Shown: positions 1 to 64,000 of the stretch, piece after piece
Numbering within the stretch: position 1 is the first letter of the stretch
How the letters are laid out: each line of letters starts with the position of its first letter
Source: Thozetella sp. PMI_491
Lineage: Eukaryota; Ascomycota; Sordariomycetes; Chaetosphaeriales; Chaetosphaeriaceae
DNA length: 64,000 nucleotides
Assembly: GCA_021432635.1 (NCBI GenBank)
Contig: MU270017.1
Span: 1,242,566-1,306,565, forward strand
Direction of reading: 5' to 3'
Program-made: the position numbers and the translations under genes
Notes under the pieces: generated by a model
Told to the model about the DNA's origin: nothing
What the model saw: only the letters and a program-made list of their open reading frames with translations
The model's database searches: none

Positions 1-904
1 GCCAGGCCCTTCGACGACCTCTCATTCGATTCGTTGCATCGCCGTTCCTTTGCCGGTCGCTGCTGCCGCCGTCTTCGTCAGCCCAAGATGCCTAGCGACT
101 GCTTGCCTCGAACCTGTGCAGACACCGTTGTAATTGCCTAGCTACTAGTGGAGGCTTAGAAAACTTACCAGAGAAGTTCAATTGGCATCCCAATTCGTCC
201 CATAACTGCGAAATAGGGCAGTAATGGATTTTAGGGCCAAGACAAATGTAAAGTCCCAAGTTGTGTTGTGTCCTTGGGTGCATTACTGGGCATTTTCAAG
301 CTTTTAGTTTGCAGGCAGTGCCTCCCTTAGATACCACAAAAGGACCAAAAAAAAACCCTTCCGCATAACTAGTTAGACCTGTAGTAAAAACAACCCTATT
401 GCCGCCTTCTTCCGATTTGTTTACTTCCCCTTGTACCCTGTCTGGATCGGCTCTCGGAATTGGAACACCGAAAGGTCGGAGTCCACGGTCGGCGCTCAGA
501 TTCCGGTCATGCCAAGTTGGTAGAGTCATTGCCGAAAGCCACAATCACTAGCCCCAAAGCCAGCACAATGGTTGGTTCCGGGTGCCGGGCAGCTCCGAGC
601 TACGCACCTATACAGCTAATTGCGCACGCAAGGCACTATGCGTTAGCCGCCGATCGACGGAAGGGCTTACGACTTACGAATGCGCAACCCCAGGGCAGCC
701 TTGTTCGGCCTACTTATAAAAGGGACCCCTTGGCAGCCCTATCATAGAAGCGAAATTCCCACCTCGTTTTCTATTGAGACAAGCCATATTATCCCATACC
801 GTTTCCTGCCCCCCAGACATTCTCCCAGGTGTTCCGTCTTCTGCACTCTCCTAGCATTGATCATATTCCTCGCACACTCCAGCCGCGAAGCCGACTTAGT
901 AACA
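1..904. other. Left-edge intergenic region
   Basis: No frame here looks like a conserved protein. The open frames are short and overlap on both strands without splice-supported extension. The right half probably holds the promoter and leader of the small gene that starts at 905. Confidence 0.5.
715..723 (+). promoter_or_regulatory. TATA box upstream of small gene
   Basis: A TATAAAAGG motif lies about 190 nt before the ATG at 905, followed by a pyrimidine-rich stretch typical of fungal transcription starts. The link to the downstream gene is an inference from position. Confidence 0.4.
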
Positions 905-1228
905 ATGGGCAAGATTTCATCTGTCTTCTCTTCCAAGAGCTCCCACAAGGCCACGAAGGCCGAGACAAGCTCTATGTACACCACCCGCTCTTCAACCTCT
1001 ACATGGTCCTATGAGGACGAGAAGGCGCTGGCAGCCGCGAAGACGTCCTCCACACACGCAAAGAGCACGTCTGAGGTTGGACAGCTGAGCGTAACGGGCT
1101 GGAACCAAACGGTGAGTAGCTGGCAAACTCCTCCATGCTCTACCTTTCGCAGCCTCCAAGAATATGGAGTTCCAACCGCTGACGCGCCTCCATAGCCGGG
1201 ACTTATCTCTAGCCCTTGGAACATCTAA
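905..1228 (+). CDS. Small Ser/Thr-rich hypothetical protein, 79 aa, two exons
   Basis: I do not recognise the family. The ATG at 905 has a good context (AACAATGG). Exon 1 runs 905-1111. A GTGAGT donor at 1112, a CTGAC branch site at 1179-1183 and an AG acceptor at 1195 define an 84-nt phase-0 intron. Exon 2 (1196-1228) adds ten residues, ending SSPWNI before TAA. The protein begins MGKISSVFSS, is rich in Ser, Thr, Lys and Ala, and has no signal peptide, membrane segment or known domain. Many serines beside basic residues suggest a disordered, possibly phosphorylated protein. The complete splice signals and upstream TATA box favour a real gene; the lack of a recognised relative is the main doubt. 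Confidence 0.45.
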
Positions 1229-2654
1229 ACGACACGAGACTCGGGAATGCTTAACATAGTTGAGCTTTGAGCTCTACGGCGTAAATGGCGGCGAAATCGG
1301 ACTTGAACATTATCGGATTGTGCTCGGAACATAGGAGGACCGGGCTGGCGTTCTGCGGAGCTCGCGAATTACATGGCGAGACTTGGGATTGCCGGAGGAA
1401 TTCCCCATAGGAGCCGTATTACGGCAGGGCGGTGGTTTCGCGAAAAATGCGCTTTCGAAGCTAGCCGGGACAACCGAAAGGACTACGTAGCTATCCATAT
1501 TGCTTTTACACAGATACCTATCCCTACATGCCGAAGCCACGGCGCAGTTTTCTTCCACCTTCTCTCCCGTACAGGTTAGCACTGGCACTAGTTCCCCGAA
1601 AGCACCTAGGACAAACCCATCAGCTCATCTGTGCCCGTAATGGTAAGCCGTAAAATCGGGACGACCAACCTATGCAGAGCTAATTGGCCATGTTGTCATA
1701 CACCGTATCTAACGGCTCACCGGACAGCTGATGATGTGGCTCCTGGAGTCAGCATCTTAGATAGGAATGCCAGGAGAGGCGATAAAACACCTGCAATTGT
1801 TCATTTATACGACAGCTACATTAACTTGAGCCCCAGAACGCTAAGCTAGAGGATGCCTTTAGGGCTTACAGCACTCGGGGGTCCAAACTAGCGGTATTCT
1901 CGCAGCTTCCGGCGAGCCACTTCGTCTCGCCGCTGATCCACCCGGCGACCTAATTCGGATTGCCGTTGATCGTAGGCTTTACACTAAGAATAAATTCATG
2001 AAATCGTCTGTTTCTTTCGGCGTGGCTACGGCCTCGTCGACGAGATCGACTGGACCACCGAAGATCACGGCGATCCTTCTATTTGTTAGGGGGCTACCTT
2101 CATTCGAAGGCCAAGGATGGTTGGGAAGACTAAATGTTGTTTTATTTCTGTACGCTGTACGTTAACCATATTCACGGCACTTAATCCCGACGTGATGATC
2201 CCCTGCATATGGAGAGACCAATGCATCAAGTCACAAGGAGACATGTGTGTGGTCCAATTGACAAGTAGCGGCCCTGACAACTGTCACTTGGCGTGCAATT
2301 CAGGGCCGAGCATCGAGGTATAAGAAGATGTATAGGCAAATAATGCCGCTTAAGGAGAGGGGCTTGTCAGACTGAAAAAAGGTTGCCAGTAATGGAGGTC
2401 GACTTTTAAGCCTATGCAATAGCATCGCGGCGTGCCAAGGTGCGACGGTGCTTGGCTACCACTTAGAGACCACTGAGAGAACACCTGCTGGACCTAAGTG
2501 GGCTGTGGCGCAGCACTTGGGGCCCGATGCGCCCAATTCGGGACAACACGCTGGCACGAACTGACCATCTGTCGGCACAATCGACGATTGCCAAAGGACC
2601 AAGGATTGAAAACGCACAGGGGCCTAAAGAAGATTGTCTCTCAAGGTCAGAAAC
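1229..2654. other. Intergenic region, nothing recognised
   Basis: About 1.4 kb without a frame I can support on either strand. The longest open stretches are overlapping chance frames with no family motif. The last few hundred bases should hold the promoter of the acetyltransferase gene. Confidence 0.45.
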
Positions 2655-3393
2655 ATGGCTGCTCTGGAAAAGAACCCACAGGAGCTCGGAAAGGCCTCTC
2701 GCCTCGCCCATGTGCCGAGCGGGGAAGAATACGAGAAGATGGTGTCCGGGATGCTGTGCGTACAACTCGGCTTCCTCTGCCACAAAACCTCCGGATCTGT
2801 ATTGTCCTAACCTACTGCACCATTCTGGCAGCTATGACTCCATGGAACCGGAACTGCACAAAGCCCGGCTTCGCGCGCGTGCGTGGGCCCACAAGTTCAA
2901 CAACTACTTCCCGGTCGACACCGAGGCCAAGCCCGGCGCCGAGGAGAAGCCACACCTCGCGATGCTCCGCGAGATCCTAGGACATGTCGAGGGAGAACAT
3001 TGTTTCATCGAGGCCCCGTTCCGCATTGACTACGGATGCAATATCCGCTTGGGAGATTGCTTCTATGCCAACTTCAACCTGACCGTGCTGGACTGCGGCA
3101 TCGTCACCATCGGGGATCGCGTCATGTGCGGTCCCAACGTCTCCATCTACGCCGCCACCCACGAGGTCGAGGTGCAGAGCCGCAGAGACAACATCGAGTA
3201 TGCCCTCCCCGTCACCATCGGAGACGACTGCTGGATCGGCGGCAACGTCATCATCCTGCCTGGCGTCACCATCGGAGAGGGCTGCACCATCGCCGCCGGC
3301 TCCATCGTCACCAAGGACATCCCTGCCTGGAGCGTTGCGAAAGGGTCGCCCGCCAAGGTATTCAAGCAGGTGACGCCGGTTGGGAAGCCATAG
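2655..3393 (+). CDS. Maltose/NodL-type sugar O-acetyltransferase, 220 aa, two exons
   Basis: Predicted to transfer acetyl from acetyl-CoA to a hydroxyl of a sugar or other small molecule in the cytosol. Exon 1 is 2655-2755 (starts MAALEKNPQELG, then the family helix EEYEKMVSGML). A 76-nt intron (GTGCGT donor at 2756, CTAAC branch, GGCAG ending 2831) separates it from exon 2 (2832-3393, starting YDSMEPEL). The N-terminal half is the maltose acetyltransferase helical domain. The rest is a left-handed beta-helix of hexapeptide repeats such as VTIGDDCWIGG and VTIGEGCTIAAGS. The probable catalytic His is in YAATHEVE. Length matches the family. A longer open frame beginning at 2527 reads through the intron and is wrong before 2832. 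The gene is convergent with the aldolase; whether it acts on the neighbouring polyketide or on a sugar is unknown. Confidence 0.88.
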
Positions 3394-3560
3394 GGCGGCC
3401 GGCTAGAATAAGAAAGTGATAGAATTCCTATAGAAAGGCCAACCATAAGAACTCCCGGTGCTCTTGTTACAGGTCATGCATGATGTAAGGGGAAAGGGAA
3501 GCAGCACATCTCCAACATGTGTTTGCATCTTGACAAGCCGGGCGGGCCCTGTGGCTCCCT

Positions 3561-4629
3561 CTATTTAAGAAATTCGCCGCCCGTCTTCGCGAGCTGCTCG
3601 TCATAGTACGGTTGGAAGGCTAGCCAGCCCTTCTCGGGGCCACCAAGCTCCTGAGCCGAGTACGCAGCCTGCTCCGGGTCAATCAACTTCTTCTGATAGC
3701 CCGCCGCGGCCGCCGCATCCGCGAGGAGCTGGGCCTGGCAGGTCCGCTCCAGGCTAATGAACCAGAAGGCCGCCTCGTCGACTGTCTGTCCCACGGTGAG
3801 AATGCCGTGGTTCTGGAGGATCACGGCCTTGCCGCCGCCCAGCGAGTCGGCGATCCGGTTTCCCTCGTCTTCGTCGACCACGATCCCGCCAAACTGGGTG
3901 TAGATCGAGTGGCTTCCGTAGAAGCGCAGCGAGTCCTGCGTGATGGGCTCCAGCTCGCGCCCGAAGGCCGCAAAGGCCTTGCCATGCACGCTGTGCGCGT
4001 GGCAAGCGGCATGCACGTCCGGCCGCGCCCGGTGGATGGCCGAGTGAATGGCGAACGCGGCCGTGTTAATGGGCTCGTCGCCTTCGACCACCAGGCCGTG
4101 CTCATCGACCAGGATCAGGTCTGACACCTTGATCTGGGAGAAGTGCGCCGACAGCGGATTGAGCCCTGCGGAAGTGGTCAGCAACGAGGACGCGGAAAGA
4201 GTAGCAGGAGGAGGAGGGCCTACAGAAATGGTCGGTCAAGATAGGGTCCCGGACCGATATGTGACCGGCGACGCCCTCATCAAAGCCTCGGTCGGCAAAG
4301 ACCCGGAACGCCGCGGCGAGGTGCTGCTTGCGATAGAGCCGCTCCTCCTCGAGGGTGGAAAACTTGGGGTAACGTCGGATCTTGAGGTTGCGCCCATCCT
4401 TGGTCAGTCCCATCGACTGCACCTGCGGCGGTGGCGGCCTCTCCGAGACGCGCCGCGCCGGCTGGGCGGCGGCAGAGGGTCGGTGAAGGGACGCAGAAAA
4501 CGGACGGATAGCAGCGATGCCGGCCGGTTTCCGAGCAGCACGGCACGCGGCAGCAGCGCCCCTGAGTGCGGGCCTAGGGGCGGCCCTGCCGAGAGCGAGA
4601 GCGAGAGCGGGTGCGGGCGTCTGATACAT
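3561..4629 (-). CDS. Class II aldolase/adducin-domain protein, 336 aa, two exons
   Basis: Member of the zinc-dependent class II aldolase/adducin family (fuculose-1-phosphate aldolase, ribulose-5-phosphate epimerase and fungal relatives). Exon 1 is 4224-4629 and exon 2 is 3561-4165. The 58-nt intron (GTAGGC donor, CGCAG acceptor) splits a Trp codon and restores the motif FWLNPLSAHFSQIKVSDL. Likely metal ligands are the paired histidines in CHAHSVHG and the His in LQNHGILTVG. VAGHISVRDP is the substrate phosphate loop region. The first 70 or so residues are rich in Arg, Ala and Pro with hardly any acidic residues and contain RPFSASLHRP, so a mitochondrial presequence is plausible. It lies between the acetyltransferase and the ABC transporter. 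The exact reaction cannot be read from sequence, and cluster membership is uncertain. Confidence 0.85.
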
Positions 4630-5199
4630 GATTGTTTCAAGCTCTCAGGATATGACTTGTTCGAGAAACAGACGTGCCCGGGGAGTGTCTGGGGAAGTTG
4701 AGGCTGCGCAAAACGCACTGCCCTCATCGGCCCCGCATCCGATGTCGTAGGCGCGTTTCCGGGTATTTGGCGGGAGTAGGATGCCGGCCGTCAATGGCGT
4801 CAGGGTTGTGCATGTTAGGTGCCATACTAGGAGAACTACCTCGCTATTGGGCGTGCGTACCGTTTCATAGTGGGCGAATCAACTTCCAGGGGTTCCCCAA
4901 TTACCATTCACCTAGCCACGTTTGGTCGGACACGGTTCAACACCACCAGCTTCAGCCCGTCGCAGGATGGGTATGGCAACGAGATGCCACAAATAATCGA
5001 TCCAATATAGGACGAGGCTTCTTTATGTACAATGCAAGCCTACTATCCATGAACCCAGTACCGTAAAATAAAATAAAAATCCGTAGAAAAAATTGCATGA
5101 ACCCGAATACGCATCCGTACGCCTCTCCACCCGCCGGAAGCATGCAACCGAGCTATTACCGATCCAATGCCTGAGACTGACACTGTATGATACCGATGC
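4630..5199. other. Intergenic region between aldolase and ABC transporter
   Basis: About 570 nt. It holds the aldolase promoter on the minus strand and the 3' end of the transporter gene. No coding signal is seen. Confidence 0.5.
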
Positions 5200-8100
5200 T
5201 TAGCTTTCTGGGGGAGAAACAACAGGGCAAGGCGCAGCATCACTCACCATTTGATAGTACACGCCTCGCTTCGCTAAGAGGCTGGCATGATCCCCGGTCT
5301 CCACGACCGCCCCGTCGGCCATGACAAAGATGACATCGGCATTCTGCACTGTGGCGAGCCGATGCGCCACCACCACCATGGTCCGGGTCCCCTTGGCGGC
5401 GTTGATGGCTTCCTGGACCTGCCGCTCGGTCTCGCTGTCCAGGCTGCTGGTGGCCTCGTCCAGCAGGAGCAGCGCCGGCTTGCGGATCAGCGCGCGGGCG
5501 AGCGACACGCGCTGCTTCTGGCCGCCTGAAAGCGCGAGCCCGTAGGGGCCTACCGGCGTGTCGTAGCCTTGTGGCAGTGAGGCCACGAATTGCTCGAGGC
5601 CCGCGTCGCCCACCGCCTTGTGGATGTCTGCTTCCGGCGCCGCTGTGCCCTCGGCAAGCCCCAGAGTGATGTTGTGTCGGACTGATCCACTGAAGAGGCT
5701 GGGCTCCTGGGCAACTAGCGAGAGGCCCTGGCGGTAGAGCGTAAGGTCTAGGGTCTTGATGTCAACGCCGTTGCACAGAACTTGTCCCTTGTCTGGAGAG
5801 TAGAACCGCTCTAGAAGGGAGATGACAGTTGTTTTGCCAGACCCTACATAGACCATCCTCGTCAGTACTCTGGTGAATGATTGCAGTGATTCAAGGGTTC
5901 AAGGGCTCAAGGGGCTATGCGTCCGAACTTAGGGCTGCTTGCTCACCTGATGGCCCAACAATAGCAGCGAACTGGCCTGCCGCAATCTATAGTAAACTTT
6001 CCGTTAGTTGCAGGTAATTGTATGATGCCACCAAATCAGGCCCGTCCTGGATTGGTGTGCCCACCTTTAGGTTCAATCCCTTCAACACTGGAACTGGCCG
6101 AGTCGGGTATTCGAACCAAATGTCCTGGAACTCCACCTCGACCCCTTTCTCGTTGTCAACTTCAGGGACACTGCCACCCGCATGTAGACTGTCTTCCTCG
6201 CGGGTGGACAAGATGCGATCTGCGGCCGCGGTTGCGCTGGTGATGTCTTATTGCGTGTGTGGTTAGCTGCAGTACCCGGTTGGGAAGATGTACCTCCTAA
6301 GACAGGAAGACTCACTCGGCCCGAAGCTTAGTGTCTGTCCAGCACTCATGCCTCCCTAGATTGCAGTTATCTGTTAGTGCTCCGAACCAGGAGGCTTGAG
6401 CCGGTACAAGAAGGCATGTAATGTTACTTACTTGCACTACGGCAATGTATACAATCACTGCATGCGTATTAGCTATTTGCCAATCAAAAATGGCCAGTCC
6501 AAACTCACTGTATTGAAATGCTGTGTACTCTTGGCTGACCAGCAAGCGGCTTCCGTACCTGGAGAGAACATGGTTGTTAAATTGAATCTCATACGAGACC
6601 GTCAAGACGGGGAATTGTTTACCAGAGGATAAAGGCCATGCAAAGCAGAGAAACACTGTCACTGAGAGAGTACAAGAGCACCGAGACCCGTGCCGTACGA
6701 AACGCTTGTGTCACATGATCGCGCAACAGTTTCTCGTAGCGGTTCCAAGTGTGTGCTTCAAGCGTGAGACTAGAGACGGTGCGAAAGGCGGCGATGCTCT
6801 CGCACGCGAACTTTGCGCTCTCGGTGAACACAGCGTTGCTCATGGCGTCGAACTCCTTCTCGTACCGTACTCGGTAGAACATGGCCCCAACAACGATCGG
6901 GAGGGATGTCATCAGCGCTACCAGCGTCAGTTTCCACCCAAAGATGAAACTGATCAGGAGGCAGCCGGCGAGATTGAACCACGACATCAGCATGTAGGCC
7001 AGGTTGACACCGACGAGCTGCTGTAGCTGCGTAGGGTCGGTGGCGAGACGACCGACGAGTGCGCCGACGGAGTGGTCTTCCTCGTCGAAGAAAGAGGTGG
7101 GCTGGCTCAAGATGTTGGAAAGATACTCCTTTCGGTACACCCGAGTGATGGCGAAGCCGAGCGTGGTGGTCGACCAGCCCAAAGCCACCTGGCTGAGGCC
7201 CACGCCGATGGCAAGATACATGAACATTATGCACCAGAAATTGACAAGGAGTGGTAGGTATGTCTCCCAAATCGAAAATAGAGAAATCAGCGCTGCGAAA
7301 AGGTATGCCTGAAGCGGAGTGGAGGCTACCCAAGGTCAGTGATGCTTTCTGGAGGGGTCCAAGAAAACCAGACAAAGCACTTACCTCCTATTCCCAAGGA
7401 CCCGATGACCACCAGAATGTAAACCTTCCATCTCGATGACTGCTCAATTAGCAGCGTCCATATGCTACCATAATCCCCTACGGCAGATGGCTGTCCAATC
7501 ACTCTGATTGGCCCTTCGTCGATACTATCAGAGCTGTTTCTGCTGTGATACTCCTCGGTCTTCGGCTTGGGAGCTTCGGAGTCTCCACCTTGGCTGCTGA
7601 ATCTGGCAAGATCCTTCTCATCATCGCCTATGACCTCTTCTTTCATCGATGTGGATTCAATCGAGGCAGCGTCATCTTCTTCGACACCGACTCCTATATT
7701 TTGTGCTTGGGACAGCGCATGGTACGTGCTTCCAACCTCAGCCATCAGGCTCTGGTGGGTGCCCTCTTGGATGACACGACCCGCGCGTAGGACAACGATC
7801 TTGTCGGCCTTCCTGATCGTCCCGAGACGGTGCGCAATTACGATCGTTGTGCGTCCTTTTGAAGCACGATCTAGTGCCGCCTGGACAATCTGCTCGCTTC
7901 GGACATCAATAGCAGAAGTGGCCTCATCTAGAATCAAAATCTTCGGCTGCTTCACTATTGCCCGAGCAATAGCGAGACGCTGCCGCTGCCCGCCGCTGAG
8001 ATTGATTCCGTGCTCGCCAACCATTGTTTGGTACCCCTGGCATTGCATCAGAATTGAAAAGAAGATATATCGCACATGGCGTAAACCATTGCTGCTCGCA

Positions 8101-10321
8101 CATACCTTTGGAAGGCGGGATATGAATTCGTCGGCGAAGGCCTCTCGACACGCTGTCTTGATCATTCGCTCCTTTGTGTCGCTATCTGCATTCTCCCACT
8201 TGGTGCCAACGAGTCCATATTCGATGTTTTGGTAGATCGTGGTAGCGAAAAGAACGTTATCCTGCTGGACCAGGCCGATCTGGTTGCGCCACCACTTTAC
8301 ATCGATCTCGCGCAGCTCCTTCCCACAGATGGACACGATACCATTGCGAAAGAAATAGACCTACAAAACCAACCTTGATCAGAATTGGGGCTGAAGAGAA
8401 CAGGATGGCAAAACCGAAGAGCGCCTGGTTGTGGTGGAGCAACTCACCAGAGGTTTCGTCTCCGGGTGGCCATCAAACTCGTACCACCTCTCTAGGATCC
8501 CAACTATTGTGCTTTTGCCGGATCCTGATGGCCCTACAATAGCTGTCATCTTGCCGGCCTGGAAACGCAAGTTTAGGCCATCAAGGACCTTAACGTTAGG
8601 TCGAGTAGAGTAGGTAAAGTTGACGTTTTCCAGCACGATGTCCCCTTCTGCGAGATGGCTTTCCTCTGCCTGTATTGCGCCATATTCGGCGATAACCGAC
8701 GGTGGAGCAGCGTCAATTATGGTGTGGAAGATGCCAACTGCGTCAGCTGCCTGCTGCGCAGCCGACAGCGGTGCTGTAACCTGAGTGACTGTGACGGCAA
8801 TCAACATCACGGAAAGGAGGACACTAAAGTACATGTTAATAATCGTTTATGCCAGGAGGTAACCACGTATGCAGACTTACACAAGTAGCGGGTCAGGGCT
8901 TGATATAGCCACCAGCATATACAGTTTGAAAGCCGCCCAGAATGACAGGGCAAATGTCCTATAATTCGATAGTGAGCGAAACAAGTCATGTTTCTGCCGG
9001 TAGGATCAGCAGCTTAGGGTGGTGGGGAGGCACATACGCGTATACGCCGAGATATACTGGCCCATGCATGTTAGCACAGTTCAGTCAACGCTTCTCGTCC
9101 ATCTCCGTAGTTTACGTACCTAATCCTTGCTGAAGCGCTACTAATGTGGCCATATCTTTGCCTCTCTCGCGACCCTCGTCGACGAGTTTCGCATGTTGGT
9201 CGAGCATTTTCGATTCTGCTCCGCAGGCAGCTAGCATCCTGATTGATGTCAAGGCCTCTGTTGCCACAGATGCAGCTAACATGTCCATTTCCATGACCCT
9301 TGTTAAGATCTTGCCAATCCGGGGCGTCGTGAGGCCGTAGATAGCCACAATAAACACAAGCCCCATGCTCGTGGCGAAGGTTAGTAGCCAATTAGAGAAG
9401 AGTGCAATGACCAGACTGCCCAGTATGGCAGCTACGCCCGAGAAGAACTGGCTCAGCTTATCGGAGATGCCTAGCTGGAGTGTGCTCGCAACCGAAGTGA
9501 TGATAGATGCCGTCTGTCCAGGAGGGAGCACATCCAGTGTGGAGATTGGGAGGCTGAATAAAGACTGGAGATAAACAAGCCTGACTTCGGCTGAAATTCG
9601 TAGGCTTGTCATCCGGAAGCCCAGCTTATCTCTAGTTAGCTTCTATTTGGCACCGGAGGATAGACGCATAGCTAAGTACGTACATTGGCGACATAGGACA
9701 GCACAAGCCTGGCGATGAATACGAACACGATGTACAGTCTATCAGTGAGATATGCATTAGTTAGTTCTCTATATGGGATGGCTGTCAAAATGATAGGTAA
9801 GGGGTAGAAGAGGTGATGAGGGTAAGTGAGTAGCAGAATAATTGTTCATACGCATATTGGTCTATGACGCCCATGAAGTCTTGTTCAGTGTTCATCTGAC
9901 CAAGCTTGGCATACTCGGTGAAGTTGTCGATCATGCTGCCTGTACATCTTGGTTAACGGCAAGCCTCATGGTACAACATGTATATGACATAAACCCTAGA
10001 GTAGGCGTCGGGGGGGCACTAACCAAAGAGAATATACATGAACGGCATGGTCAGGCCTCTGCCAATGGCAGCGAAACATGATATGCCTAGAATTATTCGG
10101 TCCCATAGAGTAGTGTATGACAGTAATCTCTACATTTGAGACAGTAATCAGCACTATAACTCATGGCAAGCCAAAAGGGTTCGTATCGGAGGAGGACGGA
10201 CCATCAAATTGGCAGCTGCCAACTTGTGTTTTGCGGAGATCTTCAGCAAGGAATCTTCCCCTTCGCCAGCCTCGGTCTCCACGACCGGCGCATATGACGA
10301 TGTGCTAGCATTCTGCGCCAT
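5200..10321 (-). CDS. ABCB/MDR-type full ABC transporter, about 1312 aa, 17 exons
   Basis: Half-duplicated exporter (TMD1-NBD1-TMD2-NBD2), probably in the plasma or an internal membrane, exporting small molecules. NBD1 has Walker [10 protein letters not shown] (about residue 420), signature LSGGQRQR (about 545) and Walker [15 protein letters not shown]2 has Walker A GPSGSGKTT split by an intron, signature LSGGQKQR (about 1200) and [12 protein letters not shown]. Both H-loops (AHRL) are present. Exons I infer: 10202-10321, 10024-10129, 9852-9939, 9684-9738, 9120-9624, 9038-9056, 8881-8958, 8448-8823, 8106-8360, 7385-8036, 6623-7325, 6509-6558, 6432-6457, 6316-6355, 6065-6246, 5947-5986, 5200-5843. 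They total 3939 nt in one frame. The first intron has a poor donor (GTCCGT), so the N-terminus is least certain. The position beside the PKS suggests export of the cluster product or self-protection. Confidence 0.87.
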
Positions 10322-10914
10322 TTCCGTGAAGGAGGACAGCTACCGGTTCTCGGAATGGCATGGGAGCCGGAATGGAGACGTTGGCTGCCCGATACGCATG
10401 CGCACTCGACGGAAGTGATAGCAGAGCTGGGCGGCTGAATCCCGGGCCTAGACATAAAACCAGTGGCAATATCGCCACGAGACGCAGCAGCAGCTCGGAC
10501 CGTGTCTTGTAAAATTCACCACCATTCACTTCGGCGTAAGGTGGGCGGGATGAATCACGCTAAGGGATGAATGGGCTGTGCTGAGTCTGGAGGGTCCAAG
10601 ACAGGGGGGCCTAGGCGTTTCGAGACCGGCCCCGAGGCACCCGATTAGCGTCAGTACAGTGGCGGAGAACCAGACGAAACCACCTGGTCTGGAAACCCCT
10701 TGTGACAAGTGGTGAGCATATTAGATTGTGTTCGGCAGCACAGCCGATAGTTCAAGATGGGAATGAAACGGAAGCTTCTCGGCACGGTTGAGGGAAGGTG
10801 AACAAATTCAATTTGTGTCACGGATATCTCAGGTCCTTCTATTTATAATGCATAGATATTTCCGTCCGTCCAATGTAGAAAGCAAAAAAAGCGCCATGTA
10901 GTCCTCTCCGGGTG
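10322..10914. other. Intergenic region between ABC transporter and FSH1 hydrolase
   Basis: About 590 nt containing the transporter promoter (minus strand) and the 3' flank of the hydrolase. A short A-rich run sits near 10885. No coding signal is seen. Confidence 0.5.
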
Positions 10915-11936
10915 TTACAAGCCCATCTCTTCGTCAATGTCTGCGATAGCCGTGCGTATTATATCCCCGAGCTCCTTTATCGTCTCCCGGTCTCGGGGAA
11001 GCATGTGCCCCTTGCCGTGATCAAATAGATATGCTGTATCAGGTTCGCAGACGTTGAAAAGCGCCATAGAGCCGTCAATGTAGGGATCCATAGAGCCCAC
11101 TAGCCGGAAGCACAGTAGATTAGTAGAACGCTCCAAGTGCTGGAAAGACACAGGACTTACCGATATGGAGTGTTCGAATTTCGATCTTCTCCTCGCTCTC
11201 GTCCGACAGCACCAAGGCGTGGGTTGTCGGATCAAGGGGCGGCCAGCCGGCAAAGAAGATAGCATACTTAAACATAGAGGACGCGCCGGGCCCCTGGCGC
11301 TCTACGCGACGCTGCTCGTAAAGGAGCAAAGTAGCCGCAACGGTGGCGCCTTCCGAGTATCCAATGATGCCGTCGAACGGGCCATGCTTGTTCATGATGT
11401 CGACCAGGTACTTGATCGCCTGGTTGACACTATGATGTGCGCTCGCCAAGCCCTCTGCCCGCATCAGCTCGCGCATTGTGTCCTCGGCCGTCTCGCACTG
11501 AGGAAAGTCCCGAATCCGAGTGAGGACATCCTCATCTTCCTCTGATTCGTCATCAGAGTCGGGCTTAGCCCAAGAATTGTCAATCTTGTCAGGCTCGATG
11601 AAGCGGTAGTGTGGCTCTGCGCCGAAGTAGTCCTCAAAGCCCGGCGGTGGCACCGCCTTGCAAGGGCCTTGTGTGAAATAGAAAGTCGCGCTCCCGTCTT
11701 CTGTGAGCTCTTTCAATACTGGACCTGCCGCACATGTAAGTCTTAGAGCAAAATCGTCTCCCCCGGCTAAGAGGCTCAGTGGGGGTAAGAGGTGCAGGCC
11801 AGACTAACTCAGTTGCACCTGGAATTTCTATACTTTGGTTAGCCTGTGCCAAGGTCGAGAGGCGGCACTTGGTTGCCGGAATCAAGGTACTCACATCAGC
11901 GCTTCCATACGCTCCAGGCAAACACAGGAATCTCAT
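10915..11936 (-). CDS. FSH1-family serine hydrolase (LovG-like), 269 aa, four exons
   Basis: Alpha/beta hydrolase of the FSH1 family. Exons: 11895-11936 (MRFLCLPGAYGSAD), 11809-11827 (a 19-nt exon encoding KFQVQL and the first base of Ser), 11161-11724 and 10915-11099. All introns have GT-AG ends and the total is 810 nt. The nucleophile Ser is in GYSEGA, the acid is probably the Asp in VGSMDPYIDG, and the His is in DHGKGHMLPR. Family start (MRFLCLPG) and length agree. An acidic loop (DSDDESEEDED) follows the oxyanion region. In known fungal clusters (LovG in lovastatin, for example) such proteins release the product from HR-PKSs that lack a thioesterase. This gene is divergently paired with exactly such a PKS, so that role is the best inference here. 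Confidence 0.9.
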
Positions 11937-13245
11937 GGCGTCTATCGAGAATATGGCTAACTGATGACAGCAGACAACAAGCTTGGGTGAAGAAGATACA
12001 GCGCGAAACAAATCATAGATATCGTCTGGTGATATATCGAAAGGTTGAAGTGATGTGACGGAACACGCTACTTCCTTGTCATTCCTCTCACACATCGCTT
12101 GAACCACCCAGAAGGGGGAAGGTCGGGGGTACAGGTAGATGGTACCTGCTTCCCCTTACGACATGGGTCACCTTAGATCCGTCCTTGGCTCTCGGAGGCG
12201 TTGGATTGACACTGGGTGACCTAGTTTAGCGCCTTGCTATCCGAAACCGATACAGCTACAGCACCAATCTCGCCCGTGTTCTCGGTGCTGTTTCTTTTGC
12301 GCTTAAATTTTAAGGCACGGCTAGCCTATCCAGATCCCGGGCTTGTAACCCGTCCGATCCCCACGAGCAGGGGAATGGGGCTACAGTCGTGCGACAGGGG
12401 AAGCACCGCAATGTTTCAACGCAGCGCTCATCTTTTGATGTTTCCGTCCGTGCAGCCCGGGCCACGCGATGATTTGCTTCTGCGCGTTTCCTCCCTCGTG
12501 GTGCCGAGCGGATCGGCGGCGATCTCCCCTCGGGCCTGATCTGCCGGTATCCCGGGGTGATCATCTGGTTGAGCACACTCCGTATTCGCATTCGAGCTTC
12601 CAAAAATGTCACCACATGCATCCGACGAACCAAGACGGTAGGCATGCATGCGTAGCCACGGAGCCGGGTGCATAGAGCCTTCAGAGCCTTGTGCCGGGTG
12701 CTTCCTATCGCCAGCAGCCTGCCAAGCCGGAGGCGCACGCCTGAAGTAAAACACAACAGCTGTCGCCTGCCCCAGGGTTGGCCACCCTGGGGTCTGGACT
12801 AACTCGGTTAGCCACGCTTGAAGTGACCTCTCTCGAACGCATGTGGTACCAGGCTCCATGCTGAGGCATGCGGCCCCCGCTCGTCGTCTGTGCAATGCGT
12901 GGTGGCTTAGCCTCCCTGGCCGGCGGCGATCACGGCCAGGATCACCTCCCGAGCGTCTGGACGGCGCTTCGACCTTTGATACGAAAGGTCCCTGTCTCAG
13001 AGCTCTGCGTGCTCCTCCGTCCGGGCTGGCATCTTTTAAAAAAGACGGACAGGAATGGAATTTCCTTCCGACCTTCTAGTAAAAGTTACCCTAGCCGGCC
13101 GTAGTTTGTCTGAGCTATAGCATGCTGCAAGAAAAAGGGCGGAATAGGTGGTGCATCGCACTTATGAGCAGGCCTTGAAGATACCCACACCACATTATAC
13201 GCCAAACCACGAGACATCGCTCCGTCTCTTAACACCTACTTTGCC
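11937..13245. promoter_or_regulatory. Divergent promoter region, FSH1 hydrolase / HR-PKS
   Basis: A 1.3-kb spacer between the divergent start codons of the hydrolase (11936) and the PKS (13246). It is long enough to carry shared control elements. I see no coding frame with family similarity and no clear activator palindrome. The PKS ATG has the favourable context TTTGCCATGG. Confidence 0.5.
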
Positions 13246-16200
13246 ATGGCGCGGGCCGCTCTGTCAATGTCCTCTTCGGGGGGCTCGGCGTCATCACCCA
13301 TAAGCACCCGCAGTAGTAGCCCCGAACTCACAACTCCCTCGACCGACATCGCGGCCGAGGGCTTCAACAACGACCATCCCAACCCCCACGACGGAGCCCA
13401 CGCCGCGCCGGGCCATGGACTTGGCGCAAGCTTCCAGCAGCCGATTGCCATCGTTGGCATGGCCTGCCGGCTGCCAGGCAACGTGAGCAGTCCGCAAGAG
13501 TTTTGGGAGTTGTGCTCGCGAGCACGCAGCGGCTTCATGGCTGGCGTTCCCAAGGACCGCTTCAACCACGACGCCTTCTATCACCCTAACCCGGGCAAAG
13601 GAGGGACCTACCACGCCGCCGGTGGCTACTTCCTAGATGGCGACATGGCAGCTTTCGATGCACCCTTCTTTGGTCTCACAGAGAAGGAAGCTGTTGCGAG
13701 TACGTGGTATCCCCCTCCTCTCGCCGTGGCACCCTCGCCGCTATTTTACTAGGCTAGAGTGTTGGCTGACCAAAACGTTCCTCTCCCCAGTGGATCCGCA
13801 GCAGCGTCTGTTGCTCGAATGCACCTTTGAGGCGCTGGAAAGCGCCGGCGTCCCTAAGCACACCATTGTGGGTAAGCAGGTCGGTGTCTTTGTGGGTGGT
13901 AGTCTATCGGAATACGAAGTCCACCTTTCGAGGGACAGTGATACTATTCCTATTCACCAAGCTACCGGTATGTAAAAAGAATTCGCTCATTATATCCTGT
14001 CTCTCTGACAGTGGTGCTTACTCTATCGTTTCGCAGGATGCGCCCAAGCGATGCAGTCTAACCGACTCTCGCACTTCTTTGACCTTCGCGGCCCAAGTTT
14101 CACTGTTGACACGGCGTGTTCCTCCAGCTTGACCTCACTTCACGTAGCGTGCCAGAGCTTACGAGTGGGAGAGTCTAAGGCTGCGATTGTTGGCGGCTGC
14201 CACCTCAACTTGCTTCCCGAGCTCTTTATCTCGTATTCTACCTCAAGGTATGTACATACTCACGGAGCCTAGGCCTCGACTGGCCACCAGAAACGATCAG
14301 AAGGTTGACATGGAGTGAATAGGCTGCTCTCGGACTCGGGTCGATCGATCGCCTTCGATGAGCGTGGCACAGGTTTCGGGCGTGGCGAGGGCTGCGGCAT
14401 CCTGATTCTGAAGCCTCTTGCCCAGGCTCTTCAGGACCAAGACCCAATCCGGGCCGTCATCCATGGCACCGGCATCAACCAAGACGGGAAAACACCCGGT
14501 ATCACAATGCCGAATGGTGACGCACAGGGTCAGTATGCCAGCTGAGGCTATGCGCTCATTTACGAGAAGCTCTCAATGCTAACCCACATTCCAGAGACAC
14601 TCATCAAGGAAGTCTATAGAAACGCCGGCATCGACCCTCTCGAGTGCGGCTACGTAGAAGCCCATGGAACCGGAACCAAGATAGGAGACCCTACAGAAGC
14701 TGGGGCTATCTACCGTGCCATCGGCCAGGGTCGAACGAGCAGGGATCCGCTCTACATCGGCTCCGTCAAGTCCAACATCGGACATCTTGAAGCGGCGTCT
14801 GGAATTGTCGCCGTGATGAAGGCGGCGCTGATGCTGGAAAGAGGGTTCCTCTTGCCCAACCACGACTTCAAGAAGCCAAACACCAAGATCCCCTGGAAAG
14901 ATTGGAACCTCAAGGTCCCCAACAGCGTGCGTCCGTGGCCAAAGGGCAAGAAGTATGTGTCGGTCAACAACTTCGGATTCGGCGGCACGAACGCCCACGT
15001 CATTCTGGGCAAGGCACCATACGTCCCTGTTCCAAAAGCGAATGCAGAAGCAGGGCAGTCGGGTAGCAAGAGACTGTTTGTCCTGACAGCGAATGACAAG
15101 CACTCTCTGGAGGAGGTTACAAAGAAGATGGTTATCTACCTGGAGCAAAGGCCCGAGTAAGTCGTCCACCACCCACCTCGATTCCGATTTTTGGCTGTCT
15201 TGCTGCTGCTCAACTATCGAGGGAAATACTTTCCGACATGACTGACGATTTCTACAGAATTTTCCAGTCGGACCTCCTAAACAACCTTGCATACACCCTC
15301 GGAAGGCGGTCTCTCCTGAAATGGAGAGTCGCTATCCCGGCGACGACCTCGTTCGACGTGATCGAGTCGATCAACAGCAACAAGGTCATCAGCGGCAGGG
15401 AGACCGGCGAAGAGATCCGTATCGGCTTTGTCTTCACTGGCCAGGGCGCGCAGTGGGACGGCATGGGCCGAGAGCTCTACGGCCAGTATCCGGCCTACAC
15501 TCTCGCCCTGGACCGCGCAGACCGGTACCTAAAGTCGCTAGGCGCGCAATGGTCCTTGGTCGAAATCCTGTGCGGTACCAGCAATGACCCCAACGCACCC
15601 AAGTTGTCTGAGGCCCATGTTTGCCAGCCCGCATGCACCGCCGTGCAACTCGGCCTAGTCGATCTGCTGCGGACTTGGGGCATCCGCCCGGTAGCGGTCG
15701 CGGGCCACTCCAGCGGCGAGATTGCCGCGGCGTATGCTGCCGGCATCATCAACTTCGAGGCCGCCTTGGCCATCGCCTATCACCGCGGACAGGTCATCCC
15801 AGTCCTGAAGAAGAAATTCCCTGAGTTGCGCGGTACCATGATGGCGGTCGGCATGACCAAGGAGGAGGTGCAGCCGATCCTTGAAGCTATGCCGGCAGAG
15901 CAGCAGCCCCGGATCCGGGTTGCCTGCTACAACAGCCCGTCGTCCCTTACCATGTCAGGCGATGCGGACGCTATTGCGGGGATGGAGAGCGTCATTGAGG
16001 CCAACATGCCTGACTCTTTCCACCGGCGCCTCCAAGTGGATGTAGCGTATCACTCACACCACATGAACCTGGTGGCCAAGGATTACAAGGACGCGTTGAT
16101 GGGCTCGGCCCTCCCGCAGCCAGAACCGCGCACCGGCGGCGTCAGATTCCATTCTTCGCTGTACGGCCACCAGATCACCGGCTCTGAGTGCAATGCCGAC

Positions 16201-19200
16201 TATTGGGTCGACAACCTTACATGCGCGGTGCGCTTCTCCGAAGCCTTGACCACTATGTTTGTCGACCCCGAACAGACCCGATCCGAGGATGAGCAGGTAA
16301 ACATGCTCATTGAGCTCGGCCCACACTCAGCCCTCCAAGGGCCTATCAAGCAGATCCTCCAAGCCGTCGGTATCGCGTCCAAAGTTCCGTACGGTTCTGC
16401 GCTCGTCCGGAAGCAGACAGCAGTCGAGAGCGCCGTGGACCTCGCGGGCAGCCTCGTCACGAAGGGAGCCGCTATCAATATGGACGCCATAAACTTCCCT
16501 ACAGGTCTCAACAAGAAGACAACCATGCTGACAGACCTCCCGCGTTACCCGTGGAACCATGAGAAGCGGTATTGGAAGGAGTCGTCGCGACTGGCCGTCA
16601 TGCACAGGCACCGCGGAGCAGAAGGCGAGTCGAGCAATACTGTGCGCAGCGACTTGATCGGGCTCGAGGCCATCTACTCAAATCCTCTGGAGCCGACCTG
16701 GAGGAACGTCGTGACCGTGGATGACCTGCCGTGGTTGAAGCACCACCAGATCCAGGGATTAACTATCTTCCCCATGTCCGGCTTCATCGCCATGGCCCTC
16801 GAGACAGCTGCTCAACGTCGCGCACAGCAGCAGCAGCCGTCCAAGGCCAGTGCTGCCAATCAGCCCCAGCAATTCGACAGATTTGAGCTACGGGATGTCG
16901 AGGTTCTAAAGCCACTGGTGCTTCCCACGGGCACGGAGGATGACAGCGTCGAGATGACCATCTCCCTCCGGCGACACCGTGGTGCCAAGGACGCCGAGTC
17001 CTGGGACGAGTTCCGCATCTGCTCTTGGACTCAATCCGGTGGCTGGACAGAGCACTGCGTTGGCCTAGTGGCAACAACCCACACTCACTCAGCTGAGGCA
17101 AACGGTAACAACAGCATCGAGGCCATAGCCTCCTTACACCAAGCCGAAGTCATCAGCGCAAGTATTGCAGCGGTTCAGAGCCCGGACACTGTCGAAATGT
17201 CCGATATGGCCAACATGTACGAGTCTGTTGCTGAGCTAGGTGTGTCATACGGTCCATCCTTCCAGGGCATCGTGGATTGCAAGACCACCGGCAGGTATGC
17301 AGTGGGCAGCATTGCCGCTACAGCTATACCACAACCAGACAACATGGCCTGCCAGCAATCTCCTCACAAGGGCAGCATCTTGGCCAGCATCCACCCCACT
17401 TTCCTTGAATCTATGATCGAGATGTATTGGCCGCTCCTCTCTGGTAAGCCCTCTGCCGATGGTGAGAGCGAGAACAAGAACATCTATCTCCCAACCTCTG
17501 TGAAGCACATGTCCATCGCAAGGGATATCACAGCTGTCAACAACGTCAGGGCCTACTGCCATGCTGACTTCGACTCAACAATGCCGAAGGCGACCAAGGT
17601 GGACATATTCGCGACGGTCACAGAAAACGGAGCGAGCAGCATGGCCAAGCCCCTCATCGAGATCGACGAGCTCGTCGTGTCCCCCGTCCTGGATGGGGCA
17701 TCATCCGATCTCGATACTCCGGATGCACCTCGCAATCTATGCTACAAGATGGAATGGGAAGCCCTCGAGCTCGCTCATGAGGCGGGAAATTCTTCAGCGG
17801 TCCTTCCCGACTTCGATATTGATCTCATTCACGGGGAAGAGTCGTCCTCATCCTACATGGTCGCCAGTGAGCTGGCTGTTGCCCTGGAAGCTGCTACGTC
17901 CAGGCTGCCCAGTCTAGTTGGGTTCCTCGACAGCCACAAGCATGTGTCCAGCTCAGATGAGAACAGAGGAAGGGTTTGCGTTGTACTGACTGAGCTTGAT
18001 CAGCCTCTGCTCGCAAACGTGAGCGAGGCTCAGTTCAGCGCCATCCAAGCCCTGACAGCAACATACACACAGGGTATTCTGTGGGTGACACGAGGCGCCT
18101 ACGAGCAGTCCACCTCGCCAGAGTCCAATATGATCAGTGGGCTCAGCAGGACGGTCCGCTCCGAAACTCTTCTGCCGTTTGCCACCCTCGATATCGATGG
18201 TCAGGGCAGCAACAGGGGCTCCATCAAGACTATCGTTGACGTCTTCAGGGCCGCGTTTGGTAACGGTCTCGAAAACGATGCACCAGCCTCCATAACCGAC
18301 AAGGAAATGGAGTTCATGGAGCGACGTGGGCAGCTCTTCACTCCTCGTGTCATCAATGATGACAAGATGAACGACTACATCCACCGCCAGACCACCTCCA
18401 ACCCTCGCAGCAGGCTGGAGCCTCAGCAGTTCTCCCAAGTGGACCGGTCTTTGAGGCTGGCCATGAGCGGCGAGTCTGCAAATGCCGCCGATGAGATGAA
18501 CTTGCTTCACTTTGTGGACGACGATAAGCTCGTCGGCATAGAACTAGGAGATGACGAGATCGAGTTTGAAGTCAAGGCCGTGGGCGTGAACATGCAGGAC
18601 GCTAATGCGATGCTGTGCGCCCGAGACATGTCTCATTCCAGCTCCCCCACTACCCCTACGGGAATTGAGGCTGCTGGTCTCATCACAAGAGTCGGGCGCC
18701 ACGTGGACGCCAGCTCGTTTGCCCCGGGCACATCCATCGCTTGTCTCACCACTCCTACGCACGGTGCTTATGCCACGTTCGGGCGTGCAACATCATCGAC
18801 CGTGCTCCGGATGCCTGAGACAGGGGCCAGCGGTATTCCTCTAACCTTCGAGAAAGCCGCTGCCCTGCCCCTGGCCTACAGCACCGCATACTACGCTCTG
18901 GTCGAGCAAGCACGGCTGCAGACGGGGCAGCGTGTGCTTATCACCTCAGCCGCCGGCCCCGTGGGTCAAGCAGCTGCTTATGTTGCTCTCAATGCCGAGG
19001 CCGAGGTATTCCTCACGGTTGGAACCGAGGAGGAAAGGAAAGTACTCGAGGGACAGTTTGAGGGCCGCATCGCCAAGGAACACATCCTGCACCACAACAG
19101 CAACCGTACTGGTCTGTTTAGTGCAGCGATTCAGCGCATCACACAAAGCAAGGGAGTTGATGTGTTGCTAGACTTGGCTCCAGAGTCCATGTCTCGAGCC

Positions 19201-20894
19201 GAATGCTGGGCAAGCCTTGCTCGCTTCGGCTCTCTCGTTCAGGTGACGCAAGTCCAGTCGAATGCCTCTGCTGCTACGAGGGGAGCCGACCACAACGCCT
19301 CTTCGGCCATTCCGAGGAATGCCTCTCTGATGACCGTTGACATGACATCTTTGGTGGCTGAGAGACCCGAAATCCTTCGTCGCGTCATGTCCAGCATCAC
19401 ACAGCTCCTTGAGGAAGGCAAGATTCCGATCCTCGAGCCGGCCACTGTCCTCCCCTTCTCGCAGGCTGAGACCGCCTTCAAGACAATGCAACAGGGCACG
19501 GAGAGCGTATCAGGAAAGATCGTGCTTGTGCCCCGCGCTGACGACCTCATTATGGTATGTATCTGCGTCCTTGTTTGCCGTCGCTATGGTGCGTTCGATT
19601 CGATACCGTGGGCTAACCATCTTTACAATAGGCCACACCTCCAACCAAGATTCCATCGTCCCAGAGGCTATTGCGCGCAGACGCTAGCTACGTCGTGGTT
19701 GGCGGAACTGGTGGCCTAGGCCGTAGCATGGCACGCTGGATGGTGGCTAACGGCGCAGGCACTATCATCCTTCTTACGCGCCGTACTCCGGAAGACAGTG
19801 TCTCTCCCAACGATGCCGCTGGCGCGAAGGTCCTCCAGCTTATCGAGGATGCTCGTGCTGTTGGGGCCACAGTGCTGGTAAAGCAGTGCGACGTCACTGA
19901 CGCCGATAGCGTCGTAAGCCTGTTTGCCTCCGGCCTCGTTGGCCTATCTTCTGTGCGCGGCATCATCCACAGCGCCATGGTCCTGCGAGATGTGCTCTTT
20001 GATCAGATGACCTGGAAAGATTACACCACCGTCACCGAGTCCAAGGTTCAAGGCGCCTGGAATCTCCACCGAGAGACGCTTCTTGACGGGAGCAATCGCA
20101 ACAGAGCGACGGTACCAGACCCCCTAGACTTCTTCGTCGTCATCTCGTCGGTATCGGGCGTCGTGGGCAACCGCGGCCAGGCAGCGTACGCAGCAGCCAA
20201 CACTTTCCTCGATGCCCTCGTCCAGCACCGCAGGGCGAATGGCATGGCTGCCGCCTCCCTTGCTCTAACCGCTGTGTCCGATGCCGGCTACCTTGCTGAC
20301 GACGGCAACGGTGCGGAACGCGCGGCATTAGTAGCGCGCAACCTGGGTGGCGCCGAAAATACCATCTGCGAAGCCGAGGTCCTCGCACTGCTTGGCGCTG
20401 CCATCAAGGCTAGCTCAGCTGGATCAGCCAACGAATCGGAGTGCCATAACAATCACGTATTCATGACCGGAATGGGTGTCAGCGCCAGCAAGTCGACGAA
20501 GGGGGCGGAGCGGCCCTTCTGGGCTGTCGACGCCAAATTCAAGACGCTGGTTGCGGCGGACAGAGATGCACAGGAGGCAGACACGACTGGTGGTGCGGCC
20601 AAGGTTGTCTCTCTCAACCCATCCCTCGATCAAGCCGAGGCGGAAGACCTGGTATGCGGCGGACTCGTGACCAAGATCGCACAGGTGTTAATGATGGAGC
20701 CGGAAGAGCTCGACGTGACGCGCACCCTCGCTCACTACCCGTTGGACTCGTTGGTTGCCATTGAGATCCGAAACTTTATTGCTCGCGAATACGAGGCCAG
20801 CCTGCAGGTTCTGGAGCTGCTGAGCAGCGGAAGCATCCAGACCTTGAGCAAGGTTGTGTGCCGCAAGAGCAAGCTTTGCCCTACCTGGGAGTAG
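13246..20894 (+). CDS. Highly reducing type I polyketide synthase (KS-AT-DH-ER-KR-ACP), 2389 aa, seven exons
   Basis: Iterative HR-PKS building a reduced polyketide from malonyl-CoA. Exons: 13246-13699, 13791-13967, 14037-14247, 14323-14528, 14595-15156, 15258-19554, 19632-20894; total 7170 nt. KS has Cys about 238 in VDTACSSSL, His in EAHGTGT and His in KSNIGHLEAASG. AT has GHSSG near 688. DH (about 1008-1345) has the His motif HQIQGLTIFP, but the second motif reads HPTFLESM, with Glu where Asp is usual. ER (about 1614-1964) has SAAGPVGQAA. KR (about 1986-2230) has GGTGGLG and the SSVSG/AAYAAAN active site. ACP has the Ser in YPLDSL. The roughly 270 residues between DH and ER show no SAM-binding motif, so C-methylation is not expected. 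No TE or reductase follows the ACP, which fits release by the neighbouring FSH1 hydrolase. Confidence 0.95.
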
Positions 20895-22212
20895 TAGCAT
20901 GGGCTCAGTTTTAGACACTCACATGGGGAACATTATGTAAATACCAACCCCACAAGATGTACATATGGGAGATACACCAAATAAGGCAGAATTTCATTCC
21001 ATTTCTGGAACGTACTTTTATTACACCTGTGATGCCGTGTTGTAATATAGCCCTTTTCCAAAAGGTAGGTTGGCTGCCTTGTGTCTGGCACAAGCCACGC
21101 TTGGAGAGGAAATCGAATAGAACCGTAAATGTTTACTTACATTTTGACAAAGGTATCCGAAGTGGCACATATATTCTTGTGCTATCCTAAATACTAGGTC
21201 TCGGGTGTGAAACGAGGAGCTAGTATGGGTTCGACGGAAATATTGTTGGAAAGCGCACGCCAAGATAGAGTTGTATAGGTTAGTAAATGAGGAGTTAAGA
21301 TAGAAAGATGCTTGACCAGCTATAAGCTGGCTGGCGGGCCATCTATTTACCATCACAGGACAGTTTGATCGACTTTCATGTAAGCCTCACGCCATATAGC
21401 CTCGTCATCTAGCTAAAGCACACGCAATACAGCTTCGTCATCTAGGCTTAGACATCGCGCAGTGAAACCACTAAGTGTAGCAGAACGCTTCGGAGCTTTC
21501 CTAATGGGGTAAGCGGTAACAGCAGTCTAGTTTTCTTTGCTGCTTTACAAGAAAGCTGTATAGGCTCGAGGAAAGCGTCGCCTAGCAGCTGTAATCGTTT
21601 AGTTTGAAGGCGCTCAAGACTTCTCGTTCACTAGCAATATTCACACTTGACGAACACATGATAGAAGATAAATATGTGAACAGCTCATCTTCCATTTATT
21701 AACACAGCAGAAGGGGCGTTCAACTTGTGCAGATGGGCAGTAACCCTCGTAGGCCACGTCTGCCCTAGATCTAGTGGTCCTTGGCGACGACGATGCCAGG
21801 GTAAGGTAGCTATAATCCACCCCCTGTATGTCTGTGAGCTTGGTAGGAGATAGAGGCCAGCCAAATTTTGGGAGCTTGAGGTCAGTAGACGGCCCTGTAG
21901 GTTTGTTGTTGGCCCCTGTGAGTCTCCGCTGGTCCTGTAAGCTCTCTGTATCCGAAACAATTACCTTTCTTCTGGCCTACGGAGTAATGTGAAGACAGAG
22001 ACATTTGGATTTCCACGATACCAAGCAAACAGAGATGGCATTGTATTTACATCAGCGGTCCAATATAAGCTCTCAGATAATGACTTCCACCCCGCCGTTC
22101 TCACGCTCCAGTCGCGTTTGAATCAGTCGGCTGTACAGCCATTCTTTACAAAAGAGCTTGATAATTGAAACACGTGTCTTTTCAAGTCATCTAGGCTTGC
22201 CATGCGAACTGC
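20895..22212. other. Intergenic region, AT-richer, with a short imperfect direct repeat
   Basis: About 1.3 kb between the PKS and the oxidoreductase (convergent genes). Two imperfect copies of the phrase CTTCGTCATCTAG / CCTCGTCATCTAG occur between about 21395 and 21450. No supported coding frame is seen. Confidence 0.45.
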
Positions 22213-23127
22213 CTATTTAGTGAATACAGACTCCAGGTTTTCAAGGTAGGTCTTGGCTGTCGTCAGTTGGATTCCCCGCTGATAATTGAGCGTCTTCTCG
22301 TAGTCCCACGCGATGCCAATTCCTTCTCCAAAGATAATCTGGTACTTAGTCCAAAGATCCTCAGGGTTTTTCGCCAGTTTGTCCTTCAAAGCAGCAATTG
22401 TCAGCTCCTCTCTTTGCACCCTGGTCTTTAGGACTTCATCAACGAGATCGGCGAGCTGCCCGTACGAGATTGTATCCCCTCCGATGTAGACCACTTGATT
22501 GATCGTGCCTTCCGGCACAAATGTAGCCTCGGCCACCATGACGCCGATGTCCTCAGGGGTTGTTACCGTTACCCTTGTAGCCCAGCTCCCAAGGGCACAC
22601 ACTCTGCCGGACTTGAGATCAGCCACCTCAAAATCCGGCAAGAACAGATAGCTCATGAACAGCCCCGCGGAGATGATAGTCCAGCTAGTCTTGTTTTGTG
22701 ACCGAAGTAAACCCCGGACTTGAAGCATCTCGTCAAACAGTGGCTGTGAGCTACCAGCCCCGATGGCTTCATAGTCAACTCCAAACTGCCATGGGAAGTA
22801 ATGAGGCACCTGCGCTTCAAGCACCGCTCTAGTAACGCCAAGCTGTGTTCCGGGCTTCATGCCGTACCCTGCGCATTGGATGACGGTCTTGTACTTTTGA
22901 AAGACAGCTACCAGACCAGAGGGGTCCTTGGCAAAGTCTCCGGGTTCGATATTGATGCCGAGGTCCTTAATATGACTAATGCTGGCTTTCTTTATGTCGT
23001 CATTCGAATCGATCGTCTCCTGCCGGAGGAGAACGGACACCTGCGCCCCCCTGCGCTGTTGATGTTTTACGAGAGCCTCGAGCGTGGCCGTCCCTAGCTC
23101 TCCGGCTCCAACGACGAGAACGGACAT
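22213..23127 (-). CDS. CipA-like NmrA/isoflavone reductase-family oxidoreductase, 304 aa
   Basis: NAD(P)-binding Rossmann protein of the NmrA-like/isoflavone reductase group. It is a single exon. The N-terminus MSVLVVGAGELG is a classic dinucleotide-binding GxGxxG-type loop, which fixes the start at 23127; the frame extends further upstream but has no ATG before it. Conserved features include HYFPWQFGVDYEAIG, SWTIISAGLFMSYLF and VTVTTPEDIG, all typical of fungal CipA-like proteins. Members reduce aromatic or unsaturated substrates or act as redox sensors; substrate cannot be predicted. It could be a tailoring enzyme of the PKS cluster, but 1.3 kb of intergenic DNA separates them and membership is uncertain. 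Confidence 0.85.
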   Translation of the reverse strand: MSVLVVGAGELGTATLEALVKHQQRRGAQVSVLLRQETIDSNDDIKKASISHIKDLGINIEPGDFAKDPSGLVAVFQKYKTVIQCAGYGMKPGTQLGVTRAVLEAQVPHYFPWQFGVDYEAIGAGSSQPLFDEMLQVRGLLRSQNKTSWTIISAGLFMSYLFLPDFEVADLKSGRVCALGSWATRVTVTTPEDIGVMVAEATFVPEGTINQVVYIGGDTISYGQLADLVDEVLKTRVQREELTIAALKDKLAKNPEDLWTKYQIIFGEGIGIAWDYEKTLNYQRGIQLTTAKTYLENLESVFTK

Positions 23128-23595
23128 GATTTGAAATGCCCTGAAATGAAGAGTACGATGGCTTTGCGAGCTGGATGTTGGAAACGGCGACGTAACCACT
23201 CGGAGAGGGTTGGACCAAAAGCGCAGCTGCCAGGCGCGAAATCACCGCGCGTGATGACACTTCAAAGGTAAGTCGTAGGCTTCCCAAGCATATTTCAAAT
23301 CTATCGAGTAATTGGAGCAATGGGGATCGCTCGATATATAATACATAGGGAGGAGTTGACCATCCTTAAGCCCGAGGCTGTAATTAGTTGACCATGTTCG
23401 GGGCAATGTCAGCGTGACAGCTGACAAATGGCGCTTCAGCTGGCGAGTTTATGGTTTGGTCCGACTTGTTCGGACCTCGTTGCCCTTCATACTCGCCCGG
23501 TGCCGAGAGCCACTTTGCCAAGTCGAAAGAATTCCACTGATGTCACAAGTGGGCATTTTTCTATGACGCTATGCAACGCTGTCTAGGTAGGTACC

Positions 23596-24639
23596 TTAAT
23601 AGTAGTAATCCCTCCGAACATACTCGTAAGTAGAATCCTGTCCAATTTGGTTGGCAGAGAACCGGCTCTGGTCTGCACTGTGTAGCTGCGCCATGAGATT
23701 CGCGTTCATGCCTTGCTGGGCGATCCCGGGCGACGGCGCCGGAGCTGCGGCGTTCAATTTGTTCACTACGTGTGGAACAGGCGCATCGGGAAGCGCCCAG
23801 CGTGGGAGGTCTCCCTTCTCCCGCCAGATAGGGAGCTGGTAAGTCTGCATGACCCGGTTGAGGTCGCCAACCGCTTTGGACGGGTTAGACAGGGCATCCA
23901 GCGTCGCCAGGTCGATGAAGCCCCGAAGTGTCAGCAATGGCATCTGGCTTGTCGGAAGAGCACCACCGACGAGGCCCACTAGGTTCGACAAGGAGGACTG
24001 GCTCTGTCCTTGGCTCGACTGCCTCGGGTGGAGGACGTACTCGATGTGGAACATGTCGTACACCTGCTTGAGCGCATGGTCGGCCTGGCCCTCTCGATTC
24101 GACCCGAACGCCGATTGATACGCAAACCTCCCTAGTTCGCATGAGCAACATAACGCGAATGTGGAGGACACAATGGGTTACTTACAAACATTCCGAGGCC
24201 CTGTCACACCAAGGAGGTCAAGCAGAGACGAATAGGCCTCTGGCGTGAGATAGCCCGTATGGCTGGGATCCAAGTGGGCGAAGATGTTTTGCGCAAGAGA
24301 GACATAGTCGTGATTAGGGGTCCACGTGGTGCCATTGAACAGTGGCTGCCATCCGGCTCTCTGCTGGGGGGCGTATCCTTGGGGGCTTGCTGATGGCTGA
24401 GCTTGTGGCGACTGCTGCACTGGGGGGTGCTGGGGGAGGGCCGGCGGATGAGGAGCCTGTGTGAAATTGCTCGTCCTGAACGTGATCATGCCGTGGTTTG
24501 AGGCATGATTTTGGGTGGCAACCCCGACTACAAAGCAGTTCGCGCAGAGGTCGTAGGAGCCGGGGCACATCTGGCAGTGGACGCGGGCCTTCTGCGCAGG
24601 AATGGGCTCCCGACAGCCATCACACATGTACAGCGACAT
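23596..24639 (-). CDS. ZZ-type zinc-finger protein with EF-hand-like segment, about 329 aa
   Basis: Conserved type of fungal protein of unknown function. Exon 1 is 24186-24639 and exon 2 is 23596-24131; a 54-nt intron (GTAAGT...CTAG) joins GPRNV to WRFAYQ. The N-terminus has a ZZ finger: CDGC, HCQMC, YDLCANC, then HASNH, enough Cys/His for two zinc ions. A Pro/Gln-rich linker follows, then an EF-hand-like segment (HLDPSHTGYLTPEAYSSLL) and a C-terminal domain with MPLLTLRGFIDLATLD. ZZ fingers usually bind protein partners such as histone tails or Arg-degrons. The start at 24639 is the first ATG in frame. An open frame at 24667-24944 (RREWLATSQE-type residues) may be an upstream exon, but I found no clean intron to join it. 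Confidence 0.72.
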
Positions 24640-25609
24640 CGCGAGAAGAGGCGTTTGGGTGAACAAACGGCCGCCCGACCGTGATCGTCACTGGCGATCG
24701 CCCATTCCGCCAGCCCCGGGGGGAGAGGACCGAGTGCTTTATCTCGTCGAGCGGTCCCAGATGAAACAGCACTAGGCGCCAATGGCAGTGCCGAAGGGTC
24801 TGGACTCAGCTCGGGCGCGGGCTGGGAGACCTCTTGACTAGTCGCAAGCCACTCCCTCAGCTGACTCAAATCAAGCGAGAAAGCTGCTTGATAGCGTCTT
24901 GGCGCTTGACGCCGAAGCGAATTGCCTGGGGCAAACCTGAGCAATTAAGCAATATTAAGCCTACAATTTGGTTCTGCATCCCCATGCAATGCGCGTCTCG
25001 CCGGCTTACACTACTCTCTGTATGGCTTCCAGAGATGCTAACTGCCTGGCGTCTGACCAATGCGAGACTGTGGAACAGGCTGTCGGTACTCACAACGGGA
25101 CCAGGGCGCCACCCTCGAGCTTGGTCGTTATAGGCTTGATAACCTATCGTTTTTCTCCTGCCTTCCACTCCATTCTAGTGAGCGTCTTGGGCCATTTTCC
25201 AAATTCATCATTAGCCTCTACCAAGACACTCCTTTCCGATGGCGCTAGACTAGGGCACTAGACTACGAGGACTTCCTTTCCTCCTGGTATCTTGTAGTTG
25301 TAGCGTTGAACTGCAATACCAATATATCGAAATATTGGGCTCTGAAGACGGCCAGCTCTAAATGAACTGTCCTATGCACGAGACATGCCTTTTTTGGGTG
25401 TAGAGGGGGGGTTTGGAGTGACAGGTGGGAGCAGTAAACAGGACAGGGGGAAAGGGAGAGGGGTTAGGGTTAATAGGGGTAAGTGCTAGCCCCACCAAGT
25501 CGCGCTGGTTTAGTACCCCTCCATTTGTCGCGTCTCCCAGTCGCGTCTGTCTCCTGCATAGAAGATCGAGTTGAAGCACAGCGAATTCGACGCACCAGAC
25601 CAAGCCACC
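24640..25609. promoter_or_regulatory. Divergent promoter region, ZZ protein / thymidylate synthase
   Basis: Spacer between divergent genes. On the left it may contain an unresolved N-terminal exon of the ZZ protein (minus strand, 24667-24944). The right part holds a telomere-like hexamer pair at 25463-25474 and two MBF-like elements described separately. Confidence 0.45.
25527..25548 (+). promoter_or_regulatory. Paired MBF/MCB-like elements in thymidylate synthase promoter
   Basis: The 9-mer GTCGCGTCT occurs twice as a direct repeat (25527-25535 and 25540-25548), 13 bp apart start to start, about 60-80 bp before the ATG. On the minus strand each reads ACGCGA, matching the ACGCGN core bound by Mbp1/Swi6-type (MBF) factors. 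In yeast, thymidylate synthase (CDC21) is a classic MCB-controlled G1/S gene. The motif is seen; its function here is inferred. Confidence 0.5.
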
Positions 25610-26696
25610 ATGACCCCCGCGCTCACAGAATCGGCCCCTGCCGCCAGCAGCGAGGTGCAAACCACACAGAAGCAGAATGGCAGCTCACCTGCGAAGCGGC
25701 ACGAGGAGTACCAGTACCTCGACTTGATTCGCGAGATCCTCGAAGCGGGAGAGCACCGACCCGACAGGTTTGTCGCTAGCTCGCTGCGCACCATCTGGCA
25801 CGTTCTAACGGCGTGATTTCTTATATAGGACCGGGACCGGCACCTACTCGATATTTGCTCCCACCCCCGCCAAGTACTCCCTCAACCGTGACGGTGTGCC
25901 GATCCTGCCCCTCCTCACGACGAAGCGCGTCTTCCTCCGCGCCGTGGTTGCCGAGCTGCTGTGGTTCATCGCGGGCGAGACGTCGTCCCTCTCGCTTTCG
26001 GAGCAGGGTGTCAAGATCTGGGACGGCAATGGCAGCCGCGAGTTCCTGGACAAGGTCGGGCTTTCGCACCGCGAGGTCGGCGACCTCGGACCCGTCTACG
26101 GCTTCCAGTGGCGGCACTTCGGCGCGGAGTATGTCGACGCCAAGACCGACTACACGGGCAAGGGCGTCGACCAGCTTGCCGACGTCATCCACAAGCTCAA
26201 GAACACGCCATATGACCGCCGCATCGTACTCACGGCGTGGGCGCCGCACGCCCTCAAGCAGATGGCGCTACCACCCTGCCACATGTTCGCGCAGTTCTAC
26301 GTCAGCTACCCTTCCAAGCGGAGGAATCTGAACGGCAGCGCGGCCGGAGAGCCGGCGCGGGAGAAGGGCCACCTGCACTGCCAGCTGTACCAGCGGTCGT
26401 GCGACATGGGGCTCGGCGTTCCGTTCAACATCGCGTCGTACGCGCTGCTAACTCACATGATTGCGCACGTCTGCGATCTGGTCCCCGGCAGCCTGACCCA
26501 TGTCATGGGCGACGCGCACGTCTACCTAGACCACGAAGAAGCTCTCAAGATCCAGCTAGAGCGAGAGCCGCGCGAGTTCCCCGAGCTGGAGATCGCAAGA
26601 GAGGCGGGCGGCAGCATCGATGGGTGGAAGGCTGAGGACTTCATCGTCAAGGGCTACGACCCCCACAAGACCATTGCCATGAAGATGTCAGTGTGA
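25610..26696 (+). CDS. CDC21: Thymidylate synthase, 341 aa, two exons
   Basis: Converts dUMP and methylene-tetrahydrofolate to dTMP and dihydrofolate. Exon 1 is 25610-25767, exon 2 is 25829-26696; a 61-nt phase-2 intron splits the Arg codon in HRPDRTGTGT. The start has an excellent context (GCCACCATG). The dUMP phosphate-binding Arg is in DRTGTGT. Also present are the folate region [18 protein letters not shown], the [15 protein letters not shown] motif, the catalytic Cys in [12 protein letters not shown] (about residue 203), [19 protein letters not shown] and the C-terminal [10 protein letters not shown] fungal insertion ([18 protein letters not shown]) lies after the catalytic Cys. The N-terminal 40 residues are Ser/Ala/Gln-rich and probably disordered. 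Confidence 0.97.
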
Positions 26697-27713
26697 TCTC
26701 GCCTGGGCGGGCGGGGTGCGCCGGAGTTTCTTCTTTTGCGCGGATAGCGACACTGTACAACACGGGGACGCGGTATACATGGGATGCAGTTACGATTGGC
26801 TTGTTCTGGCAGCATGGGTATAGTAATTGGCTGGGAGTGCACGGGCGGCGCGAGCTGCTCAGAGGGACCAGTCGCGGCAGGGATTGCTCGCGGGACGATG
26901 GAACCCTCAAGGGTGTATAAGGTAGATAGATATATGGGTAGGTGCATGACCTGCTGCGCTAGATCCGAGAGAAATACACTGGCGATTTTATTTTTGGTCC
27001 TACTGAAGGAGTCGCTCAGTTTCGGACAATCCAGGTGTTTCATTTGACGTTGGGAAGTTTGCATGCATGAAGCTGAGGAAGGGCATGTCACACACTCATT
27101 CCCACTATGCGGCCCAATGCTTGCTAGCTACAAAGGCGGGAACTGCCCCCCATTGATAGATATTTCGGGTTGATGGCCCGTATCCGGGGGGGCGGTAGGG
27201 TGGCAGTGATGATGGACCGGAAACAAAGGGAGAGCGGGATTCGAGGGGCTCCGTGGAGACAGACGGGTATTGAGAGTTCATGTGCGCTCGCTTGAACGCC
27301 AGTTAGGCGAGCACACGATGCGATGCGGACTCGTACAAATATGCACGTTGGGCAATGGAGGGCTCTTTGTCTTTTTGGCAGGAGAGCCCCTCAAATGCAG
27401 CAAGGCGGAAAGCCGGGACCCCAGCCACCTGGTTAAACGACACTTGGCCCTGGCTCGCCCCGCCCACACGCTGGGTAAAATACAGTCCCCACCCCACTCG
27501 ACCCGCGATTTCGCTCTCTCCAGCTCTCACCCTCGCGCCCTTAACCGGGCCATCTCCCTCAGTACAACGATCATCGTCTAATCACGCTGCCCATTGCTCG
27601 GCATCGAATAATATCAAACCCGCCCATTACATATAGTCAGAAACCCTCCACACGAACCTCACGAATTACATAGCGCGCGTCGCGCCTCGAACGAGCCGCG
27701 CAGCTGGGCCAAA
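26697..27713. other. Intergenic region, TS 3' flank and CENP-B-like gene promoter
   Basis: About 1 kb between tandem plus-strand genes. The right 250 nt are pyrimidine-rich (CTCTCTCCAGCTCTCACCC type), as in fungal promoters and leaders. No supported coding frame is seen. Confidence 0.5.
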
Positions 27714-28877
27714 ATGTCTGCCGTCGACACCGACCTGACCGGCGTCGACCCCGACCACGCCGACCACGTCGATAAGGACCCAGCCATCTCATCGTCCTCC
27801 ACCCCGGCCAAAGAGCGCCATTCCCTCACCCTCGACCAGCGCCGTGCCCTCCGCCGCTGGGCGCACTCGCAGACGGTGCGACCCTCGCACCGAGCCTGCA
27901 TCGAATGGTTCCAGACCCAGTACAACCAGACCATCTCCCAGTCCACCGTCTCGCACTCGCTCTCCCCCAAATATGCACGCCTCGACGCCGACCCGCAGTT
28001 GTCAGGCAGCCGCCTGCGCTTCGGTAACTGGCCCGACGTCGAGAAGCTGGTGCTGCTCTGGCACCAGCAGTGTGCCAATGCCGGCCGCCACCCTTCCAAC
28101 GACGAGATGGCCGCCAAGGCCAAGTCTATCTTCCAGCAGCTGCTGCGATACAAGGATGAGACACCCCCCGAGTTCTCACCTGGCTGGATCCATCGCTTCA
28201 AAAAGCGCTACGGCCTGCTGATTAGGCGTCAGCGCCGGCACTCGAGCGTCCCCAACCCCACCGACGACGTGCCGTATCTCGTCGATACCGTCCCGCGCGT
28301 GATGAGCGTCAGCGCCGACACCTCTCCGAACGCAATCCGAGAGACGATCCAGCGCATTGTCGGCATCGAGACGACCCTGGCCACCTGTGCTCGCGTCCGC
28401 GACGAGATTATCCGGCGCATCGAGAATCCCCAAGCATCTGTGGACAATGCAAACCCAGCGCTCTACAACGAGGACGATCCTGAGGTTGTGCTGCAGAACG
28501 CGCTGCGTCAGCTCCAGCAGGACGACACTGACGTCGAGGTGGATCCCGTCGTCGCGCGTGACGAAGTGCACGAGGAGGACCGCACCCTGCCCCCGCTGGG
28601 GGCTATCGCTGGAGAGGCATACCAACAGGCGACCGCCACTGCCTTGGGCACCGTGAACGACTCCCGAGGGAGTGCCACCCCCGCTGCCGCCAACGGCCGC
28701 TATTCCCAGACTACACCTAGCGGGCCGCCCATTGATCTCAACCTGACACCGATCTCGAGCGCAGGCCCAACCTCCCTCACGGATCGCCCGGTCCGGTGCC
28801 CGTTCTGTGTGAACCAGCGAATGCTCCGCACTATTAAGGAAGCTGTGGAGCACATGTCCACACATGTGGTGGTGTAG
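27714..28877 (+). CDS. CENP-B/pogo-type HTH protein with C-terminal C2H2-like finger, 387 aa
   Basis: Single-exon nuclear DNA-binding protein, apparently domesticated from a pogo/Tc1-type transposase. Residues about 36-90 (SLTLDQRRALRRWAHSQ, then ISQSTVSHSLSPKY) form a CENP-B N-terminal/Psq-like HTH. Residues about 105-165 (DVEKLVLLWHQQCANAGR, then FSPGWIHRFKKRYGL) form the second CENPB-type HTH. No DDE catalytic domain follows. Instead there is an acidic, low-complexity linker (NEDDPEVVLQ, DDTDVEVDP) and a C-terminal CPFC-x14-HMSTH motif resembling a zinc finger. The ATG context is good (AAAATGTC). Homologous proteins such as fission yeast Abp1/Cbh bind DNA at replication origins, centromeres or silent transposons; the target here is unknown. 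The GC-rich, undisrupted frame argues for host function. Confidence 0.85.
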   Translation: MSAVDTDLTGVDPDHADHVDKDPAISSSSTPAKERHSLTLDQRRALRRWAHSQTVRPSHRACIEWFQTQYNQTISQSTVSHSLSPKYARLDADPQLSGSRLRFGNWPDVEKLVLLWHQQCANAGRHPSNDEMAAKAKSIFQQLLRYKDETPPEFSPGWIHRFKKRYGLLIRRQRRHSSVPNPTDDVPYLVDTVPRVMSVSADTSPNAIRETIQRIVGIETTLATCARVRDEIIRRIENPQASVDNANPALYNEDDPEVVLQNALRQLQQDDTDVEVDPVVARDEVHEEDRTLPPLGAIAGEAYQQATATALGTVNDSRGSATPAAANGRYSQTTPSGPPIDLNLTPISSAGPTSLTDRPVRCPFCVNQRMLRTIKEAVEHMSTHVVV

Positions 28878-30552
28878 GATACTTCAGGCGCCTTGCTCCT
28901 CCCTAGAGCTAAGCCTTTTGTCTCTTTTCCTTTGATTTCTTCTCTTTTGACGATCTGTACGATGCTAGGACCAAGGATGCCTCTTTCATGCCGGACTTTA
29001 GGAGCACGGCGATGGATGGGAGAAACGGAAGGGCAACACGGACTATGGGAAAACTTAATTTGGCCTTTCTCGCTGCCTTGTTGTACATATGATACCTCTG
29101 GGCGTAGCCCAAATGCTTGCTATTACTATGTGCTCGGGAGGGACGACGTGGAGGCTTGACGTCCTATATACGTCGCCGAGTTGAGCGGTCTGCCTGCATT
29201 TTCTCTTTCAAACTGTAACGATATGTGTGGAGTGGACAAGAACAAAAACTCGAATTTGGAATCCCGCTGGTTGTTCTTAAAGGTTGATCGACACATAGCG
29301 TTGGCTTGAGGCTTCGAGTGGACTGAAAGGCCCAAATCATATTATCCAGATGTGATTCACGATGGTGACCCTCGCTTTTGAAGAAGCATATCTCTCGTGG
29401 CAGTGAAGTGACGCATAGATAGGAGACCGACTTAAACGGCTGCAACATTCATACTTCATCGCTCTGGTGAGACCCGTTTCATACCCGGTTAGTGAATGCC
29501 ACGAGGAGTCTGAGGCACATAGCAGACATAATCTACGATACTCTAGCACGTGGAAGAGCAGGGCACGTAGTTGAAGGCAGGTAGTGCGACTAGGTTCGGT
29601 CCATCAAACAACTCGATTTCACACTGGTGCTATCAGGTATCCTCGCCTATCCTCGCCTCACCACTATGACTGTAGCCCTTGGTAGCCGGCGTGACCATTT
29701 CTCTCCCGGCCTCTCTCCTTTTAGATCTCGGGTCTCCTGACCTCTGTTTGCCCTTGTGCCAGCCCGTGTCCCTCTCATCCCCGGCATACCAATGTCCACA
29801 CGTCCCACCTGAAGAGTACAACACAAGAGAGCCGCAAGGCTAGACAAGACGTCGTCTAAATCATCCACCAAAGCGCCGAGGTGACAAGGCCAACATGCAG
29901 GCACGAGACAGCCAAGATCCAAGATTCCGATTCTGCTCGCAAGAGACGTGGGAGACCCAAATATCCCACGCCCTCGTGCAGTGTTTCCTCCTCGACATCC
30001 ATCATCCCTCAGATGGACCAAATAAGACGAAAGAGTCCTTCGCAGCAGGCCACGCAGCCTCAGCAAGCAGAGGAGGTGGAAGCAACGGAGGGGGGGAACA
30101 ACAAGAAACCACTAAACGCCAATCGTGATATCCTTCCTATCGAGTGTTCTTCATCAGACATGCCCCTCGCTCATAATCCCAGGCATCACTCGAAGCAAAG
30201 CAGTTCCAGCACTCCATGGGCTAGCACCCTGATCCTTGGCCGGATGCAACAAATGGGAGCGGGCCTCAGAGCACGGGTAACCTGGGCGCCAACGCCCCGT
30301 AGCAAATCCGCTATGCGAAGCGAGCGTGGGTTGCACTGGATCGTAGCTTTATTGATCACCCAGCTACTAGTTTCGAGGTCCCGTCGCGGTGGCAGATTAG
30401 CATTGAGAAGTTGAATAGTCATGTTGCAACATCAGGCAAATCGGGGTATGCTTTTGCGTAAAAAAGAATTTCCAAAAAAAAAAAAAAAAAGGGGGGTTCG
30501 AATCCGAGTCGTCCTCCGAAGGGGAAAAAGGAACCCGCTGCCGTCGCGTCCT
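28878..30552. other. Intergenic region between convergent genes
   Basis: About 1.7 kb between the CENP-B-like gene and the minus-strand BEM1-like gene. It includes a small tandem CTATCCTCGC repeat at 29636-29657 and an A17-G6 homopolymer junction at 30474-30496. No supported coding frame is seen. Confidence 0.5.
30474..30496 (+). repeat. A17-G6 homopolymer tract
   Basis: Seventeen A are followed directly by six G, then TTCGAATCC. It lies about 60 nt beyond the stop codon of the BEM1-like gene. The adjoining sequence resembles an RNA polymerase III B box, but no tRNA structure surrounds it. Confidence 0.7.
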
Positions 30553-32519
30553 TCAGTCCACGAACAACAACAGCTTGTCGTTCCTCTGCATCGCGACGTC
30601 GAGATCGTTGTTGCTCATGAGAGCAAACTTCTCGCCGGAAGTCTCATCCTTGTACGAGAGTTGGATCTGGTCGCCTGGTGGGATCTTCAACCTCTCGAGG
30701 ATCCTCTGGTAGAGATCTCGGAATTGGACCTCTGTAGGGACGCGGATGGCAATCAGGTCGCCGTTGTAGCTCAGCTTGACCTTCATGGCCGCGCCGGCCT
30801 GCTGCACGCCAGGCGAGAGGGAAGTCTGGGAGGGCTGAGAGAGAGACGAGCTCTGGCGGGCCATTGGTGGCTGGCCGTTGGGGCGCGTTGCCGGTGCCGA
30901 GAGACCATATGAGTTGCCATTTAGGTTCTGCTTCGACGACTGGCGCGAGGCGCCGTCTCTTGGAGACTCAGTAGATGACGGCTGCGATCCATTGGACAGG
31001 CGGTAGTCCTCGCTCATCTGGGTAGGGTCGATCTCGAAGTCGCCTTCCCTGGGAGCAAAGAACTGCTTCACCAGATTACATCTTGCGATGTATGGCGGCT
31101 GGGCGAGGAGGTTCTTGACATAGGAATCTAGGTTGTGCAGGCGGCCCTCGGTGATCGCGTCGGTCACGTAATTAACGGGACCAGGCATGTACGGAAGGGT
31201 TCGCTTCTGGCTGCCCGTGTTCCCGGCCTCGGCGGGGAACTCGGTCAGGAGTGCAATCTGGAAATCGTAGAAGTCCTCGTAGTACCTGGATAGCTCCCAG
31301 GCGCGACCATCTTCGAGCACCGCTTCGATGACAAACCAGTACTTCTCCTCGGCGAAGCAGTATTTCGGAATGCGTGCCGAGACAGGCGCGTACAACTGCC
31401 CACCACCGTTGCCGGCAAACTGCTGCGGCGGGCCTGGTTGAGTGTTCCTCTGTCCGTTGAGGCCGCCTTGCTGTCCCTGTTGTTGCTCCACCATGGTTAG
31501 CAGCGATACTAAACTTCGATGTCGAGGCAGCACATACCATTCCGGCGCCGTTTGGCGGTTGGCTCTGGCGGCCGGGCCCCTGCTGGAGGCTCATTCGCTC
31601 CATGCCCTGCTCTAGGCCTTGCGGCTGCGGCGCACCGCCCACCTCGAATTTCCCAAGCGTGATGCTGCTGTTCTTGTATTCGGCAGCCATCTTCTTCCAC
31701 TCCTCAACCCGGGGAATACCTGCCCGACGGACGGCGTCCTGCGGGTTTGGTACGGGCGTGTTGCTCGCCATGTCCCGGATCTCCACGAACGAGACGGGGA
31801 TCAGACCGGGGCCACCGAGCCGCCCAATGGGCTTGGCGACGAACCATTCGGGGTTGGACTGGGCGATGACGATGATGGCCTCGCCGGATTTGGCCTCGAG
31901 CTCGTCCGCGCGCTCGGCCTGGAAGTCGTACATGACGATTCCATAGACCATGGCACCCGACTTGCCGCCGCTCGACTTGGAGTTGCGCTGGCTCTGTGCC
32001 GGCGTAGGCGCGGCCGTCGTTGAGGTGTCGGAGAAGCCCGAGTCATGGTCGGGGCTCTTGGTAGTGCTGTCGGGCTGGGATTGTGCGCTGTCGCGTTCTG
32101 TGCGGCCGAGCGCCTGGAAGAAGGCGACGGGGACGAGACCGCGGGCGTCGGGGAGGGCGGGGTTGCAAGCTTCATACCAGTCCGGGTCGTTCTCCCGGCC
32201 GATGACGTGGAAAAAATCGCCGCGCGAAAAGCTCAGCTCCTGCGCAGACTGCGCCTCGTAGTCATAGAGAGCGCGGATGACCTACATGTCTCGGGCGTTA
32301 GCATCGTGCGCAAGACCTAGTGCCAAACAAAGCCGGCGCATATCTACGAAGCGGGGCACTCGCGCGACGCTGACGAGCGGGAAGGACCGGGTTGAGATGG
32401 TCAACACGCACCTTTTTGGGAGGAACAATAGCTACGGCAGACTTGGGCGCAATGGTGATGTGCGCCTTGTTGTCCTTTTCACCCTTGATGGATCTCCTAA
32501 GGGCCTGGAAGAGGCGCAT
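30553..32519 (-). CDS. BEM1: BEM1/Scd2-type polarity scaffold (SH3-SH3-PX-PB1), about 594 aa, three exons
   Basis: Scaffold linking the Cdc42 GEF (Cdc24) and PAK kinases at sites of polarised growth, and the NoxR-like relatives. Exons: 32412-32519 (MRLFQALRRSIKG), 31538-32281 and 30553 to 31485 (or 31476; two in-phase acceptors). SH3-1 starts VIRALYDYEAQ, SH3-2 starts VYGIVMYDFQAE. A linker with KFEVGG follows. The PX domain runs from LYAPVSARIPKYCF to the end of the QPPYIARCNLVKQFF helix. The C-terminal PB1 domain begins MKVKLSYNGDLIAIRV and holds the acidic OPCA-type loop SYKDETSGEKFALMSNNDLD, as expected for pairing with Cdc24. Length and domain order match the family. The 5' intron (32282-32411) is 130 nt. 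Confidence 0.93.
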
Positions 32520-34114
32520 CGTGATTAGCGGGAGCGTTCGCAATGTAGACGTGGGAGGAAAAGCGACAAGTGCATGGTGAGCGCGGAGCGGGAGTGAGGG
32601 GTGGAGGGGATTCATTTCAACACGATCGGGTAGCACAGAAGGGGGAGGAAGGAGAAGCCAAGTCAGCCACGGTCAGAAGGCAGCCACCATCTCGACTCCT
32701 GAGGCCCGCGATTTGACGGCTGCAGGAACCGCTCAATCGCGACGGAAGTGGCGTGCCCACCAGGCGAGCATATCGGGGAGGGCAAAACGGGATGACACAA
32801 CTGCCTTGCTCGCATGACGCACCTTCATCCTGGTCTGCGCCTCCTATGGAGGATTGCAGAGTAGCAGCAAGAGACAGCCGGGTTTGTGATTCAAAAGAGA
32901 CGGGTCTCGGCGCCCACGCAGATCCCGCGGGCTTTTCTTGGTGATGTTACGCAGGCTCCCCAAGCAGCAGGCCACCGATGCCTATGCGATCGGGTCGAGT
33001 CTGACTCGGTGTAACGGAGTCCAAAAGGCGCCAGGGGCCGATTCGGGTCGAAGAGGTGGTAGGGCGCTCGATGGAGGGCGTTGCGCAGCCTAGGGCGACG
33101 CAGCTCGGGCGATGGTTGCGGAGGGGATGGGAGAAATGCCGCGGCCGTCTCGCCTAATCACTTTATCGCATCCGCACACAGACAGTGCAACCGAGGGGCG
33201 GGCAGCGGCTTGTCGAGGTTCCCTCAGACAATTGTTGGATTCCCTCCCTTTTTTCTTATCGACGGCGCTTCCTTCGCAGAATCTCGGCTTTTCCTCTCTC
33301 TCTCTCCTCGGGCCGGTGGTCAGGAGACGAGTTATGTCCGATGCGGCTTTCCCCTCTTTCAAAGCCGGTTTCGCGTCGTGCCTTGTTGCCTCGCGTAACA
33401 AGGGCCTCCTTTGTCGAGTCTCACTCTTTGACGATGTGCAACGATTCTGTTGATTGGTTTGTCGTCGTCGTGGAGGAAATGGGATTGACTGTCGCGGTTC
33501 GACGGGTGCAACGGGAGATGCTGGGCGGCGGGCGTGGGGAGATCCAAGGGGACGGCGGTCTGGGGCTATTAAAGGGGAGGAGGGGGGGGGGAAACGGGGG
33601 GTTTGTTAAAGGCGGCCAGGAGTCGCATGGAAAATGGCTGGAAGGATTGTCACTGGCCCGCGGTGGCCCTGGTGGGATCTGCTGGGTCCCAATTTGGGGA
33701 CCAGGGTGCGCTGATTGGGAGGCCTAGGAGCGCACGGTTAGGCGTACGCTAACAGAATTTGGAGACCCTTGTCGCTCCAGGGTTCTGCTGGGAAGGCAAA
33801 ATATTTTGTGAAGGGCCCCCTCCCTCCCCACCTCCTAGGACTTGCTCACCTGATGATGTGTGATCGAGGACATGCCCACGCATTTTGCCCGTCCCTCGTC
33901 AGGGCGCATTGGCCGTTTTGTTTTTACCCATCGCGTTCATCTATCTTGCCTTGTTGCCGGCGACCGGCTGGCGGGTGCTCAACAATTGCCCAAACGACAA
34001 CTGCAGGCCTTCAGGGGCTTACCACGTAACGCGGTCGAGTTGACAAAGAGCGCAAAGAGAGCCGGCCATTGGGCCGCGCATGTCTTGGATGCCTCGGGAC
34101 GGGCAGCAGGAGTA

Positions 34115-34170
34115 GGTACAGTACAGTCAGTACCTGCGGGACGGTCCCAGAGGTACAGTACAGTACCTGG
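34115..34170 (+). repeat. GTACAGTACAGT direct and inverted repeat
   Basis: GGTACAGTACAGT begins at 34115 and again at 34152. Each copy continues to a GTACC, so the copies can also pair as short GGTAC/GTACC hairpins. Function unknown. Confidence 0.6.
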
Positions 34171-35153
34171 AGTACCTACATACGCGCAGAGGTAGCCCCT
34201 CTTCCCTCCCCCACCTACTGTGTGTTTGGCCGGCCCACCACCACCCCATAGCATGCCATGTAGCAGCATAGCATCTGTGGTGGCATTCTCTTTTGAATGC
34301 GATCTACCACCGACTGGCCTTTGATGCCCGACATGTCCCACATGTTCGGGGTAGGGAGTCGGGGCCAACTGGAGCACCTCGGCCGACAGCCCTACACAAT
34401 ATCCATGTCTACATGGGAACTGTCGACTTAATCCAGCAAGGAGGGGAAGGGCAGAGGACGAGGAGGGACGAGGGCAAAGGAATGGTCCATGCAAGCCCCC
34501 CAGGGCCCGTGGGGCGCCCGGGCCATCCCTCCAGCGTGCGTAGCTAAGCTTTTCTGCCCAAAAGGTTCGCCCCTCCGGGCTGGCCGCCGCCGGTGCGTGT
34601 GGCCCGCCCAAGGAGCAGAAAACGTCAGAAAAGGTCGCATCATGCATCCAGCGCATATCTGCATTGACTGGCACAGTTGCTTCTGCTATGGCTGCCGTTT
34701 CTGCGAGCTTTCGCTGTGTGTGTGTGTGGTCGACTATCCGGCAAACGCGCGGCGCGAGCAGGCAAGGTTCGGTCTCTCAGTGATTTTGCGACAGCGCTCT
34801 CCCAGCGGGACGGGGCCACATGCCTGCTTTGCCTGCCAGCGCCACGGTCGACGGCCGACAAAGCCGTCGCCTCGCTGGTGATCATGTCTACAAAGAAATC
34901 CGACTACCACGCGTTGGGGGCCAGTAACCATCCCGCTGGGCACCTTGGCGAGCCAGGTGCCACTTTGCACCCCTCCGCCACTCTAGTTATGCTGTCCCCA
35001 GGGGGGTGCATGTTGGTGGTTGGCCAGGAAGAGTCGGTCACTTCTCAGGCGGAAGCTACCCATCTAGACCGGCCGGGGATCAAAGACCAATTGCTGAGAC
35101 CAACGACTCCTCCCCCCGGCCCTCCATTTCCGTCTGTTGGTGGTGGTGGCCTC

Positions 35154-35158
<5 letters not shown>

Positions 35159-35184
<26 letters not shown>
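35159..35184 (+). repeat. T26 homopolymer tract
   Basis: Twenty-six consecutive T within otherwise GC-rich DNA. It may be a reversed poly-A end of an old retroposed copy, but no target-site duplication or element body was recognised. Confidence 0.7.
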
Positions 35185-35561
35185 GGCTTTTGCTCCCTCC
35201 CCCTTCTCCTTTTCCAGTGGAGGGCGTGTGTTGGGCTGTGCCTGCCTCGCAGATTCCCTCGAGCATGTTCCAGCGGCCGACTGTCTCGGTCGCGCCGGAG
35301 AGAAAGGAGGGCGCGAACGCCGGCGGTTCGTCATGCCCCCGGGCCACATCCCATCTGTCTTGGCTTCCAACGCCTTCGAAACGGGTGGTCGAGGAAACAA
35401 GCAATCGTCAAACCCACCACCACCAAAAGTTGGTCGGATTAATTATGGCATTGACGGAGGGCCACGGGAACGACAGCTCCCTTATCGATAGGCTCCCGCT
35501 ACCCCGCTCCGGGAAGCACGGTCGCCATGAACCAAAAGGTAAGTTACTATTTCGTCCAGGT

Positions 35562-35640
35562 TCAGCGTCCGCTGCGGTTATGTACGCATTGTTTCTGAAG
35601 TGGGTCATAGTGGGTTAAGGACAGTGTGCGATTTCCAATC
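35562..35640 (+). repeat. Diverged dispersed repeat, copy A1
   Basis: Shares TTCAGCGTCCGC and, about 20 nt later, a roughly 40-nt segment (AGTGGG ... GACAGTGT) with 43688-43768. Most differences in that core are C/T or G/A transitions. Element family not identified. Confidence 0.5.
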
Positions 35641-37111
35641 CTAAGTACCGAAGTCACTCATAGCTTAACAATTTTTTACCATGCCTGTACTTTGTACTAA
35701 AACGTGCAGGCTCAATGTGTGTCCGTAAACGTTTCTTGGCAAATTTCAGATATGAGTAGGGTAAGCTTTTGATATACAGTACTGTATAATGTGCTACCAT
35801 AGACATTTATTCTAAAGGTCCCATTGACCCAAATCAGCTGGAACGCCGACCGGATGACGCAATGCTACCTTTCCTGTCTCCTCCAGGCTTTCATGGGGAC
35901 CAAGGCCGGCTTCCTGGCGACGGTGAGATCGTTTGAGATCTGCCGAGGCCAGATCTCGCTGCCGCTGGCCCTCCTCGCAATGGTCGGGTCGGGTCTAGAA
36001 CGTTAGGATGGCTATTTTGGCCCCCGGCCAACGAGTGCAAGGTTTCGCCGGCGCCGGCTTCCTACGGCTCCTCTTATATAGGTGGTCCTACAGGACTCGG
36101 CCATCCTTATGAGGCTGTTCTCACAGTCTCCAGTATAGGAGCATCCCGTACTCCATGATCGAGTAGGCCGGGGCTTCGCTGACGAGGTTGCCGCCTGCAT
36201 CAGGCTGAACGCCCCCGCCCCCCCGGGAGGGCCCTAACCACCCTCTCTGATGCCGCCCCGCCGTGACGGGCTTCCTGAGATCCTCCGAGACTCGCCGCGA
36301 TGCCCGGCAAGCCGAGACCACGGCCGACGTGGCCGCCCTGACTAAGGAGCTTCGCGGATGGGAAGACTGCCGGGGGAAGACTTTATGCTTGCCTGGGTCT
36401 ACGGCCCCGGGACGACGTGGCCGGCCGCCGTCTGGGAGGCGTGGTATAAGGGGAGGCCGCCGGGCATCGATCGCGGCACTGGATCGGCACTGGAGGGCCA
36501 CGCTGGCGCGCTGGCCGGTCTAATGAAGTCGAGTGGTAGTCCGTACGGCGTGAAGCCATATTGGAAATCCAGCACTTGGCGGCCGCACGCTGGATCACCA
36601 TATCCACGGCCGTACTGGAGTTGGGTCTCGACCAGCGCCGGACCAGGGCCACCCTGAACCGTGTTTGAAAGGATCTCCGGCGGGCACGCACGGCCTGGGG
36701 CGGCTATGGGGGCGACGACGGCGAGCCTAGGGCCGGGGAGGGAGGGCCGGCGGCCGGGGCGGGCCAGCCCGGACGCTCCCAACGGAGCTTCCAGCGCCAA
36801 AGCGTAATCTTGTACGGCTTTCCCCAGACCTAATCTTGACAGTGGAAAGAACCAGCTCGTTTCGGTTGCACTCATTGCAGGGTTAATTTGGTATGTGGCT
36901 CTGGATCAGCCACCGATTTTGAGCCGTGAATAGCCTAGAGTTATTTAGCTTTTTAGAACAAAGTTTTGTCTTCGGAAATAGGGAGAGCAACAAGACTTAA
37001 AACCTCTTTCTCGCTGCATATATCCTCCATATTCACCGCACTTCTTTCTCATCCCACAAGATATCCACCAACTTCCAGACACTATACAGCACGGCCACAC
37101 TTCAGAATATT

Positions 37112-37600
37112 ATGGCTATAAAATCGTTATTTACTGCCGTTCGGCAAATATGGAGGGACTACAAGGTTAGGCATACTACTCGTCAAAAGAACAGCATCAA
37201 GATAAATGCTAAACCTAAAGAACAGGCGAGGAGCGGGCAAAAAACCCCGGGCAAAGATACTATGCCGCTAGATCAACCCTATCACGCAGAGAGACAGCGG
37301 CCTAAAACGCCTCGCTCTACGAGAGGGTGGCAGTACCGAGCAGATAGGGAATTTCCCTGGCGCTTTGAGCAGATCGCCTGGGAGGAGAGTAACTGGCGTG
37401 GGACTTGGGTGCTTGAGATTAAGGATATGCAGGCGATGGAGTGGGAGACAATACAAGTGCCTAAGGAAAACTCACGTGGGGCCAGGTTCCAAAGAAAACC
37501 AACACGTCACTTACCATTCCTGTATGAAGGGTCAGGCCCTGCTCTATATCCGTCTGAAGGAGGACAGGACGACTTAATGGTCTGGTTAGGGAGACCTTAA
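37112..37600 (+). CDS. Hypothetical protein, 162 aa, orphan
   Basis: I do not recognise this protein. A continuous frame opens with an ATG at 37112 behind a CT-rich, promoter-like stretch (CACTTCTTTCTCATCCCACA and CACCAACTTCCAGAC) that resembles a fungal transcription start. The N-terminus MAIKSLFTAVRQIWRDY is amphipathic and basic. The middle is Lys/Gln/Pro-rich. The region from RGWQYRADREFPWRF to EIKDMQAMEWE is rich in Trp and charged residues and looks globular. No signal peptide or membrane segment. It sits among decayed sequence, so it could be a lineage-specific gene or the fragment of an old element. Confidence 0.35.
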   Translation: MAIKSLFTAVRQIWRDYKVRHTTRQKNSIKINAKPKEQARSGQKTPGKDTMPLDQPYHAERQRPKTPRSTRGWQYRADREFPWRFEQIAWEESNWRGTWVLEIKDMQAMEWETIQVPKENSRGARFQRKPTRHLPFLYEGSGPALYPSEGGQDDLMVWLGRP

Positions 37601-37989
37601 GATGATAACCCAGTGAGGAGACTTTATAAGGATTGGCGAAGATATGTGATGGTAACACTCTAGTTTCAATCACGTATATGTTAGCGACCTAGAACATCTT
37701 CTCGCCTCACTTGATAGGGCTGTTCAATGCTAAACTGAAAGAGATGGGGTCGATGAGGATCAATTATGTCGTCACAGAGGATCTATAAAGCTGGCCTATT
37801 TACAGAATTATTGCCACCGTGGCTGCCAGTTTTATATGTCCGTAGACAGTGTAGCAAGTTGGTTATAGAGAGCTTGTGGCGTGTTCTCCACCATAAACCA
37901 ACAGTAGCCTGCCCAAGAGGGGTTATATTGTAAATTGTCCTCTCCGTCCCAGGTTTATGGCTCTCGGAGGCAAGGCCCTATGTTCATTG

Positions 37990-38345
37990 ACCTAGCTTGA
38001 GGAGGTTACGCAGCGCCACGCCCTCCTCCTTGATAAGGACGTTGCAGTTATGGGAGATCTGCTGGGTGCGGTCCGCTACGAGCGGGAGGTAAAATTCCGA
38101 GCCTAGACTCCCCTCTTTGCGGGGCTACGCCTGCCACGTCAGGTGGCTGTAGTGGCTGTTGGCGGAGACGGCGAGCACCGTAGTGCTGATAGCGTGGAAG
38201 CGCGGCGGGGTGACGTTGTATGGATGAACTCGGTGGGGAGACGAAGGCGAAGTCCTTGGAATAGAAGAGCAGGACTCTCACTTGTGATAGAGTAGCCGTG
38301 TAAGCTGGCTCGAACCACTCTGGGTCGGTCGACACTGACTGTGTG
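37990..38345 (-). pseudogene. Peroxiredoxin (AhpC/TSA) pseudogene fragment
   Basis: The minus strand encodes recognisable stretches of a typical peroxiredoxin core in two frames. These include VLLFYSKDFAFVSP (family FYPxDFTFVCP), TTVLAVSANSHYSHLTWQ, PRKEGSLGSEF, LPLVADRTQQISHNCNVL and KEEGVALRNLL. The peroxidatic Cys position reads Ser, there is a frame change just after it, and the Trp expected before PRK is a TAG stop (TGG to TAG, a G-to-A change compatible with RIP). The N-terminal beta strand region is degraded, and the C-terminal domain with the resolving Cys is absent. It is therefore a truncated host-gene copy, not a working enzyme. Confidence 0.75.
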
Positions 38346-38706
38346 GCATGGGTGATGCTTGTAGTTGCTATACCGGGATGACTGAAGTTAGACGGGACTG
38401 CGCCATAAGCGGAGGGACGATCATGTACGGCGGACCTGGGTTCTGTACTTGACCCTTCGGACTGTCAGTTGAGGATTGACATCGACTGTCCTGCACCTTT
38501 CGTCCTGTTCCAGCCAGCAACAATCGAGGCGAGCCGACCTGAATTGTTCGCGAGTTAGTGAGTCTGCCTAGATTCTAGGGGGGTACCTAGGATGGTTGAG
38601 CCTTCGTGAAGGACGACAAACCTCAGACGACCAAGCTGTTGAATCTCGAAAGGGATGATACCGCCGGAAACTCCCAAAATTATCCAAATCCTCCTGTTCC
38701 TGAACT

Positions 38707-38806
38707 CCAGAGCTGGGCCCCAAAACGCCAAACGCCAAACGCCAAACGCCTGAACGCCAAAACGCCAAACGCCGAACGCCAAACACCAAACACCAAACGC
38801 TAAAGA
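38707..38806 (+). repeat. 7-bp minisatellite (AACGCCA)n
   Basis: About a dozen tandem units of AACGCCA and close variants (AACGCCG, AACACCA, AACGCCTG) fill roughly 100 bp. The variants suggest an old, partly decayed array. On the minus strand it reads as Phe-Gly-Val-Trp repeats, which I regard as a chance frame. Confidence 0.85.
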
Positions 38807-38856
38807 AAAAGAAAACGCTGTTGATTCGCTATTAATAGGAGGGGATGTCGGACCTC

Positions 38857-39126
38857 CTAAGGAGAGGACGGGGGGACGGCCGCCTCAGAGTCGTCGGTGA
38901 GGTAGAGGGGTCGGTCCTCTTCCGAGTAGGCCTCGGAAGAGTAGGAGGGTGGGGGGGAGGTTGTCGAATCGTCAAAAAGGACGGAGTGGAGATATGAAGG
39001 AGGCTCGAGGGGGGTCGGCTCGGCCGGAGAGGGAGAGGGAGGCGGAGGAGAGGAGGGGGTTGCCCTGCGCTGGCGCGCCCGGGAAACGGCGCGGCGCAGG
39101 CTTGCCAAAATTCTTTTAAAAAACAT
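38857..39126 (-). CDS. Small Pro/Ser-rich protein with two PPSY motifs, 89 aa
   Basis: Not a family I can name. The frame begins MFFKRILASLRRAVSRARQRR, a basic amphipathic segment, then a Pro/Ser tract, then LEPPSYLHSV and SPPPSYSSEAY, ending in an acidic Ser-rich tail (EEDRPLYLTDDSEA). PPxY is the core ligand of WW domains such as those of Rsp5/Nedd4 ubiquitin ligases, so a small membrane-associated adaptor is possible. The ordered composition (basic, proline, acidic) is not typical of chance frames. The surrounding repeats and absence of introns leave real doubt. Confidence 0.35.
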   Translation of the reverse strand: MFFKRILASLRRAVSRARQRRATPSSPPPPSPSPAEPTPLEPPSYLHSVLFDDSTTSPPPSYSSEAYSEEDRPLYLTDDSEAAVPPSSP

Positions 39127-39636
39127 TATTAATATCTACACAATACGTTAGTTTAACACCCACCAGGGCAGAAAGGTTCACGGCTGGAGAACAAGTGGGT
39201 ATGCCATTTGGGCCGGCTCCTAGACAGCAGTGTTGCACTTGCACCAAGCCAATTAATGCTCGAAGAAAGACCAATGTTAAGGCTGTGGCCATCGATGTTG
39301 AGATGTTGAAGGAGATGTGATGCTGCGTGCTTCACTTACTTACCAAGCGTGTAATAGTGCTCGATGAAGAGGAAAAAGAGAAACGCGTACATCTACCTGG
39401 CGACATGCTTCTTTTGAACTCGTTGACCACCTGCCCTCACTCGAGTGAGGCCGGCACCTACCCTCTCAAAAGATCAAAAGATCCTCGGTCTTCTGGCTCA
39501 GGTCGTGGTTCTTGCCCCCCGTGATGCCTTTGGAATCTGGGCTGGGGAAGTAGCACCTACCGCTTAGACTGATCTAGACGACAGAAGGTGCACTGTGCAC
39601 CAACGTGATTTCATGCCTGGTTAAAGCATTACAATA

Positions 39637-39850
39637 TGAAGAGAAGGGGGACTGTTGGTATTTGATACTCGAAGTAGTAGATATACCAGTCGATACACAT
39701 GGCAATAATACTTTCAGGTAGAGCCAACACGTGCGATGTTTCGATATGTATAACCACGAAACCTATCTTTGAGAAGAATATTTCACATAAAGGCTACATA
39801 GGGTTAATACAAGAGAACTACACTACAGAGCAACAGGAGCAAAACATTTA
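39637..39850 (+). mobile_element. Possible LTR-retrotransposon fossil (polypurine tract plus LTR-like start)
   Basis: A purine run (GAAGAGAAGGGGGA, about 39637-39651) directly precedes TGTTGG, the usual layout at the 3' LTR boundary of Ty1/copia-like elements. An AT-rich stretch of about 200 nt follows and ends near CA. No intact internal region is recognisable upstream. It appears broken, degraded and old; the assignment is tentative. Confidence 0.3.
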
Positions 39851-40204
39851 AGCATATTATATAGCTAGGTCATGGTTGGAGATAAGTCGAGGAAGAGGGT
39901 CACCGATGTCACGATCGCGATCCCTACAGTGCTAGCTTTGCCTAGTGAATGCGGGAGGCAGGAGCTGGGCGGAAAGAACTATATACTGCTATGAAAAGGG
40001 AAGAAGCAAACGAGAAGGAACACGTTCGTAGTCAAACTACCTGGCCTATGCCCGCTAGCATCTCTTGGAGTTTGCTGCCCCCTAAGCCAACTCCTCGATG
40101 CCTGTCGCCGACGAGCCCGGAGCTAGGGCCCACTTCCTGCCGAAATGGGGCCGACCAGGCCTATTATTCTTTAAGCCACTTACAAGCCAGAGAAATCAAA
40201 AGTG

Positions 40205-40350
40205 GCTCCAACTCTAGCGCTGTTAAGGCCAGAGGGGATGACGACACAGTGTTAAAATCCTGAGCACTGTCGCTATCCATTTTTGGCCTTTGCCAAGAAT
40301 TCCGATACATCAATGGGCGGACGCTGAACCTGAACGAAATTGTACATCGC
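40205..40350 (+). repeat. Diverged dispersed repeat, copy B1
   Basis: Shares GTTAAGRCCA, GCACTGTC, TTTGGC, TACATC and GGCGGACGYTGAACYTRAAC, in the same order and orientation, with 45470-45605. The differences in the last motif are all transitions. On the minus strand a weak resemblance to a hAT transposase C-terminus can be imagined, but I do not rely on it. Confidence 0.5.
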
Positions 40351-42050
40351 ATTTGGGAGCTGCGAACTCTGGACTTTTGCGACTGGCTCGAGGATATTAG
40401 TGTGTGTCTTGACAGCACTCAACCCCAGTCAGTCGCTTCCCCGCTCTCGCATCAAGTAGCGCATTTCGCCCTCGCCTCTCGCCTTTCGCCTTCGCCATGG
40501 CGTCGTGCCCACCTGCCTGCTTGGTGCGGCGCTTTCCAAAGCAGCCCGTCCGGGCCGGGCGGGCCAGACTCGTGCCGCGAGCGGGCTAGCCCCCACCAGG
40601 ACCCGGCAGATACATATGTACTACTAAGGAGACCACGAACCTTGGATAACTACATGCTACCCTGCGGTGCTTGGGCCAAGTTTGGGTGTGTCGTACTTTG
40701 CACGGGCAAGCACCGCACGGTCCAGCACCCAGCGAGGGTAAGCTCAGGAGACGGGCGCAAGACAAGATGGTGTACGACCCAGGGACGGTCTACTTGCACT
40801 GTACGTGCCTTACTCAGAGCCCCTCCATAGTATTGCGGCGTACTGCACAGCACCGACGTCGCCCTGACTGGGCCGATTTGCGACAACGGCACCGTCGCTG
40901 GCCAGGACCAGAAACGTTGTTACGAGCAGCTTTGCATTCTTTCGGCCGCGGGTAGAGCCCTACGCCGAAATTGGTTGTAACCCCTACCCAGGAATCCAGG
41001 GCGGCGACACCGGGGGGCCCTGAAGGCTGCTGTTGAGCCCAACCGCAGCGAGCGCTGCGCGAGCCGGGGTCCACGAGCCGTCCGCCGCCGCCACCCTTGC
41101 CAGCGTGTTTGGGTCTGAGCGAGAAGAAGCTACTGTTTCGCCACCTCGCGGCCCATGCCCATCTTCCGCTGCGCCGTGGCCCCGATCCACTGTTTTGACA
41201 CACCCATGCCTGGTCTTTGCCTCCCTCTCCGCTGTGGTTCCGGTGGAGCTCCCTCGTTGGAGGTATATTAGCCGCCTGGTCTGGATCCTCCAAATTCGAC
41301 AGAACGGCCCGCCCTGCGATCAAGCTCTGGGGAGGAAATCAGGGCCGAATCCCAGAAGTGCTGCCCACCTCGTCCCAGCAACAAGGCATTCCAGGCCTTT
41401 ACAAGCAATGTTAGGCCGCAGGACGGCGCCCGATGCTTCCGTCCCGTTTTACCACGACCAAGGCGGCCAGCACTTGCAGCTGGCGTCTGCAGGCGAGATC
41501 CACATCCCAGTTCTTGCAGCTTATAACCCGAGCCGCCTATTGCAGGAGCACAGGTAAACCCCATTCACGGGCGAACTGCTCGATGCGCGGGACGCATTAT
41601 TGGCCTCTGAAAAGTTGTAACAGGCATGGCCTATAACATGATAATGATGTAGCCGCACAATGCTGGTCGGCAGGAACGCACGTCTTGTCGCTCACTTCTC
41701 ATCATGCATTGTCTACCTGAGAAAGGGTCTGTTTGGCGGCGTCGCCGGTACGGCGGGCTCTGCTCTTTCCTCCCAAGCAGGCAGTTGCCATCCATTCTCG
41801 AGGATGCCGTCCCTGCAATTTGCGCCAAGCTCGACGCCGTCCGTTTGGCGGGCGCTTCGCTTCCCATAGCTGGCGCACCAATTGCGAATAAATTCTCCGC
41901 AAGTGGGAAGCTGAAGTCAAATCGGGTCAGTCATGAGGCTCCACGGGATTCACGTGGTGGGCGAGCCTGGCGCCGTTGAAGTGCCGCGCGCCTCGCTTCA
42001 CCCTTTCATTTGTCAAGTTCTCCTAGGCTGCTTGCTCCTACGCTTTTGGA

Positions 42051-42068
42051 CCCCCCCCCCCCCCCCCC
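42051..42068 (+). repeat. C18 homopolymer tract
   Basis: Eighteen consecutive C. Likely length-variable and prone to sequencing error. Confidence 0.8.
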
Positions 42069-43687
42069 ACTTCCTAGCTAGACACCCACCGAGACTCTCG
42101 CCTTCTACCCTCCACGGCCGTGCGCTGGGGGAAGATAAAGTTTTGTTATATCGTCCCATCTCTGCGCTCTTATCGCCAGGTCCGCCCGGCCGGCGCGTGG
42201 GAAGCGTGCGCGCGCAGGAGATAGGAGGGGCATGCTTGACCCCGCTATACGTAGGAAGGAGAGGACCGACGTGCGCTCTGCAATGGTTAGGGCACATCCG
42301 GCACAGGGCTGATCCCAGCATGTTGTGCGGGGTTAGGGGAGGTGTTCTGGACCCGAAGAGACCCCCCCAGGCACACACACACAAGGCACACCAAACAAGC
42401 AGGCTAGGCCTAGCCAGAGGGCACGGCTGTGCCCCCCCTCTTGCCCCTCTCACGATTTGTCCCGATCTGATCGGCGGTGGACAGATGCATATTCACGTGT
42501 CTTAATAGCTCTTCTGGTATAACAAACGACGGGATAAAGATAGCACCGCTGGAAGAGGCACGTTTCCCCCTCTCGGCCAGAACTAGTGGCCGCCGCACCG
42601 CAAGGTACACGCTGCAGTCAACATGCAGGAACACAAGATAGGGCGACAGGTGGCGGATTTAAGCCCTATGCCAGCCTATAGTGACAAGTTGTCGCCTGAC
42701 CTGGCGACGCCGACATCCCAATATCACTTGGGCCGTCTGTTTAGTCACCCCTTCTGCATTTCGGCGCAACTCCTCGGGAGCTCTCTCGGGCCTATGGCTC
42801 GGATCACGCCGGAAGGCTCAATCATCCCTTCGTGAGCCGCGTTCTCTAGTGACTGCTCGTTTCGTTTGCCCTTTCGCTACCATCACTGCTGGGCGTCCCT
42901 GCATCCCTCCCCGCGCATGCCTTGCCCCTTGGGACCGTCCCGAAAGCTTCTCGAAGGCTCTTCAGAGCCCAACGTCTAAACACTGGCCCAATCATCCCGC
43001 TACGAAGGCCAAATTCCAAATCGTATCTTCATGCCCTCTCGGATCCAGGCCGTCCCGATCGTCAGCCACGTTGGCCTGAAACCCGGCGGTCGGCGGTCTG
43101 AAACGCGGTCGGACGGGTCCAGCACGGGTATAGCCTGGCAGGCGGTGGTGCCCGACCCGGTTGCGGGCGATCGCTGTGATTTTTTTATGGCGTCCCCACC
43201 TCGAGGTGACATGAACGAGAGGTCCTGCGTGCGACAAGCTGCGATGCAGCACCGGGAGGGAGAGCAAGGACCACGCCCGTGACGTGCAGGGCCGTTGTCT
43301 CCCGTGCGTCTGTGTGAACCTCCCGTCCCCCGCAATTCCCAGGGGTCCTAGGGCCTTGTAGATGAGACGGGCATGAGGTCATCGACCGCATCAAGCACAC
43401 TCACGTGGCTGTGGTTCATGCTCTGCAGCGGCGGCGGTCGAAAGAGTAAGTTGATCTCCGTCCTCAGTATGTCGGTTGGGCAACTCCGTGCTCGAAGACC
43501 GTTCGATACTTGTCCCGCATGGATGCTACCTACTTTCGTTTACTGGCAGGATCAAGTTCCCTCTCCAATCTTCATGTAGGGTCAGCCCTGCAGTTAGCCT
43601 GACGGGTGCCGCTTGAAAGCGCCTACGAGGATGGCCAAGTTGGCCATGTAGGCGTTCCTCGGATAACCGAAGTACAGTGAGGTCTAG

Positions 43688-43768
43688 ATTCAGCGTCCGC
43701 AAGTCAACCTATGGAACATATTTCAGGAGTGGGGCGAAGCGGGGTTGAAGACAGTGTCTGCTTCTCAC
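43688..43768 (+). repeat. Diverged dispersed repeat, copy A2
   Basis: Partner of 35562-35640, same orientation. Spacing between the shared blocks differs by about one base. A CTTAACAA match further on suggests the homology continues. Confidence 0.5.
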
Positions 43769-45469
43769 GAGGAACCGCCAGCATCTACCCAAGGTACTTG
43801 CCTCTTAACAACTGCGAAACGCAGACGGACCACGGCGCTGCCAACAGCGCGTCCTGCATGATCCTACTATATCAACTTGACGAAAACTTCAGGCTCTCTA
43901 GGTATTCCTTCAGCCCTTCTATCCCCTTTTCATTAATAGTCCATCAACTTCAGCAAGATATTCAATATAAAGTCACCAAGGTAATAAGGTAGCTACCCAA
44001 GTAGTTGCTGCTCCCAACCAAGCAACCTGCACATGATCCAAGATCGTAAACAGTGCGGCCAGGATAGATAAAATACTGTGACCTTTACCACCAGTATAAG
44101 AGCTTAGTTTTTATTTTCAGCATCGCTCAAGACGTGCCTGAAGGCGCCTGTCTTCAAGGAGAGCAGGCAGTTAGTAAGGAAAATAACAGCAGCCTACCCA
44201 GTGGATATGTAGGGAGATGGAAAACTCTCCCCCCCTCCCCTAGTCCGCTCCAGGCCCAAAAAATACCCTGCTGCGATCCACTTTTCTGCCACTGTCCGCT
44301 GACTAGTCAATTAGCCAGCTCGGGGGCCAGAGCATTGCACAAGATATGTGATAAACCCATAAAACTATTCAACCTATCCGTAAATGTGCAATCTTCACAT
44401 CAGTTGCACAACCCTATGTGGGACAGCGCGCATCACGTAATAATATGTCGGTGCAAGCCTAGTGCTACTAGCCATGAAGAGGGCTAGAGCATGGAAGGAC
44501 TTGCATCGCCAAACAGTTGATCTGCCTAGATGGGCTCTGTCCGAAGACCGCTGGGTAGGCCACTGTTATTGGGGCTAGAGCAGTGTATGACGATGCAGAC
44601 TGGTGATCCCTAAAGCGCCTAGATCCAGTATGCCATTGGGACTTAGGGACATCTTTTCTAAAGACTTATCTGTGATGAAAAGGGGGGGAAGAAATAGTAC
44701 GAAATTTGCGAACAGGGAGTTTTGAGTAGCAGATGCTGGGAGACCTAGCTCCAGCCTGATGACGAAAACATGGTCACGGTGGTAGATATTGAAGGAAAGA
44801 GATGTATGGCAATTGCTTAGCATGGTATTCTCGCAGGCGTTAGAGGAAGGACCAAAGAAGGGCATGCCTGGCATGGCCATTCGATGAGGACAGTATAAGT
44901 GCTGGAGAATCTATATTTAGGAAGGGTTATCTATCGTCAGTGCGAAGGTGGCAATACATGCCAAGAGCGTGAATAGGCCCTGTAGGATTCCATGAGGATC
45001 GACAAGAATGTAACAAAGCTATTTATCGGCCCTGGTTAGATTTAAAACTATTGTTGGGGCTGTTACAGCAGTTTAAGCTGATAGTGTGGTTAGCAGAGGC
45101 CTAACATGCGTCGTCAGCTCAAGGTATAAAGAAATACATTCTCTATCAAAGAATGCCTTTTAGCTTTATTGAAATTGACACTATAGCCAATTGATTTATC
45201 TTTTGAAACGGCCTTAGCTTATGTATGACAATAGGAGTGAACTGTGGAAAGCGCTTCTCATAGCAGTGGCTTGCAAGTTGGCGATGGCGCCGGATGGAAT
45301 CTTTCTTGTACCTACTGAAATGCCAAGAGCAATTTCCAACGCCCTGATATCCAGAAACATATGGCATCTGCTAACAAGCCTCTATAGGCTATCCTCTTCC
45401 TCTATAGGACTTTAAACATAGTCTTCCGTGAGTTGATATCCTGCTACCACTGTCCACCCTCCATTTTGG

Positions 45470-45605
45470 TTCAGTTAAGACCAATGTGGAGGCGCTGATA
45501 GTGCCCAGATTTTCTGCACTGTCCAAAGCCCAACTTTGGCGACTCTAGAAATATTTCTACATCTCCACAGGCGGACGTTGAACTTAACTCTACAGTACCG
45601 TGTGG
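45470..45605 (+). repeat. Diverged dispersed repeat, copy B2
   Basis: Partner of 40205-40350 with the same block order. This copy is slightly more AT-rich. Confidence 0.5.
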
Positions 45606-46569
45606 ACGCATGTGCATAATCACCAGCACATCTTGCGTAGATCTAAGACAGTGTCAAGCTCCAATTTATCATGTCAGATCGTGAGACTGCTCGCAACAGA
45701 GTGTGCACCGTGAGCGAGAACCAGAGCTCCAACCACAAGTCCACGGCGGGCCAAAGGGAGGAGGTAGAAATGTAGATACCAGCCTGCGCAATAGCAATTA
45801 CTGTTCTCGAATTCTTGTATTACTAGAATGGGTTTCAGAGTTGGCTACCTAGAAATCTAGGCAGAAGATGCCGCATGTCCAGACCAAACGCCTAAGCCGC
45901 TTCGCCTTGCTATCCGTCCGGGCTTTTCCTGTTTGTCTACCTGTATGGAAGAGTAACCACCAACTCCACTCCAGAAAGCTGGAGGTATGACGCAAATGCA
46001 AGGCCAGGGTCAACACGGCCGAGCCACTAGATCCCCCTGTGGTCGCAACTTAAAAAAAAAACCAGTCTCGCAGCGAGAGAAGCCCGCTCTCATAGACACG
46101 TCGCAACAACTGACATGGTCAAAGCATGACCGTTACGCCCTCGTCCTCCCTGACGAAGGTCTCGCATCTCGCCACACAACTCTGAAAAAAAATCTCCATT
46201 GCACCCATGGCTGACAGCTCAACCATGTATGGCGCTCCCGGGTCTCACGGCTACGCACTAGTTGCAAGGGTAAGCTGGGTATCGAGGTTAATGGCACTTA
46301 GAAGGTTTTCGCAGCCGTGGAGGCGGAAGGAGGAAAGGATATCGATGGTCGGCTCTCAAAGTGTCGCTTGATCCGCGATTTGGTGCAGGGGTAAAAGCAA
46401 ATGCGGGCCGCCGATGTAGAATAGGCGAGTGGAAAGGGGAGGAAGAAAGTATAAAAGGAATCGTGGCCATATCCCATCGCGGGATGATGAGCAGAAGGGT
46501 ACGGGAGAAAACGAAACGGGGATGAGTCGCGAGCACGACAGATAGGAGGCTTCTCGGTGATCAGTGCCA

Positions 46570-48435
46570 TCAGATCTGGCCTTTGATGTCAACTCGGCCA
46601 AATGCGGTGGTCTTGGCCGCCTCAAACAGGCCTATGGCTTTGCCTGTCAAGAAGATGATCTGGTCAGACCGCTCTTCGAGTAGGTGTTGGCCGTTGTTGT
46701 CCACGATAAACTGTGCGGCATCGGCATCGGATTCAAAACCAAGCTCCTCGGTGATGAATCGCAATCTTACGTCGGGTTTGTACCTATTCTAGCGTCAGCA
46801 CAGGGGCTCCAATGGGATAAGCATGCAGGTGGAAGGAGGGTCAGAACGCACGCTTTGCAGATTGCGCACAAGGCAGCCAGACGTTCGCGGCCAACGAACA
46901 TGTCCATGAGGTAAGCACCCATGTTAGGCGTGTCCAAGTACAACTGGAAGAACCGATGGTAATTCTTGAGGGCCAGCGCGGACCGCACGTCCAGCGCGTG
47001 CCGGATGGGCCTCTCACGCTTCTCTGCTGTGGTTAGATCCGCCAGGGCGTCGTTCAACGCGGTGCGGTTAGCTGTGTGGATGAAATACAAGATACGGTAC
47101 GCCTTGAATTCGACGGGGTTTCCCTTCAGGCCCAGCTGATAGAGCGACTTCAGCTGGGTCTGGCACTGATTATACTCACCGAGGTCACCCCTCTCCAAGG
47201 CGATGCGGGCGTGGATCTCGTACACCGATACCGTGAAGTCGTTCTTGATGCGCTGTACGGTCAGGTCTTGTCTCATCGACTTGAACTGGTCGCAAATGTA
47301 AGAATAGTTCTGGTCCTTGCGCCATTTCTTCTTGAGTAGCTCCAGCGTCTGCCTCAAAATCTCCTCGGGTCTCACGGCTGATGGCACCGGGGGTGCCGTC
47401 AGGCGCAGGTAGCGCTTCTCTAGGTTCTGACAGGTGCCGACAACAGGTCCAGTGGCGGGGGGCGGGCTCGGCGAACGATAACTGGACTTATATCCTCCAT
47501 CGAAACGCTTTTGTCGCTTCTCCAGCTGCTTCTGGTACTTACTCATGTGCTTGGGCAGGGGTTCGTCCATGGAAGATCGTTTATCTGGGGACATGGTGAC
47601 CCGAGATTCGAGAGAGCCGCCACGGTTGGCCTCGCGCCATGGAGCGGTGGCCGATGCATGGTCGTCCGATAGATCCGCGGACTTCCGCTTCTTCGAGGCT
47701 GAGTTCTGCAGAAGCTTGGTGCGCTGTTCCTTGATCATCTGCTGGGGGAGTGGCATCTGGGCCCAGTTGATCGTGTACATCACTCCACTTTCGTTGGCCT
47801 GCGAGATAGTCTCCTTGAGCTTGGCTTCCATGTCGTGGCGCGATACATCCGGATCCAAGTTGCTGGGCAGGAAAGAGCGCTGAACGTAGTTACGAACCGA
47901 CTCAGGCCAGTCGATCTTCTTCTTGGGAGCATCCTGGGCCGTTTGCGCGTTCATGGCGGGCGACGCCGAATAATTAGCTTGAGGCGCTGGGGGGGCTGGC
48001 ACCGCGGCGTACGCCTGGGGGGGGAATGAGGGAGCAGAAAAGGCTTGTCCGAATGACTGCCGCACGGGAACTGCAGTATACGCGGGGCCTGGGACACCTA
48101 GTTAGTAACGATAGTCTCCGACTGTGCAAAAGACGACAAATGAGATAAAAAAAAAGACGTGATAGCCGGTGTGGTGAGTGATGGGTAGGGATGGAGGCGA
48201 GCTGGTAGCGGGCGCTTCGGAAGGAATGGCCCTGATTGCGCGACTCGAACTCTCGCACACCTGCGGACTGGGCACGGGGTCGAACAACAGTCAAAGTGGC
48301 AAATCGACAGTCTCATGTGCAGGAAGAGTGTACTAAGAATGTGAGCAAATACATACTGCTTGCTTGGTACGAGTAACTCGGCGGTGGTTGGGTGCCGGGT
48401 GCGTGCGGGACAACGGCTGGCCACGTCGGCATCAT
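46570..48435 (-). CDS. THP3: SAC3/GANP-family protein, THP3/LENG8-like, 512 aa, three exons
   Basis: Nuclear PCI-type protein related to yeast Thp3, which acts with Csn12 in transcription elongation and splicing. Exons: 48357-48435 (MMPTWPAVVPHAPG), 46852-48097 and 46570-46783; total 1539 nt. The 5' intron is long (259 nt), the second is 68 nt (GTGCGT, CTGAC branch, AATAG). The N-terminus is Pro/Ala/Tyr-rich and disordered. A conserved DWPESVRNYVQRSF motif and a basic, Ser-rich region with nuclear-localisation character (KKRKSADLSDD) follow. The SAC3/GANP domain runs from TCQNLEKRYLRLTAPP through QTLELLKKKW, YSYICDQFKSMRQDLTVQRIKN, then ARIALERGDLGEYNQCQTQLKSLY. The last exon (LRFITEELGF) is the winged-helix end of the PCI fold. 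Divergent from VPS36. Confidence 0.9.
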
Positions 48436-48916
48436 ATTGTCGACGAGGACGGCGGCTGCAAGAAGCCGCGACGTATAGGGAGGGTTGAACAAAGTAGTAC
48501 TAGGTCCTGGGTTAAACAAACTACAGAAGCGCGACTCGGCACAGCGTTGATGGCAATCAGGTTCGAGTCGATGGGTGGGAGTGATTATCGGTGAAATAAA
48601 GAAAAAGCGAGGTTGACGGTGGAGAGTCACGGGTCACAAATCACGGGCTGTTGTGGATCGCTCTATCGTTTACTGGAGAAAAGCTAGTTAACTATCGCAT
48701 CTTTATTCGATTAAAAGGGTATTACGATAGTCTTATAAGCAAGTAGCTTAGATTGGAATCTATCCTTACGTAATGCCCTTGAACCCTCTGGCTGCGTCCT
48801 TGATTCGTCATTGCATCAACGCCTACGTCCGTCACGCTCTCCTACGGCCTACTCAAACAGGCGACAAATCGACCTCTGGCGAGACGAAAGGGACGGCCTT
48901 TCCTGGACTATGACGG
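48436..48916. promoter_or_regulatory. Divergent promoter region, THP3-like / VPS36
   Basis: About 480 nt between the start codons of two divergent housekeeping genes. An AT-rich segment near 48660-48770 is a likely nucleosome-poor promoter core. No specific site recognised. Confidence 0.5.
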
Positions 48917-50983
48917 ATGTTTTTAAAGCAGCTCGACTTGACGACAGCGCTACGGCCCTCCTACCTGCCCGATGAAGTCCTGCTCTTTGTCCAGGACAAT
49001 GTGGGGCTCTATGAGGGGTCAGTTTGTGCGCCTGTCCTTGCGATATCATCGCAGTAAAGCACACGGCCGAGACTGACATTGGCTCCCTCTCCAAGGAAAT
49101 ACAAACTTCCAGACCAGCAGAATGGTCAGGTATACCTGACCTCCCATCGCATCTGCTATGTCGATAAGGCAGAGCCTAGGAAACACTCGGCCGCTCTCGA
49201 CCTAAAGGATGTGGAGCGGTACGAATTCTATGTATGGCTACACCATATCTAGGCATTCCCCAGGCCTCTCGGGTCTAATGTAACTGTGTAGGCTGGATTC
49301 CTCAAGTCGGCGGCGAAGATAACCTTGATCCCTAAGCCCACGAAGCGGTCCTCCATCCAGCCATGGACTCCCGGCGTTGGGGCGCTTCCCTCTCAAAGCG
49401 GAACCGCTTCTTCCGCCCAGCGGGCGGATGGTCCCTTCAGACCGCCGGCGGCTGACCCGACTCCAGCGAGCACAGCAACCTGGGTCTGTCCCATCTGCAG
49501 TTTCTCGAACCCCGTGCCGTCCAACTTCGATCCATCTACGGCCAACGCCCACACACCCCTCCCTCCTTGCTTAGCATGTGGGATCAAGCCCACGCTAGCG
49601 CTTGTCCTGAAGGCCTCCATATCTAACGCGACGAGCAGGCCTCCTGCCGCGCCTGCGATCCAGACGCCCCTTCCTCTCCGCCCAGGACTGTCTTCGGATC
49701 TCTCGAGGCAGGCGACGGTGCCCAGCCCGCCCTCTGAAGCGGCTAGCCCACGGCCGGCTGACCCAGACGCCTCGTTCCAGTGTCCACGCTGCACCTTCCT
49801 CAACCACCCATCCCTGATGGCATGCGAGATGTGCGGTGCGCCTCTCATCTCGCAAGATGTGGCGTCTGAGCTGGCCCAAGCGCGGCCTGAGATCCGTTTG
49901 GAAACCGAGTCCCCCGGCCCGGTGCTGAATAAGCTGAGCCACAGCACGGATACTCCGGAGAGCGTGAAGCTTGCCTTCCGAGGCGGCGGCGAGAAGATCT
50001 TCTATGAGCGATTAAAAGGCTCCATGACGCAGCGCAAGTGGCTGCTCCAGGGGGCGCCTCCGATCCCGACGTCCAACGGGGACCCCAGTAGCGGCGGGCC
50101 GGGTACGGGAGCCGGACTCGGCGGCGGACCCACCACCGAGAGGGTCAAGATCGGGGGCATTGCCGGTCTTGAACACCGTGGACAGGCGATGCGTAAAAAG
50201 AACGAGCTCGTGATCGGTAGCGCGTTCGAGGATCTTGAGGCCCTGATGGCGTCGGCGAAGGAGATTGTGGCACTTGCGGAGAGATTTGCAAGGCAGGCGT
50301 CGTCCGGAAGCGCCAGCGAGAACGCGCTCCTTGCCCAATCTGCAAGCCAGCTTGGCCTCATCACGACCCGAGACATCGTAGGAGGCGGCGATGAGTCGCT
50401 GTACATATCCGAACTCTCGCGTAACCTAGCAGAGTTCCTCACCGACGACGCGAGAGGTGTGCTCCGGCAGGCGGGCGGGATTCTCTCTCTCGTTGACCTC
50501 TGGGCTATTTTTAATCGTGCCCGAGGCGGCGTGGAGCTAGTCAGTCCGCTGGACTTTGAGAAGGCGGCGAACCTCTGGGAAAAGTTGAAGCTGCCCGTTC
50601 GGCTGCGCACGTTCAAATCAGGCGTCATGGTCGTGCAAGGCCGCGACCGCACCGATGAGATCACCATCCGATCTCTGAAAGCCTGGCTGGCTGACCTCCA
50701 AGCAGTGCCGCCGGAGCACGAGGTTACGTGGGACTGGATGGAATTTGGACGTGGTGTCACGGCTCAGGAGACGGCGGAACGGTTCGGCTGGAGCATCGGT
50801 GTGGCAGAAGAAGAGCTCGAGATGGCCGAGCAAAAGGGCGCCCTCTGCCGGGAGGAGGGCATAGAGGGCGTTCGATTCTGGCAAAACTATATCGACACGG
50901 GAGAGGGGAAGCTCTACAAAGACCCGGCCGTGGAGGAAGGAGAGAGGATCACCAGGGCGTTGAAGGAGAGCGGCTTTTTCTGA
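48917..50983 (+). CDS. VPS36: VPS36, ESCRT-II subunit, 642 aa, three exons
   Basis: Subunit of ESCRT-II that binds phosphoinositide and ubiquitin on endosomes and sorts cargo into multivesicular bodies. Exons: 48917-49017 (MFLKQLDLTTALRPSYLP), 49096-49231 and 49292-50983; total 1929 nt. Exon 2 uses an AAG acceptor that gives LYEGKYKLPDQQNGQVYLTSHRICYVD, the GLUE/PH-like fold. As in budding yeast, zinc fingers are inserted in the GLUE domain: CPIC...CLAC (about 142-175) and CPRC-x10-CEMC (about 243-260), the latter an NZF/RanBP2 type likely to bind ubiquitin or Vps28. The EAP30 winged-helix domains follow, with FYERLKGSMTQRKWL, then GIAGLE, RDIVGGG and a C-terminal ITRALKESGFF. Confidence 0.95.
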
Positions 50984-51493
50984 GGCACGGCGTTGGATGG
51001 CGTATGTTGATCACGAATGCCGGTTAGATGACAGGAAGGGTCTAGACGCGGTGGTGATACCCCCCAAAGCAACAAAACGAATGCGGGCTGCTCGGCGCAC
51101 CAGCCACGGAGACATTCGATGCCGCTTTGGCAAGTCTGTCAACTGGATATGCAATAGATTCGTATTTTCTCGGCCTCCACGAGAGCCGGGGTCATTCGGG
51201 CATCAGCGTCGTTGACCCTTCGCAATCCTTCATAGGTAAGATACCTTGATCTAAGTGGGAGGAGATTGTTGCTCAGAACCCGCTGGTATCGTGCTGCCCC
51301 AACCCCCGGGGCAGCAAACGCCGAAATCTAGAGGAAATGCCAACACGCAGAACGCCGTCTAGACCATCCCACAGCCTATCTACGTCGCAACCGTCTGGTG
51401 CACCCAGCATTATACAAATACAAGAACCACGTATCCGTCCGTCTAAGTTTACGAAGCCGGCCTCCCAGGCACAGGGCGCGCCTTTGAGAGCGC
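50984..51493. other. Intergenic region between convergent genes
   Basis: About 500 nt of 3' flanks of VPS36 and the minus-strand conserved gene. No coding signal is seen. Confidence 0.55.
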
Positions 51494-52515
51494 CTATGAG
51501 AGCTTCTCCATCAGGCCCTTCCGGACGTTGACGTTGACCACCCCTCCCACGCCGAACGCCGGCACGATGCGGCATATGCGCGCGGCGGTGCTGATGCCCC
51601 AGTTCTTCTTGACGGCCTGCCACCGGTCCGCCCAGTTCGGCGACCCTGTACCCTGTGCAGACGGCCGATTGTACAGATCCAGGCCGAGCAGGTGCAGCGG
51701 CGTGCTGACCAGCTGGACGGCGGCCGGGGCCATGAATTGCGCCACGCTCTGGCCTGACGCGTACTTCTCGAACTCGCTGCCCAGGCGCCGCGATAGCACC
51801 GGCCCCAGCAGCGGCGGCACGTTGAACGAGGCGAAAATGGTGATGCAGTCGCGCGCGGCGAACAGCATGTACGACGGCAGCGTAACGGGCCGCGGCGTCG
51901 CGCCCGGAGGGCCGAACAGGCGCACGAACACCTGGTCCTTGTAGATGCAGAGCCCGATGTTGGCGGCCGACGAGGCAGCGAACTTGTTGGTGCCCGAGGT
52001 GACGTGCGTCGCCGGCTTATTCTGTACCGTCGACGTTACCGTGTCGAGCGTGTTGGCGGTCAGGTAGGTGCCGCCGTACAGCATGAAGATGAGGGCGAAG
52101 GGTTTGCCGAGGACGATGTGGTGCGGGCGGAGGAGGAGCGTCTTGAGCGAGGACCGCAGCGACTCGCCGAGCGAGCGCCGGCCGGAGGCGTTCTCCATGA
52201 TCGAGCTGGTTCGGGGCAGCAGCGTTAGCTTCAGCGCGTCTCTGTCCCCTCCGACGTCCTCGGCGGAGGGGCTAGGTTGGGAGGTGGAGCTTACCGGTCG
52301 ATGATGGAGATGATGGGCGCGACCATGACGGCCGCAGAAGCAGCGCTCATCAGGTCGGCACCCAGCCGCCAGCCCAGGTTCTTCGTGTTCCACTTGCTCT
52401 CGCCCTTTCCGTCCGCAGTGACCTTGGGGGCCGCCATCACCAGCGGCTTCGCGAGCTGCGGTGCTTGGAGCTGCGGGACCTGAGCTTGTAGCTGCTCAGC
52501 GCCGCCGTTGCTCAT
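51494..52515 (-). CDS. Conserved fungal protein of unknown function, membrane-associated, 310 aa
   Basis: Resembles a widespread ascomycete family with no assigned function. Exon 1 is 52295-52515 (starts MSNGGAEQLQ) and exon 2 is 51494-52205; an 89-nt intron splits the Arg codon in SIIDRSIMENASG. An in-frame stretch before 52515 has no ATG. Conserved blocks are LGADLMSAASAAVMVAPIISIIDR (hydrophobic), SLKTLLLRPHHIVLGKPFALIFMLYGGTY (hydrophobic), ANTLDT, SSAANIGLCIYKDQVF, ARDCITIFASFNVPP and ARICRIVPAFGVGGVVN. Three or four segments are hydrophobic enough to insert in a membrane. The conserved Pro and Gly patterns recall, but do not match, mitochondrial carrier repeats. The first 40 residues are Gln/Pro/Ala-rich and could include a targeting signal. 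Confidence 0.8.
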
Positions 52516-55047
52516 TGCGACACGCCGCGCCGGACGCAAGGAAGGTTGCGGAAGCGGTGTGCCGTCTGTCCTGCCCGGATCATCGGCCGGTGCGGGCTAG
52601 CGACGTATGTGTAGATCGCCCGGGGTACGCCGGAGGTTGGCGGTTGGGTGGTGGACGCCGTGAAGGAAGGGAAAAAAAAATTATGGCGAGCGATGCGTCG
52701 CGGCTCGGCTGAGAACACAGACTTGGATGTTGAAAACACGGGGACAGATGTAGAAGGGACCTCCCGGGACTCTGGGGAAATACCCTGAGTGCTCTTCTCT
52801 TCCTTCCCCCGACGTTCTAAGATATTAGAGCGTCCGGGGTATCGTTGGTCATCGAGAATCGGGGAGTCAACGGTTGGCCAATGCCGCCAGTGCTCCAGTC
52901 ATCGTGCCATGGCCCAGCAGCTTTCACCGATCTCGGAGATGATCTCAGCGCGGCTCGACGCCTTTTGGCCCAGAGCTCGGGGTCTTGACGACCCGCCATT
53001 TGCAGGGGTTTAGTGGCACATTCCGGGCGGTCGTGGGGGTCAAGCACGCCTTTTATTTTTTTACTGGGGGGTGGGGGAGCGCTATTACCCAGGGCATCCA
53101 AGGCGGAGGGTAAGCTTTGCGGATTCGCCCTCTTTTCGAGCCATGCAGGCTGCAGCTTCGTATTATTATCTCCTGGGTCTTGATACTTAGAGCATGGCTC
53201 AGTTGAGGAGTTTGGCCGTTTAAAGAGCACACGCAAAGCCCATGGAAGCTTTGACTCTGGCGGCGGGCATGGGATCCTCTCCTACTAGCGGCCCGAGCCA
53301 TCGGTGCCCTCGCTGCCGCGCGAGGTCGCATGGTGCTCCTGGCTGGGTTATAGTAATAGGCCTTGCGAATTAAGCTTGGCCTTTTGGTTACGCATTTCTT
53401 GTGCTCGGTAAGCAACGCGTAAATATAAGAAGCGGCGTGCTGCGCCTGCCATAGCACTTCTTCGGAGGGTGAAGAATAAAAAAAAAAAAGAAGATTACAA
53501 CGGTAAGATCCGCTGGGTCACCGGTTCAGGGTGCTGAAGACCGTGCCCGGCGCAGGTTGGGTGAGGCCGGCGGTGTCGGCGCAGAACGTGTCGAGAGCAT
53601 CCACTTGCTCCGGGCAAGCGTGGGCCATGGAGGAGGGAATGCCGCCAGTGGCGCCGTCCCCGCTGGGATGGGCCGACGCGCGACCCGCAGCAAGCCGGAG
53701 CCAGTGAGCTCGGTCTCGAAGGTCTCGGGGGGGATGGTGAAACCTTTCTATCGCGTGTTTCTTATGCAGGCGCTGGATTGGCTGTGGAGAGGTAAGTGGC
53801 TGCAGCCTGCACAAGACAGCGACTTCTGTGTCCAGCAAGCCCTTTCGTCAGTAGATGGATACAAATCGCCAAACGCGGATGTGCTAGTTATACCTGAGGC
53901 TAAATGTCCACCGTAGCTCATGATAGTGGTGACCTCCAGTCCAGACATAAACTTCACATGACTTCGGGTTCAGGGGGTATTTGGACGGTATAAATGATGG
54001 TCGGACTGAAAGCTGGCACAATCAAGCCAACGTGACGCACGTCCCCCACTGGTAAATCTGCGGCAGCCAGCATAGCGACTTACAATCAGAATCTTCATTT
54101 CCGTCAATTTGTTGGTCAACTAATATATTCGATAGCTGGCTGGCTAAGGTGGTGTACATCTCGTTGGCTCAATCGGGGCACTCACAGTCAAGATCACACT
54201 CGCTCTCTTCGAGGGCCGTTGGTTGTAATAAAAATTGCCACATTGGGGTTTTGAAGCGAGCCTAGACGTTGGTTGGGTTGGTGCCTGAGGTTTAAGATTT
54301 GGGGGGAACCATGGCGGGCTTAGTGCTGTCGGCGCGGCGCTGTAGGTCGGTTGACAGTCCCGCAGTTCTCTAACCTCGAAGCTTGCGGGCCTCGCTTCCC
54401 GCTAGAATCTAAAGTGATCCCCCAGGCCGGTGAGAGGTCATCCCTGTTTTACTTCCTGCCTAAGGTAGGTATGTAGTGCAGTGGCATCCGCCGCACACGC
54501 AACCGTAGAACGTACACACACCAACGCGCTGCAAATCCGTCCAGGTAGGTCCGAGAGGGATCTTTTGATCGTGCATGATGCCGAATGCGAACCGACCCGC
54601 CGGCTTGGTCTGGACTCTGGACCAGTGTCCACGCGGCGCAGTAACAGAGAATGAGGGGGAGGCGACTTTTGCCCAGAGTCCAGGCTGCAATTTAGTTGGA
54701 CCACACCTGCAACGCCCGAGTGTTGGCTGTCGCGGCACTCCGACAGAGCTGCGTAAGCGCCTTCATCATCCTCTTGTCGCCCGCGCTAGACGTACCACCT
54801 TTATACGGTTGCCTGCTGCAGATGGTTTTACCCAAGCCCTTCAATCGTCCTCCATCTCTCCTTCCCCAAGCGATTGATTGATTGAGCCTGTGTTCACAAG
54901 CGGGATTTTTTATTTTTTCTTCTGTCTCTTTCCTCTCGCTGCCTTGACCACTTTGCATGCTTCATTTCTCCAGGACTACCAAGAGGGAAAAGCGTGGGCC
55001 CGGTATACTTAATCCAGAGGGTCCTTATTAGCCAGGAGCCGTGCAGG
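52516..55047. other. Intergenic region (2.5 kb)
   Basis: Holds the promoters of the conserved membrane protein (left) and the S9 peptidase (right). A-rich runs occur at about 52672-52681 and 53480-53491. Open frames are short and overlapping. A minus-strand frame ending near 53518 (ending FSTLNR) has protein-like composition but no recognisable domain or start, so I leave it unassigned. Confidence 0.45.
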
Positions 55048-57315
55048 ATGGTCATCACGCAGAAACTCACCCCCGAGGCCTTTCTGAGCCTTCCTCGACG
55101 GGGTGTCATCGTGCCAAACGAGAACGGGACGGCCGGTCTGTACAGCGTCTCGACCCATGAGTTCGGCAATGGTACAAAGAAGGAATGGAGGGTCATGGAC
55201 CTCGAATCGGGAACCTCGCGGCAACTGACAGAGGATGAAAAGATCCATGACGTCAACTGGCTGCCCGGGAGCGTCGACATGGTAGTCTGGCTGAGGGACG
55301 CGGGCGAGGGAGTGACCCAACTTGTCATCGCCGACATCGATAGCCCCGACGTGCTCTTCGAGATCATTGCCGAGTTCGATGGCGAAGTAAATTCTCTAAA
55401 GCTCAAGGGGTTCGATGATGGATCCATCGCCTTGGCCGTGGTCGGACTGGTAGGAGAAGACGGAAACTTGTTCAATGAGAAGACAGTAAAGAAGGCGTCG
55501 ACGGCTAGGATCTTCGACAGTGCGATGGTGCGCGAGGTACGTAATGCTCTCCGCCCCTCGCTGTAATCGCGCCTTCTGTTATCGCTGGGAGACTGACGCC
55601 TACACCCGGCAGTGGGATGCATACCACAAGGCCCAGAACTATTCCATATTTTACTCGCAGCTCGTCCGATCAGACAATGGCTTCAAGTTAGCCGGGCCGC
55701 TCTCTAATCTTCTGGCGGGCACAGATCTGGAGGCACCCGACGGGGCCTATGAGCCTTGGGGTGGTACAGCGAACAACTACGACCTCGGCCCCAAAGGCAT
55801 CGTCTTCGTGGCCCGAGATCCGGCGCCTCCACGCCCCCAGTATGACACTGCATCGGATGCCTATTTTGTTCCGCTTGATTCGTGGACCCAGCCTGCGGTT
55901 TACAAACCGACGAGGCTCCTACTTCAGAACGAGGCCTCGGTAGGTGAAGCTACCAACCCTCGCTTCTCCCCGGACGGCACCATGATCGCCTACCTTAAAG
56001 CCCCCTTCTCAAACCTAGCCGATGCCCGTCTTCTCATGAGCCACGTCAGTTCCCTAGCCTCCTTCGACGTATGGAGGCTGGTCATTGGCTCCTCGTGGGA
56101 GCTCGTCCCTAACGGGTTCGAGTTCGCCCCCAGCGGCGAGTCCCTCTTCATCACGGCCGACAGCTACGGCCGTAACGGCCTGTACGAGCTCGAGCTCAGC
56201 CATCAGGCGGTGCCGAGGCTGCTCGCAAGGAATCCTTCTGTAGCTGGATTTCACCCTCTGAAGAGCGGCCAGGACGACTTGCAGTTGCTGGTGTCGGCCT
56301 CGAGCATGGTGGAGAGCAGCGTGTACACGGTGATCGACACCAAGCAAAAAGAACAGCCCAAGATAGTGTCCAGCGCCACACGGCACGGCTCCAAGCTGGA
56401 CCTCTCGCACAGCCAGGTGTCCGAGGTGTGGTTCGAGGGCTCCTGCAGCACCTGCGTCCAGGCGTGGGTAGTCAAGCCCCGGGCCTTTGATGAGACCAAG
56501 AAGTGGCCCGTAATTCTATCAATACACGGCGGGCCCGAGTCTACACAACGGGACGAGTGGCACTGGAGGTGGAACTTGGCCCTGTGGGCGGAGCAAGGCT
56601 ATGTCGTCGTCGCCCCAAACATCGCAGGGTCCGTGGGGTTCGGGGTCGACTTCACATCCGCCGTCTATGGAGAATGGGGTGGTAGGCCATATCAAGACCT
56701 AGTCAACTGCATGAAATACTTGGAGGAGATACCCTATCTCGACATGGACCGCGTGGTGGCAGCAGGGGGGAGCTATGGGGGATACATGATAAACTGGATC
56801 TTGGGCCAGCCTCTCGCCCAGAAGGTATGTCATCATGTCATGCTCGTGCTAGTTCTTTCGTCGACCATACCCATTACTGACACGGATCGTTTTAGTTCAA
56901 AGCGTTGTTATGCCATGACGGCATTTTCGACACCAAGCTCAACGTGCTCCACGGCGACATTGCGTTTGGCATCAACGACTTCAACGGACCAGGCTTTCCC
57001 TGGAACAACGCGGAGAACTTGGAGAAGTGGAACCCTTCACGCCCAGAACTCCTGCGCAACTGGCGGCACGCACCGCCCACACTCGTCGTCCATAGCGAGA
57101 ATGACTACCGCTGCGCCATGACCCATGGTCTCGCAACGTTCCGGACCCTGCAGTTCCTCCGGGTCAAGAGCCGGCTGTTGACCTTCCCGGACGAGAACCA
57201 CTGGGTTCTCAACCCCGAGAACTCACTGGTCTGGCATCAGACCGTATTTGACTGGTTCGAGAAGTGGGTGGGGAAAGGGCCGACCCCGGAGATGGCTGAG
57301 GTTGAACAATCCTGA
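55048..57315 (+). CDS. S9 prolyl oligopeptidase-family peptidase (DPP5-like), 706 aa, three exons
   Basis: Serine peptidase of the S9 family, related to dipeptidyl-peptidase 5 and acylaminoacyl peptidases. Exons: 55048-55536, 55613-56824 and 56896-57315; total 2121 nt. The N-terminal two thirds form the beta-propeller (repeated FSPDG-like motifs such as NPRFSPDGTMIAYL and FEFAPSGESLFIT). The catalytic domain starts near VILSIHGGPESTQRDEW. The triad is Ser about 549 in GGSYGGYM, Asp about 636 in VHSENDYRC and His about 667 in PDENHWVL. There is no hydrophobic signal at MVITQKLTPEAFLSL, so, unlike secreted fungal DPP5, this looks intracellular. The frame extends a little upstream of 55048 without an ATG. 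Confidence 0.92.
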
Positions 57316-57826
57316 GGAGTCGCCCGAGCTTGGCAGTTTTCGGTCTATTCTGTACATATGATGGACGTTGCTGGCTATTGCGGCGTACATCAGACTTGGA
57401 TCTGGCTCCCATACCATTAAGCACTGACTTGTACACGTCATATATAGGAGGACCTGTAATTATCGTGCCCCGTCTCCCACGCAGAGCTCACGCGGAGTCA
57501 CTAGAGGTACGAGCCATATCCTCTGGGAGACTGGCGATGGGGGCCCAAAAATGGACTAGGTCATGTGGGAATGACGCGTCCAGGTACCTCAATATGTAAA
57601 GGGGTAACATACACCTCTCGCCTTCTTACCGCTGTAATCACACTTCTAGGCACAGAGCTACCACTCTCAGATGTACCATCCCCCTTAACGCTAAGATTAT
57701 GCGACAACGTCAAATTACTCGTCTATTTAGTCTGTTCCATGTGGTCCTGCGGATCTTGTAATCCGTGTTGTCCAGGGCTCCTTAGCTCCCGAGTCTCCAG
57801 ACTTCATTCCACTAATCCAGCTGCCT
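57316..57826. other. Intergenic region between convergent genes
   Basis: 3' flanks of the S9 peptidase and the RBR ligase. The last 100 nt are in the RBR transcript and stay open if its terminal intron is retained (see that gene). Nothing else is seen. Confidence 0.5.
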
Positions 57827-60372
57827 TTATACCTGGTGCGATAGTCAGCGGATGAACTTGGATAAGGACAGCACATACTTACGTCAGAGCAGGTGCTCTT
57901 GCACTGGCTCCACCTCCGGGAGCACCGATAGCAAAACTCGGTCTTACAGTCCCTGCAAGTCATGTGCAGACAGCCCGAGGTCTTCTCGACAAGATGGTGA
58001 CAGCCTGGGCAAGTCTTCCACCCTTTCTGCTTCGCAAGATTTTTCACTGCCTCCGTGTCTTTGTCCTGCTCGCAAAACGATCCAGGGTGTGCCTCCCCCT
58101 TGCAGTGTCGACATGTCAGCTGTGAGCACTCTTCGCATTCAGCAATGTCGCCTTTCACTCTAGAAGGATGGATGAAGGCTGCGCAGCGACGTTGGTGGCA
58201 ATAGACCGGATTCGTCGTCCGCAGCTCGGCGAGGAGATCCTCGTATCTCTTCTTCAGAGCTCGGGGCAAGGAGGTACAGAGCCTCACTGGTACGTCCTTC
58301 CCGCAGCATTGAAAAGGTTCTCGTGATTTTAGTTTGACGCGAAAGCCAGCTTCGGCGCAAGCATCACAATAGCCATGCTCACATCCACGTATGAGCTCAT
58401 CCTTGTGGGACTCTTTCCCGCACACAATGCATTCTGCCACATTCGCTGCTTTCCAAGCCCCCCAGGATTCTTCCTCGGACCTTATCTGCGCGTCGATGGA
58501 AGCCTGGAGTTCCCTGGCAGTGGCAAAATCGTTGTCATACCAGAAATTCCTGCCGTTGGTGGCCCTTGCTAGGTTCCCACGCGTGTTCCAAGCATCCATC
58601 CGGCGGCTGCTGGCTGTCGCATAGCTCTCATAACCTGGCCCGGCCGAATCAAGATAGCTATGCACGTTTGCAATATTGTTAGACATTCGGCTCCAAAAGG
58701 CTTCATCTCCGTAGCTCCCGGCCCTGGCTTCGGCCTCCGCCAGCGTGCGGGCCAATAACTCATCTGCATCGGTGTCTTGTTGTCTCTGTCGTCGAGTTCC
58801 GCTGTGCCATTGGTCTCTGAAATTGGCGTTCATGTTGGGCTTCGGGTGACGCGAGTTTTCTTTGCGAGTTGTACTCATATATGGCCTCCTTTCTCGTTCC
58901 AATAAGACTGCGGTCGATGCTGGGGCCGAGGTGTTGCTAGCGTATGGTCGTCTCTCACGCTCGTAAGGTGATTTGAATATCGTTTCATCAAATCGACTGG
59001 TATCAGCAGACGACGTTTCATCTCTCCAGGGTATGGATTCGTTCAGCCGGATAGCATAAGGACGTGAGCGTCGCTCCTCAGACAAGCGCCGGGGTATCGG
59101 CCAAGTGCGAGGGTTCTCACGATCCTCGTCAGCGTGAACAGACGGTGCCGCTGCTTGATGCTGAGATCGGACGTAATAGCGGTTTCCGTGGGAATCAACC
59201 CAGTCCCATGCAGGAGTGTATGTATGAGATGCACTGGGTAAGGATGCATTCCCCAGGGAAGGATGGTCGTGGGGGTAGTCAGGAGTACTCGGACCTCGTG
59301 GCTGAGGCGGATCACTCCGTCCCTCGTGCACTGATTTAAAGCTCCAACTTGGCTTGAAGGGGTCGAAGGAGGTACCAGCACGACGGCTTGTTAGAGATGA
59401 AATCGGGGCGGAAGATTCTGCTGTATTCGAGGAAGAAGTAGATCTTATCTCCTCTGCTTCTGAGTCCTCAGGCACATTACCCACCGGCACTGGGGCAACT
59501 GCGACACCCGAGTTTGCTACTGAGCTCGAGGAAGAGGTCCCGGGACTTCTGCCTCCGGACATAAGAGCCTGGTTTTGCAAATCGGGCGACGGACTGCCTT
59601 GGTGGTTTATCCCTGAGGCGTTCCTCAAAGTCGACCGTTCATAGCTTCGGGAACGTCTCAAGTGGTTAGCAGGATCACCCGAGCTGCGATCTCTAGGATT
59701 ATAGGCATCACTTTGATATTTCCTAGTTTGCAACGTATTCGATGACACCCTTTGAGGCGGAGATGTTGGTTGTCCTGAGTAAGCTGTAGATACGGATGAC
59801 CTTTCGTCCGACTGAATGGATGGACCAACTGCCTTCGCCTTTGTGAGTGCCGGCGCCGACCTGTGGAGGCTCTTTTGCGACGCTGGGAGATCTCTCCATG
59901 TTTCGGTAACCTCATTTGATTCTGAGGCAGAGCTTAGATGAGCCTGGTCCCATGCTGAAGAAGCCCAGTTAGAAGGACCTGCCTGGATGGCGTGCTCAGG
60001 CATCACATAGTGTCCTGTAAAGGGGTTCAGGAAAGGCTCATCGTCACCAGACCTATCATGCACATATCTGCGAGAGTCTCTCCACAGTGGTGATTCTGTA
60101 CGAAAGGTTGATGCAGCGCCTGGAGCGTAGCTATCTGTAGAGCCAATTATACGGCTGATGTCGCTGTCGTTGGCTGCCGAAGTGATCGCGCTGCGCAGCT
60201 CGTAACACAGCTTCAATTCACTTTCCGCCTCGCTGGAGACATCGACATCATTCAATGACTGCTTCTCCTTCCCTTTTCCTTTCTCCCTCTCTATCCGGGT
60301 CACGTTGTTGGCGAGGAGGTCGGCATAGGTAGACAAGGCTGCCACCAAGACACTTCTTCTTGCGTCTGCCAT
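57827..60372 (-). CDS. RBR (RING-IBR-RING) E3 ubiquitin ligase, 831 aa
   Basis: RBR ligases take ubiquitin from E2 onto a catalytic Cys in RING2 and then onto substrate. The exon 57883-60372 begins MADARRSVLVAAL and has a long, Ser/Arg-rich disordered region (about 60-620) with a repeated ERERRPYAS/ERERRPYMS motif. RING1 (CIVCGKESHKDEL ... CEHGYCDAC, from about residue 646), the IBR (HQRRCAAFI ... CEECSQLTCRHC) and RING2 (CPGCHHLVEKTSGCLHMTC, from about 786) follow. The Cys in SGCLHMTC is the likely catalytic one. A 50-nt intron (57833-57882, GTAAGT, CTGAC branch, CCAG) would end the protein two codons later at 57827. If it is retained, the frame stays open to 57727 (881 aa). Confidence 0.9.
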
Positions 60373-60746
60373 CGAGGCATTTAGGCGGAACAGTAGGATA
60401 GTCCAATCATTTGGAAATTACAATTGTGCGTGAGGAGCTTTGGGGCCATGGCAATACCTGAGATAATATGCAACTTAGTTCGGCAAGCCTGCTCGAGATG
60501 AGGCATCCCGTGCCCGGCTAAGGTGGGCAGGGCTCACGGCGGGCCCCAAAACTGCACCTTTTCGCCTGGCAGGCGGATAGAAACTCTATAGGTCATTCCA
60601 GAAAGCCCAAAAGCCTCATTTCTTCTTCTTTGTACCTCCCCAAAGAGCACTTTTACCAGGCTAGAATTATTAATATGAACTGTTGGAGATGCTTGACTGT
60701 GGCTTTATGCCGGAGTGTTACAGCCTAAGGGCCTAGTCAATGGTGA
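60373..60746. other. Intergenic region between RBR ligase and lactonase-like gene
   Basis: About 370 nt: the RBR promoter and the 3' flank of the lactonase-like gene. Nothing specific is seen. Confidence 0.5.
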
Positions 60747-61974
60747 TCAGACCCCGAGTCGCATCATCCATAGTCTCTTTCCTGAGCAGAGGAAGAACTC
60801 ATGGGATCTCCCGAAGGTAAAGGAGGTTACGCCTCCTTTGCCCCATAACGGGTTAGCCAATGCACCTGAAGCAACGGCTGACTGAGAGAAAAGGCTGACG
60901 TACCGGGCACTTCAAAGACGCCTAAGAGCAACCCTGCGGGGCTCCATATCTCCAGACCGCCACTGCATCCAACATACACATGTCCCTTCTCGTCACATCG
61001 GATCCCCATTGGAACACCACTGATCGGGTATGAAAAAAGCCGTTTGTTCGCCAGGACTGGATTGGTTTCGGCACCAATGATATCGAACACGTATACCGCC
61101 GCAGCACTATATCAACTTTGTCAACCTAAGATGGCCCGTGTGGGCTCTTAGTATGCCTGCTACTAGGAGACAAGGCTTACCCGGGGGAGGTCTTCCCAGA
61201 TTCACCAAGGTGGTCATCGGCAGTCGTGAGGTACAGCCTGCGCTCGTCAGGGCTGAGAGCGATGCCAAACGGTCGACTAAAGTCAGCTGATACAGCCCTG
61301 AGCTCGCAACTGTCCGGCTGGAAGTGGTATACATGCGGTGGTAACTGTGGCCTGGGGCGGAACTCCTGCTCAAACCCGGCTGGCCAATCAGTGAACCACA
61401 TTGATCCGTCTTTGGCTACAGCCACATTCTGAACTGAGTCGAAGTCCCTACCAAAGTAATTCGTCACTACGGGGGTAGGAGGCTGCCCAATATTCATGTG
61501 AAATATGCCACCGGTGCCAGCGGTGGCATTTCCTTGGGCACAGAAGAGAACGCCCCGCTTGAAATCCGCCCCTCCAGCCGGCATCGGCATATTCGGAGGA
61601 GGTCGAAGTTTGAGCCACTCGGCGGCGATTATCTTCGCGGATGCATCTCTTGACAACTTGACTTTGGAGATCAGGATGACAGGCAGCTGCGAGGTGCTGG
61701 TGGACTCGAGGAGACTCGAGGTGGTATACAGTTCATCGGGCCCATCGAGATAGACACAACTTCCGTAGAAGAAGGGGTTCTTGGATGTCTCCAAAGACGA
61801 AAGCAAGATAGAGAAGTGGACATCTGGCTCGGATCCTATTATTCCTCTTAAGTCGTCATGATATATAGCGACTGAGATCTCTTCAGCGGAGGCAGGCTTG
61901 GCCGGTCTGGAAGGCGGTAAGCGGGTGGTCAACAGGCAGGTGTGTCCTGTGCCAGGTCTCTTTGCAGACGCCAA
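60747..61974 (-). CDS. SMP-30/gluconolactonase-like beta-propeller protein, 5' end unresolved
   Basis: Six-bladed propeller of the SMP-30/gluconolaconase/LRE group (fungal lactonases such as DRP35-like). Exons I can support: 61181 to about 61974, 60904-61106 and 60747-60865. The first starts after a probable AG acceptor, so at least one upstream exon is missing. Family landmarks are FFYGSCVYLDGPDELYTTS, then FDSVQNVAVAKDGSMWFTD, RPFGIALSPDERRLYLTT, MGIRCDEKGHVYVG, GLEIWSPAGLLLGVFEVP and the C-terminal SFTFGRSHEFFLCSGKRLWMM. The positions normally occupied by metal ligands (Glu of HEG/HEA, Asn-Asp of PND, Asn of PNG, Asp of VTD) appear as Tyr/Gly, Gln-Asn, Phe and Thr. The intron 60866-60903 is only 38 nt, yet splicing it restores the family C-terminus. 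Confidence 0.7.
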
Positions 61975-62694
61975 CTAGCCCACGAAGTGAGTTTGTGAAT
62001 CAGAAAGGCATACCTGGACCTCGATTTCTGAACGCTAAGCTGGCGCCGATCAACTATCTTGGTACCGAGTAAGACGTTTGCTACGCTCGCTGGGACCTGG
62101 CTTCAAACCGTTACTTGACACTGGCTCTCGACAATGCCGGAATTTACTGTTGCCGCCATGGCGTACGATATAGGTAGACGTCGCTGTTGGAAACGAGACT
62201 TCGAGAAAGAGCCACGAAGCTTGTGGTAAGCGGAGACCTGTAGGGTGTGGTCGATGCGCTGAATATGGCAATTGCGACAGGTGCGGAGGAAAAGCGGGGG
62301 CCCAGCCGCCCCAGAAGACCTCTGAATAGGAGACATGGGTACCGTTCCATGCGCTGTAGCGCGTCTATGCCATTAACTCAGCACAGATTCCTATTCGTTA
62401 GGCTCGTCTTGACCTTCAAGATAGTTTATCGGTTAGGAGAACCCGTCGGGCTTACGCGAAAGAGCTATATCTCCATCCGACGAAGCATGAGGTGTTCTGT
62501 ATAATTGTTGTTCTTCGGACGAAGAACGCTAAATCCGGCCCGCTTGCTAGGACGTATGTATCGACTTCAGCAGCGACTCGGGAATAGAGCGCTCCTCCGA
62601 TACACCGTGATATATATATACCTACGTAGTAGGAAGCTGGGTATAAGCTCCTCTGAGGCGCAGACATAGAGACACAGAAGCCGACGTAGGAAAA
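61975..62694. other. Intergenic region with possible 5' exon of lactonase-like gene
   Basis: On the minus strand a CCAG/GTATGC donor near 62012 faces the CTAG acceptor before 61975, so an upstream exon probably lies around 62013-62100. Its frame and start could not be settled. The right half is the SDR promoter. Confidence 0.4.
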
Positions 62695-63559
62695 ATGGCC
62701 ATCATCCTCATCACTGGAGGCAGTAGGGGCATCGGCCTTGCTATCGCTCAGGTAGCGGCCGCTCGTCTGACTGGCTCAACCATTATCATTGGTTGCCGTT
62801 CCCTCGAGGCAGGCGAGCAAGCGGTTCGTGACCTGAAAGCGCTTGTGGCCGATGCCGACTATGACGTCGTGCCTATCGATATCGAGGACGATGCTAGCAT
62901 TCTCCTGGCAGCTCAGGCAGTAGAGAAGAAGTATAAAAAGCTAGACGGTGAGCTCCGGGAGAGGTGTCCACTGCATCAACCAGCACCACGGCCTAACCGA
63001 GCCCAGTATTGGTGAACAATGCCGCCTCAGTCCAGCTGCCTAGCGGCCAGGACCTCGCTGCGAAGAGAGCTAGCGCCAACGCCGTTTATAACAACTGCAT
63101 TACATCAACGGCTATGGTAACGGATGCGTTCCTGCATCTACTCCGCCAGAGCGAGTTCCCGAGGGTGATTATGAACTCCAGCGCTCGAGGGAGCATGGGC
63201 CGGACTGCAGCTGGCGAGGTGAGAACAGACAGACCAAAGGCGCTCGCGACCGCGCTGACACAGCTTTCAAGCTTCCTAGAGTGGCATTAGTGGACTATTG
63301 CATCGCCAAGGCTGGCGTCAACATGCTGACTCTACACCTGCACATCGCCGAGCAGGCGCGGCCACAAGACGAGCGCGTCGTATTCTGGGCGATTAGTCCG
63401 GGGCACACGAAGACAGCATTCAACAATTTCAGAGGGGTGAAGGAACCGACAGACGCTGCGGAGGCTATTATCAGGCTGCTGGAGTCGGGAAAAGGAGCCA
63501 TAGCGTCGGGGACATTCTGGGAGTTCGAGCAGGGCGAGTTCCGAGCTGTTCCATGGTGA
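62695..63559 (+). CDS. Short-chain dehydrogenase/reductase (SDR), 250 aa, three exons
   Basis: Classical SDR using NAD(P)(H). Exons: 62695-62947, 63007-63218 and 63272-63559; total 753 nt. The second intron uses an AAG acceptor after a GCTGAC branch site, giving AAGELPRVALVDYCIAKAG. Cofactor loop TGGSRGIG near the N-terminus, NNAA (the NNAG equivalent), the catalytic Ser region VIMNSSARGS, and YCIAK (YxxxK). The C-terminal ISPGHTKTAFNN matches the PG motif. Length is typical. The Arg after Ser in the cofactor loop and CRS after the second beta strand favour NADPH. Related fungal proteins resemble carbonyl/C-factor-type reductases; substrate unknown. Confidence 0.9.
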
Positions 63560-63755
63560 GGAGGCGTAGGGACACTGTCTGGCACCTCAACAGTCACTCC
63601 ACGGCGTTCATGGAAGTCGGATCGCAAGGGGGGTAGGAGCCAAGGTGCGCGGCAAAAAATACAATGTTTTGCCATTAGCCGCCGTCTATATGTACACAGG
63701 ACCTGTATCCATGATGCATCGCGTCTCCTGGGTCCCAATCATACACGCCAGCTGC

Positions 63756-64000
63756 TCAGTGTTTCGCCTTCTTCTCTTCCGTCTCTGATTGTTCGAGGAA
63801 TTTCCTGTCACTGGTCAGATGCCACGTCGTGACGGGGGGGGGGGGGCAGAGGCACGGGGTTCTGCCTACTTGATGAAGTCGGCCTCGTCGGAGCTCGAGG
63901 CGTTGATCGGGGGGAGGTTGCCAGCAGCGGGGGTCTTCTTGCCGCCCGAGAAGGCATAGGCAGAGCCGAAGAAGGTGGTCAGGGTGGCAATCGCAAGCTA
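63756..64000 (-). CDS. ATP19: ATP synthase subunit k, partial (5' end outside window)
   Basis: Small inner-membrane subunit linked to dimerisation of mitochondrial F1Fo-ATP synthase. The visible part is exon 63870-64000 (LAIATLTTFFGSAYAFSGG, the single membrane helix, then PPINASSSDEADFIK) and the last exon 63756-63804 (KFLEQSETEEKKAKH). They are joined by a 65-nt intron (GTAGGC ... GACAG) that splits a Lys codon. The motif PPINASSSDE is characteristic of fungal subunit k. The intron contains a 13-nt G/C homopolymer. The N-terminus is beyond the window edge. Confidence 0.85.
   Translation of the reverse strand, partial: ACDCHPDHLLRLCLCLLGRQEDPRCWQPPPDQRLELRRGRLHQVGRTPCLCPPPPVTTWHLTSDRKFLEQSETEEKKAKH
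63834..63846 (+). repeat. G13 homopolymer within ATP19 intron
   Basis: A run of about thirteen G (C on the coding strand) inside the intron of the ATP synthase subunit k gene. Its exact length may be unreliable in the assembly. Confidence 0.7.

Follow-up and report, generated by a model that had tools for sequence, protein, structure and literature searches.

Six adjacent genes in Thozetella sp. PMI_491, among them a reducing polyketide synthase (PKS), raise the question of whether they constitute one biosynthetic cluster and, if so, what it would make and how the product would be released. An earlier note on this DNA had read all six as a cluster distinguished by its pairing of an acetyltransferase with an aldolase. 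We analysed the locus within a window of 64,000 nucleotides (the whole stretch of DNA under study), using gene models from an intron-aware predictor written for this analysis and domain assignments from Pfam at each family's cut-off. The predictor returned the six genes where the earlier note had placed them, with exact agreement at the outer ends (2655 and 23127), and the main domain of each was above its Pfam cut-off.

On the right, the locus is bounded by conserved genes, namely a ZZ-finger/DUF7514 gene (23596-24639, reverse strand) and a thymidylate synthase (25610-26696, forward strand), both seen as gene models with Pfam matches, as well as an SH3-PX-PB1 protein. Six-frame Pfam scans (stops read as X, matches kept to E 0.01) of positions 1-2700, 9900-13250, and 20890-22216 detected neither a regulator nor a P450 and returned FSH1 as their sole match, which upholds, for these gaps, the claim that both were absent; the short gaps 3394-3560 and 4630-5155 lie outside the scans, and the view ends at the window's left edge. 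The sensitivity of the predictor is limited (it missed an 896-aa IBR reading frame at 57727-60417), so that the absence of a model beyond 1-26 kb proves little.

The synthase and its divergent hydrolase

The PKS (13246-20894, forward strand; 7 exons, 2389 aa) is apparently intact and has the domain order KS-AT-DH-pseudoKR-ER-KR-ACP, with Pfam matches including ketoacyl-synt (1.5e-76), KR (2e-55), PKS_DH_N (2e-11), and PS-DH (2.4e-9). The motifs DTACSSSL, EAHGTGT, KSNIGH, GHSSGE, SSVSG/AAYAAAN, and PLDSLV, which are catalytic signatures of KS, AT, KR, and ACP domains, can all be read directly in the protein, and its best PDB match is LovB (7cpx, 3.4e-219), which together place it in the LovB family of reducing PKSs. 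As the earlier note had stated, the synthase appears to lack both a thioesterase and a C-methyltransferase, neither domain being found by Pfam at E 0.001. The interval between two aligned blocks is also shorter than in relatives (1116-1443 against 1055-1690 in LovB, where the second block is weak at 14 bits, and 1146-1437 against 1098-1678 in psoA, at 22 bits), as would be expected if a methyltransferase domain were missing.

Divergent from the PKS is a gene for an FSH1 serine hydrolase (10915-11936, reverse strand; 4 exons, 267 aa; FSH1, 1.2e-32). The start codons of the two genes are separated by 1309 bp (11937-13245) in which neither the gene models nor the six-frame Pfam scan detected a further gene. 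Alignment to the yeast protein 1ycd (E 4.7e-5) places the Ser-Asp-His triad of the hydrolase in the motifs GYSEG, GSMDP, and GKGHM. A synthase without a cis thioesterase lying beside an FSH1 protein with its triad is the known LovG-type arrangement for trans release, and the divergent pairing that the earlier note had described thus stands. Because FSH1 is a small family, its placement beside a PKS by chance is unlikely, and we propose from gene order and conserved residues that the hydrolase acts in trans as the release enzyme of this PKS, a partnership that we infer.

Lovastatin biosynthesis provides a close parallel, in that a LovB-family reducing PKS without a cis thioesterase is accompanied by an FSH1-type hydrolase encoded nearby. 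LovB itself carries a C-methyltransferase domain, of which none was found in the Thozetella PKS, and the rest of the lovastatin gene set differs. Moreover, LovB works with a trans enoylreductase, LovC (PMC6274466), whereas no separate ER gene was found at the Thozetella locus. The fusarielin (FSL1/FSL2; PMC6274466) and fusamarin (FMN1-FMN4; PMC10947347) clusters are likewise small and combine a reducing PKS with a trans thioesterase, the loss of which abolished the product in each case. Both clusters also encode a transcription factor and a trans-ER, for which no counterpart was found at the Thozetella locus, and FSL1 differs further in its methyltransferase domain (PMC6274466). The rasfonin cluster also holds a PKS and an FSH-type serine hydrolase in one gene run, but together with a second PKS, P450s, and an O-acyltransferase.

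Reductive domains and the predicted product

The earlier note had expected a simple reduced acid made without methylation. The unmethylated part of this prediction is supported by the missing methyltransferase domain, while the reduced part is unproven, since it assumes a working DH and a working ER and a key residue is changed in each. In the DH, the first motif (HxxxGxxxxP) is intact, and the second reads HPTFLE, with the key Asp replaced by Glu when compared to HPALLD (7tzl and CurF) and HPVMMD (PpsC) in three of the four displayed rows that reach the site, all of them weak matches; the fourth, 4ln9, is also a weak match, and its own HPALLD is aligned out of register. In the ER, a key Lys present in all five displayed relatives is replaced by Gln. 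Two ER profiles fall below their cut-offs (ADH_N, 22.9 bits against 23.5; ADH_zinc_N, 23.2 against 31.8).

These changes could mean that both domains are impaired and that the PKS is effectively ketoreducing, yielding a polyhydroxy acid, a possibility that we rate as less likely than not and that is compatible with any of the views of cluster extent considered below. Against it, Glu occupies the corresponding place in the dehydratases FabA and FabZ and may therefore still work in the Thozetella DH. The ER region, moreover, aligns to MAS, CurK, and FAS with its nucleotide motif retained without loss, and the ADH_zinc_N_2 profile does pass its cut-off. The displayed rows for both sites are bacterial and animal enzymes, with no fungal ones, so the two changes may be common in the clade of this PKS.

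Exporter, NmrA-type protein, and cluster limits

Adjoining the hydrolase is a full-size ABCB exporter (5156-10321, reverse strand; about 18 exons) with two membrane domains and two nucleotide-binding domains (ABC_membrane, 1.1e-55, and ABC_tran, 9.2e-62, each in two stretches). The predicted model covered 5156-9934 and was extended by hand at the N-terminus with exons 10202-10321 and 10024-10129, which provide an ATG at 10321 and in-frame splices. On the other side of the PKS, a single-exon gene (22213-23127, reverse strand) encodes a 304-aa protein of the NmrA/phenylcoumaran-reductase type, with an NmrA Rossmann domain (1.8e-17), a GAGELG nucleotide-binding motif, and a PDB match to 1qyc (5.5e-11). 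The Lys that is catalytic in phenylcoumaran and isoflavone reductases, present in both of the two displayed plant alignments (of 8 matches), is Met in this protein, which makes its identity as a reductase insecure; we accordingly file the gene as NmrA-type only. Of the earlier label, "CipA-like reductase", NmrA-family membership is the part that is supported; a search of the open-access literature for CipA returned no match.

We consider it reasonably probable that the locus is a small reducing-polyketide cluster with a four-gene core (5156-23127) of ABCB exporter, FSH1 hydrolase, PKS, and NmrA-type reductase. In such a pathway, the PKS would join malonyl units into an unmethylated, ACP-bound chain; with no thioesterase domain found in the PKS, the FSH1 hydrolase would act as LovG does and release the chain as a free acid. 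A single later NADPH-dependent step might fall to the NmrA-type protein, while the ABCB pump may export the product or protect the cell. The chemistry as a whole is our inference, as are the parts given to reductase and pump.

Codon usage bears on where this cluster ends. The four core genes have GC3 values of 0.61-0.69, with a mean of 0.651, whereas the remaining 11 models average 0.768, and only 6 of the 1365 possible sets of four genes are as low, a comparison in which the grouping was picked after the values were seen and GC3 also tracks expression level. Low values occur outside the core as well, in an SDR gene at 62695 (0.637) and in the ZZ-finger gene (0.697). The acetyltransferase (0.81) and aldolase-fold (0.80) genes rank third and fourth highest among the 15 models and resemble housekeeping genes, on which ground we place them outside the cluster, as probable flanking genes rather than pathway enzymes.

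A narrower unit of PKS and FSH1 only, with exporter and reductase as chance neighbours, seems rather improbable to us. It would be consistent with the lack of any direct tie between the ABC or reductase gene and the PKS and with the 1.3-kb interval, free of Pfam matches, that separates the reductase from the PKS. The promoters also agree with it: across the five promoter regions of the cluster, no 7-mer is common to all and no 8-mer to as many as four, which gives no sign of common regulation. CGG-N-CCG sites were dropped as a cluster signal, since they are present in control promoters as well as in those of the cluster. Nevertheless, the exporter and reductase genes have the same low GC3 as PKS and FSH1, and clusters of this kind commonly contain exporters and NmrA-type reductases, which counts against so small a unit.

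The acetyltransferase and the aldolase-fold protein

The two genes left of the core encode a maltose/NodL-type O-acetyltransferase (2655-3393, forward strand; exons 2655-2755 and 2832-3393, 220 aa), with a Mac cap (4e-16), hexapeptide repeats (Hexapep, 8.9e-13), and a PDB match to maltose transacetylase (2ic7, 5.8e-44), and a protein of the class II aldolase/adducin fold (3561-4629, reverse strand; 2 exons, 336 aa; Aldolase_II, 2.2e-49). The latter scores 385.4 bits against PRK06208 (cut-off 255), the sole model to pass its cut-off among the 25 displayed out of 26, and only 46 bits against the FucA equivalog TIGR01086 (cut-off 400). NovR (9ryg) and TqaM (9m09) are among its five best PDB matches, at 206-250 bits compared to 105 for the next, and since both match the protein, PRK06208 probably covers them. 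Three His residues serve as metal ligands in CloR/NovR (PMC13111500). All three are present in the Thozetella protein and are kept in 40, 41, and 39 of 41 bacterial reading frames, drawn from the 40 of 62 loci that passed an ORF filter (22 left out).

Classical FucA has a catalytic Glu 19 residues before its HxH motif. At that distance the Thozetella protein has Ala, and the 41 bacterial relatives have Ala (35) or Gly (6), the FucA residue itself being general background rather than part of the alignment. The PRK06208 score and the NovR and TqaM matches make a three-histidine iron oxygenase of NovR/TqaM type more likely than a class II aldolase. The earlier name is thus right for the fold and doubtful for the activity, although the single best PDB match, 4xxf, was deposited as a fuculose-1-phosphate aldolase. 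The protein also differs from NovR/CloR and TqaM in its long N-terminus, of which the first 62 residues are Arg-rich without an acidic residue (the first 60 contain 10 basic residues and no acidic one, whereas each of the other 14 models has at least one acidic residue in that stretch).

Could these two enzymes nonetheless tailor the product, so that all six genes form one cluster making an acetylated reduced acid? The genes lie contiguously: across 20.5 kb no additional gene model interrupts the six, and the scanned gaps yielded no further Pfam match. We considered asperlin, which combines a reducing PKS with an acetoxy group, as a parallel. We also compared the Fusarium verticillioides run FVEG_12519-12534, which we take to be the fusaric acid cluster (FUB). 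This run is induced and holds a PKS, an FSH-type serine hydrolase, an acetyltransferase, and an aldolase of unstated class; unlike the Thozetella locus, it includes an amino acid kinase, a sulfhydrylase, and transcription factors, and two genes stand between its FSH1 gene and the PKS (PMC10512309). The acyltransferase of the fusaric acid cluster is of the homoserine type, unlike the sugar type found here, and none of the Verticillium clusters named in the available part of the same source has the Thozetella gene set (PMC9495618). Aldolase-fold enzymes of the NovR/TqaM kind do serve biosynthesis, as with TqaM in tryptoquialanine (PMC10764440, PMC11880133).

We nonetheless regard the six-gene cluster as unlikely. 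Besides the housekeeping-like GC3 of both genes, the N-terminus of the aldolase-fold protein is of mitochondrial-leader type and suggests a mitochondrial protein, and the proteins encoded at the 62 bacterial loci share 46-60% identity with it, which fits a conserved metabolic enzyme. Of the cluster first proposed, the PKS/FSH1 pairing is supported by its Pfam domains and triad, and the acetyltransferase and aldolase pair probably lies outside. More speculative still, and in our estimate very improbable, is a pathway of a new type in which the PKS, its DH and ER altered, would make a hydroxylated chain, FSH1 would free it, the acetyltransferase would acetylate its hydroxyls, and a NovR/TqaM-type oxygenase would oxidatively decarboxylate a 2-hydroxy acid, leaving an odd-length product from acetate units. 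Among the titles listed in searches of the open-access literature, none describes a cluster with this gene set, which is no proof of its absence from print.

As an uncharacterised reducing-PKS locus with predicted trans release, the Thozetella locus joins many others. More generally, the label class II aldolase can hide an iron oxygenase of the NovR/TqaM type, and where DH and ER residues have changed, domain names are an unsafe guide to the product. If it were true that the putative oxygenase acts on the polyketide, this would be a new tailoring step, shortening the chain carbon by carbon.

The polyketide synthase and its reducing domains

Short introns, a PKS closest to fungal LovB among solved structures, a thymidylate synthase, and an SH3-PX-PB1 protein point to eukaryotic DNA, probably that of a filamentous fungus. 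We obtained 15 gene models in the window with a simple predictor of exons and introns that had learned codon use from this same DNA. The first six span 2655 to 23127, ends identical to those of the six-gene cluster proposed in an earlier note, and these models together with Pfam confirmed that the six genes are present. The PKS model joins seven exons (13246-13699, 13791-13967, 14037-14247, 14323-14528, 14595-15156, 15258-19554, and 19632-20894) into a protein of 2389 aa free of internal stops. Pfam assigned KS (65-531), AT, DH, pseudo-KR (NAD-bd_HRPKS_sdrA, residues 892-1031 of the second piece), ER, KR, and ACP (ACP_SdgA_C) domains, and the catalytic motifs of KS, AT, KR, and ACP are present when read directly in the translation. 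As had been proposed, a thioesterase domain was undetected in the PKS (Pfam, E 0.001), and a search for a methyltransferase domain at the same threshold found none. The best PDB match is fungal LovB (7cpx, 3.4e-219); the first two aligned blocks lie 327 residues apart in the PKS and 635 apart in LovB, a difference expected with the methyltransferase domain missing, although the second block is a weak match (14 bits). The psoA alignment shows the same difference, with 22 bits.

The first DH motif is retained (HHQIQGLTIFP), while the second reads HPTFLE, compared with HPALLD in both 7tzl and CurF and HPVMMD in PpsC. This change was seen in three of the four displayed rows reaching the site, all of them weak matches, the motif being out of register in the fourth (4ln9). 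FabA/FabZ enzymes naturally have Glu as this acid, so the PKS DH may still function. In the ER, Gln occupies the position of the Lys of EIGK found in all five displayed relatives, and two of three zinc-dehydrogenase profiles score under their Pfam cut-offs. On these sequence features both DH and ER appear doubtful, and we therefore neither accept nor reject "highly reducing" as a description of the product.

A putative release partner, exporter, and reductase

The hydrolase (10915-11936, minus strand) belongs to the FSH1 family (PF03959, 1.2e-32), and its sole PDB match is yeast 1ycd (4.7e-5). Its GYSEG, GSMD, and GKGHM motifs align onto GLSQG, GASD, and GGHM of 1ycd, which we take to be the Ser, Asp, and His of the catalytic triad. 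An acidic insert (SDDESEEDED) lies between the N-terminal part and the nucleophile region. The divergent PKS/FSH1 pairing described previously holds, with start codons 1309 bp apart on opposite strands. PKS products are released by FSH-type proteins in gene pairs of this layout, and release here is putative. An FSH-type protein is required for fusarielin (PMC6274466) and fusamarin (PMC10947347), and FSH-type release is proposed for the rasfonin PKS product (PMC10290801).

The predicted ABCB exporter has two membrane and two nucleotide-binding regions (Pfam), its first two exons having been placed by hand with in-frame joins. The "CipA-like reductase" is assigned to the NmrA family (Pfam; closest PDB entries, plant phenylcoumaran/isoflavone reductases, 8 matches). 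Met replaces the Lys of both displayed PDB relatives, and we therefore name the protein NmrA-type only.

Identity of the aldolase-fold protein

Pfam assigns this protein (3561-4629, minus strand) to the fold only. PRK06208 (385.4 bits, cut-off 255) is the sole passing model among 25 of 26 NCBIfam models shown, whereas the model for fuculose aldolase reaches 46 bits, its cut-off being 400. Among bacterial relatives, three His are conserved in 40/41, 41/41, and 39/41, and all 41 have Ala or Gly at what we take to be the position of the FucA Glu. That the protein is a true aldolase, as first labelled, is favoured by the name of the top one of its 35 PDB matches (4xxf, 250 bits), deposited as fuculose-1-phosphate aldolase; this is the main counterpoint to the reading that we hold more likely, a three-His iron oxygenase of NovR/TqaM type, although PDB entry names are not necessarily tested functions. 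The next matches are NovR (9ryg, 224), TqaM (9m09/9m0a, 215), and 9n43 (206); the match after these scores 105, and the L-fuculose-phosphate aldolase entries reach about 50. NovR/CloR are iron oxygenases with three His ligands that act in two decarboxylation steps, first on a 2-oxo acid and next on a 2-hydroxy acid (PMC13111500), and TqaM catalyzes oxidative decarboxylation of a 2-hydroxy acid (PMC11880133). Proteins that recur within the retrieved flanks of 62 bacterial loci with relatives, named by eye, are RidA-like (24 loci), methylmalonyl-CoA-mutase-like (28), and EamA-like transporters (27).

Extent of the cluster

To the right lie genes for ZZ/DUF7514, thymidylate synthase, Abp1-like DNA-binding, and SH3-PX-PB1 proteins; the leftmost 2.65 kb, up to the window end, gave no Pfam matches. 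The protein at 27714-28877 (plus strand) carries HTH_ABP1_N and Tc5-transposase DNA-binding domains, with no transposase catalytic domain reported by Pfam, and looks like a CENP-B/Abp1-type host protein. Farther on, 32520-46569 (about 14 kb) holds zero gene models and only two reading frames of at least 200 aa, and may be gene-poor, the predictor overlooking weakly biased genes. It also overlooked an 896-aa reading frame with IBR domains (57727-60417, minus strand), a candidate RBR-type ubiquitin ligase.

The closest parallel that we met to the proposed gene combination is an induced gene run in Fusarium verticillioides, presumably the fusaric acid cluster. Its FSH1 gene lies two genes from the PKS, and the published table also includes an acetyltransferase and an aldolase, the latter given without class (PMC10512309). 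For the fusaric acid genes a homoserine-type acyltransferase is described (PMC9495618), whereas that of the Thozetella window is of maltose type.

GC at third codon positions (GC3) is 0.81 for the acetyltransferase and 0.80 for the aldolase; it is 0.61-0.69 for the reductase, ABC, FSH1, and PKS genes and 0.64-0.90 for the nine other models (lowest, SDR 0.637 and ZZ 0.697). Mean GC3 is 0.651 for these four core genes versus 0.768 for the remaining 11 models, and 6 of 1365 sets of four genes have an equally low mean, the grouping having been picked after the values were known. The Arg-rich N-terminus of the aldolase-fold protein resembles a mitochondrial leader: its first 60 residues include 10 basic ones, and it is the only one of 15 models to lack acidic residues there. 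Codon use supports this stretch as coding only weakly (log-odds 0.95, versus 13.9 for the following 72 codons), so the leader could reflect a misplaced start and the start codon is uncertain. Identity of 46-60% to bacterial proteins (62 loci) would fit a conserved metabolic enzyme.

The earlier interpretation was thus half right: the candidate is most likely an ordinary trans-release PKS cluster of four genes (5156-23127), and the acetyltransferase and aldolase, the two members that had made the combination unrecognised, are more likely its neighbours.
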